Part shown: piece by piece, positions 1 to 57,864 of the stretch
How positions within the stretch are numbered: the stretch's first letter is position 1
Layout: each line of letters begins with the position of its first letter
Origin: Azoarcus taiwanensis
Lineage (GTDB): Bacteria; Pseudomonadota; Gammaproteobacteria; Burkholderiales; Rhodocyclaceae
NCBI RefSeq assembly: GCF_012910885.1
Contig: NZ_WTVM01000008.1
Span: 1 to 57,864, forward strand
Length of the DNA stretch: 57,864 nt
Reading direction: 5' to 3'
The notes under the pieces: generated by a model
Seen by the model: only the letters and a program-made list of their open reading frames with translations
Database searches by the model: none
What the model was told of the DNA's origin: nothing
Made by a program: the position numbers and the translations under genes

Positions 1-393
1 CACCAGCTCGATCAGGGTGTCGTTGAACATCCGCCCGCCGTCCAGAAAGCCGGTTGCCACGAAAAACGTCGCCGGCAGGCCGTGGCGATTCAGAATCGGC
101 CAGGCTTCGGTCAGGTTGTCTGCGTAGCCGTCGTCAAAAGTGATGCACGCCGCGCGTGCAGGCAGGCGCCCCTCTTGCAGCAGACGCCCCGCTTCGGCAA
201 GCGGCAGGACCTGGAAATGGCGCTTGACCAGGGCCATCTGCCAGTCAAAGGCCGCCCGGTCGGGCGTATCGGGCAACAAGGCATCCGGCGCCGCCAGCAC
301 CCGGTGGTAGATCAGAATTGTCAGTCGCCCACGCGTGCCAGCGGGCGAGGCCAAGGCCAATGCAGCGGTCAGGGGATGAAACATTGTCCTCAT
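1..393 (-). CDS. polysaccharide deacetylase, 3' end cut by window edge
   Basis: The reading frame is open from an ATG at 393 to the left edge (131 codons) and continues outside the window. The translated start has a short N-terminal stretch, then LTILIYHR and, near residue 88, ITFDDGYADN. This is the first metal-binding motif of the NodB/carbohydrate esterase 4 fold, and PATFFVATGF follows it as expected. The family removes N- or O-acetyl groups from polysaccharides; in this locus the substrate would be the exopolysaccharide or its lipid-linked precursor. The ATG overlaps the stop of the upstream adenylate-forming enzyme by 4 bases (ATGA), so the two are translationally coupled. The C-terminal motifs cannot be seen. 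Family call is firm; substrate is inferred. Confidence 0.85.
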   Translation of the reverse strand, partial: MRTMFHPLTAALALASPAGTRGRLTILIYHRVLAAPDALLPDTPDRAAFDWQMALVKRHFQVLPLAEAGRLLQEGRLPARAACITFDDGYADNLTEAWPILNRHGLPATFFVATGFLDGGRMFNDTLIELV

Positions 394-1787
394 GCCTCGG
401 TGCGTGCAGTTTTGACCTGCTGTGTTGTGCTGTCAGGGCGGGGAACATTGCAGATGATATGTCGGAACTTGCCGTTGGGCAGAGGGGGAATCGTCTCCAC
501 CTGCTTCACGTCGACCCGTGTCCACTCGCCCAGCAAGCGTTTCAGATGGGAAGTCAGCGTGTCCGTGCAGGCCTTCGTCAGCCGCCCTTCAAGGCTGAGC
601 AGCACGGTTACAGCGTCAATTGTCTGCTGCTCGATCCGGTAGGCCCGCAAACCGGGGATGTCGCGCATCAGGTGGTTGACCGCGCTCCCGTGAATCCACG
701 CGCCGTTCGCGCTGACCAGCCCGTCGTTTGCCCGGCCGGCCAACTTTTGCAGCAATGGCAAGCTGCGCCCACAGGGGCAGGGCGCGCCACCGAGCACGCC
801 CCTGTCGCCGGTACGATAGCGAATGAACGGAAACTCCGGCCCTGCGAGGTTGGTGACGACGATGTCGCCTTCCTCTCCGTCGGCAAGCGGCCTTCCGTTG
901 TCATCCACCACCTCCACCACAACCTCCTCGGCGGTGATGTGCAGCCCGCCGTGCGGACACTCGCGGGCGATGAAGCCCGCGTCACGGGCGCCGTATTCAT
1001 TGGCCACTCCGCAACCGAACGCGCCGGAGATCGCTTCGCGCCACTCCGGGCGCAACACCTCGGAGGTGCAGAACGCCACCCGAATCCCGACATCGTCCAT
1101 GCGTTTGCCAGTTTCGCGGGCGCGGAATGCCAGCTGGGCAAGCGCGGACGGGTAGCCGAACAGCATCCGTGGGCGAAAGTCGCGCATTCTGGTGAGAATT
1201 TCGTCCATCCGCGCCACGTTGAGCCCGTGTGTCGGAATTAGCCACGAGCGTAACAGTGCATCGCGCAGCGCCCGCACCCGGTCCTGATGGCCGGCCTCTA
1301 TCGCCGAACCCCACAGCACTGCCTCGCGGTCGCCAAAGTCCACGTCCCACCAACGGGTAGCACGCCACTTGGCGGCGATATCAAAGGCCACGCGATGTCG
1401 CGCCAGCAAGAAGGTCAGCGGCTCGCCGGAAGAACCACTCGTGCGCTGCACCGCCAGTCCGCTTGCACCTTCGGCTTTCAGCTGGCCGAAATTCGCGCGG
1501 ATCAGCTCCTTGTCGCTGGTCGGCAACGCTGCCAGAAGGGCCGGGTCGGCAAAGTCCTTGGCGCTCAAGCCACGCGCTTGAAAGAGCTCCCGGTAAAACG
1601 GCACTTGGGCACTGACTTGCGCCATGAAATCGACCAATCGCCTCCCTTGGTCGGCACGCAAGGCCTCGGGCGACAACCACTGAGTGCGCTCTATCTCGCG
1701 CAGAATCGCAACCGTGTCATGCCGCTTCAAACGCTCGTGCAGCGGGAACAGTAGTAACGAAACCAGGTGGGTGTACGCGGTGCCCAA
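390..1787 (-). CDS. CapK/PaaK-like adenylate-forming enzyme
   Basis: 465 aa, resembling phenylacetate-CoA ligase and the capsule protein CapK. Visible motifs are the AMP-binding loop TSGSSGEP at residues 116-123, NEYGARDAG near 263-271, and RYRTGD near 323-328, followed by a CPCGRSLP segment as in PaaK relatives. The family activates a carboxylic acid with ATP, usually on the way to a thioester; CapK-like members in polysaccharide loci have no settled substrate. It lies just upstream of, and overlaps, the partial deacetylase gene on the same strand, so both probably form the 5' part of a leftward operon leaving the window. Membership of the adenylate-forming family is clear; the acid it activates is unknown. 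Confidence 0.85.
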   Translation of the reverse strand: MGTAYTHLVSLLLFPLHERLKRHDTVAILREIERTQWLSPEALRADQGRRLVDFMAQVSAQVPFYRELFQARGLSAKDFADPALLAALPTSDKELIRANFGQLKAEGASGLAVQRTSGSSGEPLTFLLARHRVAFDIAAKWRATRWWDVDFGDREAVLWGSAIEAGHQDRVRALRDALLRSWLIPTHGLNVARMDEILTRMRDFRPRMLFGYPSALAQLAFRARETGKRMDDVGIRVAFCTSEVLRPEWREAISGAFGCGVANEYGARDAGFIARECPHGGLHITAEEVVVEVVDDNGRPLADGEEGDIVVTNLAGPEFPFIRYRTGDRGVLGGAPCPCGRSLPLLQKLAGRANDGLVSANGAWIHGSAVNHLMRDIPGLRAYRIEQQTIDAVTVLLSLEGRLTKACTDTLTSHLKRLLGEWTRVDVKQVETIPPLPNGKFRHIICNVPRPDSTTQQVKTARTEA

Positions 1788-1831
1788 ATCAAACTTTCTC
1801 CATTATGTTGTCGCGGAGCTCAGTCGAGCCG

Positions 1832-1854
1832 GTAGGAGCGGCGTGAGCCGCGAA
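1832..1854. repeat. single REP element
   Basis: The sequence gtaggagcggcgtgagccgc plus gaa is one arm of the REP palindrome found at eight other places in this window. Here only one arm is present, with no inverted partner within 100 bases. It sits in the 341-base divergent gap between the leftward CapK-like gene and the rightward glycosyltransferase operon. I see no other convincing element in that gap apart from presumptive promoters. Confidence 0.8.
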
Positions 1855-2128
1855 CTCCGAGCCGGCATGCTCAGCAATCACGACCGGTCTTGCTGACACA
1901 CGGCCTGACCGCACTGCCAAACCGGGTGTCGGAAGGCACAGGAAATACGTCGAGAGAAGCACCATGATCCAATCGGAAAGCAGCATGTGCTGATATTCGA
2001 CAACACAGTCATTTTGCGGACGCAAGTCGCACCCACCATCTCCAATAACCGTTAGCATTATGCACTGTGGCTTGTCGCCCAAGTGTCAGGTGAAGAGCCG
2101 CTCTGTGCTTTTTCGGGTGATATCGTTC

Positions 2129-3235
2129 ATGAACTGGTCGGATTTGCGGGTAGCCATCGTTGGACCTTTGCCGCCCCCAGCCGGTGGTATGGCGAACCAG
2201 ACGCGTCAACTCGCCGAGTTGCTGCAGGGGGAGGGGGCTTACGTGGACGTGGTGCAGGTCAATCCTCCCTACAAGCCGGCGTGGGTGGCCAACCTGAAAG
2301 GACTCCGCGCCGTTTTTCGCCTCATTCCCTACTTCTTCCGGTTGTGGAATGCCACCGGCCGAGCCAATCTGGTGCACGTGATGGCGAATTCAGGTTGGTC
2401 CTGGCATCTGTTTGCGGCACCTGCTGTGTGGGTCGCCTCGCTAAGAGGGGTCCCGGTTGTCGTCAACTACCGGGGTGGAGAAGCCGATCGCTTTCTCTCG
2501 AAGCATGCGTCCATTGTCAGGGCGACGATGCGTCGGGCTTCATCGTTGGTGCTGCCCTCGGGCTTCTTGCTCGAGGTGTTCGCGTGTCATGGGATGCGGG
2601 GCAGGATCGTGCCGAACATCGTCAATGTGGAGCGCTTTCAGCCAGATGCCGAGCACTCACTCGATCCCTCCGCGCCTCATCTCGTCGTGGCACGCAATCT
2701 CGAGCACATCTACGGCAACGACATCGCGTTGAAGGCGTTTGCCAAAGTCCTTGAGGTGATTCCCGGCGCCCGACTATCGATTGCGGGCTCAGGCCCGGAG
2801 CTGGCCAGTTTGACGGCTCTGGCCGAGCAGCTCGGCGTCTCCGAAAGAGTCAGCTTCACGGGACGACTCGACCGCGATGAGATGGCTGCGCTCTACCGGC
2901 AGGCCGACGTAATGCTCAACCCTACCCGTGTCGACAACATGCCCAACTCCGTGCTCGAGGCGATGGCAAGCGGCCTGCCGGTGGTAGCAACGTCCGTTGG
3001 CGGAGTGCCGTTCATCGTAGAACATGAGAGGACAGCGTTGCTTGTGCCAGCGGACGATGAGGATGCGTTGGCATCGGAGACTTTGCGCTTGCTGCGTGAC
3101 CCGGAACTCCGGGCCCGACTCTCCCGGGCAGGGGTCGCCTCGGCCAGGGAGTATCGATGGAGCGACGTTCGGACGAAGCTGGCCGATGTGTACCAGGCTG
3201 CCTCGATGCAGGAACTGATCAGGGGGGCGGCATGA
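2129..3235 (+). CDS. glycosyltransferase family 4
   Basis: 368 aa from the ATG at 2129. The frame is open further upstream (possible start 2060), but the conserved GT4 N-terminus begins at LRVAIVGPLPPPAGGM, right after this ATG. The C-terminal half has the GT-B nucleotide-sugar site: VARNLEHIYGND for the linker strand, SIAGSGPE, and DNMPNSVLEAMASGLPVV, which carries the acidic residue contacting the donor sugar. It would transfer a sugar from a nucleotide donor onto the growing lipid-linked exopolysaccharide unit on the cytoplasmic face. It is the first gene of a tight rightward operon and its stop overlaps the next start by 4 bases. Donor and acceptor are unknown. Confidence 0.9.
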   Translation: MNWSDLRVAIVGPLPPPAGGMANQTRQLAELLQGEGAYVDVVQVNPPYKPAWVANLKGLRAVFRLIPYFFRLWNATGRANLVHVMANSGWSWHLFAAPAVWVASLRGVPVVVNYRGGEADRFLSKHASIVRATMRRASSLVLPSGFLLEVFACHGMRGRIVPNIVNVERFQPDAEHSLDPSAPHLVVARNLEHIYGNDIALKAFAKVLEVIPGARLSIAGSGPELASLTALAEQLGVSERVSFTGRLDRDEMAALYRQADVMLNPTRVDNMPNSVLEAMASGLPVVATSVGGVPFIVEHERTALLVPADDEDALASETLRLLRDPELRARLSRAGVASAREYRWSDVRTKLADVYQAASMQELIRGAA

Positions 3236-4062
3236 GCCTGTCTGCTGGCTTCCTGAAAGGGTCTCGCGGTCCCCTGTTTTACACACTGCACTCAACATCA
3301 ACAAGTCCGAGGTGCCGTGGTGTAGTGCTCGTTGCGCAGCCCTTTGCCGAGGAGCAGAACAAATCCCGCAGAATGGTTGCGTTGCAGGCACGCGCCCTGG
3401 CCTTGGACGGTTGGGTCGTGATGGTGCCGGACCTCTACGGATGCGGCGACAGTCATGGCGACTTCGGCGAGGCCGACTGGCAAGGATGGCTGGACGACCT
3501 CGACGCTTGCCTCACCCATCTGCGCCGGACTCACGGAGGTCCGGTGGTGTGTCTGGGGGTTCGCGCCGGCTGCCTGCTGCTGTCGCAGTTCGCGCAGCAG
3601 CGAGATGCGCTTGAGCCTGTGGCTACCATCTTCTGGCAACCGGTGCTGGACGGAAACCTCTTTCTGATGCAGTTTCTTCGTTTGCGCGTGGCCGCCGGGA
3701 TGATTGGCGGCAATAAGGAAAGTACCAGGGATTTGCGCGCGAGGCTTACGGCAGGCGAGTCGCTGGAGATTGCCGGCTACATGCTTTCACCCAAGCTGGC
3801 CTCAGGCCTTGCGGAATCACGGCTGGAAGCGCCGAGAACGGGGCCGGTGCATTGGTTCGAAGTCGTGTCCTCGGACGATGCTGGTCTGTCAGTCCAGAGC
3901 AGCAAGTGCATCGACGAATGGCGAAGCTCAGGCATAGAGGTGCATGCCACAACCTGCACAGGTGAGCCGTTCTGGAGTGCCCAGGAGATTCGGGAGGTGC
4001 CGAGCTTGATCGAGCTCACGCGGGCAGCGGTGGCTGACGCCGAAAGCGGAGTGCCAGCATGA
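3232..4062 (+). CDS. exosortase A system-associated hydrolase 2
   Basis: 276 aa, an alpha/beta-hydrolase fold protein matching the family named hydrolase 2 of the exosortase A system (TIGR03101 type). Typical features are VVLVAQPFAEEQNKSRRM near the N-terminus and VPDLYGCGDSHGDFGEADW. The nucleophile elbow reads LGVRAGCL: the usual Ser of G-x-S-x-G is Arg, so classical serine esterase chemistry is doubtful unless another residue serves. I chose the ATG at 3232 because it overlaps the previous stop (ATGA) and the longer frame reads back through the glycosyltransferase. It overlaps hydrolase 1 by 4 bases. The role in exopolysaccharide production is known only by association. Confidence 0.88.
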   Translation: MSLSAGFLKGSRGPLFYTLHSTSTSPRCRGVVLVAQPFAEEQNKSRRMVALQARALALDGWVVMVPDLYGCGDSHGDFGEADWQGWLDDLDACLTHLRRTHGGPVVCLGVRAGCLLLSQFAQQRDALEPVATIFWQPVLDGNLFLMQFLRLRVAAGMIGGNKESTRDLRARLTAGESLEIAGYMLSPKLASGLAESRLEAPRTGPVHWFEVVSSDDAGLSVQSSKCIDEWRSSGIEVHATTCTGEPFWSAQEIREVPSLIELTRAAVADAESGVPA

Positions 4063-5012
4063 CGGAACGTGCCATCATTTTCGACCGCCAGGGTGACGAA
4101 CTGATCGGCATACTCCATCCCGGTCAGTCCGAAGCACGGGTAGGTGTGCTCGTCATCGTAGGCGGCCCCCAATACCGCGTTGGCAGTCACAGGCAATTCG
4201 TACTGTTGGCGCGAGCCCTTGCTGCCGCCGGTATCCCTGCGTTCCGTTTCGACTATCGCGGGATGGGAGACGCCTCAGGAACAATGCGTAGCTTCGAGGA
4301 GGTGCAAGACGATATCGCCGCGGCCATCGACAGCTTCGTCGGGAGTGCGCCGACACTGGAAAAGGTGGTGTTGTGGGGGCTATGCGACGCTGCATCCGCT
4401 GCGATCGACTACGGTTGGCGCGACCCCCGTGTGGCGGGCCTTGTACTGCTCAATCCTTGGGTGCGAACGGAAGAAGGGCTGGCCAAGACCTTTCTCAAGC
4501 ACTACTACCTGCAGCGACTCACGAGCCTGACCTTCTGGTCGGGTTTGTGCCGGGGCAGGGTGAATCCGCTTACCTCGCTGCGCTCATTACTCATTCACGT
4601 CCGCAAGGCTGCGGGAGGTCAGTCCGAGTCCCCGGCCAATGGGCTCGACACCATGCTGGTGCCAGCATCGGATAGCCAGGACCGCCGCATCGAACAAACG
4701 CCACTAAAACCCGGCGAAACACTTCCGGTGCGAATGGCCGAGGGCTGGCGGCGCTTCAAGGGCCGCATACTGCTGATCCTGAGCGGCAATGACCTGACTG
4801 CCGCCGAGTTTCTCGAGACTGTGGGCTCATCCGACGCCTGGAGCGGCTTGCTCGAGGCACCGAATGTCAGTCGCCGTGACCTTCCCGATGCGACGCACAC
4901 CTTCTCCTGTCATGCGTGGCGTGCGCAGGTCGAGCACTGGACTCTGGAATGGCTGGGCGCCGAACCGGCGGTCGCTTGGACGACGGCATCCGTGGTCGAA
5001 CCCAGGGCATGA
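4059..5012 (+). CDS. exosortase A system-associated hydrolase 1
   Basis: 317 aa, alpha/beta hydrolase matching hydrolase 1 of the exosortase A system (TIGR03100 type). It has VLVIVGGPQYRVGSHRQFVLLA near the start, with each stretch as in the family, then FRFDYRGMGDASG. The nucleophile elbow reads WGLCDAAS, so Cys probably occupies the nucleophile position. The late SRRDLPDATHTFS segment supplies the expected catalytic His. The start overlaps the hydrolase 2 stop by 4 bases. The two hydrolases are regularly adjacent in XrtA loci; whether they act on acyl groups of the polysaccharide or of a carrier has not been shown to my knowledge. Confidence 0.9.
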   Translation: MTERAIIFDRQGDELIGILHPGQSEARVGVLVIVGGPQYRVGSHRQFVLLARALAAAGIPAFRFDYRGMGDASGTMRSFEEVQDDIAAAIDSFVGSAPTLEKVVLWGLCDAASAAIDYGWRDPRVAGLVLLNPWVRTEEGLAKTFLKHYYLQRLTSLTFWSGLCRGRVNPLTSLRSLLIHVRKAAGGQSESPANGLDTMLVPASDSQDRRIEQTPLKPGETLPVRMAEGWRRFKGRILLILSGNDLTAAEFLETVGSSDAWSGLLEAPNVSRRDLPDATHTFSCHAWRAQVEHWTLEWLGAEPAVAWTTASVVEPRA

Positions 5013-5040
5013 ACGATATCCGGATGAACAAGCCATATCC

Positions 5041-6036
5041 ATGAAAACTCGCGTTCATATCACCGTCGATACTGAGTTCAACATAGCCGGCGCGTTCAGC
5101 GATGCCGTGAATTGCAGGCCAGTCGGTCCGCAGTCGGTCTATTGTCGAACCAACGAACAGTCACATGGGCTCGGCTATCTTCTGGATACCCTGAATCGCT
5201 TCGGTCACAAGGGAACGTTCTTTGTCGAAGCGCTCAACACCATCTATTTCGGAGACGAACCGATGGGGGGGATCGCAAAGAGTCTTCATGCATCGGGCCA
5301 CGATGTTCAGCTTCATCTTCATCCATGCTGGACTTACTTCCGTCACGAAGACTGGGCGTCCCGGCTGCAAGTCGAGCGACCAAATGACAACATATGCCGT
5401 CGGACCGAAGATGAAATTGTCGAGCTTATTCAACATGGACTTGCGGCCTTCAGTCGCTGGGGTATTCCGGCCCCGACCGTCTTGCGAACCGGGGGGTTGA
5501 AGGTCAACGAGGCCGTCTATCGCGCGATGGGCCGCTGCGGCCTCCTACGAGCGTCAAACGTTGGAGTCGGAATATACCGCCCGGATGACTCAAGCCTTCA
5601 ACTCTATGCAGGCAATCACGACGTCGAACACGTACTGGAAACACCGGTCACAACCTATACTGATTTCACGGTGTGGCGGCGGCGACATCTCAAATGTCTG
5701 ACCCTGACCGGTTCATCATGGCCTGAGATTCGGACGGTCTTGTTACAGGCGAGAAGGTCCGGGCTTTCGGACGTGGTTCTGCTTACGCATCCCTTCGAGT
5801 TTGTGAAGCATCGAGACCGCACCTACGAGAAGCTGTTTCCGGACAGGATTAACCGAGAGCGATTGCTGAGGTTGTGTGATTATCTCGCCGGAAATGCCGA
5901 GTTCGAGGTCGCTACCATGGGAGCGCCGGCGCCCACGCTGCGAAAAGGGCAGAATCCATTGTTGCGTACCCCCGTCAGATACGCACTGCCACGCATGGTG
6001 GCGAATGCGGTGAACCACGCTGTGATGCGCTTTTGA
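5041..6036 (+). CDS. polysaccharide deacetylase-like protein
   Basis: 331 aa from the ATG at 5041. The open frame extends upstream to 4864, but that part overlaps hydrolase 1 in another frame and has no family character. MKTRVHITVDTEF at the N-terminus corresponds to the first NodB motif with the catalytic and metal Asp residues. HDVQLHLHPCW supplies the two metal-binding His residues, and VLLTHPFEFV is the late His motif. It is a divergent member of the NodB fold, shorter and different from the other deacetylases in the window. It lies 28 bases after hydrolase 1 and overlaps the following frame, so it is part of the same operon. Confidence 0.82.
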   Translation: MKTRVHITVDTEFNIAGAFSDAVNCRPVGPQSVYCRTNEQSHGLGYLLDTLNRFGHKGTFFVEALNTIYFGDEPMGGIAKSLHASGHDVQLHLHPCWTYFRHEDWASRLQVERPNDNICRRTEDEIVELIQHGLAAFSRWGIPAPTVLRTGGLKVNEAVYRAMGRCGLLRASNVGVGIYRPDDSSLQLYAGNHDVEHVLETPVTTYTDFTVWRRRHLKCLTLTGSSWPEIRTVLLQARRSGLSDVVLLTHPFEFVKHRDRTYEKLFPDRINRERLLRLCDYLAGNAEFEVATMGAPAPTLRKGQNPLLRTPVRYALPRMVANAVNHAVMRF

Positions 6037-6062
6037 GAAACCTCGGAATGGGACTCTCCAGT

Positions 6063-6749
6063 ATGAAAAATGATTCCGCGATGGGACTCGGCGCGCCTGC
6101 ACTGCGCAGGGTCAGGGTACTCGGGCTTCTTTTCCTCCTGCTCGCAGCATGGGCGCTGCCGTCGGTCGGGTTTGCCCAGACGAGTGTGGTCTGCCCGCCG
6201 CTGGAGCGGAGGTTTGGGCCGCATGACTATCTGAACCCTTCCTCCCGCCAGCGCTTTCTCAATCTTGTGGAAAGACATCATTTCACGGATCGAGTCAGGA
6301 ACATGAATCCGCGGGGCGATACCGGTTCATTAATCGGCGACATCCAGTACACGCTCAACTGGTTTCCAAATCATCATGAGGCACTGGATCTCTTCGCCCG
6401 GCTGGCGGTACGTGAGCAAAACCCCCAGCCGCTGGGCGCTAGCGCACACATCGACTGTCGATTTCAGTGGGCACGCCAGGTTAATCCGCGTGATGAAATG
6501 GTGCCGATGATTCAAGGGCTCTATTTCCATCGTCTTGGCCGCAACAGCGACGCCATCAGGCAGTTTGAACAGGCGGTGGTTCTCGGGCCCAACAATGCAA
6601 CGGTCAGATACAACTTTGGCCTTGTCCTCGTTCAGGCCAGGCGCTTCGAAGAGGCCCGGGAGCAGGCGCGTGCAGCCTATGCATTGGGTTTTCCGCTCCC
6701 CGGGTTGAGAGATCAGTTACGGCGGGCCGGTTATCCTCTTGGAGATTGA
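6063..6749 (+). CDS. exported TPR-repeat protein
   Basis: About 228 aa from the ATG at 6063; alternatives are ATG 6048 and TTG 6033, the latter overlapping the previous stop. The N-terminus has a basic stretch, then a hydrophobic core (LLFLLLAAWALPSVGFA) and likely cleavage near GFAQT, so it should enter the periplasm. The C-terminal half contains tetratricopeptide units: YFHRLGRNSDAIRQFEQAV followed by NNATVRYNFGLVLVQARRFE. TPR proteins of this kind scaffold polysaccharide assembly complexes. It lies between the deacetylase and the O-ligase-like gene, 6 bases before the latter. Exact function is not recognisable. Confidence 0.75.
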   Translation: MKNDSAMGLGAPALRRVRVLGLLFLLLAAWALPSVGFAQTSVVCPPLERRFGPHDYLNPSSRQRFLNLVERHHFTDRVRNMNPRGDTGSLIGDIQYTLNWFPNHHEALDLFARLAVREQNPQPLGASAHIDCRFQWARQVNPRDEMVPMIQGLYFHRLGRNSDAIRQFEQAVVLGPNNATVRYNFGLVLVQARRFEEAREQARAAYALGFPLPGLRDQLRRAGYPLGD

Positions 6750-6755
6750 GCCTCG

Positions 6756-8162
6756 ATGCGCGACCTTCTGCTCTTCGGCATCATCGTCGGACTTATTCCC
6801 TTCATCCTGCGGCGACCGTGGCTCGGTGTCGTGGCCTGGTTCTGGATCGGTTTGATGGTTCCACAGGCACACACCTGGGGTTTCATGCGGACTTTCCCTC
6901 TGGCAATGCTCATCGGTGGGGTAACGCTCGCCGCGTTGGTCGTCAACCGTGATCGGCGCAATCTGCCGATGACGCGCGAGATGGTCATGATGTTCGTGCT
7001 GGCGGCCTACATGACGATGACCACCTATTTCGCGGTGTACCGCTCCGGTGCGTGGGCTCAGTGGGAGAGCGTGATGAAGATCTTGCTGATGACCTTCGTC
7101 ACACCAATGTTGATTTTTGGGCCGCGACGGATTGTGTGGGTCATTCTGGTTACGGTGGTGTCGCTGGGGTTCTATGGTTTCAAGGGCGGGCTTTTTACCA
7201 TCTCCACCGGGGGCAGCTACATGGTGCTCGGGCCACCCAGGTCGTTCATCTCGGGCAATACGTACATTGGGCTCGCCATGGTCATGGTGCTGCCGCTCAT
7301 TCTGGTTACCGCGCGGTTCTTCAATGAACGCTGGTTCGATTTGGGCTGGCCCCTGAAACAGAGCTGGTACAAGGGAATAGGGCTCGGGTTCTATGCCATG
7401 TTCTGGCTTACGGGCCTGGCGATCATCGCCACCTATTCGCGTGGGGCTTGGTTGGGTTTGCTCGCAGTTGCGCCCTTCGTCTTTCTGCGTATGCGACGAA
7501 AGTGGGCGATCGTCGCAGCGGCCGTGCTCGCTCTGGGTGTGGTCGGAATTGCGGCGCCCGACCGAATGGTCGAGCGGTGGCAGACCATCGGTGGCTACGA
7601 GGAAGACACTTCCGCAATGCAACGTATCCAGTCCTGGGGCGCCAACTGGAACATGGCGGTCGAACGCCCGTTGACTGGGATGGGCTTCAGAAACGTTGAG
7701 ATGGGGTACGCGTGGTGGATTTCGTACGCGAATTTCGAGGGCTACTGGCGGCACGCCTTGTCGCCCCATAGCATCTATTTCCAGATGCTCGGCCAGCACG
7801 GTTTCGGCGGTCTGTTCGTGTTCCTAACCTTGATCGCGTTTACTTGGCTGACGCTGGGACGAATCAAGAGACAAGCGAAAAAGGCCGACCAAAAGTGGCT
7901 GTCGGAGTACGCTTGGGCGATTCAGATTGCCTTTATCGGTTACCTGGTGTCAGGCGCGTTCCTGGACGTTGCCTATTTCAACCTTGTGTACGCCTTCATT
8001 GCGCTCGCAATTATCATGCGTCGCGAACTGGACGAAACTGCGGCCTTCAGTCCGGCTCAGTACCGACCTGTCTCACTACCCGCCGGTACTCAGGCGATTG
8101 GCGCAGGCGCACGGACTCAAGGGGTCGCGGCAGTGGGTGGAATGCACGTCAGGCGAGACTAA
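6756..8162 (+). CDS. putative O-glycosylation ligase, exosortase A system-associated
   Basis: 468 aa integral membrane protein with roughly ten hydrophobic segments. It matches the Wzy/WaaL-like family named PEP-system O-glycosylation ligase (TIGR03097 type). Family features seen are the N-terminal FGIIVGLIPFILRRPWLGV, the HTWGFMRTFPLAML segment, a large periplasmic loop around IATYSRGAWLG, and LSPHSIYFQMLGQHG, where the conserved His of O-antigen ligases lies. It probably polymerises or transfers lipid-linked glycan at the periplasmic face. It is the last gene of the rightward operon and ends 11 bases from the convergent deacetylase gene. Confidence 0.9.
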   Translation: MRDLLLFGIIVGLIPFILRRPWLGVVAWFWIGLMVPQAHTWGFMRTFPLAMLIGGVTLAALVVNRDRRNLPMTREMVMMFVLAAYMTMTTYFAVYRSGAWAQWESVMKILLMTFVTPMLIFGPRRIVWVILVTVVSLGFYGFKGGLFTISTGGSYMVLGPPRSFISGNTYIGLAMVMVLPLILVTARFFNERWFDLGWPLKQSWYKGIGLGFYAMFWLTGLAIIATYSRGAWLGLLAVAPFVFLRMRRKWAIVAAAVLALGVVGIAAPDRMVERWQTIGGYEEDTSAMQRIQSWGANWNMAVERPLTGMGFRNVEMGYAWWISYANFEGYWRHALSPHSIYFQMLGQHGFGGLFVFLTLIAFTWLTLGRIKRQAKKADQKWLSEYAWAIQIAFIGYLVSGAFLDVAYFNLVYAFIALAIIMRRELDETAAFSPAQYRPVSLPAGTQAIGAGARTQGVAAVGGMHVRRD

Positions 8163-8173
8163 TACCCGGTGTG

Positions 8174-9256
8174 CTAGGAAATCTTAGCTGTGCGTGGTTG
8201 GCCTCGCAGAGCCGCAATCACTGTACGGCGGAGTTCCATCAGCCCGCAGAGTTCGGCCTCAAATTCAATATCCGAGATTCGCTCGCCGTCGAGAACTCTT
8301 GGGAGCGCGAGACGGTGCGTCTTATGTGAGCACAGACCGGTGTCGGTTGTGGTGGCACTTCGGACACCCGCCGCTTCAAGAGGAGCGAAATCCTCGCTTT
8401 GCCATTTCCCGCTGGGGTAACAGAAATGCCTGGTGGGTGCATCGCTGACGCGCAAGAGTCGCTGCCTATTCTCGGCAATTTCCAGTGCGGCGCAGCTTGC
8501 GCCGTTGTGTCTTACCCGATGTCGGTGCGTATGCAACTGAAACGTCAGGAGCCCGTCTGCCGAACATTCGCGCGCTTCGGTCAACGACATCAGGCCGAAC
8601 TGGCGAGACGATGCGGCCCACGCCCAGTCGTATTGAAGTGTCGAAGCGATTTCTGCTAGAAGGTCGACGCGTTCGTGCGCGCTCAGCCGGGATTCGGCGA
8701 ATGCCGCGACCTGATCGTAGACGAAGTCGCGTGCCACCGGATCATCCAGGTCATGACTCCGCCCGTTCAATGACTCGATGCGTGTGGTGTTGCCGTCAAG
8801 CACACGTCGTGGTGATGTGACGAGGATGTGCTGAAGCGCCACACCGAATACCGGGGTGCCGTTTTCCGCATGGTACGTGGTGAGGTAAATCGTGGCAGCA
8901 AAGCCGCGCGCGGTCAGCGTCGGCACCATGTTGCGAAAGGTGCCGTACCAACCGTCGTCGATGGTGATCACAACAGCGGAATCGGGCAGGCTGCCATCGC
9001 CCAATCGCTTCAGCGCCTCTTCCAGCGGCAATACGGGATAGCCAAGCCGGTCCAGCAGGTCCATCCGTCGCGAGAAGGTTTCGCTGCGCATGAACAAGAA
9101 GTTGAACGGATTGGGTTGTCGGTCATCCATCCAGATGCCGTGGTAACACAGAATTCGCAACCGTTTGCGCGTTACATATCTTGCGAGCTGGAACAGACCC
9201 AGCCCTTTCAGCAACTTTAGTATTCCTTGCTTGTAGTCAGTCAATCGCCTCTCCAC
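8174..9256 (-). CDS. polysaccharide deacetylase family protein
   Basis: 360 aa. After a basic N-terminus (LARYVTRKRLRILCYHGIW) comes VVITIDDGWYGTFRNMVP, the first NodB motif. A metal-site HTHRH appears within FQLHTHRHRVRH, and FCYPSGKW is the later family motif. It is related to the large NodB proteins of exopolysaccharide loci that trim acetyl groups. Its start lies 20 bases inside the end of the preceding leftward gene (9237-10196), indicating co-transcription. It converges with the O-ligase gene. Family call is strong; substrate is not determined. Confidence 0.87.
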   Translation of the reverse strand: MERRLTDYKQGILKLLKGLGLFQLARYVTRKRLRILCYHGIWMDDRQPNPFNFLFMRSETFSRRMDLLDRLGYPVLPLEEALKRLGDGSLPDSAVVITIDDGWYGTFRNMVPTLTARGFAATIYLTTYHAENGTPVFGVALQHILVTSPRRVLDGNTTRIESLNGRSHDLDDPVARDFVYDQVAAFAESRLSAHERVDLLAEIASTLQYDWAWAASSRQFGLMSLTEARECSADGLLTFQLHTHRHRVRHNGASCAALEIAENRQRLLRVSDAPTRHFCYPSGKWQSEDFAPLEAAGVRSATTTDTGLCSHKTHRLALPRVLDGERISDIEFEAELCGLMELRRTVIAALRGQPRTAKIS

Positions 9257-10196
9257 TGATTCCGGCCCATGCGAGCATCGTCCTACGCGGCCAGATCATC
9301 AGGTAGATCGCTGGTATATAGCGCCCTTGCTCGAACAATGAGCGTCGCGTGGGCGAGCGGGTAAGAGCGCCTGAACGGCCTTCCTTGTCCGTGCCCACCT
9401 TGACCATCAACGCGCCGTGAGTTTCAGGATACTCCCGCAGGTAGGATAGGCGGGGGCTGATCTGCGAGAGCGCCGGGTCACGAAACCAGCTTGAAGCGAT
9501 CACACCTTTGTATCCAGGGTTGATCGCGAGTATTTCCGCGAGGCGCTTGTAACTGGCCAGCCAACCGTTTGGATTGAAATCATCCAGACTGTCGGGGTGT
9601 GCGTGCAACTCGAGCATGGGCCTGAAGCCGCGGGCTCCAGTCATTACGCACCTTAACACCCTAAGCCTTTGGATGAAGCTGCCACGCATAAGCGTACTGC
9701 GCGGCAGGCCCGAGCCGACGTCCGCGAACTCTGCGCCTACCGGTATCAGGCGCCCCACGAGAATTGACAAGTTCTTGCGCCACCGGTCCTCAGTGAGGGC
9801 AATCGTCGTTCCCTCGTCGCGAATGGTTTCCAGAATCCTGCGAAACTCCCTGGCATAGAGAGGCAAGATCGAAGGCGGCAGGTTCACCGCCCGCATGTTG
9901 CGTGGGTGAGTGAAGGACGATGCAACAAGTGCGCGTGCAGCCAGTTGAGCCGTTGCTGCACTCTTGGCGTTCGATGCTCGAGCAAAATCGTGAAATGCTT
10001 GGGGAAGGTGACGATAGCTGGAAGGTAACGACCCGCTGCCGAGTAGCGACATAGCCGTCAACGCCTTGGTGAGCATCTCGCTCAGCGGCGCATCTCGCTT
10101 GCCGAGCTCAGCCCTGAGGAGCCTGCCGGCATCGAGTGCCGATTCACACAAAGCGTCCAGCTCGGCCTGCGAGGAGAGGTATGTTTGCTCATTCAT
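9237..10196 (-). CDS. conserved protein of unknown function in exopolysaccharide locus
   Basis: 319 aa from the ATG at 10196 (MNEQTYLSSQAELDALCESA). A longer frame reaches 10250 but adds no credible sequence. There is no signal peptide and no membrane segment apart from a weak hydrophobic stretch near the C-terminus (YIPAIYLMIWPRRTMLAWA). Distinctive segments are FADVGSGLPRSTLMRG, MLELHAHPDSLDDFNP and VIASSWFRDPALSQISP. I do not recognise a family. It overlaps the downstream deacetylase gene by 20 bases, so it probably works in the same pathway. The divergent GT2 gene starts 118 bases away, leaving room for shared promoters. Confidence 0.7.
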   Translation of the reverse strand: MNEQTYLSSQAELDALCESALDAGRLLRAELGKRDAPLSEMLTKALTAMSLLGSGSLPSSYRHLPQAFHDFARASNAKSAATAQLAARALVASSFTHPRNMRAVNLPPSILPLYAREFRRILETIRDEGTTIALTEDRWRKNLSILVGRLIPVGAEFADVGSGLPRSTLMRGSFIQRLRVLRCVMTGARGFRPMLELHAHPDSLDDFNPNGWLASYKRLAEILAINPGYKGVIASSWFRDPALSQISPRLSYLREYPETHGALMVKVGTDKEGRSGALTRSPTRRSLFEQGRYIPAIYLMIWPRRTMLAWAGISGEAID

Positions 10197-10313
10197 CGGT
10201 CGTGTCCTAGACCAAAGCGACCCCGATTCATACTGTCGCCATTCTGACACGGGCGCACGTCGTGATGCCTATAATGTCGGCTCCAGTATCTACAGGCGTT
10301 CAGAAAACTAAGT

Positions 10314-11279
10314 ATGAGCATGACGTCCGAATCGCCTTTGGTGTCCGTCATTCTGCCAGCGTACAACGTGCGGGAACATATCGCTGATGCCATCAACAGC
10401 GTCGTGCTCCAGGCGCTGCCTTCGATGGAGATCATCGTCGTGGATGATGGCTCAAGCGACGGCACCGCCGAGTTCGTGAAGCAATCGTTTCCCGATGTCC
10501 GACTCTTTCGAAAGCCTAACGGCGGTGCGGCTTCAGCCCGCAACCATGGCATGCGCGAGGCGCGCGGTACGTTTATCGCATTCCTCGATGCAGATGACGT
10601 ATGGCTGCCGGGCAAGCTGCTCGCCCAGCTCGACTACATGCGCGATCATGATCAGGTCCGGCTGGTTTGTGGAGGGTTCTCCTTCTGGCATCCGGATGAG
10701 TCCGGTGCCTTCCCGGAGCCCGCGACTCTCCATGAGGCGGTTTCCCACGCAGTCGTCGATGCGGAGCAATCGGGCTGGAACTATCACAAGTTGCTACTGA
10801 GCAACTTCGTTTGGACGTCTACGGTGGTCATTCACCGGTCGTTGATCGACGAAGTCGGGTTTTTCGATGAATCTCTTCGGCTGGGGCAGGACTATGACTA
10901 CTGGCTACGCGCCGCGAGGGTAACCGAGATACACGTTCTCAAAGGAGCGTTCGCGCTCTATCGGAAGCACGATGGTAGCGCCACAATGCGGGGCACCGCC
11001 ACGGAGAACTTTGCCGCGCGCGTGATCGAAACCGCATTGACGCGTTGGGGTCGAACGAGTCCAAACGGTGAAAGCGTCTCCCCCGAGGCCCTTAACGAAC
11101 GGCTCTACTCCATACACCACTCTGCGGGCTACGGTTGTTATCACAATGGGCGCATGCAAAGGGCCGTGAGTGAGTTTGGTGCTTGCGTCAAGCTACGTCC
11201 TCTGTCGGCGAAATCGTGGCTTTACCTCGCGCTATCATCAGTAGGCATGCTTCGGTCAAGGTTGAGCAAGACCCACTGA
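10314..11279 (+). CDS. glycosyltransferase family 2
   Basis: 321 aa. The GT-A fold start PLVSVILPAYNVREHIADAI is followed by EIIVVDDGSSDGTAEF, with the nucleotide-binding acidic residues, then ARNHGMREARG and FLDADDVWLPGKL containing the DxD-type metal site. The C-terminal part has LRLGQDYDYWLRAARV, a usual GT2 acceptor-site segment, and ends with a short TPR-like helical stretch (YHNGRMQRAVSEFGACVKL). It transfers a sugar from a nucleotide donor in the cytoplasm. It is a lone rightward gene between leftward genes and converges with the asparagine-synthetase-like gene. Confidence 0.9.
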   Translation: MSMTSESPLVSVILPAYNVREHIADAINSVVLQALPSMEIIVVDDGSSDGTAEFVKQSFPDVRLFRKPNGGAASARNHGMREARGTFIAFLDADDVWLPGKLLAQLDYMRDHDQVRLVCGGFSFWHPDESGAFPEPATLHEAVSHAVVDAEQSGWNYHKLLLSNFVWTSTVVIHRSLIDEVGFFDESLRLGQDYDYWLRAARVTEIHVLKGAFALYRKHDGSATMRGTATENFAARVIETALTRWGRTSPNGESVSPEALNERLYSIHHSAGYGCYHNGRMQRAVSEFGACVKLRPLSAKSWLYLALSSVGMLRSRLSKTH

Positions 11280-11285
11280 CGGCGC

Positions 11286-12947
11286 TTAGGTCCGGCCGGA
11301 TTTTTCGAGTAAGGCGATGGTTAGCATTGCGCCGATGCAATCGTCCTGCATTCCTCTCCCCGTGTGCTGCCTCTCAAACAGGTCCACCATGCCAGAGCCG
11401 AAAACCTCGCGTATCCATTCCGAGTGCCCGATTATCCGGAACACGCTGTTGCGAAAGCCGCCATTTGTTCGCAACAGCCGCTCGAAGGCGGTTTCCTTCT
11501 CGGGCCTGCGCAGACTGGATGGCAATAGCCTGTTGCGGTAGTAGCGAAACAGCTTTGCGAGCTTTCGGCTGCGAGCCAGCCCTGGTCCCGCGGACACCGG
11601 CAACCCGGTCTTGTCGTGCTTGATTGCCCCAAGAGCCGGATTTATTGCGTTGATGATCTGTTTGTAGATTCGCGCATCCTTCCGTAAACCCCACGGTAGC
11701 CGTGTCGCGTAGTCAATGAACTCGTTGTCCAGGCCAGGAGTACGCACGTCCAGATGGTTTGCGTTCAGGCGTACGATGCCAAACACCATGCGTCTGCTGC
11801 GGTTCTCCATGATGTACTGTTGGCTGGCGTCCAGCCCATGCCTTCCACACGCGTAGCGCTGCATGAAGTCTTCGGTGAAGGCCTTGAAGACGGATGACTC
11901 GTTGTCCAACTCAAGTCGCCGAGCCCGGTGTTGCGCCAGCGCAAAGCGCTTGTCGCAAGCCTCCTGCATCCCCACAGGATGGAGAAACATGGCTGGATTC
12001 ATGAGTATGCCCTGCAAGAATCCATCCACCGTCGCGCCGCAGCCATGCTCTTGTGCGAGCACTCTTGATGCACCTGCGAGCCTCCAATGCCCAACGTTGA
12101 AATCGCCCGAGTCGAGATTCAAATCGAAGGACGAAACATCGGACATCCAGTCGCTTGCGTCAAACTCGACAAGATTTCGATCGAGCGTGGCCGCGATTTG
12201 TCGTGCTATTGGAAGCTCGTAGTCACCCAGGTCTTCCACATGGAAGAACAAGTCGTCTTCCTTCAGGAGGTCGATGCAACTCGCCACATTGCATCGTGAG
12301 TCGAGTCCGCCGGTAATCGGCCAAGCGATTCGACCTGGCTGCGAGGTCTCAAGTGCCCGGCGGTTTGCTCCCCGAACGGTTTCGATCCCCTCGTCAAGCC
12401 AGCGCGCACTCTCGGTCTCATTGGAATCGTTCGCTGTCGGCGCCCAGTAGCGTTCGAGTATCGCTGCCCCTCCCGGAGCCAGCCGCAGGCGAGTCGCGGG
12501 AGGCATCAGCGACACTCCCGCCAGAACCGTGCGTTCCCAGTTTGAGTGGTTCTGCAGCACGAACTGATGCACCCCGATCGGATCGGGTTTGTCGAAACCG
12601 AAGCGCACCATGTCCACTAGTCGGCTCGCGAAAAACGCCCTCCCATCACGCAGCCCCCAAAAAACTGGAACGGTCCCGAGTCGGTCCGAAGTCAGGACGA
12701 CGCAGCCTTCGTCAGCAAACGAAATCTCGAGCCACGAACCGTTCCGCTCGAGTGGGCTGTTCTGTGACAGGCGCGCCCGCCCGTCATGGATAAGCAACAA
12801 GCCATCAGCGGATTCACTGCGATACGTCTTGTCCAGCTCAAAACAGCCCTTTACGGTGTCCGTGACTCTATCCAAGGAGTGGATTTCCGCTGTTTCGCGA
12901 CCCGAGCCGAAAGCCTCAGGGAAGACCATGCCTTTGAGAACGATCAT
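11286..12947 (-). CDS. asparagine synthetase-like protein lacking the glutaminase Cys
   Basis: 553 aa. An N-terminal region with remnants of the Ntn glutaminase fold (LTSDRLGTVPVFWG, AFFASRL) precedes an ATP-pyrophosphatase synthetase domain with the PP-loop ITGGLDSR at 211-218. The protein starts MIVLKGM and has no Cys at position 2, so it cannot use glutamine through the usual N-terminal nucleophile. It should adenylate a carboxylate and pass it to free ammonia or to another amine, as beta-lactam synthetase relatives do. Members occur in many exopolysaccharide loci and their substrates are unknown. It follows the ATP-grasp gene on the same strand after a 113-base gap that holds a hairpin. 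Confidence 0.8.
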   Translation of the reverse strand: MIVLKGMVFPEAFGSGRETAEIHSLDRVTDTVKGCFELDKTYRSESADGLLLIHDGRARLSQNSPLERNGSWLEISFADEGCVVLTSDRLGTVPVFWGLRDGRAFFASRLVDMVRFGFDKPDPIGVHQFVLQNHSNWERTVLAGVSLMPPATRLRLAPGGAAILERYWAPTANDSNETESARWLDEGIETVRGANRRALETSQPGRIAWPITGGLDSRCNVASCIDLLKEDDLFFHVEDLGDYELPIARQIAATLDRNLVEFDASDWMSDVSSFDLNLDSGDFNVGHWRLAGASRVLAQEHGCGATVDGFLQGILMNPAMFLHPVGMQEACDKRFALAQHRARRLELDNESSVFKAFTEDFMQRYACGRHGLDASQQYIMENRSRRMVFGIVRLNANHLDVRTPGLDNEFIDYATRLPWGLRKDARIYKQIINAINPALGAIKHDKTGLPVSAGPGLARSRKLAKLFRYYRNRLLPSSLRRPEKETAFERLLRTNGGFRNSVFRIIGHSEWIREVFGSGMVDLFERQHTGRGMQDDCIGAMLTIALLEKSGRT

Positions 12948-12982
12948 GTGAGAAGGAAGAAACTCGTTGGAGTTGAGGGGTG

Positions 12983-13024
12983 AGCTTGGTGAGCACCCTG
13001 GCCAGCAGGGAGGCTCACCAGCTT
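12983..13024. other. intergenic long hairpin
   Basis: Inverted arms agcttggtgagc (12983-12994) and gctcaccagctt (13013-13024) enclose a second small stem, ccctg/caggg (12996-13000 and 13006-13010). It lies between the end of the ATP-grasp gene and the start of the asparagine-synthetase-like gene, both leftward. No T-run follows on the minus strand, so it is not a clear intrinsic terminator. It may stabilise or attenuate the transcript. Confidence 0.5.
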
Positions 13025-13060
13025 AATTGAACGGTCTGGATACTGGGGGCTTTCATTGCT

Positions 13061-14116
13061 TCAACTGCTACATTTGACACCTTCGGCGAACAACTTCGCA
13101 TGAGGAAGATCCATGTGTGCAGCAAAGCGCCGATCCGGGTCGCTGTTCAACTCGATGACGATCGGTCCGGAAGGCGTGACCGCAATGTCGATCCCGCAAA
13201 AGTTCATCTGAGGGAAGGCTGCGACCGCCCGATTCGCGAGCTCGATGCACTCCGGCCAGAAAGGGATCTCAAAACCCTTCAGGGTCGCGCCGGTGTCGGG
13301 GTGAGCATCATAAGAGTTGCGTTCAATGCTGAGGTCCAGCGCCTCAACCACGCGGCCAGTGTCGATATCGATTGGGCAAGCCAGCCCTCCAGTGGAGGTG
13401 TTGTCCACCTGGCTGCCAGCGCGACCAACTCGCAACATCCCTCCCCGCGTGACGAAACCGTCTTTAGTATGAATGACGATCAGGCGCAAGGTATTGACCG
13501 AATCGGGGTTAAGCCGTGCTAGCGCGGAGTGTTGAGTCAGATATTCCTCGATAATCGTACCGCTGCGGAAGTTCTTGAGCCGCTCTGTCCACTCCGCAAC
13601 TGAGTAAACCTCGTTGGAAAGTGGGTGATGTAACTCAAGCCGACCTTCGTTCATGACAACGTTCAGCGCGGCAAACTTTGAACCGCCAGAACCCTCGGCC
13701 GCCTTGAAGCAAAGCCTCTTTTCGATGTGACCCTGAAGTAATGCAGTGAGATCGAGTGCATTGCGTAGTGGCTTGTCGTTTGTGTCGCCCCCTCTGTCGG
13801 GATGGTAGAAGCCGAGAAAAGCGGCAGTAGGGAGCCCTCTCAAACTGAGAAGCGCTTTCTCTGCCAGCTTGTGCTGAGATAGTTTGCGGAATGAAGTCGG
13901 ATTGAGCTGGGACAGCTTCCTTTCGTACTGTTTTGAATTGACGTGTAGAAGGATAGTCCGCGTCCCGATACGTTCTCGCCAGAAGCGAGCAAGCATAAAA
14001 TAGTTCGGTCCTAAGGACCTGTAAAAGAACAAGACCACAAACTTAATAAAGCTATAAGAGAATAGAGCGAAATTATTTTCGCTCTTTCTCCAGAGTGCAC
14101 TAAGGAAGAATCGCAT
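13061..14116 (-). CDS. sugar-transfer associated ATP-grasp protein (first copy)
   Basis: 351 aa, matching the ATP-grasp family linked to sugar transfer (ATPgrasp_ST type). A basic, partly hydrophobic N-terminus (FALFSYSFIKFVVLFFYRSL) precedes the ATP-grasp fold: CFKAAEGSGGSKFAAL for the nucleotide-binding loop, DSVNTLRLIVIHTKDG, GGLACPIDIDTG, and the metal site GIDIAVTPSGPIVIELNSD. ATP-grasp enzymes make an acyl phosphate and ligate it to an amine, so this one could add an amino acid to a sugar. The 5' part is visibly AT-richer than its neighbours. A related gene lies 147 bases upstream on the same strand. Confidence 0.82.
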   Translation of the reverse strand: MRFFLSALWRKSENNFALFSYSFIKFVVLFFYRSLGPNYFMLARFWRERIGTRTILLHVNSKQYERKLSQLNPTSFRKLSQHKLAEKALLSLRGLPTAAFLGFYHPDRGGDTNDKPLRNALDLTALLQGHIEKRLCFKAAEGSGGSKFAALNVVMNEGRLELHHPLSNEVYSVAEWTERLKNFRSGTIIEEYLTQHSALARLNPDSVNTLRLIVIHTKDGFVTRGGMLRVGRAGSQVDNTSTGGLACPIDIDTGRVVEALDLSIERNSYDAHPDTGATLKGFEIPFWPECIELANRAVAAFPQMNFCGIDIAVTPSGPIVIELNSDPDRRFAAHMDLPHAKLFAEGVKCSS

Positions 14117-14262
14117 AATTTCCCATGCTCTGAGTTGCGACGGTATTATGAAGTCGGTTTGTCAATAATCTGACAGCGAATCTCCCGTAGAGTCCCCAAG
14201 GCCTGCCAATGATGACTGCCGAATATTTCGGGCTTTCCGGACAAGGAAGGTGGGTGTGCGGA

Positions 14263-15357
14263 TTAGGGGCCGTCCGTCGTCGCTGCCAAGCGCAAAAGCT
14301 TGGAGAACTCAGCCCTCACGCCTCGCTGATATGCAACCTGAAGCACGTTAGGGCCGAATGCGGTGTTAGCCTCGATGATAAGGGGGCCCGCGTTCGTGAT
14401 CGCTATATCCCACCCTACAGTTGGAAGCTTCGGCGTTACAAGTTGAGCAAGTCGAACTAAGTCGAGTGTTTCTTTCCAAAAGGGAATTCTTCTTCCTTCA
14501 ATGGGCGCTTTGGTTTCCGGGTGGTGAGTAATCCCGACGATTTGGGGCCAGTCAGGTGAAAGCGAGGTTCGCCCTAAGCCGATCGTGCCATCAGCGAAGT
14601 TTATGGGGGCGACGATGTTTCCGCCGCGACCCTCCGAGAAATTGTCTGTAGAGTTGCCGTTGGCCGGGAGTCTAAGCACCGGCAGTAGAGTCTCAACTCC
14701 GTCGCTGGTTCTGTATGTCAGAATACGGATCGTACCCAGGGCGCCATTAGGCATTATGTCGGTAAGGTCGTCATGGGTGCTTATGGCTGGTTGAATCAGC
14801 CAACCGCTCCGATCAACAATGTTGTCACGAAGGTAGTCGTAGAGTTCACGATTTGTGAGACTAAACGCTCTAAAGTGCCAACGGCCGTCCGATCGGGTTG
14901 CAGAAAAAGCGTCGGTGCCGTGCGCGCCTGCGATAAGTTTTACGAAGATTCGATTAGGTGCATTTTCGAGCGCGCTTTCCCACGCAGCGATGCTTGCAAT
15001 CCGTTTCTCAGGCAATGCTCGCCGGGCGCCGTTGTCTATGTAACAGATTATAGGAACCGTAGGGAGGCCTGCGTTAAGGCAGTGTTCTGTAAACAACAAT
15101 TTGTCCCGGGCGAGAATAAGATTCTCGCCTGCAACTTCCCGGAGTTGGGGGTTTGATTCTGGATCTTGGATGTAGCGGCTCCATTCTTGTGGTGCGCGCT
15201 TATCGAGCTCGAAGAGAGAATAATAGCGGGGCCCTATCTTGTGCGTAAATCGAGCGCGTAGTACCCTAATTGTTTCCCGCGGTATTTTGAGAGGAGCTGC
15301 CTCAGCACTCTGTCGTATCGCGCGGAGGTAGTCAGAGATTGATCTTGATAGGTTCAT
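14263..15357 (-). CDS. sugar-transfer associated ATP-grasp protein (second copy)
   Basis: 364 aa, same family as the gene at 13061-14116 but clearly diverged. Motifs are VKLIAGAHGTDAFSA (nucleotide loop), NGALGTIRILTYRTSDG, GGNIVAPINFADG and GWDIAITNAGPLIIEAN (metal-binding Glu and Asn). As a ligase it would join a carboxylate to an amine or hydroxyl using ATP, probably on a sugar unit of the exopolysaccharide. Codon use is AT-richer than the flanking transporter and asparagine-synthetase-like genes. The two tandem copies look like a paralogous pair or a pair acquired together. Confidence 0.82.
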   Translation of the reverse strand: MNLSRSISDYLRAIRQSAEAAPLKIPRETIRVLRARFTHKIGPRYYSLFELDKRAPQEWSRYIQDPESNPQLREVAGENLILARDKLLFTEHCLNAGLPTVPIICYIDNGARRALPEKRIASIAAWESALENAPNRIFVKLIAGAHGTDAFSATRSDGRWHFRAFSLTNRELYDYLRDNIVDRSGWLIQPAISTHDDLTDIMPNGALGTIRILTYRTSDGVETLLPVLRLPANGNSTDNFSEGRGGNIVAPINFADGTIGLGRTSLSPDWPQIVGITHHPETKAPIEGRRIPFWKETLDLVRLAQLVTPKLPTVGWDIAITNAGPLIIEANTAFGPNVLQVAYQRGVRAEFSKLLRLAATTDGP

Positions 15358-15421
15358 TTTCTGTCAATCCCGAATAGCTTGTAATTAAACTGTAAATGCT
15401 GGGCGCTATAAGGAGCACTTC

Positions 15422-17263
15422 TTATCGTTCGGCAGCCGAAGCGTGGGGCTCTTGCCCGTGCGCTGCACCTAGCGCGCCGGTCGCGAGACGTTGGAAAATC
15501 CTGCCTTGGCTGATTAAGCTTTCCCAGTTCCCTTGCTCGACAATCTTTCCCTCGTGAAGGACAAGAATCCGGTCGCACGACTGGACGGTTGTGAGTCTGT
15601 GCGCAACCAGGATGATGGTCTTGCTGCCACTGAGGTTATGAATTGCTTCCATCACCGCACGTTCGGTCGTATTGTCGAGGGCGCTGGTAGCTTCATCGAA
15701 GATCAGTACTGAAGGGTCACGATAGAGTGCGCGCGCAATGCCAATCCGTTGGCGTTGTCCTCCCGATAAGCGAACTCCGCGCTCGCCGATGATGGTGTCG
15801 TAACCTTCGGGAAGTTCTTGTGTCACAAAGTCGTGGAGATTGGCCAGTCGTGCAGCGCGCTCGACAGCCTGCCTGTCAATTCGGTCGGCAGGCAAGCCTA
15901 GTGCAATGTTGGCGGCAATGCTCTGGTCGGCGAGGAATATGCTCTGGGGCACGTATCCAAGTGTCGCCTGCCAGTTGCGAATGTTCGCCGGACCAAGGAC
16001 GGTGTCGTCGATGCGAACTTCACCTGACTCTGGTTTCAGCAAACCGAGAATGAGGTCTACAAGCGTGCTCTTTCCCGCGCCGGAGGAACCGACCAACCCG
16101 ATGGTGGTGTTCACCGGGATGTTGATATTGAGATCCTCGAGAGCGGCCTTGTCCGTCTCCGGGTAGCGATAAGTGACGTCCTGCAGAACAATTGCACACT
16201 GTGGGTTCAGCGGTGTGGGGTCCGGCTCGAACTGAGCGGGTGACGGCGTCGCGGTGGTGTCGAGATCCTCCAGGACGGCGTCGACTGCCGGCATGTTGAA
16301 GCGGAGCACAGCGATCGTACTGAAGATCTTCTGAAAGGCGGGAATAAGCTGTTTGCCCGCAAGCCCGTACAGGCCGATGAGCGGAAGTGCTGTTGCGATC
16401 CCTCCGTCGCTCATCAAGTAGAGAACAAGTAGCAGCACGCCGCCGAAAGCGGCACCTTCTATTGCGTACTGGGGCAGGTTGGACAGCAGCGTGACGTTCG
16501 CCTGATGCATTGCGAAGCGACGCGATGGATTGCCGAAGCGTTCGAGGTAATTGCGCTCTCGACCGAGCAGACGTATCTCCTTGGCGCCCGCGAATGCCTC
16601 CGAAGCGGTGGTGAAGCGTTCGCGGTTTGCGGCTACGCGGTCCTTGCCGATACGGCTCAGCCATTGCTTTGAAAGGAGGTAGATCGTACCGTACGCCGCG
16701 CCCAGGCCAGTGGCGACGCCGAGCGCCAACCAGGGCTCGACGACGATGAGCAGTGTGACGACCGAAACTGCCAGGAGGGTGTAGCTCAGCAAACGCATTG
16801 CGGGCAGTAGCGCAGTTGCAACGGCTTGGCCGGTTTCCTGAAGTACGGTTTTGGACAGGTCGCCGGAGTTGCGTAGCAGATAGAACTCGTAAGGTCGGCG
16901 CAGGTACTCGTCCATGAGCCGATAGGACAGGTGATACTGCTGCAAACTCGAGTATCGTGTGACAGCCCATTGGGTGAATGCCTGAAGGGCTGTGCCCGTT
17001 ACGAACACGATGAAAGCTGCAATCCCGAGAAATTGAAGGAAAGCGGTGCTGCTGGAGAAGCCAAGGCTGTTGTAGGCGTGACTAAGCCATGGTTTGGCTT
17101 CGATCATGCCCGGATCGGATAGCACCGCGAGAAAGGGCATGATCGAGGCGACCCCGGCTGTCTGCACGAAAGCGGTAACAATCATGAGCAGGATCAACAA
17201 GATGACCTTGCTGCGGTCGCCTGGGTGCAGCAGTGCGTAGAGCTTCTTGGCAGTTTGGAGCAT
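15422..17263 (-). CDS. ABC transporter, fused permease-ATPase (glycan flippase type)
   Basis: 613 aa from the ATG at 17263 (MLQTAKKLYALLHPGD); a longer frame to 17317 is less likely. An N-terminal exporter domain of six predicted membrane helices is followed by an ATPase with Walker A GSSGAGKST, signature LSGGQRQRIG and Walker B VLIFDEATSALD. Half-transporters of the MsbA/PglK type flip lipid-linked oligosaccharides or export polysaccharides across the inner membrane. In this locus it is a candidate flippase for the decorated repeat unit. It ends 64 bases before the ATP-grasp pair on the same strand. Transporter class is certain; cargo is inferred. Confidence 0.9.
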   Translation of the reverse strand: MLQTAKKLYALLHPGDRSKVILLILLMIVTAFVQTAGVASIMPFLAVLSDPGMIEAKPWLSHAYNSLGFSSSTAFLQFLGIAAFIVFVTGTALQAFTQWAVTRYSSLQQYHLSYRLMDEYLRRPYEFYLLRNSGDLSKTVLQETGQAVATALLPAMRLLSYTLLAVSVVTLLIVVEPWLALGVATGLGAAYGTIYLLSKQWLSRIGKDRVAANRERFTTASEAFAGAKEIRLLGRERNYLERFGNPSRRFAMHQANVTLLSNLPQYAIEGAAFGGVLLLVLYLMSDGGIATALPLIGLYGLAGKQLIPAFQKIFSTIAVLRFNMPAVDAVLEDLDTTATPSPAQFEPDPTPLNPQCAIVLQDVTYRYPETDKAALEDLNINIPVNTTIGLVGSSGAGKSTLVDLILGLLKPESGEVRIDDTVLGPANIRNWQATLGYVPQSIFLADQSIAANIALGLPADRIDRQAVERAARLANLHDFVTQELPEGYDTIIGERGVRLSGGQRQRIGIARALYRDPSVLIFDEATSALDNTTERAVMEAIHNLSGSKTIILVAHRLTTVQSCDRILVLHEGKIVEQGNWESLISQGRIFQRLATGALGAAHGQEPHASAAER

Positions 17264-17509
17264 CAGCCTTGGTCTTCGGAGATTTCGGATGACAAGTAGC
17301 GTGCACGATAGCAGCAAATGCCCTGAGGGTAAGCGTACGATCTGTTGCAGATTATCGATCCGTTCCAGTGTAGCGAGTGCAACCTTTGTGGCGAGCTGAT
17401 TGGGAATGGACGACAGGGGCGGTTTGCCAGACGAGAGCTGACTGGATGGCCCAACCGCGGACCGTAGGACTTAGGACCCTGGGGCGCTGGTTGGCTGTGT
17501 GTCGGTCAC

Positions 17510-19999
17510 CTAGCGGTTTCTGATAGCGCGAATCATTGCCGGACTGAGGTCTCTTGCATGGGCGGCTGGCTCTGGGCGTATCCCGCTGGGAGCTTCGACA
17601 GGCTGCGACAGACGGGAGGCGCGAACGCTTGGCGATGGGTTTTCCGGTTGGTGCCCGATGGGTGGGGGCACTGCCTTGGGTGGTGTGGGACGGGCTATGG
17701 TCGCATCGGTTCCATTGCTACTGTGCTTGTACAACCTCGCCCCATGCTCAGTCTGGATGAAGATCGCGCCAAGTTCGGGGATCGGTGCCGTGCGAACCCC
17801 CGCATAACGCCCGCGCCACACTTCCTGGTCGAAGACTCTTACCATCGACCACTCGGTCAGGTCTGCGCTCAGCTCCCAAAGCTCACGACTTGGGGCGCGG
17901 TAAATGAGGTATGCGCCTGATACCGGGTCATAAAGAAGATTGTCGTTGGAGATGCGATGATCGAATGGCAGATCAGCAACGGGCGCGATACTGCCATCGG
18001 CGGCGATCAGGGACGCTTTGCGCGGACTGTAAGTCCCACCGGCAACCAGCATGTCGCCACGCGTGACGTTGTAGCGAGAAGTCGAATGATATCCATGCAC
18101 CTCGATTGGGCCAAGGTCGGTGTAGCCGTCCAGGGCGTCAGGGCGGGCAGGATCAATCGCCCAAGCCCTGCGATTGCGGACCATGACCAACCGGTCAAGC
18201 CCGGAGTGCCACTCAAGGGGAACAAAGCTCAACGCAGAGGACGACCCTACCGGGGCAAGCGGCATCGGGTCAGCAGCGAATTCCCATCTGCGTTGAGCGA
18301 TCACGTACCGCAACAGTGCGTTTTGTCGACTCCCTCGCAGCCACAGGCGGTAGTAATGACCTCGCTTGGGGTCGAGCGCGATCTTGTTATAGACGTGGTA
18401 GTAATTGGTCTCCTTGACCGGACCGCCCTCCAGCGGCAGCTCGCTCCACTCATTGCGCAGTGCGTCGTAACGAAAGAATACGTTTGACTGGTTCAGCCCC
18501 TGAAAGTAGATGCTGGCCGTGTCTGGATGCCAGTGTGCAACATCGCCCCACACATCCGCTTGGCTCGATTGAGTGAACCATGCGCGGAAATTTGCATGTC
18601 CGGGCGGGAAGGCCACGCCGGGAATCTCTGCAACTTCTCCCGGCTGCGTCGATGCCGCAAGCTGCCCGATAGCAGATTGCGCCAGAGCGGGCGCTATGGG
18701 AAGGTCCCGCGCCGGTTGCGGCATCGGCTGGCCTGTAACCTTGTTCTCGCTCTCCACTGCTTCGTCTCCCGGCTTCCGCGCGGGAGCCTCAGCGACAAGA
18801 GGCTTGAGCCGGTGCAGCACAAGACCCTGAGTGTGCGAGATGAATGCGATTACGTCCGTTCCCGGTACAAGCGCGAACGGGCAGTAGGGTTCGTAGCGAC
18901 CGAACGGTAGACTGCCGGTCAGGTCTTCATAAACTGTATATGGGCTTGCCAGATCGGGCGCTCGGTAGAGAACGTTCGACTTCAGGAAGAGATAGCTGCC
19001 GTCACGCGGATCGACAATCAGCTTCGATGAGCCAGACCCCCAAAGCATTCGCTCACCGTCAGGCCCGACACGATCCGCCATCAGTTCGGGAGCGCCAAAC
19101 GGCTCGGTCATACGGTATTGCATGTACGATGTTCTGAGCCTAGACCCGAAGTTTTGCCCTCCGACGATTGCGAGCTCGCGTTTCACCGAGTTCCACAATA
19201 GCAGACCCGCGTAACCGGAGAGGCGGCGGCCGTCATCATTGCGCGGCAGGCGTTCGTGCAAATGCCATTCGTTGTCTTCGGGCGCGCGAGACCAGATCTT
19301 GCCTCCGGGCGTGTAAGCGTAGAAGCGGCCCCATTCCTGGACGTAGGTGATGGCAAAGCTACCGACGCCGTCCACTTGCGTGTCGCCGAAGGAGGGGCCT
19401 ACGCGCTCGAAAACCCCGGGGTTATCCAGCGGCGTCCGTATGAACCATCCCATCTCGGTTCGCGGAGAGTCCGACGGGGCGAAGTACAGGTAATCGTCAT
19501 CTTTGGTTAAGCGGTTGAACGGTCGCCGCCCGCCAGGATGTCCGGCATTCGAGTCGAACCCCTCTGGCTGATTGATGCGCCAGAATCGCCCGTCCGCCTC
19601 CATGACCATCAGCGCCCGCTCGAACTGTGAGCGCGAAAGAATCATCATCAGCTTGCCGTCGTGCTCGACAAGCTGCTGCGTCCAGCCCATGCCATCGGCG
19701 CCGCCCGATTCCCCATCGATGGGAACCACGTACTGGAAACTCTTGAACGACACGCCCTCATCCTTGCCCGGCCAGGTTGTTAGGTGTGCAAGGTTCCTCC
19801 ACTCACCGGGGGCCATCAGCGCTGCTTGCTCAAGAATGAGACTTGTGGCTCGGACGGCTTGGAGGGGAGCGGCCAGCAGCAGACCGATTGTGAGCGTTAA
19901 TGCGGCACGGTATCGCACGGCGGGAGCATGTTCTTGAGCGGTCTGCAACTGCCCTGGTGGGTATCGGGAGTTGGGTTGAAGGGTCGGTGAACTTGACAA
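17510..19999 (-). CDS. large exported protein, probable beta-propeller repeats, function unknown
   Basis: 829 aa if read from the TTG at 19999; a GTG at 19918 (VRYRAALTLTIG) is an alternative closer to the signal peptide. A hydrophobic segment at about 31-48 (AALTLTIGLLLAAPLQA) looks like a signal sequence. The body holds many short beta-strand units with W/Y/G turns (KLIVDPRDGSYLFL, KIALDPKRGHYYRLWLRG, FYAYTPGGKIWSRAP), consistent with one or two beta-propellers. A Pro-rich linker divides it near residue 420, and a low-complexity Pro/Ser tail ends it. No enzymatic motif is seen. Its position suggests an envelope or exopolysaccharide-binding role. Confidence 0.7.
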   Translation of the reverse strand: MSSSPTLQPNSRYPPGQLQTAQEHAPAVRYRAALTLTIGLLLAAPLQAVRATSLILEQAALMAPGEWRNLAHLTTWPGKDEGVSFKSFQYVVPIDGESGGADGMGWTQQLVEHDGKLMMILSRSQFERALMVMEADGRFWRINQPEGFDSNAGHPGGRRPFNRLTKDDDYLYFAPSDSPRTEMGWFIRTPLDNPGVFERVGPSFGDTQVDGVGSFAITYVQEWGRFYAYTPGGKIWSRAPEDNEWHLHERLPRNDDGRRLSGYAGLLLWNSVKRELAIVGGQNFGSRLRTSYMQYRMTEPFGAPELMADRVGPDGERMLWGSGSSKLIVDPRDGSYLFLKSNVLYRAPDLASPYTVYEDLTGSLPFGRYEPYCPFALVPGTDVIAFISHTQGLVLHRLKPLVAEAPARKPGDEAVESENKVTGQPMPQPARDLPIAPALAQSAIGQLAASTQPGEVAEIPGVAFPPGHANFRAWFTQSSQADVWGDVAHWHPDTASIYFQGLNQSNVFFRYDALRNEWSELPLEGGPVKETNYYHVYNKIALDPKRGHYYRLWLRGSRQNALLRYVIAQRRWEFAADPMPLAPVGSSSALSFVPLEWHSGLDRLVMVRNRRAWAIDPARPDALDGYTDLGPIEVHGYHSTSRYNVTRGDMLVAGGTYSPRKASLIAADGSIAPVADLPFDHRISNDNLLYDPVSGAYLIYRAPSRELWELSADLTEWSMVRVFDQEVWRGRYAGVRTAPIPELGAIFIQTEHGARLYKHSSNGTDATIARPTPPKAVPPPIGHQPENPSPSVRASRLSQPVEAPSGIRPEPAAHARDLSPAMIRAIRNR

Positions 20000-20152
20000 G
20001 AGTGCTGCTCGTCTGCAGTCAAATGACTTTTGCTTTCAGCATAGTACAGATGCGCGGCTGAGTCTGCGGGATCGCCAAACGCGGGCGACTGTGCTCTATC
20101 TCACGGGTGTGGCCTGGCATGGCGTTCGAATTCTCTTCGACGAACGTATTTG

Positions 20153-20572
20153 TCATGAGGTGGTAGAGCGTGTCGCACGACTTCTGACGAAGCTGTTGAG
20201 GACTTCGACCACGCTTCCTTCGCTCGGCAGAGTATTGACCCGCATTGCTTGCGGCCCTCGCAAACCGTTTAGGCAAAAAAGCCTCGGGTGATCAAAGAGC
20301 CTTTCTTGAATGACTCTGCCCCTCGACGGATTGGCGAAAACGTCGCCGATGGACCCGTCCAGATCGAAGGCATTGCCATCCTTCTGCGAGACCGCTTTGC
20401 TGATCATGACCGGCTTCTGAGCCCTGAGGGATGGAACGTACAAGCCGCAGCCCACGATCTCCTTCAGGGAGAATTGCTTTGCGCCGTACAACCAAAGCAC
20501 CGCCGGCACGGCTTGCCATAGGGGAACACCGTAGTGCTGGCAACCTTTTCGAATGGTAGCGAAGGCATTCAC
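20153..20572 (-). pseudogene. decayed sugar-transfer ATP-grasp gene remnant
   Basis: The 139-aa frame begins with RKGCQHYGVPLWQAVPAVL and KEIVGCGLYVPSL, which look like the N-terminal helix region of ATPgrasp_ST proteins. It then jumps to VIQERLFDHPRLFCLNG and LRGPQAMRVNTLPSEG, which look like the mid-domain IIQ-RL-HP and TLRI segment. The nucleotide loop between them and the whole C-terminal metal site are missing. I read it as an internally deleted, truncated third member of the ATP-grasp family in this locus. It may still be translated, but it cannot be an active ligase. The 153 bases between it and the 829-aa gene hold nothing I recognise. Confidence 0.5.
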
Positions 20573-20629
20573 TTGGCGTTAAAGACGCGAGTGAGAGGTC
20601 GTTTCCCTGTTGTTCGGTGTTCTCGTTCG

Positions 20630-21283
20630 TTAAAGCAACGTTATGCTGAGCGTCGGCTTTCCGAATGACTTGTGTCTGAGGATCAATCGGTTAAGCGCGA
20701 CTACGAAGCGGACCGTGCCGAGGCGGGCAAGCCCGGCCCGCTCAAGGGCCTTTTGGGAGGCGTGGTTATCCAGCGCTGTTTCTGAGACGGCCGACGCGAA
20801 GCCGGCATGCTTGGCGGCGATGAGGCGAGCCCGGATCGACTGCGTCTGTAAGCCACGGCCTCTGAAGCGTCGAAACGTTCTGGCGTTGCCGAGAAGCGCC
20901 GTATCGGCGTTGAAACCCAACATTCTGAGGGTTGGAGATCCTTTCATAACGAAGGCGAAATGGGCCAGCGTGCCCTTGTGGTAAGCCACGAGTCCAATGG
21001 CTGAACCTTGCCGGATATCGTCAATATAGGCTTGGTTAGATGGGGCGGCAGCGACAAGATCCGCGACAACGGTTTCAGGCAGCTCTTCGTTGCAGTGGAG
21101 CAGAAGAGGCTCGAACCCAACGGGCCATTCCGGTGGCGGGAGGTCGGCTAGATCATGCCCGAACACGACATGCGACTGATAGCGCAGAACGCGTCGGGCC
21201 GCGAAGCGCAGGAACTCACCCGGGCCCATTCCACGGGTCCGGGCTCGAATCCGATCTGAGAAACTATTACCGGGTGCGGTCAA
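20630..21283 (-). CDS. GNAT family N-acetyltransferase
   Basis: 217 aa from a TTG at 21283; an ATG at 21229 (MGPGEFLRFAARR) is an alternative, and neither has a clear ribosome binding site. The acyl-CoA binding core reads TFRRFRGRGLQTQSIRARL (the R/Q-x-x-G-x-G/A loop), followed by SETALDNHASQKALERAGL, the typical GNAT C-terminal half with the conserved Asn and the A-x-x-x-Y/A-x-x-x-G pattern. It would acetylate an amino sugar or another small substituent. It follows the FemAB-like gene on the same strand by 28 bases, suggesting one operon. Confidence 0.8.
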   Translation of the reverse strand: MTAPGNSFSDRIRARTRGMGPGEFLRFAARRVLRYQSHVVFGHDLADLPPPEWPVGFEPLLLHCNEELPETVVADLVAAAPSNQAYIDDIRQGSAIGLVAYHKGTLAHFAFVMKGSPTLRMLGFNADTALLGNARTFRRFRGRGLQTQSIRARLIAAKHAGFASAVSETALDNHASQKALERAGLARLGTVRFVVALNRLILRHKSFGKPTLSITLL

Positions 21284-21311
21284 GGTCGTTATGTAGATCG
21301 AGGTTGTGCAT

Positions 21312-22256
21312 TCACGCGGCGTTACGACGGATCAGTTTCTTCAGCCCTTTTTTCAGCCCCATTCGGTCGAGGAAGCTGGCGGCTGAACTGCTGAAGGCGT
21401 TCAGCGATCGATGTGCTTGCAGGCTTATGCGGATTTGAGCCGTTGGTTTCAGAAGTAGCAAATTAACGCAGTTCGCTTGGTGGGTACTGAAGAGCAGTTT
21501 GTGATCACCTTCGCCTTCGGTAAAGTCGAAGAAGCGATAACATTTTTCGGCAAAAAGCTGCTCCAGCGCCAGCCATTGCAGCACCGTGCCTGGCGAGAGC
21601 TTCCCATATTCCGGGTCATAGCCGAGAAAGGCATATTTGACGCTGCCGTCCTTGATGGGGCAGTAGAGGTAGGACACGGGCCGCCCTCGATCGTACAGAA
21701 GATAGCCGCGGATCTGGTCATGGGCTGCGCGTCGGTGGAGGCGTTCGACGAATGACGGGCTGTCGGGCAGACCGGCGTCGAGAAGACGTTCCTGGTAGGT
21801 CAGGGCCGAGACGGCTCGCGCCTCCCGATGGAACTGCGGCATTTCCTCAGGCCGTCTGAATTCCCTGAAGTCGAGACCGCCGGTGTGTTCGGCGAATTTC
21901 TTGATCTTGCGCCTGATCGTCGAGCGGGTCTTGCTCGAGAACTGCGTGGCGTAGCCTTCGAAATCACCGGACATGTCGATGTAGCTGTGGAGATAGTGCT
22001 TGGTCGGATAAGCGATCAACCCTTTGCTGTTGGCGAGCACTTGAGACAACCCGCTCTCAGGCAATCGCGCGAGGTAAAGGCCAGCGCAGTCGTCCGGAAG
22101 TTCGGTTGGCAGAGAGACGGTGACGCCGTTTGCGATCTCTGCCATTGAGTGCACCTTTCGCATCACAGGCAATTGGCGTTCGGCCAAACCGATTTCCCCG
22201 AAACGAAAGGTCAGGTAGAACTGAAAGCGTTGCCATTCGGCGGAATCGGTGCTCAA
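21312..22256 (-). CDS. FemAB/CelD-like GNAT-fold acyltransferase
   Basis: 314 aa starting at a TTG (22256) that overlaps the stop of the tiny upstream frame. The central part, FSSKTRSTIRRKIKKFAEHTGG, and the later GYLLYDRGRPVSYLYCP with AFLGYDPEYGKLSPGTVLQWLA are typical of the CelD/BcsL (Acetyltransf_6) family found in cellulose and exopolysaccharide loci. FDFTEGEGDHKLLFST near the end is the usual family signature. These proteins transfer acyl or aminoacyl groups, often to polysaccharide precursors. It is translationally coupled to the 46-codon stub and followed by the GNAT gene. Confidence 0.85.
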   Translation of the reverse strand: MSTDSAEWQRFQFYLTFRFGEIGLAERQLPVMRKVHSMAEIANGVTVSLPTELPDDCAGLYLARLPESGLSQVLANSKGLIAYPTKHYLHSYIDMSGDFEGYATQFSSKTRSTIRRKIKKFAEHTGGLDFREFRRPEEMPQFHREARAVSALTYQERLLDAGLPDSPSFVERLHRRAAHDQIRGYLLYDRGRPVSYLYCPIKDGSVKYAFLGYDPEYGKLSPGTVLQWLALEQLFAEKCYRFFDFTEGEGDHKLLFSTHQANCVNLLLLKPTAQIRISLQAHRSLNAFSSSAASFLDRMGLKKGLKKLIRRNAA

Positions 22257-22393
22257 TGCAGCCTCCGCAAGACTTGCTCGCCGTGGCGAATGGTGGTCGC
22301 AATGACGCTGACCGTCCTGGACGCGTTGAGGCTTCTATGGAATTCGATGCCGTTGCGCCAGATCTCGACGTCGAAGGTGAGCAGGATGTTCAA
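22253..22393 (-). pseudogene. 46-codon stub with a deacetylase N-terminus
   Basis: Reading from a TTG at 22393 gives NILLTFDVEIWRNGIEFH, then 28 further residues, and a stop at 22253-22255. The opening residues match the start of NodB-type polysaccharide deacetylases, where LTFDVE carries the catalytic Asp. Everything after about residue 18 is unrelated. An AAAGG lies 7-8 bases upstream of the TTG, and the stop overlaps the TTG start of the FemAB-like gene (TTGA), so the stub may now act as a translated leader for that gene. It is too short to be an enzyme. Confidence 0.5.
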
Positions 22394-22607
22394 AAAAAAC
22401 CTTTCATTTGCATGCGTGCGACATGCACGCGTGGTGCTGAGGTTTTAGCATAAGCGGGGCGGGATTGCGATGAAGGTTTTGTCGCGAGGGGCGGTTGCGG
22501 ACTTCGAAAGATCGGTTGGTATTGCGTGTGGCGCGCACCCTGTCTTGCTTGCCAGGGTAAGTGGCATCGCTTGATTCCTGCGGAGGCGGTTCTGTTGGCT
22601 GTCGGGG

Positions 22608-22683
22608 TTCGCGGCTGACGCCGCTCCTACAGGTGGTGGATGCGCTTGTGGGTGGGGTGGGAGCGGCGTCAGCGTCAGCCGCC
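22608..22683. repeat. REP pair (imperfect REPIN)
   Basis: The arm ttcgcggctgacgccgctcc (22608 on) is followed after a spacer by an inverted arm, gagcggcgtcagcgtcagcc (22661-22680). The second arm has a small internal duplication (gtcagcgtcagc), so the copy is degenerate. It lies in the 300-base gap between the beta-helix gene and the FemAB stub; the rest of that gap shows nothing I recognise. Confidence 0.85.
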
Positions 22684-22693
22684 AATCTGCTTG

Positions 22694-23809
22694 TCACTTG
22701 GGCTGGGCGGTTGAATCGGGATACGTGCGCAGCGAATGAAGGGTGTTGCTGGTTTCTTCCAGACCGATTGGGGCGGATTCGCTATAGATCTGGTTGCGTT
22801 CCCCCCGCTGTTGGTAACCCGGGTCGCCCCTCGTTATCCGCACCGCAGGCCCGCGGCCGACGACGGTGTTGTGGCTGAAATCGATTGCGCGGGGCAGGTG
22901 GTTGTGGGGCTGAAAGGTCACGGCCTCGCCGTGCTGGTTGATGAGCTCGTTGTAGTGGGCGGTGACGTTGCCTTCGGCCTGAAAGAGGCGTTCGGTGGGG
23001 TTCTGGTAGAAGAGGTTGTGCTCGACGAGGTAGATATCGTCGCTGCCCGGGCCTTGCAGGGGCCAGTGGCCGAGGAGCAGGTTGGGGCGGGCGCGCTCGC
23101 CGGTGGCGCCGCCGGCGGATTTGTCGAAGACGTTGGAGCGGATGATGGTCCGGCTGGGTTCGGTGGGCATGCCGGGCAGTTCCGGTCGGGGCAACTGGTG
23201 CTTGATCTGCATGTTGTAGCCGGTGGTGTGCTCGATGTGGTTGTGCTCGATGAGCCCGGCAACGAAGGGGGCGCGACCGTCGGAATTGCCGAGGTAGAGC
23301 CCGGTGCCGACGTGACTGATATGGTTGTTGCGGATGACCCAGCCCCAGGCGGGGGTTTTGGTGGAGATGCCGTTGAAGGCCTGGGCGGCGTCGAATCCGG
23401 TGATGACAAGGTTTTGCAGCGTGACATCGTGGGCGAAGCGGCCGCGCCCTTCCGCGACGATGCCGTGCGAGCGGGTGCCGCGTCCTTCCAGCCGGAGGTG
23501 TTGCAGGGTGATGTGGCCGACATTGATGAGGCTGACGGTGATCTGGCCGTCGCGCCCGACGAACACCGCAGGCGGGCCGGAGTCCGGGCCGGTGATGATG
23601 ATCGGCGCTTCTGCGGTGCCGGCCAGGTTGCGCAGCGGCAGGCCCCGGGTGTATTCGCCCGGCGCGAATATCAGCATGTCTCCAGCCTGGAGGTGGGGCA
23701 GTGCCTGGCGGTAGTCGTCGGGGGTGACGAAGAGGGTGCGTTGGGCGAGCGCTGACGCGGCGACCAACAGGCCCAGCGGCAGAAGAAGCCATCGTATCGC
23801 CGCTCTCAC
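22694..23809 (-). CDS. exported right-handed parallel beta-helix protein
   Basis: 371 aa with a signal peptide at residues 1-22 (LLLPLGLLVAASALA, cleavage near ALAQR). The mature part is a run of about 20-residue coils typical of pectate-lyase-like beta helices: NVGHITLQHLRLEGRG, HDVTLQNLVITGFDAA, GWVIRNNHISHVGTGL, AGLIEHNHIEHTTGYNM, RTIIRSNVFDKSAG, DDIYLVEHNLFYQNP. Such proteins bind or cleave polysaccharides, or epimerise them. No specific catalytic set can be assigned. The start overlaps the VanZ gene stop by 4 bases, so both are made together. A role in trimming the exopolysaccharide is inferred. Confidence 0.85.
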   Translation of the reverse strand: MRAAIRWLLLPLGLLVAASALAQRTLFVTPDDYRQALPHLQAGDMLIFAPGEYTRGLPLRNLAGTAEAPIIITGPDSGPPAVFVGRDGQITVSLINVGHITLQHLRLEGRGTRSHGIVAEGRGRFAHDVTLQNLVITGFDAAQAFNGISTKTPAWGWVIRNNHISHVGTGLYLGNSDGRAPFVAGLIEHNHIEHTTGYNMQIKHQLPRPELPGMPTEPSRTIIRSNVFDKSAGGATGERARPNLLLGHWPLQGPGSDDIYLVEHNLFYQNPTERLFQAEGNVTAHYNELINQHGEAVTFQPHNHLPRAIDFSHNTVVGRGPAVRITRGDPGYQQRGERNQIYSESAPIGLEETSNTLHSLRTYPDSTAQPK

Positions 23810-24948
23810 GGATGCCGCCTGTTTCGGTCACTGCCCAGTGCGACGATGCGTGAAAGGGCAAAGGCGAGGATCATTGCCAGCAAGGGGTCGGTAATCTCGG
23901 CGGTGCGGCCGACGACGTGGACCTGGGCGGCTTCAATCAGTGAAAGCCAGATTGCGAGGGTGATTGCACCCGATCGCCAGCTCGCGCCGTTGAGGTGCAT
24001 GAGATGGAGCACGCTGCCGTAGAAGAAGCACTTGTAGATCAGGTTGAGTACATTGCCTTCCATGCCGCCGCTGAGGAAGCCGGCAAAGGGAAGCCACTCG
24101 AAGCTGTTTGCCCAAGGCGCAAACTGGTAGGGGTGAAGGCCGCTCGCGAGCAGCGAAAATAGCAATAGGAGCGTGACGCCCGTTGGTGCTTCGGGGTGTC
24201 GAAGTGCGGGCAGCAGCGCGAGCGCTATTCCGAGCCCGGCAAGGTTGTTGGCGCTGAGCGTTTTGTTGACGAAGAGCGGCTGCAACGCAACGACGAATAC
24301 TGCAACGGCGCCGACTGTGAAGACACCCAAGCGGGGAATGCTGCAGCGGAGCAGGATGAGCATCCACGCGAGCCAGCCGGCGGCGTTGGCTGCTACGCGC
24401 GTGGGGTCGAGGCCGGGCGTGAGCAGCAGGGGCTTGAGGGCGTTCTTGACGTTTTGTGGGTCGAGCGTTGGAACGAGTGGAAACCAGCGGTAGCCGACCC
24501 ACAGCACAGCGAGCAGCAGTGGCACAGCAAGCGCCTTGTTGTGATGGCTCGATCCCAATGACAAGCTGAGCGTGCGCGCCGCGTAGCCCGCGCCAATGCC
24601 GAGTGCGAGTCCGATGGCGTTGACGACGGCGTCGCCTACCTCCGGGCTGCGACCGGGAATCCACAACTGGGCGACTTGCAGGGCGAACGCGAGCAAGAGC
24701 GCGAGGACCACGGTGAGGAACAAGGGCACGCGTTGCCGCAGGCCCGGTTCGGCGGCGAGCAAGCCGATGAACCCGATCGGCGCGAAAAGAAGCACATTCG
24801 CGATGAGATCTCCCCGGCTCGTGAGGAAACTCCAGTCGCTGATGAAGGCTTGAAACTCTGGCCAGCTGATATCGTCGGCCCGGAAGCCGAAGGGGTAGAG
24901 CGAGCCGTAGCTTACGAGCACGGCCAGGATCAGCAGCAATGAACGCAT
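23806..24948 (-). CDS. VanZ family membrane protein
   Basis: 380 aa with about ten hydrophobic segments. The N-terminal third has the VanZ-like pattern: SYGSLYPFGFR, then DLIANVLLFAPIGFIGLLA, and WIPGRSPEVGDAVVNAIGLALG, in which the polar residues sit between helices. The C-terminal part is extra membrane helices, making it longer than a minimal VanZ. VanZ-like proteins are frequent in XrtA exopolysaccharide loci, where their role is undefined. It is cotranscribed with the beta-helix gene (ATGA overlap). Confidence 0.85.
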   Translation of the reverse strand: MRSLLLILAVLVSYGSLYPFGFRADDISWPEFQAFISDWSFLTSRGDLIANVLLFAPIGFIGLLAAEPGLRQRVPLFLTVVLALLLAFALQVAQLWIPGRSPEVGDAVVNAIGLALGIGAGYAARTLSLSLGSSHHNKALAVPLLLAVLWVGYRWFPLVPTLDPQNVKNALKPLLLTPGLDPTRVAANAAGWLAWMLILLRCSIPRLGVFTVGAVAVFVVALQPLFVNKTLSANNLAGLGIALALLPALRHPEAPTGVTLLLLFSLLASGLHPYQFAPWANSFEWLPFAGFLSGGMEGNVLNLIYKCFFYGSVLHLMHLNGASWRSGAITLAIWLSLIEAAQVHVVGRTAEITDPLLAMILAFALSRIVALGSDRNRRHP

Positions 24949-24991
24949 GCGTGGACCCTAGTGGCGCAAGGGCTTGGCTGCAAGTTTCATG

Positions 24992-25711
24992 TCAGGCGGT
25001 CTTGCGGGCCACGATCAGCACCGAGTGACTCAGCAGCGCACCCAGTGGCGGGATGAGCTTGAGCATGGCGCGCAACGGCGCGGACTCGAGCAGCGGCTGC
25101 AGGCTCTGCAGACGACCGGGGGCGATTGGAACCCAATGGGTTTCGACGGCGAAGCCGGTTTGCTCGAGCTGGCGGCGCAGTGCGTCGGCGGTTTCGTAGC
25201 GCAGATTGGCAGGGCGGCGCAGCAGCTTCTTGAGCAGGTGCGGTGCGCAGTGCGCGTTGAGGGCATCTACCCATAGCGTGCCGCCAGGTTTGATGGCGGC
25301 GGCCATCTCGGCCAGCGCCTGGTCTGAGCTTGACAGCGCCTGCAGCACGCCGAAACAGAGGATGCCCTCGGCGCTTTGCGGTGCGAGGGGCAGCCGGGTG
25401 ACGTCGCCGACCACCCAACCGCCCACCGTTGGGCTGCGTTGCGCGGCCTTGGCGACGCTGGGTTGGGAGTAATCCACGCCGATGACTTCAAGCCCCTCGT
25501 CGGCAAGCATGCGGCTGTAACTGCCCGCGCCACAGCCGATGTCGATCCAGCGCGAGCCGGCCGGGGCGCCGGTCCAGTGTCGCTTGAAAGCACGGATGCG
25601 CGTCTGCAACCCGCTCTCGCTCCAGCCGGCAATGCCGGCATCGTGGTCGAGCGCCTGGCCACGCTCGGTGAAGCGACGGCGCCAGTGTTCTTCGAACTGG
25701 GAGCGAGGCAT
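24992..25711 (-). CDS. class I SAM-dependent methyltransferase
   Basis: 239 aa from the ATG at 25711 (MPRSQFEEHW); the frame is open to 25852 but that part lacks family similarity. Motif I is SRWIDIGCGAGSYSRML, with EVIGVDYSQPSV for the acidic loop that binds the ribose. GWVVGDVTRLPL and ILCFGVLQALSSSDQAL complete the Rossmann core. It methylates a small molecule or sugar using S-adenosylmethionine. It lies 43 bases upstream of the VanZ gene on the same strand, and divergent from the acyl carrier protein gene. Together with the carrier cassette it may tailor the substituent made there. Confidence 0.87.
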   Translation of the reverse strand: MPRSQFEEHWRRRFTERGQALDHDAGIAGWSESGLQTRIRAFKRHWTGAPAGSRWIDIGCGAGSYSRMLADEGLEVIGVDYSQPSVAKAAQRSPTVGGWVVGDVTRLPLAPQSAEGILCFGVLQALSSSDQALAEMAAAIKPGGTLWVDALNAHCAPHLLKKLLRRPANLRYETADALRRQLEQTGFAVETHWVPIAPGRLQSLQPLLESAPLRAMLKLIPPLGALLSHSVLIVARKTA

Positions 25712-25936
25712 GTCAGTGGTGGGCGCGGGATGTGAGCGGCATGGCGGTATTGTAGCCGGCGATGGCTGTACGGGCGGGATCACCCTTGCAAGTGGCGAGA
25801 CAATGTCGGTAAATCGCATGTTGCGGGAAGCGACCAAACGCGTCATGTCCAACTATAATTGCGCCCGATCCCGGCGGCCCCACACCGGTGGCGTGCACTG
25901 CAGGGGCGCTCGCCGAGAGACGATAAACAAAAGGGA

Positions 25937-26194
25937 GTGAAGATCTTGGATGCTCGTAAGGAAGTGCTGTCGATACTCGACGATGTGCTCAGCCTGAACG
26001 GTCGTGCTGCGGCCTTCGGTGACGACACCCCGCTGCTAGGTGCAGTGCCGGAGCTGGATTCGATGGCGGTGGTCGGTGTGATCAACATGTTGGAGGAGCG
26101 CTTTGGCTTCTTCGTGGACGACGACGAGATCGACGGCGCGACCTTCGAGACAGTGGGCACGCTGGTAGCGTTTGTCGAGGGCAAGCTGGGTTGA
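25937..26194 (+). CDS. acyl carrier protein of the exopolysaccharide cassette
   Basis: 85 aa from GTG 25937; a TTG at 25946 has better spacing to the AAGGGAG ribosome binding site (25931-25937) and would give 82 aa. The protein is a helical carrier with the phosphopantetheine attachment site ELDSMAVV (Ser in DSM rather than the usual DSL). It continues into EERFGFFVDDDEI, the conserved acidic helix. It would hold an activated acyl or aminoacyl group as a thioester, loaded by the AMP-forming ligase at 30051-31670. It is the only rightward gene in this part, sits divergent to the methyltransferase and converges with the amidotransferase-like gene. Confidence 0.88.
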   Translation: MKILDARKEVLSILDDVLSLNGRAAAFGDDTPLLGAVPELDSMAVVGVINMLEERFGFFVDDDEIDGATFETVGTLVAFVEGKLG

Positions 26195-26225
26195 GCAGAG
26201 CTTAGCCGCGAATAGGCGCAAAGCG

Positions 26226-28061
26226 TCAGGGTTGCTTGAGACGCGCCTCGTGGGTGGCCATCCACAACTCCATCATCATCAGAACCCACACCATCTCGCC
26301 GTAATAGCCGGGGTGGGCTGGCAGGTGCGTGTCGAGCAGTTCGTCGATGAAGCCCGGCCGGATGATGCCGCGGGTCTTCAGGCTGGCGAGGGTGTCGCGG
26401 GCGAGCGCCCTGAGGCCGGGGTGTTGGCAGGTCCAGACGCCGAAGGGCAGGCCGAAACCGTGTTTTTTCTTGGCGATGATCTCGTCCGGCAGGAAGCCGC
26501 GCAGCGCTTCCTTGAAGAACCAGCGCAGGGTCAGGCCCTTGAGCTTCCAGTCTGGTGGGATGGAGAGCGAGAACTCCACGAGCTCATCCGATAGCAGCGG
26601 AAAACCGACATCCACGCCGGCCAGTTCGGTGGTGCCGACGACCTTGGGCAAGTCGTTGTCGGCAAGAGTGTACTTCCAGTCCCACTCGAGCATGCGGTTG
26701 ACCAGGTTGTCGGTGCCGGATGCGGCCCAGGTTGCGCGTTGCAGCGCGTGCGGGGCCTGGCGGTCGATGCGCGTGAGGAAGTCCGGTTCGAACAGATTGG
26801 CGGGGCCAAGACGTTCGAGCAGGTTGTACATGTTCAGGCGGTCGGGCATCGGCACCCTGGCCTGTTCGACGTAGCTCACCCCTTTCTTGATCAGCGGCAC
26901 GCGGTCCATGCCGGGCAGGCGCAGGGCGGGCTCGAGCGCGGCCTTGCGCATCAGGCCGGGGATGTGCTCGTACCAGCCGAAGATGCGTTGTTTGGCGTAG
27001 CGGACGTTGCCGCCGAAGAGTTCGTCGCCACCGTCGCCGGCCAGCAGCTTGGTGATGCCGTCGGCCTGGGCGCGACTGGCGCAGACCCATGCAGGCACCG
27101 CGGAAGAGTTGCCGAACGGCTGGTCATAGTGGGTGGCGACCTTGGGGATGCCGTCGAGCAGGTCGTCCGGGGTGACGTAGTACTCGCGGTGGTCCACGCC
27201 AAAGCGCTTGGCGGCGATACGCGCGTATTCCATCTCGTCGTACCCGCTCGCATCGAATCCGATGGAGTAGGACCGTGCGGGCTGACCCAGCACCTTGGTG
27301 AGCATGCCGGCGACCGTGGAGCTGTCGGTGCCGCCGGAGAGAAAACACCCCACTTCGCCGCTCTCGGCCTCACGTGCCACCGAGGCTTGCACGATGTCGA
27401 GAAACTGCTGCTTGCGCGCTTCCAGGTCGCCGAATTCGTGCTCATAAAAGCGCGGCTGCCACCAGCGGGCGGCTTCGCAGGCCTCGGGCGACCAGTCGAG
27501 TTGGTGGGCGGCATCCAGCCGGCGAACACCCTGGAAGATGGTCTCGGGTGCGGGGATGACGTGAAAGTAGAGGTAATCGTAGATCGCTTGCGGCAAGATC
27601 TCACGATTGCCGCCGGGTAGCGCATCGGCGCGGTCGGAGAAGGCGAGGGTGCTGTTCAGGGCCGAGTAGCAGAGTGGCCGGGTGCCGAAACGGTCGGTGA
27701 TGAGCGTCGCGCGCGGCCGTGCGGTGTCGAGCAGCACCACCGAGAATCGTCCCTTGGCGTGCGTGGGTGTGGCTTCGCCCCAGCGTTCAAGTGCCTCCAG
27801 CCATGCGGCAGCCGGACCGACACGGCGGGCGAGGGCGTCGAGCTCGTCGGAACCGAAAAGCGGCAGCCCCCCGACCAGGCAGATCATCGGGCCGGCACGG
27901 TGGGCCGAGACGTGCTTGTCGTGCGCGACGAAGCCGCCTTCGAATTCGATCAGCGCATATTCGGCGCGGTCTATGGCGCTGAGGTCAGTCTGGGCTTTGG
28001 CAGAAGTGGCGGCAATCGAGCCGAAGATGCGTGCGGACAAGAGCTGCTCCATAGTCGGCAC
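26226..28061 (-). CDS. asparagine synthase-like amidotransferase without N-terminal Cys
   Basis: 611 aa; ATG at 28052 (MEQLLSARIFG) is an equally good start. The N-terminal glutaminase-like half retains KGRFSVVLLD and ITDRFGTRPLCYS, but Cys2 is absent. The synthetase half has the PP-loop FLSGGTDSST (242-248) and LLAGDGGDELFGGN, the usual AsnB signature, and KKKHGFGLPFGVW near the end. It should adenylate a carboxylate and form an amide with an amine or ammonia. It is related to the amidotransferases described as exosortase A associated. Position next to the carrier protein, ligase and decarboxylase suggests a common product. Confidence 0.87.
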   Translation of the reverse strand: MPTMEQLLSARIFGSIAATSAKAQTDLSAIDRAEYALIEFEGGFVAHDKHVSAHRAGPMICLVGGLPLFGSDELDALARRVGPAAAWLEALERWGEATPTHAKGRFSVVLLDTARPRATLITDRFGTRPLCYSALNSTLAFSDRADALPGGNREILPQAIYDYLYFHVIPAPETIFQGVRRLDAAHQLDWSPEACEAARWWQPRFYEHEFGDLEARKQQFLDIVQASVAREAESGEVGCFLSGGTDSSTVAGMLTKVLGQPARSYSIGFDASGYDEMEYARIAAKRFGVDHREYYVTPDDLLDGIPKVATHYDQPFGNSSAVPAWVCASRAQADGITKLLAGDGGDELFGGNVRYAKQRIFGWYEHIPGLMRKAALEPALRLPGMDRVPLIKKGVSYVEQARVPMPDRLNMYNLLERLGPANLFEPDFLTRIDRQAPHALQRATWAASGTDNLVNRMLEWDWKYTLADNDLPKVVGTTELAGVDVGFPLLSDELVEFSLSIPPDWKLKGLTLRWFFKEALRGFLPDEIIAKKKHGFGLPFGVWTCQHPGLRALARDTLASLKTRGIIRPGFIDELLDTHLPAHPGYYGEMVWVLMMMELWMATHEARLKQP

Positions 28062-28175
28062 GAGGCCGAATCATCATCGGCGAATGGTCGGCCAAATTGG
28101 ATGACATATCAAGCGAGGAAGTCACGAAACAGCGTTTTGTGGCGGACGATGGTGAGTGCCCGGTGTTGGGCTTTT

Positions 28176-28247
28176 TTCGCGGCTTACGCCGCTCCCACAG
28201 GTAGTGGGAGCGTTTGTGGGAGGGGTGGGAGCGGCGTGAGCCGCGAA
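28176..28247. repeat. REP pair (REPIN) upstream of RAYT
   Basis: ttcgcggcttacgccgctcc (28176-28195) faces its inverted copy ggagcggcgtgagccgcgaa (28228-28247) across a G-rich spacer. The pair ends 24 bases before the RAYT start codon and is the left bracket of that gene. Confidence 0.92.
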
Positions 28248-28271
28248 GGTTTCCGATAAAATGCTGTGGTC

Positions 28272-28727
28272 ATGAATGCGCAGTCTCATCTTCTCCGAAA
28301 AGGCCGCTTCTCTGAAACTGGACGTATCTATCTCGTGACCACCGTCATACGTGAAAGAGCGCCCGTATTCAGCGACTTGCAGATTGCACGAACTGCCATC
28401 GCCCAGTTACGTCATGTGACAAATGCCTTTGCGTGCGAGACGCTCGCCTTTGTGCTCATGCCAGATCATCTGCACTGGTTGGTGCAGTTGAACCGGGCCG
28501 AGTTGTCGCGAGCAGTCGGGGCATTCAAGGCAAACTCGGCTCGGCAGGTCAATCTCAGGCTTCGAATGAATGGGCAGGCTTTACGGCAGAAGGGCTTTCA
28601 TGATCATGCGCTACGACGGGAGGAGAGTCTGCTTGATCTGGCCCGGTACGTCGTGATGAATCCCGTTCGGGCTGGCTTGGTGCGGAGACCCGGTGAGTAT
28701 CCACATTGGGATGCCTTTTGGGTTTGA
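28272..28727 (+). CDS. REP-associated tyrosine transposase (RAYT)
   Basis: 151 aa from ATG 28272 (GTG 28266 is possible). It is a Y1 transposase of the IS200-like/REP-associated class. The HUH metal-binding motif is His-Leu-His in LMPDHLHWLVQ, and the catalytic Tyr is in LARYVVMNPVRAGLV. It nicks and joins single-stranded DNA at REP hairpins. It is bracketed by REP pairs at 28176-28247 and 28756-28818 that share the same arm as all the other REP loci in the window, which makes it their likely mobiliser. Length and motifs are intact, so it may be active. Confidence 0.92.
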   Translation: MNAQSHLLRKGRFSETGRIYLVTTVIRERAPVFSDLQIARTAIAQLRHVTNAFACETLAFVLMPDHLHWLVQLNRAELSRAVGAFKANSARQVNLRLRMNGQALRQKGFHDHALRREESLLDLARYVVMNPVRAGLVRRPGEYPHWDAFWV

Positions 28728-28755
28728 GCGTGTTGCGGCGCGCTCGACGGTGGAG

Positions 28756-28818
28756 TTCGCGGCTTACGCCGCTCCTACAGGTGGTGGTGGCGCTTGTGGC
28801 AGGGGTGTGTGCCGCGAA
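28756..28818. repeat. REP pair (REPIN) downstream of RAYT
   Basis: ttcgcggcttacgccgctcc (28756-28775) is followed by a shortened inverted arm ending gtgtgtgccgcgaa (28805-28818). The second arm has lost the central gagcggc block. It lies 28 bases after the RAYT stop and 13 bases before the end of the decarboxylase gene. Confidence 0.88.
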
Positions 28819-28831
28819 TGCTCGACAACAC

Positions 28832-30073
28832 TTACACCAGCACCTCCACCACCTCCGGATGCCCCAGAAACCGTTGCGGGCTGGCGCTCGCGCCGTAGGC
28901 GCCGGACTGGAAGACCACGACGAGATCGCCTTCCTGCGCATGGCCGAGCGGCATCTTGTCACCGAGCAGGTCGAGCGGTGTACACAGCGGGCCGACCACC
29001 GAGGCGGGTTCGACGCCGTCTGGCGGGGTCATGCGGTTGCCGATGGCGACCGGGTAGTTCTTGCGGATGACCTGGCCGAAGTTGCCGGAGGCGGAGAGGT
29101 GATGATGCAGACCGCCGTCGGTGACCAGGAAGGTCTGGCCGCGCGAGATCTTGCGGTCGAGCACGCGGGCGACGTAGATGCCCGCCTCGCCAACGAAGTA
29201 GCGACCAAGCTCGAGTACGATCTCGGCGTCGGGCAACTTGTCGGCTGCTTCCGCGACGATGGTGGCGAGATTGTCACCGATGGGGGCGAGGTCAAGGGGT
29301 TGTTCGCCAGGAAAGTACGGAATGCCGAAACCGCCGCCGAGGTTGAGAAAACGCACTGGTGACGGGGCATGTTCGGCCAGGCGTAGCGCAAGGTCGAAGC
29401 ACTTGCGTTGGGCCTCGACGATGGCCTCCGGGCGCAGGTTTTGCGAGCCGGCGAAAAGGTGGAAACCCTCGAAGGCGAGGCCGGCGCGGCCGATGGCTTG
29501 CAGCAGTTCCGGCACGGCCTCGGCGTCGACGCCAAACTGCTTGGGCCCGCCGCCCATTTTCATGCCCGAAGCCTTGAGCTCGAAATCCGGATTGACGCGC
29601 ACCGACACCCTTGCGGGCAAACCCAGCTCGGCCGACGCGGCGTCGAGAATCGGCACCTCGCGCGGTGATTCGATGTTGACCATTATGCCGGCGGCGACCG
29701 CCTGGCGAAGCTCAGCGTCGGTTTTCCCGGGGCCGGCGAAGCTGATCTCCTGTGGGTTGGCTCCGGCGTCGAGCGCGACCATGAGCTCTCCGGCCGAGGC
29801 GACGTCGATGCCGTCCACCAGCCTGGCCATGTGGCACACCAGCGCCGGCATGGGGTTGGCTTTCATCGCGTAATGCAGCTTGATGCTGGCGGGCAGCGCG
29901 GCGCGCAGCGTCGCGACGCGGGCATCGAGCAGCCGGCGGTCGTAGGCGTAGAAGGGGGTGCGGCCGACACGAGCGGCGAGTCGGCTCAACGGCTGGCCGC
30001 CGATGAGGAGTTCGCCGTCGGCGCTTTGAAACTGGGCGATCGGGGCGTGTTCAGGCGTCTTGCGGTCGGTCAT
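28832..30073 (-). CDS. PLP-dependent decarboxylase, exosortase A system-associated
   Basis: 413 aa from the ATG at 30073 (MTDRKTPEHAP); the frame is open to 30280 but that part overlaps the ligase gene. It is a fold-III (alanine racemase-like) ornithine/diaminopimelate decarboxylase relative, matching the exosortase A associated family (TIGR03099 type). The PLP lysine is Lys71 in HYAMKANPMP. NLGGGFGIPYF is the phosphate-binding glycine loop, and VVGPLCTPLDLL places the active-site Cys from the second subunit. It overlaps the ligase stop by 23 bases. It probably decarboxylates an amino acid, free or carrier-bound, to an amine for decoration of the glycan; the substrate is unknown. Confidence 0.92.
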   Translation of the reverse strand: MTDRKTPEHAPIAQFQSADGELLIGGQPLSRLAARVGRTPFYAYDRRLLDARVATLRAALPASIKLHYAMKANPMPALVCHMARLVDGIDVASAGELMVALDAGANPQEISFAGPGKTDAELRQAVAAGIMVNIESPREVPILDAASAELGLPARVSVRVNPDFELKASGMKMGGGPKQFGVDAEAVPELLQAIGRAGLAFEGFHLFAGSQNLRPEAIVEAQRKCFDLALRLAEHAPSPVRFLNLGGGFGIPYFPGEQPLDLAPIGDNLATIVAEAADKLPDAEIVLELGRYFVGEAGIYVARVLDRKISRGQTFLVTDGGLHHHLSASGNFGQVIRKNYPVAIGNRMTPPDGVEPASVVGPLCTPLDLLGDKMPLGHAQEGDLVVVFQSGAYGASASPQRFLGHPEVVEVLV

Positions 30074-31670
30074 TGTTCTGCAGCCGTTCCAGGTATTCGG
30101 TGGAAAGTGTCTTGCGGTCGATCTTGCCGTTGGGATTGCGCGGCAGTGGGCCCGGGCGCACCTGCACATGGGTAGGCACCATGTAGGCGGGCATGCGGGT
30201 GCGGCACTCGGCGAGCAAGGCAAGCATATCCAGATCGCCACCTTCCGGCGGCGTGACGATGATGCAGATGGCCTGGCCAAGGGTGTCGTGCGGTACGCCG
30301 AAGGCGGCGCATTCGCCGACCATGCGGGTGGCGTAGAGAACTTCCTCGACCTCGGTGGGGCTCACGCGATAGCCGGAGGTCTTCATCATCTCGTCGCGAC
30401 GGCCGATGAAGTAGAGGTAGCCCTCTTCATCCATGCGCACGTTGTCGCCGGAGAAGACCGCGATCTCGGGCAGAACCAGCCCGGATTCGCGTCCACCGAC
30501 GCCGGCCGGCAGTGGCTTGAAGCGCTCGGCGGTTTTCTCCGGGTCGTTCCAGTAGCCTTGGGCCACCAGAGCGCCGCGTTGGACGAGCTCGCCGGGTTCG
30601 TTCGGTGCGCAGGGGCTGCCGTCGTCGCGCAAGACCAGCACTTCGGAGTTGGGGATGGCCTTGCCGATGGAGTCCGGCCGGCGGTCGACCTCTTCGGGCG
30701 GCAGGTAGGTGGCCCGGAAGGCTTCGGTGAGGCCGTACATCAGGTAGGGGCGTGTGGCAGGCAGCATGCCACGCAGCCGGGTGAGCGTCTCGAGCGGCAT
30801 GCGGCCGCCGGTGTTGGCGATGTAGCGCAGGTGCTCTGCGATGGACGCTGGCCATTCGAGCTGGGAGAGCTGAATCCACAACGGAGGCACCGCGGTGAGA
30901 CCGGTAATCTGTTCGCGTTCCATTGCCTTGATGACGTCGCGCGGCATCAGGTAGTTGAGCAGCACGACGCGGGCCCCGGCGTGAAATGCGGTAGTGAGCT
31001 GCGAGAAGCCTGCGTCGAAGGATAGTGGCAGCGCGGCGAGCAAGGTATCGTCGGCGCGGTTCTCGAGGTACTGCGCGACGCTCTTCCCGCCGGTGACCAT
31101 GTTCCGGTGCGATAACACCACGCCCTTGGGGCGGCCGGTACTGCCGGAGGTGTAGAGGATGGCTGCGACGTCGGTGTCGATGACGCGATGGCCTTGAGCC
31201 GATGGCGCCTCGAGCAGCGCTGCCCAGGCGTGGGTCGTGGTGCCGGCGATTTCGGGCAGGCTGTCGGCGGCGCCGGTGACGACGAGATGGCGCAGATCGT
31301 GGCATTCGGCGAGTGTTTCTACCAGTGTGGTCGCGCGTTCGGGCGAGGTAATCAGCGCACGCACGTTGCAGTCACGCAGGATATGGCCTACCTGCTCGGG
31401 CTTGAGAATCGGGTTGATCGGTACGAATACGCCACCGGCCGCGCTGGCGCCGAAGAAGGCTGCTACCGTTTCGAAGCGCTTGTCGAGATAGATCGCGACC
31501 CGCTCGCCGCGAGACAGGCCGAGATGGAGCAGGCCGTTTGCGACGCTGCCCACCAGGTCTTCGAGCTCACCGTAGCTGAGGGTGTCTTGGGCGAAGGTCA
31601 GTGCCGACGCGTCGGGCGCGCGCGATGCGGAGGCCTGGATCAGCTGGTGCAGCAGGTGGGTGTGGTTCAT
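30051..31670 (-). CDS. AMP-forming acyl ligase, exosortase A system-associated
   Basis: 539 aa adenylate-forming enzyme of the exosortase A associated ligase family (TIGR03098 type). Motifs: YTSGSTGRPKGVV from residue 173 (AMP/phosphate loop), MYGLTEAFRATYLPP (adenine and acyl pocket), a GDNVRMDEEGYLYFIGRRDEMMKTSGYRV hinge region seen in parts, and the C-terminal catalytic Lys in NPNGKIDRKTL. It activates an acid as an acyl-adenylate and should load the carrier protein at 25937, much as DltA loads DltC. The gene overlaps the decarboxylase gene, so ligase and decarboxylase are made together. The acid is not known. Confidence 0.92.
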   Translation of the reverse strand: MNHTHLLHQLIQASASRAPDASALTFAQDTLSYGELEDLVGSVANGLLHLGLSRGERVAIYLDKRFETVAAFFGASAAGGVFVPINPILKPEQVGHILRDCNVRALITSPERATTLVETLAECHDLRHLVVTGAADSLPEIAGTTTHAWAALLEAPSAQGHRVIDTDVAAILYTSGSTGRPKGVVLSHRNMVTGGKSVAQYLENRADDTLLAALPLSFDAGFSQLTTAFHAGARVVLLNYLMPRDVIKAMEREQITGLTAVPPLWIQLSQLEWPASIAEHLRYIANTGGRMPLETLTRLRGMLPATRPYLMYGLTEAFRATYLPPEEVDRRPDSIGKAIPNSEVLVLRDDGSPCAPNEPGELVQRGALVAQGYWNDPEKTAERFKPLPAGVGGRESGLVLPEIAVFSGDNVRMDEEGYLYFIGRRDEMMKTSGYRVSPTEVEEVLYATRMVGECAAFGVPHDTLGQAICIIVTPPEGGDLDMLALLAECRTRMPAYMVPTHVQVRPGPLPRNPNGKIDRKTLSTEYLERLQNNDRPQDA

Positions 31671-31874
31671 GGTCTGTCCGAGTCTTTATGACAAGTCTGT
31701 GGAAGTTTAGAGCATCGCCTCCCGGGTGGGTGTGGCAAATTGCTGGCTTGCGGCCTGTTCACCCGCCTCCTGCCTAGCGATTGAGCGGCGTCGCTGGGCT
31801 GATTCTTCCCGGTCGCCCCATGTAAAAGGCGAAGAACTCGTGTGACCGCGCCTCTTGTGTTCGATCGCCGGCAG

Positions 31875-32564
31875 TCAGCCCGGCGGTGCAAGCCTGAGCG
31901 TCGGGCGGCTGGGCGCGCTGGCGCTCAAATGGAGGTAGGGAGGCTGACCGAGCAGGGAGAGCTGCCACTTACCGATGACGACGAATGTCGCAGTGGTGAT
32001 ATCGCGCAGGCCGAGGCGCTTGTGTGAAGCAAGCGATGCCGGGTTGAAGGCCGATATCCGGGACACCGACCAGCGCTTGCCGGTGTCGAGCATGTGGCGG
32101 TTGGCTGCGTCCCAAAGGCGTGAGAACGTGCGGCCGATGCGATAGCGCGGTTCGACATACACGTCGAAATCCCAAACGCAGGTATCGGGCGAGGCGAGCT
32201 CGTAACGGCAGCGCACCTCGTCCTCTTCGTAGGCGTTTTCCATCAGCCAGAGAAAACCGGCGAACTCCTCGCGCATGTATGCGCCGAAGCACAAGGCGCC
32301 GTCCGCATAGCGACGGGCGATCACCTCGGGTGGCCGTGGGAAGGCTGCTACCGCCGGATCGTGTTCAGGCACGGGGCGAATGACGAGTGCCGCACCCGGG
32401 CGTTCCTTCTCGGGGGGGGGCTCGCCGACCGGTTGGGCGACGAGGTAATAGCGGATGATCCGCGCCCGGTCCCGCGTCAGCCGCGACAGAGCATGCGCTG
32501 CCGCATACCACAGGCCGTTTGCGAGCCCGAGCTCGGCGATCGAGTGTCGAAGGCGCGCCAGCAT
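31875..32564 (-). CDS. GNAT-fold acetyltransferase-like protein
   Basis: 229 aa. The middle reads FGAYMREEFAGFLWLMEN, then WDFDVYVEPRYRIGRTFSRLWDAAN, the beta4-alpha3 region of the GNAT fold with a weak version of the acyl-CoA loop, and SRISAFNPASLASHKRLGL, which is the conserved C-terminal GNAT pattern. It is likely the transferase that moves an acyl group in the carrier-protein pathway, as it is encoded immediately upstream of the ligase on the same strand with a 204-base gap. That gap holds no further gene. The fold call is good; donor and acceptor are inferred. Confidence 0.75.
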   Translation of the reverse strand: MLARLRHSIAELGLANGLWYAAAHALSRLTRDRARIIRYYLVAQPVGEPPPEKERPGAALVIRPVPEHDPAVAAFPRPPEVIARRYADGALCFGAYMREEFAGFLWLMENAYEEDEVRCRYELASPDTCVWDFDVYVEPRYRIGRTFSRLWDAANRHMLDTGKRWSVSRISAFNPASLASHKRLGLRDITTATFVVIGKWQLSLLGQPPYLHLSASAPSRPTLRLAPPG

Positions 32565-32585
32565 TGCCCGCGTCTAGCGCCGCAG

Positions 32586-32657
32586 TTCGCGGCTTACGCC
32601 GCTCCCACCCTTCCCACAAGCGCCTCCAGCACTTATGGGGGCGGAGTAAGCCGCGAA
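32586..32657. repeat. REP pair (REPIN)
   Basis: ttcgcggcttacgccgctcc (32586-32605) and inverted gcggagtaagccgcgaa (32641-32657); the second arm has lost part of the gagcggcg block. It is the first of two REP pairs in the 262-base gap between the GNAT-like gene and argB. Confidence 0.9.
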
Positions 32658-32702
32658 TGCCAGCGCCCCATTGGGCACTAGCGCGCGCCTCTCAGGCAGC
32701 TT

Positions 32703-32774
32703 TTCGCGGCTCACGCCGCTCCTACCTTTCCCACAAGCGCCTCCAGCACCTGTAGGAGCGGCGTAAGCCGCGAA
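32703..32774. repeat. REP pair (REPIN)
   Basis: ttcgcggctcacgccgctcc (32703-32722) and inverted ggagcggcgtaagccgcgaa (32755-32774). The spacer (ttcccacaagcgcctccagc) is the same as in the preceding pair at 32586, so the two are recent tandem relatives. It lies 52 bases before the argB stop. Confidence 0.92.
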
Positions 32775-32826
32775 AGGCCGTGTGGTGTGCTCATTCAGGT
32801 TGCGCATCATCCGTGCGTAGCTGCCT

Positions 32827-33843
<1,017 letters not shown>

Positions 33844-33944
33844 TCAACGCAGCACAGCGCCCGCATAATTTCACGGGAAACTGAGCCTCGTGATGGTAGC
33901 ATCGCGCCTGTTCTGCGAAGTATGCGTTTGGAAAAGGATTGCGG

Positions 33945-35288
33945 ATGAACGTCACGGTTTTCGGCACGGGTTACGTTGGTCTCGTAACGGGTGCTTGTCT
34001 TGCCGACGTTGGGCACAACGTCATGTGCATCGATATCGACGAAGCCAAGATCGAGGGGCTTAAACAAGGGCGGATTCCGATCTACGAACCCGGCCTCGAG
34101 CCAATGGTTTTGCGCAACCATGAGGAAGGCCGCCTGCACTTCACGACGGATGCAGCCGAGGGCGTGAAATTTGGTGCGTTGCAGTTCATCGCTGTGGGTA
34201 CGCCACCCGATGAGGACGGCTCGGCCGATCTGCAGTACGTGCTGGCAGTGGCGCGCACGATCGGCGAGCACATGGACGACTACAAGGTGATCATCGACAA
34301 GTCCACCGTGCCGGTGGGAACGGCCGACAAGGTGCGCACTGTGGTCGCCGGCGTGTTGGCCGAACGCGGCACGGATCTGCCGTTCGACGTGTGCTCGAAC
34401 CCGGAGTTCCTCAAAGAAGGTGCGGCGATCGAGGACTTTACGAAGAGCGCCCGCATCGTCGTGGGCACCGACTCGGAACGGGTACGCGAACTGATGCGCG
34501 AATGCTACGCGCCCTATAGCCGCAACCACGACAAACTCATGTTCATGGATGTGCGCGCGGCGGAACTCACCAAGTACGCAGCCAATGCGATGCTGGCGAC
34601 CAAGATCAGTTTCATGAACGAGATCGCGAACCTTGCGGAAAGGCTGGGCGCGGATGTGGAGCAGGTTCGCCTCGGCATCGGCTCCGACCCGCGCATCGGT
34701 TACCACTTCATCTACCCTGGCTGTGGCTACGGCGGCTCGTGCTTCCCAAAGGACGTGCAGGCGCTAGCTCGGACCGCGGTGCAGGTGGGTTATGAGCCGG
34801 AACTGCTGAATGCAGTCGAGGCTGTGAACAATCGCCAGAAGCAAGTGCTTTTCGACAAACTCAGCCAGGCGTTTGACGGTGATCTGACGGGTCGTACGAT
34901 CGCTGTCTGGGGCTTATCCTTCAAACCCAACACCGATGACATGCGCGCGGCGCCCAGCCGGGTCCTGATGGAGTCTCTCTGGGATGCGGGAGCGAGGGTA
35001 CGTGCGTTCGACCCGGAGGCCATGCACGAGACCATCCGGATCTACGGCGAACGCGACGGCCTCACGCTGGTGGAGCACCCCAATGAGGCCGTCGAGGGTG
35101 CCGACGCGCTGGTCGTGTGCACCGAATGGAAGCAGTTCCGCACCGTCGATTTCACTTGGCTCAAGAGCAAGCTCAAGCATCCGGTGCTGGTCGACGGCCG
35201 CAACATGTACGACCCCCGCCAGGTCAAGGCCGCGGGTTTGATGTACTACGCCATCGGCCGTGCGGATTCGCTCAAGCCGGTGATGTGA
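33945..35288 (+). CDS. ugd: UDP-glucose 6-dehydrogenase
   Basis: 447 aa from the ATG at 33945; AAAGGA lies about 7 bases upstream. It oxidises UDP-glucose to UDP-glucuronate in two steps. The NAD-binding start is [21 protein letters not shown], the catalytic Cys266 is in YGGSCFPKD, and Lys210/Asn214 lie in [13 protein letters not shown]-glucuronate is a precursor for acidic exopolysaccharide, so the gene fits the neighbouring locus even though it is separated by argB. It converges with hsp20 across two REP pairs. Confidence 0.97.
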
Positions 35289-35295
35289 GAGTCGA

Positions 35296-35367
35296 TTCGC
35301 GGCTTACGCCGCTCCCACCCCAGCCGCATACGCGTCCACTACCTGTAGGAGCGGCGTAAGCCGCGAA
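35296..35367. repeat. REP pair (REPIN)
   Basis: ttcgcggcttacgccgctcc (35296-35315) and inverted ggagcggcgtaagccgcgaa (35348-35367). It begins 7 bases after the ugd stop and is the first of a tandem of two in the convergent gap with hsp20. Confidence 0.93.
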
Positions 35368-35413
35368 CAGCAGCGGTGGAGTCGGACGCCCGCATTCGGA
35401 TCGGGCGCAGGCT

Positions 35414-35485
35414 TTCGCGGCTTACGCCGCTCCTACCCGCACCGCAAACGCTTCCACGGCCTGTAGGATCGGCGTAAGCCGCGAA
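35414..35485. repeat. REP pair (REPIN)
   Basis: ttcgcggcttacgccgctcc (35414-35433) and inverted ggatcggcgtaagccgcgaa (35466-35485), with one mismatch between arms. It ends 14 bases from the hsp20 stop. With the pair at 35296 it fills most of the 211-base convergent gap, and could act as the bidirectional transcript end. Confidence 0.93.
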
Positions 35486-35499
35486 GCGCGGCTGCCGGC

Positions 35500-35919
35500 T
35501 CAGTCGATGGCTAGCCGCTTGGCCTGTGCGGCGGCTTTCTTGGGCAGGGTGAGCTCGAGGACGCCGTCGTTGAAGCGGGCGTTGGCTTTGGATTCATCGA
35601 CTTCTTGGCCGAGCTGGAAGCTGCGGGACACCTTGCCGAAGTAGCGCTCGGTGCGCAGTACGCGTTCGCCGTCCTTGATTTCCTTCTCCTGTTTGCGCTC
35701 TGCGGAGATGGAAACGACCGGTCCGTCGATGTGGACATGGATGTCCTCCTTGCGCACACCGGGTAGCTCCGCATGCACCTGATAGCCATCGGCATCTTCC
35801 TTGACGTCGACCCGCATCTCGGGCGCCTCAACCGCGCCGCCGCTGCCGTATTCGACGGGACGAACGAAGAAGCCACGGAAGAAATCGTCGAGAGGATCGC
35901 GACGGGTGATGTTTGCCAT
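35500..35919 (-). CDS. Hsp20/alpha-crystallin family small heat-shock protein
   Basis: 139 aa. The start MANITRRDPLDDFFRGFFV is followed by the alpha-crystallin domain: MRVDVKEDADGYQVHAELPG, DIHVHIDGPVVSISAERKQ, and the conserved GVLELTLPKK near the C-terminus, ending with a short IXI-like tail (LAID). The protein binds unfolding proteins and holds them for refolding. An AGGAGG-type ribosome binding site (cctcctt in the plus strand, 35928-35934) precedes the ATG. It converges with ugd and stands alone. Confidence 0.93.
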   Translation of the reverse strand: MANITRRDPLDDFFRGFFVRPVEYGSGGAVEAPEMRVDVKEDADGYQVHAELPGVRKEDIHVHIDGPVVSISAERKQEKEIKDGERVLRTERYFGKVSRSFQLGQEVDESKANARFNDGVLELTLPKKAAAQAKRLAID

Positions 35920-36018
35920 GATCAGCCTCCTTGTTTCGTGTGGGTTGCCCTTTCGGGTTCAATACGAATATAGGTTCGGCAACCGGGATTTCAAGGGGGT
36001 AAGGCCTCTTGCGCCGAC

Positions 36019-36483
36019 TCAGGAGCGGGAATGCCCGCTCAGGCGACGAACGAGTTCTATGATGGCATCGCGGTTGGTCCACGAGAACACCTTGTTTGCC
36101 GCTGCGTCGGCCGGGAGCCAGAGTTGGGCTGTGTGCTCGTCGGGGGCGAGCCGCACTGGCCGAGGGGCCGGAATGCTGACGCTGAAGACGTGCTCGGTAT
36201 TGTGGTGGACGCCGGGCGCGTAGCGGTGACGCCAGCGGGGGTGGATCTCGAAGCGGTTGGTCTGCTGCCAGTTCTGCAGGGCGTCGGCTCCGACCTGAAG
36301 GCCGGTTTCTTCGACGAGTTCGCGCCGGGCAGCGTCCAGCGGGGTTTCGCCATTTTCCAGACTGGCGGGGACCGACTGCCAGAAACCGGGTGGGTCCTTG
36401 CGCTCCAGCAGCAGGATTTCCAGCGCCGGGGTGTGAACCAGCACCAGTACAGATTCCGGGCGTTTTAACTCGGATGTGCTCAT
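36019..36483 (-). CDS. nudB: dihydroneopterin triphosphate diphosphatase (NUDIX)
   Basis: 154 aa from the ATG at 36483 (MSTSELKRPESVLVL). The NUDIX box runs from GSL-like ASLENGETPLDAARREL through VEETGLQV, with the metal-binding Glu residues in REL-VEE. FEIHPRWRHRYAPGVHHNTEH is characteristic of NudB, which removes pyrophosphate from dihydroneopterin triphosphate in folate synthesis. In beta- and gammaproteobacteria nudB commonly lies near aspS, and here aspS is about 2.7 kb upstream on the same strand, with a ribonuclease pair and a receiver-TPR gene between. It overlaps the barstar gene by 4 bases. Confidence 0.92.
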   Translation of the reverse strand: MSTSELKRPESVLVLVHTPALEILLLERKDPPGFWQSVPASLENGETPLDAARRELVEETGLQVGADALQNWQQTNRFEIHPRWRHRYAPGVHHNTEHVFSVSIPAPRPVRLAPDEHTAQLWLPADAAANKVFSWTNRDAIIELVRRLSGHSRS

Positions 36484-36893
36484 GGCGCGTCGGTTGTGCG
36501 CCAGAAGACCCACATCGGCAGGCCGTGTTCGCCGCGCTCGATGACTGTTTCTGCCAGGATCTCTTCGCAGGTTTCAAGTGCTTCGGGCGCGTGGCGGGCG
36601 ATCGCGGTGCGGCCTTCGATGAGGAGCACATGACCGGCGGCCCCCAGCCAGTCGAGATCGGCGAGGCAGTCTGCGAAGGCATCCCAGTTTTCGCCGAACC
36701 AGCTGGGGAACGCCAGTGCGCTGCCGAAGGCTTGCAGCAGACCAGCCTTGTCGCTGCAGTCGGTCAGATCGATTCGAGCGAAGAACAAGCCGCGTTCGGC
36801 CGCTTCTGACGCGAGCGATTGGGGGCTGTCGATATCGGTCGAATGAATGCCGGGGGCCAGCCCGGCAACCGTGCCGGGAGGCTTCAGGCTCAC
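36480..36893 (-). CDS. barstar-like ribonuclease inhibitor
   Basis: 137 aa. The second half is a barstar domain: GLFFARIDLTDCSDKAGLLQ, FGSALAFPSWFGENWDAFADCLADL and LLIEGRTAIARHAPEAL. The FGENWDAFxD segment is the helix that plugs the active site of barnase-type RNases. The first 30 residues are an extra extension. It overlaps the ribonuclease gene upstream and nudB downstream by 4 bases each, so the inhibitor is made together with its presumed target. It would protect the cytoplasm until the RNase is exported. Confidence 0.92.
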   Translation of the reverse strand: MSLKPPGTVAGLAPGIHSTDIDSPQSLASEAAERGLFFARIDLTDCSDKAGLLQAFGSALAFPSWFGENWDAFADCLADLDWLGAAGHVLLIEGRTAIARHAPEALETCEEILAETVIERGEHGLPMWVFWRTTDAP

Positions 36894-37321
36894 GGTCGGA
36901 CCTCGATCTGCCTGAAGCTACGGTAGTGGTCGTCGGTGTAGTAGAAAACTTCCGGGGGGTCGCCGCCGGTTACCCAGCGTCGTGCGCCTCGGGTTGATGA
37001 ACCCGGGGTTTCGATAGTGTATTCCCGGTAGAAGCCGAGCGGCTTTTGTGGCAGCAGGCGCTCGCGGTTCTGGAACGTGGTGCCGTCCTGACGGTAGGGA
37101 AAGGGGCCTCCGGCGAATATCAGGTCGAGCGTATGAATTGCCTCGCGAGGTACGCCGAACCTCGCGGCACGGGTGTCGACGCTGTTCGCAGGCGGCTGGC
37201 TGACCGTCGGCACAGGTTGGCCGGGCTGAGTGGGCAGCAACCCCGGAAAGTGACCCTGGATGGCGGCATAGGCAAGGGCGGCAACTACTGCGACGACGCC
37301 GAGTGCTCTTGATCTGATCAT
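36890..37321 (-). CDS. exported guanyl-specific ribonuclease (barnase/RNase Sa type)
   Basis: 143 aa. A hydrophobic N-terminus (residues 7-21, LGVVAVVAALAYAAI) acts as a signal peptide or anchor. The RNase N1/T1 domain follows: IHTLDLIFAGGPFPYRQDG, TFQNRERLLP, then FYREYTIETPG (catalytic Glu), TRGARRWVTGG (catalytic Arg) and YYTDDHYRSFRQI (catalytic His). All catalytic positions are present. It cleaves RNA after guanosine. The downstream barstar gene overlaps by 4 bases, forming a toxin-immunity style pair. Confidence 0.92.
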   Translation of the reverse strand: MIRSRALGVVAVVAALAYAAIQGHFPGLLPTQPGQPVPTVSQPPANSVDTRAARFGVPREAIHTLDLIFAGGPFPYRQDGTTFQNRERLLPQKPLGFYREYTIETPGSSTRGARRWVTGGDPPEVFYYTDDHYRSFRQIEVRP

Positions 37322-37360
37322 GGATTCACTTGATTCGAGGCGGGATGTTCGAGACTGGTG

Positions 37361-39043
37361 TCAGGATCGTCCCATGAGCACCGACGCGGCCGCATCCCGC
37401 CTCGCCTCGGTGAGGGATGCGGTGGCTGCGCCGGCACGAATGCCGTACTTCTTGACCAGACCTTGCTGGAAGGTGACGATCGCTTCGAGGCGCGGGTTGC
37501 TGGGATCCAGTTTGCGGCATCGGAGAATGAGCTTGCGCGCCTGGGCGGCGAATTGCTCGTTCCAGCCGTTGCGCTCGATGTGCCGCAGCAGCGCGAGCGC
37601 GGCGTTGAAGAGTACGTGCGGATTGCCTGGCAGGCGGCGTGCGGCGTTCATCATCTCGCTCACGGCACCGTCGAAATCGCCGGCCTGCGCCTTGACTGCG
37701 CCAGCGCCAATCAGGCGCTTGACCTCTTCTTGAATGCCGGCGTCGATGGCGGTTGAGATGTCCTGCCGGCCGCGATCGCGCAACAGCTTGTGGGTCTTGG
37801 CCAGCGTCTCCTCGTCTTCAGCGTTCCGGAGGACGTCTCCCACGAGGTCTTTGCACTCCGTCTCGAGACCATTCTCGAGACAGGCTTTGATCAGCTCATG
37901 CTTGAGCGAAGTTGCCAGTGCAGCGGACGTCGCCCCCTTTGCGGCTTTCTCCAGGATCTCTCGCGCTTCGGCGCGGTTGCCAGATGCCTGCAGAACCATT
38001 GCTTTGGCGAGTGCAGTACAGGCTCGCGTGGCGTCGTCGCCACTCATGCTGCGCTCGAGGTCGCCGACGGTCGTCTGGGCGTCGTTGAATTTCTTCTGAA
38101 TAAGCTGGGCCTTTACCAGGCGCACGTGATCCTCCGGGTCGCGGAAGTCCGAGTACTTGCCCATGCGCACCACCTCGGTGAGCGCCTTCTCGGCCCCCTC
38201 GTAGTCACCGGCACCAATGGCGATCTGGCCGAACTCACGGAGCCGGCCCACGCGGTGGGGCGACAATTCGATCGCACCCCGCATGACTTCGTGTGCCTGC
38301 TGCACTTGACCCATGGCTTCGCGGGTGCGGGCTAGCCAGTCATAGGCCTCGATGTAGTAATCGCGTTCAGCGACCAGAGTGGTGAGAATCGCTTCCGCGG
38401 CTGGATAGTCCGCTCGGCGGTAGAGCTGCCGGGCGATACCGAGCTGGGCCCAGGGCACCGGTTGCTCCGCGACGATAGCCTGGAAGATGGACTCGGCCTG
38501 ATCGATGGCGCCCAGGCTCTCATGCAGTTCCGCCCGAAGCCGCATGAAGTCGCGACGATGCCTTGGATGGAGTGCTTCCTGCTCTTCACAGTAGTCGATG
38601 GCGCGCGTGGTCTCGCCTGCGTCGATCATCTTCCAGGCGGGCAGAAAGATCTCGCGACGCATCATGACGCGCTGCAATCTCGAGAGCAATGTTCCGGGCG
38701 TAAGCGGCGTAAGGATGTAGTCGTCCGGGGCGAGCTCCGCGGTGCCGATCACGCGTTCGTAGTTGCGCTCGCTCGAGATCATCAGGAAAACCGTTTCGCG
38801 CGGGATGATGTCACGAGTGCGCAAGTCTTCGAGCAGGTGCTGCCCGTCCTGTCCTTCACCGAGGTCGTGATTGCAGAGAATGACGTCAAAGCGTTCTTGC
38901 TTGAGCTTGCGCACCGCGGCGCCGGCACTGGTCGCATACTGAACTTCGGTGATGTTGAAGTTCGTGAGCATGGTGCGCAACTGCCCGCGCATGCTCTGGC
39001 GCGCTTCGATGACCAGGACTACGAGGTTTTCGAGCTGAATCAT
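37361..39043 (-). CDS. response-regulator receiver domain with TPR repeats
   Basis: 560 aa from the ATG at 39043 (MIQLENLVVLVIEARQ); a TTG at 39067 would add 8 residues. A CheY-like receiver domain covers about residues 1-125, then an alpha-helical TPR array extends to the end (AQLGIARQLYRRADYPAAEAI, AYDWLARTREAMGQVQQAHEV and others). At the phosphoacceptor strand the sequence is FDVILCNHDLGEG: the usual Asp appears to be Asn, with an Asp two residues later. The receiver may therefore be phosphorylation-independent. The TPR part likely recruits a partner protein. Function is not known. Confidence 0.8.
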   Translation of the reverse strand: MIQLENLVVLVIEARQSMRGQLRTMLTNFNITEVQYATSAGAAVRKLKQERFDVILCNHDLGEGQDGQHLLEDLRTRDIIPRETVFLMISSERNYERVIGTAELAPDDYILTPLTPGTLLSRLQRVMMRREIFLPAWKMIDAGETTRAIDYCEEQEALHPRHRRDFMRLRAELHESLGAIDQAESIFQAIVAEQPVPWAQLGIARQLYRRADYPAAEAILTTLVAERDYYIEAYDWLARTREAMGQVQQAHEVMRGAIELSPHRVGRLREFGQIAIGAGDYEGAEKALTEVVRMGKYSDFRDPEDHVRLVKAQLIQKKFNDAQTTVGDLERSMSGDDATRACTALAKAMVLQASGNRAEAREILEKAAKGATSAALATSLKHELIKACLENGLETECKDLVGDVLRNAEDEETLAKTHKLLRDRGRQDISTAIDAGIQEEVKRLIGAGAVKAQAGDFDGAVSEMMNAARRLPGNPHVLFNAALALLRHIERNGWNEQFAAQARKLILRCRKLDPSNPRLEAIVTFQQGLVKKYGIRAGAATASLTEARRDAAASVLMGRS

Positions 39044-39177
39044 GTGTGGGGCGCTGTGTTCGTTCAACCGGCGAGAATAATCTGCCTGTTTCTTATCTCA
39101 TGGGTCGGATCGCCGGGTTAATCCCTGAGCAAAAGCCTACCATCAGATTTACGGCTGTTACAGAGGCATTCTGAAGC

Positions 39178-39204
39178 AAAAACGCCCGCGAATGCGGGCG
39201 TTTT
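39178..39204. terminator. intrinsic terminator after aspS
   Basis: A GC-rich stem, aaaacgcccgc (39179-39189) with gcgggcgtttt (39194-39204), loops through four bases and has A- and T-runs on either side, so it could stop transcription in both directions. It lies 22 bases beyond the aspS stop in the 182-base gap before the receiver-TPR gene. Confidence 0.88.
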
Positions 39205-39225
39205 CGAGCGTGAAGCTTCGAGATG

Positions 39226-41025
<1,800 letters not shown>

Positions 41026-41045
41026 CGCTAATTTTCCAAACTAAA

Positions 41046-41065
41046 GCACGGCCCGTGGGCCGTGC
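41046..41065 (-). terminator. hairpin after the FmdB-family gene
   Basis: A perfect palindrome, gcacggcccgtgggccgtgc, forms a 9-base-pair stem. On the minus strand it follows the FmdB-family stop by 23 bases and is followed by a weak TTTAGTTT tract. It is probably a terminator or attenuator ahead of aspS, whose start is 20 bases further on. Confidence 0.65.
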
Positions 41066-41088
41066 AGCTGTTTCAAACAGGGTGACGG

Positions 41089-41370
41089 TCAGGCCGGGTG
41101 GCAGGCACAGGACCCGCCGCAACCCGCCGCGGGCGTGTCGGACGAGGCCGGTGCACTTTCCGAGGGGGTGGTTGGTTTGCTGGAGCCGCTGTTCTTGAAA
41201 TCGGTGGCATACCAGCCGCTGCCCTTCAGCTGGAAACCGGCTGCCGAGAGCAGCTTGACATAGCTGTCGGCGCCGCAGGTCGGGCAGGTGCTCAGGGGTT
41301 CGCTGTTCACTTTCTGCAGGTGCTCTTTCTGAAAGCCACAGGCATTGCAGCGATATTCGTAAATCGGCAT
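41089..41370 (-). CDS. FmdB-family zinc-ribbon protein
   Basis: 93 aa from the ATG at 41370, which gives the family-typical MPIYEYRCNACGFQ. The zinc ribbon uses the Cys pairs CNAC and CPTC in STCPTCGADSYVKLLS, and the FQLKGSGWYATDFK segment that follows is also standard. The family was named after a formamide-inducible regulator; most members have no assigned role. It often lies next to aspS in betaproteobacteria, as here. The Cys-rich tail GCGGSCACHPA is notable and could bind a second metal. Confidence 0.9.
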   Translation of the reverse strand: MPIYEYRCNACGFQKEHLQKVNSEPLSTCPTCGADSYVKLLSAAGFQLKGSGWYATDFKNSGSSKPTTPSESAPASSDTPAAGCGGSCACHPA

Positions 41371-41556
41371 GGACGTCTCCACAGGCAAGCGCGAAATTTT
41401 AGCAGATACCAACTGGTGCCGGGGATATGGGGGTGGAGAGACCGCTTTTCAAGCGGTCACTCTGGACGGTTCAACCACGCTTTCATCCCCCTTTTGAGCC
41501 GAGTGAGTGGCGAACGCCTGCGCGAGATCCGGCGCCGTGGACGATCCACGGACCGA

Positions 41557-41643
41557 TTCGCGGCTTACGCCGCTCCTACAGGCGATGGCTGTCGCCGCGC
41601 CAGGTGCATAGCCACTGCCTGTAGGAGCGGCGTGAGCCGCGAA
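41557..41643. repeat. REP pair (REPIN) with long spacer
   Basis: ttcgcggcttacgccgctcc (41557-41576) and inverted ggagcggcgtgagccgcgaa (41624-41643) are separated by a 47-base spacer, longer than in the other pairs. It sits in the 351-base gap between pilD and the FmdB gene. The rest of that gap shows only a possible promoter for the FmdB-aspS transcript. Confidence 0.92.
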
Positions 41644-41721
41644 CAACGCCATTTGCACCTTCAGTGCCATAGGGCGTGTTCAGCGAAACGAACCGCACCA
41701 TGGCGAAAGACCGGATCTCGC

Positions 41722-42576
41722 TCAGAAACTGCTCAGGTACGTGGCAGTGATCGCGTCACCCCAGAACAACGCGATGATGCCGGCTGCGGCGAGGTAGGGG
41801 CCGAAGGGGATCGGAACGCTGCGTTTGTGGCGGGCGAAAGTGATGAGGGCGATGCCCACCACTGCACCGACCAGCGATGACAGCAGGATGGTCAGCGGAA
41901 GCACCTGCCACCCCAGCCAGGCACCGATGGCGCCAAGTAGCTTGAAGTCTCCGTAGCCCATGCCTTCCTTGCCGGTGGCGAGTTTGAACAGCCAATAAAC
42001 CGACCAAAGGGAGAGGTAACCCGCCATCGCGCCGATCACCGCGCTGGACAATTCGGTGTAGGTGCCGGCAAGGTTGAAGGCGAGACCGAGCCAGAGCAGG
42101 GGGAGCGTGCTCTGATCTGGTAGCAGCTGGGTGTCGAGGTCGATGAACGCGAGTGCGATCATCGCCCAGATGAACAAAATGGCACCGACCGCCGAGAGCC
42201 CAAAGCCGAAATGCCAGGCCGCGAAGCCAGTGAGGGCTGCAGTGAGCAGCTCGACCACCGGGTAGCGGCTACTGATGGAGGCGCCGCAGTGTCGGCAGCG
42301 GCCACGCAACAACAGATAACTGAACAGCGGAATGTTGTCGAGCGCACCGATGCCGCCGCCACAGTGAGGGCAGCGCGAGCGCGGCATGGCGAGATTGAAA
42401 CGTTCGCGATCGGCGGGCAGCTCCTCTCCGCGCAGCTCTGCAGCCTGCGCTTCCCATTCGAGCTCCATCATCTTGGGAAGGCGATGGATGACGACGTTCA
42501 GAAAGCTCCCGACGAACAAACCCACCAGCGTGGCGAGCGGGATGAAGACGAGCGGATCTTCCAGGAACTGAGGCAT
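41722..42576 (-). CDS. pilD: type IV prepilin peptidase
   Basis: 284 aa, polytopic. The cytoplasmic zinc-binding loop has four Cys in CPHCGGG and CRHCGAS, flanked by GSFLNVVIHRLP at the N-terminus. The two catalytic Asp residues are in ALAFIDLDTQLLPD and GMGYGDFKLLGA. It cleaves the leader of type IV prepilins and N-methylates the new N-terminal residue at the inner membrane. It is the third gene of pilB-pilC-pilD, 67 bases after pilC. In many betaproteobacteria coaE follows; here a REP pair and the FmdB gene do. Confidence 0.96.
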   Translation of the reverse strand: MPQFLEDPLVFIPLATLVGLFVGSFLNVVIHRLPKMMELEWEAQAAELRGEELPADRERFNLAMPRSRCPHCGGGIGALDNIPLFSYLLLRGRCRHCGASISSRYPVVELLTAALTGFAAWHFGFGLSAVGAILFIWAMIALAFIDLDTQLLPDQSTLPLLWLGLAFNLAGTYTELSSAVIGAMAGYLSLWSVYWLFKLATGKEGMGYGDFKLLGAIGAWLGWQVLPLTILLSSLVGAVVGIALITFARHKRSVPIPFGPYLAAAGIIALFWGDAITATYLSSF

Positions 42577-42643
42577 GAGCGGCTTCTAGACGAGGTGACG
42601 CCCGACCGTGGCCGGGCGTCCGGGCAGCGGGAGGCGGGGCGGG

Positions 42644-43879
42644 TCAGACCACCGCGCCGAGCTTGAAGATCGGCAGGTACATGGCGACGACGAGACCGCC
42701 GATGACCACGCCGAGGAAGACCATGATGATGGGCTCCAGCAGGGTGGACAGGCCGGCGACTGCGTCATCGACTTCCTGCTCGAAGAAGTCCGCCACCTTG
42801 CCCAGCATCGAGTCGAGCTGACCCGATTCCTCACCGATCGAGACCATCTGCACCACCATCGTGGGGAAAACGCTGGCGTTTTGCATCGACACCGTGAGAC
42901 TGCTGCCGGTGCTGACTTCGGTCTGGATCTGCTTGGTGGCGGTCATGTACACATGGTTGCCCGAGGCGCCGCCAACTGAATCGAGCGCCTCGACCAGCGG
43001 TACGCCAGCAGCGAACATGGTTGATAGGGTCCGCGCCCAGCGCGCGACCGTGGCCTTTCGCACGATGTCGCCGACAACCGGCAACTGCAACACTACGCGG
43101 TCGACCAAGTTCTGCATCTTGGGTGATCGTTTATACAGGTAGCTGATGACCAGCACCGCGCCGATGATGGTGCCGAAGATGAGATACCACCATTCGACGA
43201 AGAAGTCCGACATTGCGATCACGATCATGGTCGGCGCGGGCAGATCGGCGCCGAAGCTCGCAAAAACGTTCTTGAACTCGGGGATGACGAACAACATCAT
43301 CACCGAAATGACCAGTGCGGCGACGATGACGACCGCGATCGGGTAGAACAGCGCCGACTTGATCTTGCTCTTGATCGCGAGAATCTTTTCCTTGTAAGTA
43401 GCCAGGCGGTCGAGCAGGTTGTCGAGGATGCCGGCTTGTTCGCCAGCGGCAACAAGGTTGCAGAAGAGGCGGTCGAAGTGCACCGGGTGTTTGCTGAAGG
43501 CCTGTGACAGGCTGGCACCGGTTTCGACGTCGGAGCGGATGTCGTTGAGTAGCCGGGCGAGACTCGGGTTGGTCGCACCCTTGATGCCGATATCGAAGGC
43601 CTGCAACAGCGGCACGCCCGAGCGCATCATCGTGGCCAGTTGGCGGGTGAACAGGGCGATGTCCTTGTCCGTGATCTTGCGGCCGCGCGACATGCGCTGC
43701 TTCTTGATCTTGGTGGTCATCACGCCCTGCTTGCGCAGGTTGGCCTGGACTACGGATTCGGTCGCCGCGCGGACTTCTCCGCGAACGATGCGACCCATCT
43801 TGTCCTTGCCTTCCCAGTGGTAAAGGTTTTCCTTGGGGCCGCGTGGGGCGGCGCTGCGAACCCGTGTTGCTGTTGCCAT
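42644..43879 (-). CDS. pilC: type IV pilus inner-membrane platform protein
   Basis: 411 aa with the two T2SSF domains expected of PilC: RQLATMMRSGVPLLQAFDIG in the first, and RWARTLSTMFAAGVPLVEALD in the second. There are three hydrophobic helices: near the middle of the protein (about 175-220), after the first domain, and at the C-terminus (TLLEPIIMVFLGVVIGGLVV). It forms the platform on which PilB acts to extend the pilus. It follows pilB by 16 bases. Confidence 0.97.
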   Translation of the reverse strand: MATATRVRSAAPRGPKENLYHWEGKDKMGRIVRGEVRAATESVVQANLRKQGVMTTKIKKQRMSRGRKITDKDIALFTRQLATMMRSGVPLLQAFDIGIKGATNPSLARLLNDIRSDVETGASLSQAFSKHPVHFDRLFCNLVAAGEQAGILDNLLDRLATYKEKILAIKSKIKSALFYPIAVVIVAALVISVMMLFVIPEFKNVFASFGADLPAPTMIVIAMSDFFVEWWYLIFGTIIGAVLVISYLYKRSPKMQNLVDRVVLQLPVVGDIVRKATVARWARTLSTMFAAGVPLVEALDSVGGASGNHVYMTATKQIQTEVSTGSSLTVSMQNASVFPTMVVQMVSIGEESGQLDSMLGKVADFFEQEVDDAVAGLSTLLEPIIMVFLGVVIGGLVVAMYLPIFKLGAVV

Positions 43880-43895
43880 ATGTGGATTCCGCTGG

Positions 43896-45617
43896 TTATT
43901 CGTTAGTCGTAGCCAATACTTCTTCGAGCGAGGTGACGCCTTGTCTGACCTTCAGCAGGCCGGACTCACGCAAGTCCTTGACGCCCTCGGCCCGAGCCTG
44001 CTCGGCGATGTCCATGGAGTTGCCGTTTGTCATTATGATATGCGCAATCTCCTCGCTGATGGGCATGACCTGATAAATTCCGACCCGCCCCTTGTAGCCG
44101 GTGCCACCGCAGCGCTCGCACCCGACCGGGCCATAGGGCTGCCAACTGCCATCCAGATCTTCTGCCTTGAAACCTGCCTGGAGCAGGGCCTCGACCGGAA
44201 TGTCGACGGGCTGCTTACAGGTGCAAAGCCGGCGTGCAAGACGTTGCGCGGTGATGAGGATGACCGACGATGCGATGTTGAACGGCGCCACGCCCATGTT
44301 GCGCAAACGTTCCAGCGTGCCGGGGGCGTCGTTGGTGTGCAGTGTGGACAACACCATGTGACCGGTTTGTGCTGCCTTGATAGAGATCTCGGCGGTTTCG
44401 AGGTCGCGGATCTCGCCGACCATGATCACGTCCGGATCCTGGCGCAGAAAAGAGCGCAGCGCCGCGGCAAAGGTCAGGCCAGCCTTCTCGTTCACGTTGA
44501 CCTGGTTGATGCCGGCCAGGTTGATTTCGGCTGGATCCTCGGCAGTGGAAATGTTCACACCCGCCGTGTTGAGGATGTTCAGACAGGTGTAGAGGGACAC
44601 CGTCTTGCCGGAGCCGGTTGGGCCGGTGACCAGCACCATGCCGTATGGACGCTCGACAGCTTCGAGAAGCGCCTTCTTCTGCTCCGGCTCGTAGCCGAGC
44701 GCGTCTACGCCGAGCATTGCAGAGGACGGGTCGAGAATACGCATGACGATCTTTTCGCCATGCAGGGTCGGAAGCGACGAGACGCGGAAATCGATTGCCT
44801 TGTTGCGGGACAGCACAAGCTTCATGCGGCCATCCTGCGGGACGCGCTTCTCGGAGATGTCCAGTCGCGAGATGACCTTGATGCGGGCGGCGATCTTGTC
44901 CTTCAGCACCAGCGGTGGCTGCGCAATCTCGCGCAGCACGCCGTCGGTGCGCACGCGGATGCGATAGAACTTCTCGTACGGTTCGAAGTGGACATCTGAC
45001 GCGCCTTCGTTGATTGCGTCGATGAGCACCTTCTGGATGAACTTGACGACCGGCGCGTCGTCGACCTCTTGCTGCGTGCTGTCGTCGCCGTCTTTTTCGC
45101 CCCCCGGAGCCTCCTGGTCCAGGAGATCCATATCGAAGTCGTCGCCCGTCAGTTCCTTGAGTGACTGCTCAGCCGACTCCGAAAGCTTTTCTATGATCTT
45201 AGCGAGTTTGTCTGCCTCGGCGACCACAATGTCGAGCTGCATGCCGCTCTGGAAGCGGATCTCGTCGAGAATTCGCATGTTCGCCGGATCGGCGGTAGCG
45301 ATGACGAGACGATTCTGACGTTTGGAAAGCGGGATGACCTGATGCTTGCTCATCAGCTTCCGGTCGATTGCGTCACGCTCGACCATTTGAGGGTCCAGCG
45401 CCGAGATGTCAATCACCGGATATCCGAAGGTGTCCGCTGCAAAACATGCCACCTGGCGGGTCGCCATGAGCTTGCGTTGTGCAAGCTCGAGAATGAAGCC
45501 GTAGGGGCCCTTCGCCGCGGCTGCCGAACATGCCGTGGCATCGGCTTCGGAAAGCTTTCCTTGCTGGATCAGCGCGCGGGCGAGACCGCTCAGAGGTGTC
45601 TGCGGATTGGCTGCCAT
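43896..45617 (-). CDS. pilB: type IV pilus assembly ATPase
   Basis: 573 aa, GspE/PilB type. An N-terminal T2SSE_N region is followed by the ATPase core with Walker A GPTGSGKTVSLYT, the Asp box and Walker B-like IMVGEIRDLETAEI, and the His box GHMVLSTLHTNDAPG. A tetra-Cys zinc motif is split between CTCKQP and CERCGGTGYKGRVG, as usual in PilB. It powers pilin polymerisation. It is first in pilB-pilC-pilD on the minus strand. Confidence 0.97.
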   Translation of the reverse strand: MAANPQTPLSGLARALIQQGKLSEADATACSAAAAKGPYGFILELAQRKLMATRQVACFAADTFGYPVIDISALDPQMVERDAIDRKLMSKHQVIPLSKRQNRLVIATADPANMRILDEIRFQSGMQLDIVVAEADKLAKIIEKLSESAEQSLKELTGDDFDMDLLDQEAPGGEKDGDDSTQQEVDDAPVVKFIQKVLIDAINEGASDVHFEPYEKFYRIRVRTDGVLREIAQPPLVLKDKIAARIKVISRLDISEKRVPQDGRMKLVLSRNKAIDFRVSSLPTLHGEKIVMRILDPSSAMLGVDALGYEPEQKKALLEAVERPYGMVLVTGPTGSGKTVSLYTCLNILNTAGVNISTAEDPAEINLAGINQVNVNEKAGLTFAAALRSFLRQDPDVIMVGEIRDLETAEISIKAAQTGHMVLSTLHTNDAPGTLERLRNMGVAPFNIASSVILITAQRLARRLCTCKQPVDIPVEALLQAGFKAEDLDGSWQPYGPVGCERCGGTGYKGRVGIYQVMPISEEIAHIIMTNGNSMDIAEQARAEGVKDLRESGLLKVRQGVTSLEEVLATTNE

Positions 45618-45700
45618 GGAGATCGAGTTTGATTTGACGCTTGATCTTGCACGCGTGGTCGCTGCTTGTAAAGTGCATAGGCCGCGCAGTGAAGGCGGCT

Positions 45701-46990
45701 TCAGATCTCGCGGTGGGCGCCGTGGGTGCTTTTCGGACGATAGAGGCGGGCCATGCGCACCATCTTGTCCTCGGCCTGGATGACCTCGATCGCGACGCCG
45801 TTTATGCGAATCGAGAGATCAGCCTCGGGAATATCCTGCAGGTGCTCGAGGATCAGGCCATTGAGGGTCTTGGCGCCGGCTACCGGGAGTGCAAGTCCCA
45901 GCCGGCGGTTCAGTTCGCGAAGGTTCTGCGATCCGTCGACCATCACCGTGCCGTCCTCACCCCACGAGAGTCTGTCGCTGCTATCCGGGAGGCTTGTGGT
46001 GAACTTGCCGATCAGTTCCTCGATGATGTCTTCCAGTGTCAGGAGACCGAGCAGCTCGCCGTATTCATCCACGACCATAGCAAGACGCTGCTGATTCTCC
46101 TGAAAGAACTGCAACTGGGAGTAGAGCGGAGTATCGGCCGGAATAAAATAGGGCTTGGCCACCAGGTCGCGAATGGCTTCGGCGGAAAAACCGGCATCCA
46201 GCGACTGAGCGAGCATGCGTCGGAGGTGCAGTACGCCGATCACCTGTTCGTTGTCACCGTCCAGCACAGGCAGTCTGGTGTGGTAGCAGGTGGCGATCTG
46301 TTGGCGGATTTCCTCCGCGGGCAGACGCAGGTCGATGCTTTCGATCGCACCGCGGGGCGTCATGACGTCCTCGACGGTGATGTGTTCCAGATCGAAGAGG
46401 TTGACGAGGATGTCGCGGTTTTTTTGCGGGATGTACTGCCCGGACTCCAGTACCATCGAGCGCAACTCCTCTATCGACAGCTGGGATGACGCTTGCCCGG
46501 TAGGCTGTAGTCGCACCAGCTTCAGTATCCCCGACACGAAGAGATTGACGAACCAGACCGCGGGGTACGAGATCTTGAGCAGGGCGGTGAGCGGATAACT
46601 CACGATCAGTGCGAGCCGGTCTGCATGGTGCGCGCCGATGACCTTTGGCGTGATCTCCGAGAAGACCAGAATGAGGAAGGTCAGCAGCACCGTGCCAGTG
46701 GCCAGCGCCCAGCCCTCTTCTCCGACGAGATGGATGGTGATGACGCTGGCGAGCGTGGCCGCGGCGACATTGACGAGATTGTTGAACAGCAGGATGACGC
46801 CAAGCAGCCGGTCGGTCTTGGCGAGCAGGTCGAGCGCGAGGCGTGCGCCACGGTGGCCTTTGCCGGCCAGTGCCTTCAGCCGATAGCGATTGGATGCCAT
46901 CATGACCGTTTCGGTCATCGACGACAGGCCGGAAAGCACGAGCAGTACGACGAGCGCGCCGAACTGTGTGCTAAGTGACAGAGTGTTCAC
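45701..46990 (-). CDS. HlyC/CorC family protein (CNNM-CBS)
   Basis: 429 aa. An N-terminal CNNM (DUF21) membrane domain with about four helices (LVVLLVLSGLSSMTETVMMASNRYRLKAL) is followed by a CBS pair (DVMTPRGAIESIDL and QRLAMVVDEYGELLGLLTLEDI). A C-terminal CorC_HlyC domain ends the protein. Relatives influence magnesium or cobalt efflux; the old haemolysin name reflects an indirect effect. It follows the cytochrome assembly gene by 19 bases on the same strand. Confidence 0.92.
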   Translation of the reverse strand: MNTLSLSTQFGALVVLLVLSGLSSMTETVMMASNRYRLKALAGKGHRGARLALDLLAKTDRLLGVILLFNNLVNVAAATLASVITIHLVGEEGWALATGTVLLTFLILVFSEITPKVIGAHHADRLALIVSYPLTALLKISYPAVWFVNLFVSGILKLVRLQPTGQASSQLSIEELRSMVLESGQYIPQKNRDILVNLFDLEHITVEDVMTPRGAIESIDLRLPAEEIRQQIATCYHTRLPVLDGDNEQVIGVLHLRRMLAQSLDAGFSAEAIRDLVAKPYFIPADTPLYSQLQFFQENQQRLAMVVDEYGELLGLLTLEDIIEELIGKFTTSLPDSSDRLSWGEDGTVMVDGSQNLRELNRRLGLALPVAGAKTLNGLILEHLQDIPEADLSIRINGVAIEVIQAEDKMVRMARLYRPKSTHGAHREI

Positions 46991-47009
46991 AAAACGCGGA
47001 TTCCGCTTG

Positions 47010-47843
47010 TCAGATCAGGCCGGCGCGACCCAGCAGCACTTCGATGACGAAACGGCTGCCGATATATGCGAGTACCAGTGCGATGAAGCCGGCGAGTGTC
47101 CAGCGCAGCGCGACCCGTCCGCGCCAGCCCCACACCCGTCGTCCGAACAGCAGGGCGCCGAAGAGCAGCCACGAGGTGATTGCGAACACGGTCTTGTGGT
47201 CTAGCCGGAATGCCTTGCCGAACAGGGTTTCCGAGAAGACGATGCCGGAAACCAGGGTGAGTGTAAGCAGCACGAAAGCGATGCTGATGAGACGGAACAA
47301 CAGTGACTCCATCGTCAACAGGGGCGGCAGGTTGGCGATCGTGCGACTAAGGCGACCGCTGTGCAACTGCCGCTCGGCCACTGCCATCAGCATGGCGTGC
47401 AGGGCGGCGAGCGTGAACAGGCTGTAGGCGAGCATTGCGATGATGAAATGCGCGCGAAAGGCGGGTGACGCCGCGTTGATCAATACATGTGGCCCCGGGA
47501 AGAGGACGGGTAGCAGGCTCCCGATCAGGCCGGCGGGCAGAACGAGCGCATGTAGGCCTTCGAGCCGTGCGTAGAAAGCCTCGATCCAGTAGAAGCACAC
47601 CGCCAACCAGACGATGAGCGATACCGCCAGCCCGAAGCCGAAACGCATGTCGTCCCCGGGGAACATCGCAGCGTGAATCGCGAGCCCATGCACGATGAGT
47701 GCGCCAAGAAGTATGGCGCGCTCGTTGGTCGACATGCACTGGACCCGCCCAGCTGCAGGGTCACGCATGCAGGAGCGCCAGAACCAGAACCCGAGCGTCC
47801 CATAGAGCAGGGCCGCAGCCAGATGAAGTAGAATGACGTACAT
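47010..47843 (-). CDS. CcsA/YpjD-like cytochrome c assembly family membrane protein
   Basis: 277 aa with about eight membrane helices. The central part has the tryptophan/His-rich features of the CcsA/CcmC heme-handling family: FRAHFIIAMLAYSLFTLAALHA and FRLDHKTVFAITSWLLFGALLFG, with conserved His residues in the helices that bind heme. YpjD-type members are encoded next to ffh in many proteobacteria, as here, where ffh is divergent about 140 bases away. The physiological role in this group is not settled. Confidence 0.88.
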   Translation of the reverse strand: MYVILLHLAAALLYGTLGFWFWRSCMRDPAAGRVQCMSTNERAILLGALIVHGLAIHAAMFPGDDMRFGFGLAVSLIVWLAVCFYWIEAFYARLEGLHALVLPAGLIGSLLPVLFPGPHVLINAASPAFRAHFIIAMLAYSLFTLAALHAMLMAVAERQLHSGRLSRTIANLPPLLTMESLLFRLISIAFVLLTLTLVSGIVFSETLFGKAFRLDHKTVFAITSWLLFGALLFGRRVWGWRGRVALRWTLAGFIALVLAYIGSRFVIEVLLGRAGLI

Positions 47844-47986
47844 AGATCAGCCAAGTGTACTCCAGGCTGGGCTCATCTGGATAATTTGAATGCTCGAGTG
47901 CGCGGGTGTCGGTCCGCGTACCCTCGTCGTCACGTCGGGACTCGATGGACGACGTCTGTTCGGCCCCATACAAGCAAGCGGATACC

Positions 47987-49345
47987 ATGCTCGACAACCT
48001 TACCCAACGCCTCTCGAAAGTCGTCAAGACCCTTCGTGGTCAGGCTCGTCTCACCGAGGACAACATCCAGGACGCGCTGCGCGAAGTGCGGATGGCGCTG
48101 CTCGAGGCCGATGTCGCCCTACCGGTGGTCAAGGATCTCATCGCCAGGATCAAGGAAAAGGCGGTGGGCCAGGAGGTCATTGGTTCGCTGACACCTGGTC
48201 AGGCGCTGGTCGGTGTCGTGCATGACGAGCTGAAGGCTTTGATGGGTGGCGCCCACACCGGGCTTGATCTCTCGGCCCAGCCCCCGGCCGTGGTCCTGAT
48301 GGCAGGCCTGCAGGGTGCGGGCAAGACGACCACCACCGGTAAGCTCGGCAAACTGCTGCGCGACCGGATGAGAAAGAAGGTGCTGGCGGTGTCGGCCGAC
48401 GTCTATCGTCCGGCGGCAATTGAGCAGCTGCGCACTGTGGCGGGCCAGGCCGGGATTGATTTTTTCCCGTCGACGGCAGATCAGAAACCCGTGGATATCG
48501 CCCGCAAGGCGCTGGAGTACGCGCGAACCCATTACTACGATGTGGTGCTTCTCGATACTGCTGGCCGTCTTGCCATCGACGAAGCGATGATGGCCGAGAT
48601 CAAGGATCTTCATGCCGCCGTCAAGCCGGTGGAAACCTTGTTCGTGGTCGATGCCATGCTCGGTCAGGATGCAGTCAATACCGCGCGGGCCTTCAACGAA
48701 GCCTTGCCGCTCACCGGGGTAGTGCTGACCAAGCTCGATGGCGATTCGCGCGGTGGTGCGGCGTTGTCGGTGCGCCATGTCACCGGCAAGCCGCTCAAGT
48801 TTGCCGGTGTCGGCGAGAAGCTCTCCGGGCTCGAGGAGTTTCATCCGGAGCGCATGGCGAGCCGGATTCTCGGCATGGGCGATATTCTCGGTCTCGTCGA
48901 GGAGGCGCGGCGCGGCGTCGACGAGGATAAGGCGCGCGATTTCGCCAAGAAGCTCAAGACCGGCAAGGGCTTCGATCTGAACGACTTCAAGGAGCAGATC
49001 GCCCAGATGCGCAAGATGGGCGGCCTGTCGTCGATGATGGACAAGCTTCCAGCCCAGTTCGCGCAGATGGCCGGCCAGATCCAGGGAGGGGCCGAGGAGA
49101 AGCAGATCGGCCGCATCGAGGGCATCATCAACTCGATGACCCCTGCCGAGCGGAGCAAGCCGGAGATTCTCAAGGCCAGCCGCAAGCGGCGTATCGCGAC
49201 CGGTGCCGGGGTGTCGGTGCAGGAGGTCAATCGCCTGCTCAAACAGTTCGAGCAGACGCAAAAGGTCATGAAGCAGTTCTCCAAGGGCGGCATGCAGAAG
49301 ATGATGCGTGGGCTCAAGGGCATGATGCCCGGTTTGCCGCGCTGA
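47987..49345 (+). CDS. ffh: signal recognition particle protein
   Basis: 452 aa from the ATG at 47987 (MLDNLTQRLSKVVKTLRG); the frame is open to 47906 but the family start is clear. The N domain is followed by the GTPase G domain: GLQGAGKTTTTGKLGKLL (P-loop), LDTAGRLAIDEAMM (G3), TKLDGDSRGGAAL (G4 with the SRP insertion). The methionine-rich M domain ends MRGLKGMMPGLPR. With 4.5S RNA it delivers nascent membrane proteins to FtsY. It is followed after 14 bases by the CinA-domain gene. Confidence 0.97.
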   Translation: MLDNLTQRLSKVVKTLRGQARLTEDNIQDALREVRMALLEADVALPVVKDLIARIKEKAVGQEVIGSLTPGQALVGVVHDELKALMGGAHTGLDLSAQPPAVVLMAGLQGAGKTTTTGKLGKLLRDRMRKKVLAVSADVYRPAAIEQLRTVAGQAGIDFFPSTADQKPVDIARKALEYARTHYYDVVLLDTAGRLAIDEAMMAEIKDLHAAVKPVETLFVVDAMLGQDAVNTARAFNEALPLTGVVLTKLDGDSRGGAALSVRHVTGKPLKFAGVGEKLSGLEEFHPERMASRILGMGDILGLVEEARRGVDEDKARDFAKKLKTGKGFDLNDFKEQIAQMRKMGGLSSMMDKLPAQFAQMAGQIQGGAEEKQIGRIEGIINSMTPAERSKPEILKASRKRRIATGAGVSVQEVNRLLKQFEQTQKVMKQFSKGGMQKMMRGLKGMMPGLPR

Positions 49346-49359
49346 GCCGGAGGACTGCA

Positions 49360-50109
49360 ATGAAGTTCGGCGCCATCATCATTGGAGACGAGATCCTGTC
49401 CGGCCGCCGTGCCGACAAGCATCTCGCCAAGGTCGTCGAGTTGCTCGGCGCGCGTGGCCTGCGGCTTGCCTGGGCACGCTATGTGGGCGACGAGCCGGGC
49501 ATGTTGCTGCAGACGCTGCGCGAGAGCTTCGCCACCGGGGACCCGGTGTTCAGCTTTGGCGGCATAGGTGCGACGCCGGACGACCGTACACGACAGAGCG
49601 CGGCCGCCGCCCTCGGCGTCGAACTGGCCCTGCACCCAGAGGCCGAGGTGGCGATTCGCGAGCGTTTTGGCGGTGAGATCACACCGCATCGGCTGCAGAT
49701 GGGGGTGTTCCCGGTTGGCAGCGAGATTATCCCCAATCCCTATAACCAGATTCCCGGTTTCTCGATCCGCGAGCACTATTTCGTGCCCGGCTTCCCGGTC
49801 ATGGCCTGGCCGATGGTGGAGTGGGTGCTCGATACTTGCTACTCGGATCATCACCACGTCGAAGACTACATTGAGCGGGCAATCACGGTCGAAGACGCCT
49901 ACGAGGGACGGTTGATCGATCTCATGGAGCGGCTCACCATCGAGTACCCGGACGCCACCCTGTTCAGCTTGCCGACCGTGGCCGGCGATGGGTTGCGTCG
50001 CTCGGTCGAGCTGGGGATGAAAGGACCGAGCGCGCGCGTCGAGGCGGCGATGGCCGAGATCCGGCGTGAGGTCGCAGCCCGCGGTTACACCTGGCGAGAG
50101 CTCGATTGA
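49360..50109 (+). CDS. CinA/MoaB-Mog domain molybdopterin-binding family protein
   Basis: 249 aa. The start MKFGAIIIGDEILSGRRADKH is the molybdopterin-binding fold shared by the CinA N-terminal domain. FSFGGIGATPDDRTRQSAAAALG is its substrate loop, in a form (GGIGATPDD) common in the stand-alone proteins. No C-terminal amidase (PncC) domain is present, so it is not full-length CinA. Its function in this form is unknown; a role in nucleotide or pterin handling is possible. It overlaps the YgjP-like gene by 4 bases. Confidence 0.85.
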   Translation: MKFGAIIIGDEILSGRRADKHLAKVVELLGARGLRLAWARYVGDEPGMLLQTLRESFATGDPVFSFGGIGATPDDRTRQSAAAALGVELALHPEAEVAIRERFGGEITPHRLQMGVFPVGSEIIPNPYNQIPGFSIREHYFVPGFPVMAWPMVEWVLDTCYSDHHHVEDYIERAITVEDAYEGRLIDLMERLTIEYPDATLFSLPTVAGDGLRRSVELGMKGPSARVEAAMAEIRREVAARGYTWRELD

Positions 50110-50867
50110 CCCGACGCAGCCCGTCCGCGCCCGAGTCGCGTTGCATTGCGCTTGAAGGGCGTGAGCTTGATTATCTGCTTCGCCGCTCCCATCGACGCAC
50201 GTTCTCGCTTCACGTCGATGAGCGCGGCGTAAGAGTCAATGCGCCTGTGGCGGCGCCCTTGGGCGAGATCGAGGGATTCATGCGTCAGCATGAGGCCTGG
50301 CTGGTGGAGCGGCTGGAACGGCACGCGCAGCTCGCACATCGGGTGCGTTTCGAGCCGGTCGATGGCGCCACCCTGCCTGTGCTGGGCAGGCCCTGTCGCC
50401 TGCGTCTGGTTGCCGGCGTGCGTCGGAGCGAATGGTCCGGGGATGTCGACGGTGCCGAGCTGCTGAAGCTGCCGTCTTCGGGCGACGTGCCCAAGCGGCT
50501 GGTGGCCGCGCTCAAGGCGAGGGCGATTACCCGCTTTACCGGGCGGGTGGAGGAGTATTGCCTGCGACTTGGCGTGCCAATGCCTGCAGTGCGCGTGTCC
50601 TCGGCGCGGACCCGCTGGGGCAGTTGCAGCAGTTCGAGCGGTATCCGCCTTCACTGGCGCCTGATCCACCTGCGGCCGGAACTGTCGGATTACGTCGTCG
50701 CGCACGAGGTGGCGCATCTCGTGGAGATGAACCACTCGCCGCGTTTCTGGTCCGTGGTTCAAGCCTTGTGTCCTGGTTGGCGTACGCTGCGCGCCGAGTT
50801 GCGCGAGGCAGGCCGGGAGTTGCCCATGATCGATACAGGCTCCGAGGCGCCCGCTGGCGACGCCTGA
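50106..50867 (+). CDS. YgjP-like M48-type metallopeptidase (DUF45)
   Basis: 253 aa starting at a TTG overlapping the previous stop (TTGA). The C-terminal half has [24 protein letters not shown] and the zinc site [20 protein letters not shown], with HExxH and a second-sphere His. This is the signature of the YgjP/DUF45 family, related to SprT and wss-type minimal gluzincins. No signal peptide is present, so it acts in the cytoplasm. Substrates are unknown. It precedes gloA by 32 bases. Confidence 0.9.
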
Positions 50868-50899
50868 GGCTTTTCCCTGACAACACGAACGGTAAGAAA

Positions 50900-51283
50900 A
50901 TGAGAATTCTCCACACGATGATCCGGGTCGGCGATCTCGATCGCTCGATCGACTTCTACACCACGGTGATGGGCATGCGCCTGCTGAGGCGTCAGGACTA
51001 TCCCGAGGGGCGGTTTACGCTGGCCTTCGTTGGCTATCAGGACGAGGCCGACGGCGCCGTGCTGGAGCTGACCCACAATTGGGATACCAACGCGTATGAG
51101 CTCGGCAACGGTTACGGGCATATTGCACTGGCGGTGCCCGATGCTGCCCAGGCCTGTGAGGATGTTCGCACCCGAGGTGGCAAGGTCGTGCGCGAAGCCG
51201 GGCCGATGAAGCACGGCACTACGGTGATCGCTTTCGTCGAGGATCCGGACGGCTACAAGATCGAACTCATCGAGCGCGCCTGA
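50900..51283 (+). CDS. gloA: lactoylglutathione lyase
   Basis: 127 aa from the ATG at 50900 ([20 protein letters not shown]). Two betaalphabetabetabeta repeats of the glyoxalase I fold are visible. Metal ligands are His5 in ILHTMIRV, Glu in AVLELTHNW, His in GYGHIALAV and Glu in YKIELIERA. It isomerises the methylglyoxal-glutathione adduct to S-lactoylglutathione. Length and all four ligands are typical of the nickel-type bacterial enzyme. Its 3' end overlaps the convergent gene by 17 bases. Confidence 0.96.
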
Positions 51284-51881
51284 GACGCAACAGCAGCATT
51301 ATCGCCACAGCGAGTAATACAGCGCCGCCGCCAACTCCCGCCGCGAGGGCTTTTCGTGCGGCCAGGAGCCAGCGATTGTCGTGCTCGAGATAGACCCAGC
51401 CGATCGGCGCGATTTCGCCGATCGCGGCGCGGACAACGAAGCTGTCATCGAGTTTTGACAGTGCAGACTGGCTCGATTCGCCAGTATTCAGGCGTTCGAG
51501 TGCGATTGTGGCATGCGGAGAAGCACTCAGATTTCCGGCGGAGTTTCGCTGCACGGCAGCCAGAGGTTGTTCCCGGCGGTCCATGATTACCATCGCATGC
51601 ACTTGGGAAAACCGGGTGAAGGCTTCCAGGCGGAAGGCGAGTGCGACTCTGTCGTTGGCTGCGACCTCGAAGCGGGCAAGCTCGGCGGCCGTTGCAGCGA
51701 TTTCGGTTGCCTGTGCGCGGATGAGCCGGTGGGTCTCCTCGACATGTCGATAAACCATCGACACGATCAGCATGTACGCAACGATCAGCAGGGTGGTGAT
51801 CGCGATGATGGTCGGGCTGACGACGCGCCGCCTGCCGGTGCCTGCGAACGGTGTTTGAGTAGGTTGCGAAGAAAAGCGCAT
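51267..51881 (-). CDS. two-helix membrane protein with periplasmic domain, unknown function
   Basis: 204 aa. A hydrophobic helix near residues 23-43 ([20 protein letters not shown]) and another near the C-terminus ([19 protein letters not shown]) frame a periplasmic domain of about 130 residues resembling small sensor domains ([37 protein letters not shown]). No signalling output domain follows. It is encoded 54 bases downstream of the HD-GYP regulator, on the same strand, so it may feed signals into that protein. I do not recognise a family. The last 17 bases overlap gloA. Confidence 0.72.
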
Positions 51882-51935
51882 GCGTCAATCTACTACACTC
51901 GACCGGGACGCGGGTAGGCGCGTGCTTGGTGCGTC

Positions 51936-52970
51936 TCAGTCGTCCGCACACTCGTCGCGTATGGCGATGACGTCGTCGAGATTGTCGAGGAAGACGTCGA
52001 CACAGTCCGGGTCGAAGTGTCGGCCACGACCATCGAGAAGCAGGTCGACGGCCTTTTCTATTGGCCACGCCTGCTTGTAGGGTCGGCTGGAGCTGATCGC
52101 ATCGAACACGTCGGCTACTGCAACGATGCGTCCTTCGAGGGGGATGTCCCTTCCGCTCAGGCGGTTCGGGTAGCCGGTGCCATCGAACTTTTCATGGTGC
52201 GACAGTGCAATGGAGGCACCGAGTTGCACGACGCGCGATGCGGAGTCCTTCAGGATGTCGTAACCGATCGTCGTATGTCGCTTCATGATCTCGCGTTCAT
52301 CGGGAGAGAGCGCGCCGGTCTTGAGCAGGATGTGATCCGGAATGCCCAGTTTGCCGACGTCGTGCATCGGCGCGGCGAGCAGGAGGTCGGAAACGAAGCT
52401 CCCCGGTTGCGACAGGTGTTCGGCGATCAGCGCCGAATACCGGGCCATACGCTGGATGTGGGCACCGGTCTCGGGGTCGCGGAACTCGGCTGCGCGTGCC
52501 AGGCGTACGATGGTCTCTCGTTCGCGCTGCAGAATGTCGGCAGTGGCTTTTCTGACCTCCTCGGCGAGGATGTCGGCCCGGTCACGGGTGAGCTTGTGCG
52601 CCTGTCGCAGCTTGAGCATGTTGTGCACGCGCGGCGCGAACTCGTGTTTGTCGATGGGCTTGGTGAGAAAGTCGTTTGCCCCGCGAGAGAGCGCCTCGTA
52701 ACGCGTGGTCCGTTCGCTGTTGGCGGTCACCATGAGAATCGGCACTTCCTCGCGAGGGTGACGTTCGCGGACTCGACTGATGAATTCGAGGCCGTCGAGG
52801 CCTGGCATCATGTAATCGACGATGATGAGATCAGGCTCGTTATCCAGACACCACTTGAGGCCTTCCGAGGCGTCTACGAAAGTGTGCGGGATTGCGCCAG
52901 CTTCATGGGCGACCAGCTTCTCCATCAGGAGAAGGTTGAGCGGCATGTCGTCGATGATGGCGATTTGCAT
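51936..52970 (-). CDS. response regulator with HD-GYP phosphodiesterase domain
   Basis: 344 aa from the ATG at 52970 (MQIAIIDDMPLNLLLMEK); an upstream ATG at 53000 adds ten residues. A receiver domain (phosphoacceptor Asp52 in LIIVDYMMPGLDG) is followed by a short coiled-coil, then an HD-GYP domain: APMHDVGKLGIPDHILLKTG with the HD pair, HTTIGYDIL, HHEKFDGTGYPNRLSG containing GYP, and VAVADVFDAI. HD-GYP proteins hydrolyse cyclic di-GMP to GMP, and so could act on motility, pili or exopolysaccharide. All metal-binding and GYP residues are present. Confidence 0.93.
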   Translation of the reverse strand: MQIAIIDDMPLNLLLMEKLVAHEAGAIPHTFVDASEGLKWCLDNEPDLIIVDYMMPGLDGLEFISRVRERHPREEVPILMVTANSERTTRYEALSRGANDFLTKPIDKHEFAPRVHNMLKLRQAHKLTRDRADILAEEVRKATADILQRERETIVRLARAAEFRDPETGAHIQRMARYSALIAEHLSQPGSFVSDLLLAAPMHDVGKLGIPDHILLKTGALSPDEREIMKRHTTIGYDILKDSASRVVQLGASIALSHHEKFDGTGYPNRLSGRDIPLEGRIVAVADVFDAISSSRPYKQAWPIEKAVDLLLDGRGRHFDPDCVDVFLDNLDDVIAIRDECADD

Positions 52971-53130
52971 GGATGTTTGCTTGGCCGGGTACAGCGTCAT
53001 AATGACAGTGTAGCGGCATCGTCAACGTAACAGAGTTCACGCGCGAGAAGGTTTTCATTCGCTGACGATTTCTGGAAGGCGGTAATTGTCGAGTCTGGCC
53101 ATTCCGGGCGGCGCAATCGCACAAAAGAAA

Positions 53131-53153
53131 CCCCCGGTCGAAGGGACCGGGGG
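53131..53153 (-). terminator. intrinsic terminator of the original tRNA gene
   Basis: Stem cccccggtc (53131-53139) and gaccggggg (53145-53153), followed on the minus strand by TTTCTTTT. It lies immediately downstream of the CCA end of the tRNA fragment, as expected for the terminator of the chromosomal tRNA gene that was split. Confidence 0.85.
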
Positions 53154-53159
53154 TGGGGA

Positions 53160-53204
53160 TGGTGGGCCCAGCAGGACTTGAACCCGCGACCAAGCGATTA
53201 TGAG
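53160..53204 (-). other. island attachment site: 3' half of a tRNA-Ile(CAT) gene
   Basis: Read on the minus strand, these 45 bases run from CTCATAA (anticodon loop with CAT) through the T arm GCGGGTTCAAGTCCTGC to the acceptor end TGGGCCCACCA. The sequence resembles tRNA-Ile2, whose CAT anticodon is modified to read AUA. The 5' half is absent: bases beyond 53204 do not pair with the anticodon stem. Tyrosine integrases commonly target such sites and rebuild the tRNA at the far end of the element, so the intact gene should lie to the right of this window. Confidence 0.8.
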
Positions 53205-53260
53205 TTTGCCGCCAACGCGCTATGCCTAGAAAAATCAAGCGTAGGCGAGCGTAATCCAAA

Positions 53261-53277
53261 CAAGTACAAAGTACTTG
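53261..53277. promoter_or_regulatory. perfect inverted repeat, possible operator
   Basis: caagtacaaagtacttg is a 7-base perfect inverted repeat around AAA. It lies in the 240-base gap between the tRNA fragment and the XRE gene, about 170 bases before that gene. It could be an operator for the XRE regulator or an integrase/excisionase site. A TAAAAT box at 53396-53401 is a possible -10 element for the XRE gene, without a good -35. Confidence 0.4.
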
Positions 53278-53444
53278 CGCGTCAGTAGTTTAGCGCAGTT
53301 TTGCGAAATAGGACAGACTTGAGCACTGTACCGCAGAAGTACCGGGATCAAGCCGTTGTAAGTCGGCTGAGGCTGCATTTAGGGTTCACTGGTGGTAAAA
53401 TTTAGCTAGCATTTGGCTGGTCACGAGGCGTGAGGCGAACGGAA

Positions 53445-53747
53445 ATGAACGTGGGGCGTGCAATTCGCCTGTGTCGGAGGCAGCGAGGTGCCTCGCAGAA
53501 CGAAGTAGCCCAGCGGGCGAACTGCTCTGTGTCGTACCTCTCGATGCTTGAGAACAACAAGCGAGATCCAACGTTGTCGACCATTACCAGGATCGCCCAG
53601 GCATTGCACGTCCCAGTCGGTGTGCTTTTTGTTCTGGCGTCGGACAAGTCGGAGATGGGTGCAATTGATGAACATCTGTCCGGTGAACTGGCGAGGTCTG
53701 CAATGGCAGCCCTGACAATGCCTGCCGAGCAGGCCGCAAATGATTGA
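53445..53747 (+). CDS. XRE-family helix-turn-helix regulator
   Basis: 100 aa from the ATG at 53445, with GAGG 9 bases upstream; a GTG at 53430 is less well placed. The HTH_3 domain reads GRAIRLCRRQRGASQNEVAQRANCSVSYLSMLENNKRDPTLSTIT in successive stretches, covering the recognition helix, followed by ARAIAQALHVP-type residues. It likely represses its own operon. It lies 81 bases before the ATPase gene in the same direction, so it is the probable regulator of the ATPase/subtilase pair. Confidence 0.88.
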   Translation: MNVGRAIRLCRRQRGASQNEVAQRANCSVSYLSMLENNKRDPTLSTITRIAQALHVPVGVLFVLASDKSEMGAIDEHLSGELARSAMAALTMPAEQAAND

Positions 53748-53828
53748 ATCTTGGACCAGAGGTCTAGAGTGCGGTGTCCGGCTGAGTGATACTCAATGGG
53801 CGCCGCAAACAATATACGGGTGGACAGC

Positions 53829-54854
53829 ATGGCTAGCGCGGATCAACTCAAGGCGCTTGTGAAGTCCCACATCGACCGGGATGACGGAAAGTTTTATTCC
53901 GTCGCCATGCAGGTGGCAGCGCATGAGGCGAAAGTGGGGCACGGCAAGCTAGCAGTCGAACTGCGTGACATGATCGACGCAGCGAAGAGTCGTGTCCTGG
54001 GGGTGGGGGCAGGCCAACCTGTGCCATTGGCCCGCCCGCGGGGTGAAGTTGCGAATCTGCTGCATGTCAGTCATCCCGAGAACCGCTTGGCGGATATGGT
54101 GCTCGATGCTGGTATCCATGCCCGGCTAGAGCGCATTTTGAAGGAGCAGCGTATGTTCGCCCGCATTCGGGAGCATGGTCTCTCGCCGCGTCGCAAACTG
54201 CTGTTGGTGGGGCCTCCTGGAACAGGCAAGACAATGACTGCATCGGTACTTGCAGGTGAGCTCGGTCTGCCTCTCTTCTTGGTGCGTCTGGACGCACTTA
54301 TCACCAAGTTCATGGGCGAGACTGCCGCCAAATTGCGCCAAGTCTTCGATGCCGTTACGGAAGTACGTGGTGTTTACTTTTTTGACGAGTTCGATGCAAT
54401 CGGCTCGCAGCGTGGGCTTGCCAACGATGTCGGCGAAATCCGCCGTGTGCTTAACAGCTTTCTGCAGATGATTGAGCAAGATCAATCAAACAGTCTGATT
54501 GTGGCTGCGACCAATCATCCTGAAATTCTGGACTATGCCCTATTTAGACGTTTTGATGATGTAATTGAGTATCACTTACCAACTGCAGATCAAGCGGCTA
54601 GCCTTATCCGTTCACGCTTGGGGCGCTTCGTGCCTAAGCCATTTCCTATGAAGAAGGTTACTGAGAAAGCTGATGGTTTGAGCTATGCGGAAATCCGTCG
54701 AGCTGTGGACGAGGCTATCAAGGAAGCGTTGATGCATGATGAAGATCGCGTCAAGGCGGAGGCTCTAGGCGTTGCATTGACCGAGCGCCGGCAACTCAGT
54801 AAAAAAATAACCAACAGGGATTCTTCAGCTCATGCCGGTACCCCCTCGCGATAA
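53829..54854 (+). CDS. ietA: AAA ATPase of the IetA type
   Basis: 341 aa from the ATG at 53829 (MASADQLKALVKSHI); a longer frame starts at 53796. An N-terminal helical region of about 110 residues precedes an AAA domain: Walker A VGPPGTGKTMTA (128-135), Walker B VYFFDEFDA (182-190), sensor ATNHPEILD and arginine finger ALFRRFDDVIEY. It matches the ATPase half of the IetAS pair described from an Agrobacterium Ti plasmid as antitoxin, and in defence surveys as part of the Iet anti-phage system. It overlaps the subtilase gene by 23 bases. The symbol is by family resemblance. Confidence 0.85.
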   Translation: MASADQLKALVKSHIDRDDGKFYSVAMQVAAHEAKVGHGKLAVELRDMIDAAKSRVLGVGAGQPVPLARPRGEVANLLHVSHPENRLADMVLDAGIHARLERILKEQRMFARIREHGLSPRRKLLLVGPPGTGKTMTASVLAGELGLPLFLVRLDALITKFMGETAAKLRQVFDAVTEVRGVYFFDEFDAIGSQRGLANDVGEIRRVLNSFLQMIEQDQSNSLIVAATNHPEILDYALFRRFDDVIEYHLPTADQAASLIRSRLGRFVPKPFPMKKVTEKADGLSYAEIRRAVDEAIKEALMHDEDRVKAEALGVALTERRQLSKKITNRDSSAHAGTPSR

Positions 54855-57336
54855 GCTTCCTCATTTATTGCTGCGCGATACATCCACCTCCAAGCCATTC
54901 ACAGCACACTCTTCTAATGGAGGCTCAAAGCCGGCGCTTCCAGAGCTTCCGCGTCAACAGCATGGGCAAGCACTTCAACGTCAGCTTGCCACGTTAAAGC
55001 CGCTGGCTACCTCGGCTGCGGCTTACCAGCGGCAGCAAGAGGTTGAAAGCGGGATAGGTCTTCAAATCCAGTTTGTTAGTCAACCCAATGTGGAGCTCGC
55101 CTTCCAGAGTTTGGCCGAGGAGCGCGGAAAGGATGACAGCAAGAAAATTGAATTGCTGAGTGTGCGGCAGGACGGTGAGTACACTTATGCCAACGTATTT
55201 GTTCCAGATGGAAAGCTTGCTCACTTTGAAAAGTATGTGACTGAGTATCTTGAGGAAAAGAAGGACAGGAACGGCAACGCGCGTGACCACAAGCCGTTGC
55301 TGAACACAATTGAGGCAATACGAGCAGCAGAGTTGCGCGCGTTGTGGACTGATGACGCTACGTTACTTCCGGTCGATCCAGATGAAGCTTTCTGGTGGGA
55401 AGTTTGGTTGCCAGTTCGAGGAAACCGGCAGGCTGTTCTGGCGGACTTTCGGAAACTTGCCGGACTTGCAGAATGTCGTGTCAGTGATCAAGAGGTTCAC
55501 TTTCCTGAAAGAACAGTTGTGCTGATGCATGCATCGCAACGGCAGTTCTCCGGTTCGGTTATGACGCTCAATTGCGTGGCTGAGTTGAGGCGGGCTAAGG
55601 AAACAGCAGAATTTTTCGATGAGATGGGTGTCGGCGAGCAGCGGGAGTGGCAGGATGAATTGTTACAGCGGGTGCGCTTCCCCTCCGATAGTGATGCCGT
55701 TCCTCGTATCTGTCTGCTCGACTCGGGAGTGAACCGTGGGCATCCATTGCTCTCGCCATTGATGGCGCCGGGTGACATGCACACTGTCGACCGAACTGGG
55801 CTGACGGACGACACTGCTAACCACGGTACGGGGATGGCGGGCTTGTCGGCCTATGGTGACTTGACCGAGGCGGTTGCATCGTCAGCTTTGATCAGCATTG
55901 AACACCGTCTGGAATCTGTGCGGCTCGTTGCTGCTGGAGGTGCCAACGTAGGTTCGGCCACACTGCATGCCCAACTGTTTAGTGATGCAGTGGCACGACC
56001 TGAAATCACCCACGCCCACCGTAAACGGGTCTTTTGCTCCGCTGTGACAGCATCCGATTACCGAGACAGGGGGCGCCCATCATCATGGTCTGCCATGGTC
56101 GATAGTCTCGCGGCTGATCCAGACGGTGCGGGGCAGTTTCCTCGGCTGTTTATTCTTTCCGCAGGTAATACTGATGACCCTGCGGCGTGGGCTGAATACC
56201 CGGCCAGCCTGTCTACCAATCTCGTTCATGATCCCGGTCAAGCTTGGAACGCATTGACCGTCGGAGCTTGCACAAGTAAGACGAACACTCAGCATCGGAA
56301 TTATCAGGCGGTGGCCCCAGAGGGCGGGCTTAGTCCTTATACGACAACATCAGCTTCTTGGGATAGGGCCTGGCCACTAAAACCCGATATTGTTCTGGAA
56401 GGTGGTAATTTGGGGGATGACGGCTTCGGACCGATTGGGATGAACAGCTTGCAACTCCTATCAACCAACAATCGGCCGCAAGAGCGTTTGTTTCGAGCCT
56501 TCAATGCTACCAGCGCCGCTTCGGCGTTGTGCGCCAAAATTGCCTCTGAAATTGCGGTAGCGTATCCAGCACTGCGCCCTGAGACGATCCGAGCCCTGAT
56601 TGTGCACTCTGCTGAATGGAGCGATGGCATGCTAGCAATGTACCTGCCGGAAGGTGCTGCTAATAAAGCATCCTATGCCCAACTGATCAGGCATTGCGGC
56701 TGGGGAGAGCCCAACTTAGAGCGTGCGTTATGGAGCGCAAATAATTCGCTGACGCTTGTAATTGAGGATGAGCTTCATCCATACAAAAAAGAGAAGGGTG
56801 AATCCGTCAAGAGTCGTGACATGAACCTGCATGAGCTGCCGTGGCCGCGCGCAGAATTGGAAGCGTTGCAGGATGCACAGGTTCAGATGAGAGTCACGCT
56901 GTCGTACTTCATTGAGCCTAACCCCTCCACGCGAGGTAGTGCATCCAAGTATCACTATCCATCCCATCGTTTGCGCTTTGATGTCCAGCGCCCCCTCGAT
57001 GCTTCCACAGAGGATTTTGTTGCACGCATCAATGCAGCTGCCCAGCGAGAGGATGAAGGTGATCCGGTCAATCCTGCCGACCCTAACTGGTACTTGGGCG
57101 ACAGGCAGCGACATCGAGGCTCACTGCACCAGGATGTATGGGAGGGTACGGCCGCCGATTTAGCTAGTCGCGGTTTTCTTGCGGTGTACCCGGCGGCAGG
57201 GTGGTGGCGAACACGTCCAGCACTAGAGCGCTATAGCTTGCCAGCGCGATACAGCCTTGTCGTGTCCATCCGGACTGAACAGACCGAGGTGGATCTGTAT
57301 AACGCCATAGCTAACAAGGTCGCTGTCGTTGTGTAA
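54832..57336 (+). CDS. ietS: subtilisin-like serine protease of the IetS type
   Basis: 834 aa. A long N-terminal region (about 290 residues, no signal peptide) is followed by an S8 peptidase domain. The catalytic triad is Asp297 in ICLLDSGVNRGHP, His331 in ANHGTGMAGL and Ser561 in FNATSAASALCA (the GTSxA motif reads NATSAA here). The oxyanion Asn is plausibly in FILSAGNTDDPAAW. A C-terminal beta-rich domain follows. It is the toxin/effector half of the IetAS pair, held in check or activated by the ATPase. Its DNA is AT-richer than the chromosome to the left. Lack of a signal peptide supports cytoplasmic action. Confidence 0.87.
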   Translation: MPVPPRDKLPHLLLRDTSTSKPFTAHSSNGGSKPALPELPRQQHGQALQRQLATLKPLATSAAAYQRQQEVESGIGLQIQFVSQPNVELAFQSLAEERGKDDSKKIELLSVRQDGEYTYANVFVPDGKLAHFEKYVTEYLEEKKDRNGNARDHKPLLNTIEAIRAAELRALWTDDATLLPVDPDEAFWWEVWLPVRGNRQAVLADFRKLAGLAECRVSDQEVHFPERTVVLMHASQRQFSGSVMTLNCVAELRRAKETAEFFDEMGVGEQREWQDELLQRVRFPSDSDAVPRICLLDSGVNRGHPLLSPLMAPGDMHTVDRTGLTDDTANHGTGMAGLSAYGDLTEAVASSALISIEHRLESVRLVAAGGANVGSATLHAQLFSDAVARPEITHAHRKRVFCSAVTASDYRDRGRPSSWSAMVDSLAADPDGAGQFPRLFILSAGNTDDPAAWAEYPASLSTNLVHDPGQAWNALTVGACTSKTNTQHRNYQAVAPEGGLSPYTTTSASWDRAWPLKPDIVLEGGNLGDDGFGPIGMNSLQLLSTNNRPQERLFRAFNATSAASALCAKIASEIAVAYPALRPETIRALIVHSAEWSDGMLAMYLPEGAANKASYAQLIRHCGWGEPNLERALWSANNSLTLVIEDELHPYKKEKGESVKSRDMNLHELPWPRAELEALQDAQVQMRVTLSYFIEPNPSTRGSASKYHYPSHRLRFDVQRPLDASTEDFVARINAAAQREDEGDPVNPADPNWYLGDRQRHRGSLHQDVWEGTAADLASRGFLAVYPAAGWWRTRPALERYSLPARYSLVVSIRTEQTEVDLYNAIANKVAVVV

Positions 57337-57372
57337 GGAGCTGGCGCGTCGGTTTTTCTGCCAGAAATAAGT

Positions 57373-57732
57373 TTATTTCAAGGGCTTCCAGTCCGGCGAT
57401 GCCTCGCATAATCGTTGGAGGCGTATATGCTCTGGTTCCGGGATTAAGTGAGCCCAACGAGCTTTTTCTTCATCCATCTCACTGACTCGAAGCTCATCTC
57501 TTACTATTAGGTTGCCTCCTCCAAGCTGGCGTGCCGCATGCCAAAAGCTGTTGGCGCTGCCAACAATGTGCACAGGGGTAATTGGCAGGTTGTATTCCTC
57601 GCTTAACCATACAAGAAAGCCCAAAGCGTAGCCCTTTCGGCGATGCTGTGGTTTCACGTCAATCCCATAGAGGTATACCGCATCTTGAAGGGGGCTTATC
57701 CCAAAGGTCGCTACAGCCACCTCCTCTTTCAA
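57373..57732 (-). pseudogene. GNAT acetyltransferase, N-terminus missing
   Basis: 119 aa from a TTG at 57732. It opens at the beta4 strand of the GNAT fold (VYLYGIDVKPQHRRKGYALGF), with the acyl-CoA loop Q-x-x-R-x-G-Y/A in QHRRKGYA, and the C-terminal half (GSANSFWHAARQLGGGNL) is complete. Strands beta1 to beta3, normally 50 or more residues upstream, are absent. The frame runs open into an IS21-like terminal sequence 7 bases further on, so the insertion probably removed the 5' end. A naturally short protein cannot be excluded. Confidence 0.6.
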
Positions 57733-57738
57733 GGTGTT

Positions 57739-57864
57739 TGTTGATTTCCACGCAGAACTGACCCGGGGTTTTCATCTAAAACTGACCCACCGGTTTATGC
57801 GTACAGTATAGCTACGCGGGGTTGGTTCCGGTTTCGGGTTGTGGTGTCTGTTCTCCTTGTGTTT
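57739..57864. mobile_element. probable terminal region of an IS21-like insertion sequence
   Basis: From 57739 the sequence tgttgatttccacgcagaac begins a type of terminus seen in IS21-family elements. Two copies of a short motif, gaactgaccc (57755-57764) and aaactgaccc (57779-57788), lie 24 bases apart, as do transposase-binding repeats in that family. No coding region is included before the window ends. It would read rightwards into istA. The boundary is estimated. Confidence 0.55.

Follow-up and report, generated by a model that had tools for sequence, protein, structure and literature searches.

Exosortase-A-associated genes of Azoarcus taiwanensis that look like a carrier-bound load-then-decarboxylate pathway

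The window, i.e., the whole stretch of DNA analysed here, is positions 1 to 57,864 of contig NZ_WTVM01000008.1 of Azoarcus taiwanensis (GCF_012910885.1), and the cassette occupies the piece from 24,992 to 32,564. Every gene named in an earlier note on this DNA was present; two alpha/beta-hydrolase-like proteins, TIGR03101 and TIGR03100 (3157–5012), had been overlooked there. The features are:

3157..4062, + strand: TIGR03101 (hydrolase 2), alpha/beta-hydrolase-like, with Arg replacing the nucleophile
4059..5012, + strand: TIGR03100 (hydrolase 1), alpha/beta hydrolase fold, with Cys/Asp/His at the triad positions
6756..8162, + strand: putative O-glycosylation ligase, exosortase A associated, by family match to TIGR03097 (context)
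24992..25852, − strand: class I methyltransferase, Methyltransf_11 E 2e-19 (accessory, rare)
25946..26194, + strand: freestanding acyl carrier protein, Pfam PP-binding match, Ser39 in LDSMAVV
26226..28061, − strand: asparagine-synthase-like enzyme without the glutaminase Cys, Pfam Asn_synthase E 1e-76 (accessory)
28832..30073, − strand: fold-III PLP decarboxylase, BtrK-like, TIGR03099
30051..31670, − strand: ANL ligase with a VinN/BolO-like amino-acid pocket (Asp219/Thr287/Arg319), TIGR03098
31875..32564, − strand: GNAT-fold protein by AlphaFold2 model and Foldseek, candidate accessory acyltransferase
33939..35288, + strand: nucleotide-sugar 6-dehydrogenase, TIGR03026 above cut-off (context)

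The cassette had been described as lying wholly inside one exosortase A locus. TIGR03097 is indeed in the window, together with at least two glycosyltransferase-like genes, but the exosortase A gene itself is on another contig of the same draft genome (C265). The nucleotide-sugar 6-dehydrogenase is a possible source of uronic acid. Gene families, pocket residues, the carrier serine, linkage and co-occurrence were all read from sequence.

The carrier starts with a TTG codon, preceded by AAAGGGAG, from which Ser39 is counted. It matched Pfam PP-binding with E 3.5e-5 and 24.4 bits (cut-off 20.8), and its serine was kept in 42 of 42 aligned rows (alignments A1 and A3 each took in all 42 sequences), as expected for the lone acyl carrier protein with a DSM serine that had been claimed. 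The carrier gene is encoded on the strand opposite that of the ligase and decarboxylase genes. It is transcribed towards the asparagine-synthase-like gene (convergent) and away from the methyltransferase gene (divergent), and therefore falls outside the ligase/decarboxylase operon. In the window, 21 kb separate it from TIGR03100 and TIGR03101.

The assignments of the ligase to TIGR03098 (808 bits, cut-off 592) and of the decarboxylase to TIGR03099 (634 bits, cut-off 478) were borne out, as was the overlap of their genes: the decarboxylase ATG at 30073 sits within the final ligase codons, and 23 nt are shared. When the family profile of the decarboxylase was compared with the PDB, the nearest entry was BtrK, the butirosin glutamyl-carrier decarboxylase, at 365 bits, well above the diaminopimelate decarboxylases (next chains, 247 bits). 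The PLP lysine, Lys57, was present in 52 of 52 rows of alignment A2, which took in 52 of 55 non-redundant sequences, and the sequences are BtrK-like. The decarboxylase is predicted, from its sequence, to act on a carrier-bound substrate.

For the central 241 residues of the ligase, PDB entries 3wv4 and 3wvn, which we take to be VinN since the residue numbering fits, were the only sequences passing E 1e-25, while in a full-length or family-profile search a multi-domain linear gramicidin synthase ranks above VinN. The columns of VinN Asp230, Ser299 and Arg331 correspond to Asp219, Thr287 and Arg319 of the ligase. In the 42 aligned rows, the Asp and the Arg were present in all 42 and the middle residue was Ser in 25 or Thr in 17. 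The window ligase thus carries the VinN/BolO pocket with a conservative change of Ser to Thr. The three residues together were found in none of 18 other AMP-binding enzymes of the same genome; only one of these (L165) had the first two, with Asp at the third position. (The control alignment had a gap at the Arg column in nine of the 18; each of these nine lacks at least one of the other two residues, so the result stands.) The pocket predicts that the ligase activates the side-chain carboxyl of an amino acid, as in VinN and BolO. Nine of 369 genomes have a ligase at E ≤ 1e-140 and no decarboxylase; the carrier is missing from eight of them and the D/S/R pocket is kept in eight, and so the ligase may also act alone, perhaps on CoA.

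Across the 369 genomes, a distinct carrier subfamily and the decarboxylase occurred together in 38, each alone in three and neither in 325 (p 1e-44); put differently, the subfamily was found in 38 of 41 decarboxylase genomes vs. three of 328 others, and in 36 of 36 decarboxylase genomes that were at least 90% complete. The ligase, at E ≤ 1e-140, was present in 36 of the 41. Chance does not explain why carrier, ligase and decarboxylase are found together. A lack of such co-occurrence had been set beforehand as a reason to abandon the proposed pathway, and this outcome was not seen. A freestanding carrier accompanies ligase and decarboxylase here as in the Vin and Bol trios. One decarboxylase genome that was reached by way of a named locus, an Accumulibacter draft (L129), yielded neither the carrier nor TIGR03100.

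Locus architecture was compared in 121 loci, comprising 80 named loci, the loci of 40 class-sample decarboxylase genomes (all except the window's own) and the window. The named loci, being the 80 best among at least 584 matches to the window protein, are biased to close relatives. Neighbouring genes were compared through 134 representatives taken from seven loci. Two loci (L122 and L066) have identical decarboxylases and apparently represent one contig, so that the 121 loci hold about 120 distinct decarboxylases. The ligase lies directly upstream of the decarboxylase in 99 of the 121. A carrier is nearby in 84, where it is followed directly by TIGR03101 in 58, and in 44 it is divergent from and adjoins the ligase. 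In the 17 well-flanked loci with no nearby carrier, it was found elsewhere in the genome in every case (17/17). Zoogloea oleivorans (L097) is an example of a strain with all five genes (carrier, ligase, decarboxylase, TIGR03100 and TIGR03101).

The two overlooked proteins, which usually come after the carrier, scored above their family cut-offs (TIGR03100, 337 bits vs. 168; TIGR03101, 257 bits vs. 203). TIGR03100 was above cut-off in 29 of the 369 genomes, all 29 of which have the decarboxylase; 28 genomes have both TIGR03100 and the carrier, and in 24 of these the two are no more than 1.5 kb apart. It is missing or under cut-off in 12 of the 41 decarboxylase genomes. By its model, TIGR03100 has an alpha/beta hydrolase fold, and its VIA-align list consists mostly of esterases and lipases. 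(PhaC-like acyltransferases were not among the 50 rows of that list, which leaves such a kinship unaffected.) At the triad columns, Cys109 was found in 35 of 35 rows and Asp245 and His280 in 33 of 35 each, these being positions in sequence rather than geometry; TIGR03101 has Arg in the nucleophile column in 36 of 36. (Alignment A4 took in 34 of 49 sequences plus that of the window, and A5 36 of 49 including it.) We tentatively suggest, as a speculative possibility, that TIGR03100, with its Cys, and TIGR03101, as an invariant-Arg pseudo-hydrolase, might form a two-subunit thioester transferase that takes a beta-aminoacyl group off the carrier and places it on precursors of the polysaccharide.

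The asparagine-synthase-like enzyme matches the glutaminase domain only partially, and neither MCGI nor MCGL occurs in this enzyme or elsewhere in the set of 24 reading frames that were checked, which includes the window's own, in agreement with the reported lack of the glutaminase Cys. The GNAT-like protein matched nothing in NCBIfam or Pfam at E ≤ 0.001; its AlphaFold2 model (mean pLDDT 91) was recognized as a GNAT fold by Foldseek, and 11 of the 15 members of its alignment matched Acetyltransf_1 at E ≤ 1. In the fetched stretches of the 121-locus sample, at E ≤ 1e-6, the asparagine-synthase-like enzyme was found in 26 loci, the GNAT in 15 and the methyltransferase in four, which lowers a core role for any of them; all three are optional there, including the synthase and GNAT, previously cast as the enzymes forming the amide or ester. 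A 719-aa tandem-GNAT/FemAB-like protein was seen in 31 of the 121 loci. It shares one locus with the GNAT (of 31 and 15, respectively; p 0.11, not significant), and it travels together with a DegT aminotransferase (27 loci in common, p 2e-20).

DltA/DltC, in which a ligase and a lone carrier decorate a surface polymer, had been offered as the model for the cassette. That system has no decarboxylation, and the D-Ala alpha-carboxyl is activated; the decarboxylase sets the cassette apart from it. The carrier matched the DltC model with E 5e-4 and 20 bits, far under the cut-off of 68, and so does not class as DltC-like; Dlt-type D-alanylation was lowered accordingly. VinN/VinL/VinO, BtrI/BtrK and BolO/BolC/BolN are better precedents, because in those systems activation takes place at the side-chain carboxyl and the carrier-bound amino acid loses its alpha-carboxyl. 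In butirosin biosynthesis the loading enzyme, BtrJ, has another ligase fold, and the acceptor is an aminoglycoside. The available parts of the source describe BtrK, the nearest solved relative of our decarboxylase, as acting on a carrier-bound amino acid, with glutamate converted to GABA. Those for vicenistatin describe loading of a side-chain carboxyl on a lone carrier and PLP decarboxylation there, differing in the substrate, 3-methylaspartate, and in the subsequent steps by VinM, VinK and a PKS. The bolagladin system of Burkholderia gladioli shares a VinN-like ligase retaining the three VinN pocket residues, a freestanding carrier and a BtrK-like decarboxylase; in the available parts of the report (PMC7756342), conversion of aspartate to beta-alanyl-carrier is proposed, beta-alanine did not rescue a bolN deletion, the product feeds an NRPS lipopeptide, and TIGR03100 and TIGR03101 are not mentioned.

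The chemistry that follows is inferred throughout, as are the identities of the amino acid, acceptor and transferase. The ligase would adenylate an aspartate-like amino acid at its side-chain carboxyl and load it on the carrier phosphopantetheine, and the BtrK-like decarboxylase would strip the free alpha-carboxyl to leave a beta-aminoacyl thioester, most likely beta-alanyl. This sharpens the earlier proposal that the ligase loads the carrier and the decarboxylase follows, an order supported by the BtrK-like decarboxylase, the VinN-type pocket and the carrier co-occurrence; the prediction is that the carrier takes up an aspartate-like substrate and is left with a beta-alanyl-type product. TIGR03100 and its partner TIGR03101 could then transfer the beta-aminoacyl group, in amide or ester linkage, to a sugar in the exopolysaccharide or in its precursor, with a GNAT/FemAB-type enzyme, where present, as an alternative transferase. 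Gene context suggests that the amine product is probably handed to a surface polysaccharide. Taken as a whole, this sequence of loading, decarboxylation and exopolysaccharide transfer is the explanation we favour, with reasonable though far from complete confidence.

One alternative concerns the substrate only and is compatible with this explanation: the amino acid may be glutamate (giving GABA, as for BtrK) or methylated aspartate, with two pocket classes for two substrates. Pocket positions 220 and 287 covary in 114 of 114 ligases (76 Ala/Thr, 38 Tyr/Ser), and a tree of 42 ligases, made with these columns left out, needs two switches of class. The use of glutamyl-carrier by BtrK and of 3-methylaspartate by VinN, in the accessible portions of those reports, points the same way. 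However, aspartate is the substrate proposed for BolO, which shares the three residues, and an undirected scan of window genes gave no methylaspartate mutase. We consider this alternative possible but rather doubtful.

The same carrier chemistry might instead serve a small molecule for secretion or signalling, as it does in antibiotic pathways, and not a polysaccharide; the characterised relatives make small molecules, so far as their partly available descriptions go. Exosortase A above cut-off is missing from 14 of the 41 decarboxylase genomes, 11 of which have no match at E ≤ 1e-30, and a scan of 17 neighbours, drawn from five of these 11, gave no glycosyltransferase family match and one FemAB-like protein. 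Against this, exosortase A is found in 27 of the 41 vs. 46 of 328 others (p 5e-12), the window has its glycosyltransferase-like genes and TIGR03097, a DegT-type aminotransferase gene is near the cassette in 29 of the 121 loci, and an undirected scan found among the neighbours no NRPS or PKS, nor a second aminoacylation enzyme of the VinM kind. We consider a small-molecule product unlikely. An acyl-CoA ligase beside a stray diaminopimelate or amine decarboxylase and an unrelated carrier, in keeping with the NCBIfam name "acyl-CoA ligase" and with the ligases that occur without decarboxylase and carrier, is very improbable given the invariant amino-acid pocket, the BtrK-type decarboxylase and the tight carrier co-occurrence.

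Searches of the open-licence PMC literature turned up neither enzyme assays nor sugar analyses for the cassette genes, and nothing specific on beta-alanine substituents; titles and abstract openings gave no link of TIGR03098 or TIGR03099 to BtrK or VinN. Ligase and decarboxylase are both absent from the cluster table of a transposon study in Rubrivivax (PMC3684757), and that work thus provides no phenotype for the cassette. The available sections of PMC4784049 (Thauera) and PMC9850573 (Aquincola) contain nothing on it, nor do those of PMC3584217 (Burkholderia), which place a TIGR03100-like gene within an exopolysaccharide cluster.

Load-then-decarboxylate chemistry on a carrier is known so far from antibiotic pathways, and the exosortase-A-associated genes described here look like another instance of it. 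If the explanation is correct, four exosortase-A-named families and an unnamed carrier subfamily would gain one coherent chemistry, and a trick of antibiotic pathways would extend into polysaccharide biology. Should TIGR03100 and TIGR03101 form the transferase, this would be a previously unknown route by which bacterial exopolysaccharide is decorated with decarboxylated amino acids; antibiotic-type logic would serve a biofilm polymer, and the two ligase pocket classes would lead to two groups. The named loci include those of the floc-forming and sludge bacteria Zoogloea, Thauera and Accumulibacter, in which flocculation, metal binding and surface charge would be expected to depend in part on positively charged beta-aminoacyl groups of the matrix.

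All of the genes named in the earlier note were found in the window, which is contig C319 of a draft genome of 4.2 Mb. The ligase and the decarboxylase score above the TIGR03098 and TIGR03099 cut-offs, respectively, bearing out the family membership claimed for them. Both are on the - strand, as are the asparagine synthase-like enzyme, the GNAT-like protein and the methyltransferase, and the start codon of the decarboxylase, at 30073, falls within the ligase gene. The asparagine synthase-like enzyme does lack its glutaminase Cys: neither an MCGI nor an MCGL stretch is present in the window protein, or in any of the 24 frames examined, window included. Its predicted fold places the GNAT-like protein among the GNATs (model mean pLDDT 91; Foldseek matches, e.g., WecD). 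A pair of hydrolase-fold genes, absent from the earlier note, lies 21 kb from the carrier gene:

3157-4062, + strand: TIGR03101 hydrolase-fold protein
4059-5012, + strand: TIGR03100 hydrolase-fold protein
25946-26194, + strand: carrier protein

Other features of the window include a Y1_Tnp (IS200-like) transposase (28266-28727, + strand) between the asparagine synthase-like gene and the decarboxylase, beside palindromic repeat elements (28156-28247, 28756-28816, 32566-32657 and 32683-32774), which we take to be a REP/RAYT-like arrangement. An acetylglutamate kinase (ArgB, above cut-off; 32827-33789, - strand) is found within the polysaccharide region. At 11286-14116 (- strand), a second, more divergent asparagine synthase-like protein adjoins a protein whose weak match is to a family of RimK-related ligases; the two may be a further amide-forming pair of this polysaccharide region. 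The stretch at 53796-57336 (+ strand) encodes proteins distantly related to IteA and IteS, an anti-phage pair; both score far under the curated cut-offs.

Among 369 genomes of the window's class, the decarboxylase (E <= 1e-120) was detected in 41, the carrier subfamily (E <= 1e-10) in 41 and the ligase (E <= 1e-140) in 45. Carrier and decarboxylase occurred together in 38 genomes, and the carrier in only three of the 328 without the decarboxylase (p = 1e-44). The three decarboxylase genomes lacking a carrier are 75, 81 and 87% complete; thus, all 36 decarboxylase genomes with a completeness of 90% or more have the carrier. Of the carrier genomes without a decarboxylase call, G362 has the carrier adjoining a decarboxylase cut by the contig end, while the carrier matches in G045 and G212, and the TIGR03100 match in G045, are weak. 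TIGR03100 exceeded its cut-off in 29 of the 369 genomes, all 29 with the decarboxylase; 28 of them also have the carrier, and in 24 of these TIGR03100 follows it on the same strand at a distance of <= 1.5 kb. The carrier is >15 kb from the decarboxylase or unlinked in 14 of 38 genomes, and still sits beside TIGR03100 in seven of these.

We also compared 121 loci: the window, 40 from the class sample and the best 80 of 584 matches to the window decarboxylase. With the sample so composed, the ligase was present in 113 loci and the carrier in 84; among the 81 loci flanked by about 9 kb on either side, 78 had the ligase, 64 the carrier and 47 all five genes. TIGR03101 and then TIGR03100 directly follow the carrier in most loci that have them. 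Of the 17 well-flanked loci without a carrier, nine belong to class-sample genomes with the carrier elsewhere, and the contig of L122 appears to be identical with that of one of the nine. The carrier was likewise found elsewhere in the genome (E <= 1e-33) for L072 (Thauera) and for L075, L078, L081, L086, L106 and L117 (Accumulibacter). Two Accumulibacter loci with shorter flanks were also searched: the genome of L114 contains a carrier, and that of L129 gave neither carrier nor TIGR03100. In seven of the eight searched genomes with a carrier match, the carrier is followed at about 1 kb by TIGR03100. Loci L071 and L072 each contain a further TIGR03099-like decarboxylase at a distance of a few kb, separated from the first by a Cys-less asparagine synthase-like gene. 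In G254, the decarboxylase-carrier pair has a HalD-like halogenase and a short AMP-binding protein nearby (L062:13037-15860), and the TIGR03098 ligase is on another contig; this neighborhood suggests the same chemistry put to a different use.

When compared with the PDB, the full-length ligase matched multi-domain linear gramicidin synthase A best, followed by VinN, and when the family profile was used, two enzymes, gramicidin synthase and a further peptide synthetase, outranked VinN by their summed domain scores. A search limited to the central 241 residues left just two sequences past E 1e-25, 3WV4 and 3WVN, both of them VinN. Asp230, Ser299 and Arg331 of VinN correspond to Asp219, Thr287 and Arg319 in the pocket of the window ligase; across 42 aligned ligases the Asp and Arg are invariant and the middle position is Ser (25) or Thr (17), and of the further 18 AMP-binding enzymes that the window's genome encodes, none aligns with all three. 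Positions 220 and 287 covary throughout the 114 ligases compared: 76 combine Ala with Thr, and the other 38 Tyr with Ser. When those columns were left out and a tree was built from 42 ligases, this pairing needed two switches, forced by the starred branches (quick tree method, long branches present). We read the two pairings as putative substrate classes.

The ligase occurs without the decarboxylase in nine of 369 genomes; the carrier is absent from eight of them, and the pocket is retained in eight. Scanning its neighbors in four of the nine gave a mixed set that includes a sugar-nucleotide epimerase-like gene, HI0933-like proteins, LpxB and a redoxin. In one of these genomes, G332, an asparagine synthase-like protein, a carrier and a TIGR03098-like ligase are directly adjacent (L159:5765-9541). 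This ligase is below the family cut-off and has lost the Asp and Ser/Thr, retaining the Arg; since Gly replaces the amino-binding Asp, its substrate is perhaps not an amino acid.

The decarboxylase family profile matched BtrK first (365 bits), followed at 247 bits by 6KNH (probable diaminopimelate decarboxylase) and 2P3E (diaminopimelate decarboxylase). BtrK decarboxylates a glutamyl-carrier protein (PMC7857480). The family and BtrK share KMGG-P-QFG and CTP-D stretches that are missing from 2P3E, and the Thr of CTP is kept in 51 of 52 family members. P-QFG and CTP-D mark a group wider than BtrK, however, since 6KNH carries both.

In TIGR03100, the triad positions are conserved (Cys109 in 35/35, Asp245 and His280 each in 33/35), while the nucleophile position of TIGR03101 is Arg in 36/36. 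By its structural model (mean pLDDT 86), TIGR03100 is an alpha/beta hydrolase, closest to lipases and feruloyl esterases. The protein may act as a free thioesterase, but because the gene for this Cys nucleophile adjoins that of the carrier, we suggest thioester transfer rather than hydrolysis.

Of the genes placed in the cassette by the earlier note, the carrier co-occurs with the decarboxylase (38 of 41 decarboxylase genomes), whereas the Cys-less asparagine synthase-like gene, present in 26 of the 121 loci (80 of them the best of 584 matches), is an accessory, as are the GNAT (15) and the methyltransferase (4). The GNAT is associated with the asparagine synthase-like gene (nine loci in common, p = 6e-4) and accompanies the methyltransferase in four of four loci, window included (p = 2e-4). 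An alternative set comprises a 719-aa protein that matches Acetyltransf_6 twice (31/121) and a DegT-type aminotransferase (29/121), together in 27 loci; the presence of the aminotransferase suggests an amino sugar as the acceptor in those genomes.

Exosortase A does not reach its cut-off in 14 of the 41 decarboxylase genomes; in 11 it gives no match even at E <= 1e-30. Glycosyltransferase families gave no match among 17 neighbors scanned in five of these 11 genomes; at one of these loci (L052), a FemAB-like gene shortly precedes the carrier. The family name tying these genes to exosortase A is therefore only partly right, and the exopolysaccharide link is contextual. Bacterial polysaccharides bear amide-linked amino acids, including an aspart-4-yl group (PMC10609480, a text in which beta-alanine does not appear). 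None of the papers listed in our literature searches connects these families with carrier-bound decarboxylation. Loading on the carrier followed by decarboxylation is likely. Aspartate as the substrate, with a beta-alanyl product, is our best guess, and attachment to the exopolysaccharide is plausible, based on gene context. Taken as a whole, we moderately favor a pathway in which aspartate would be loaded on the carrier, decarboxylated there to a beta-alanyl group and attached to the exopolysaccharide.
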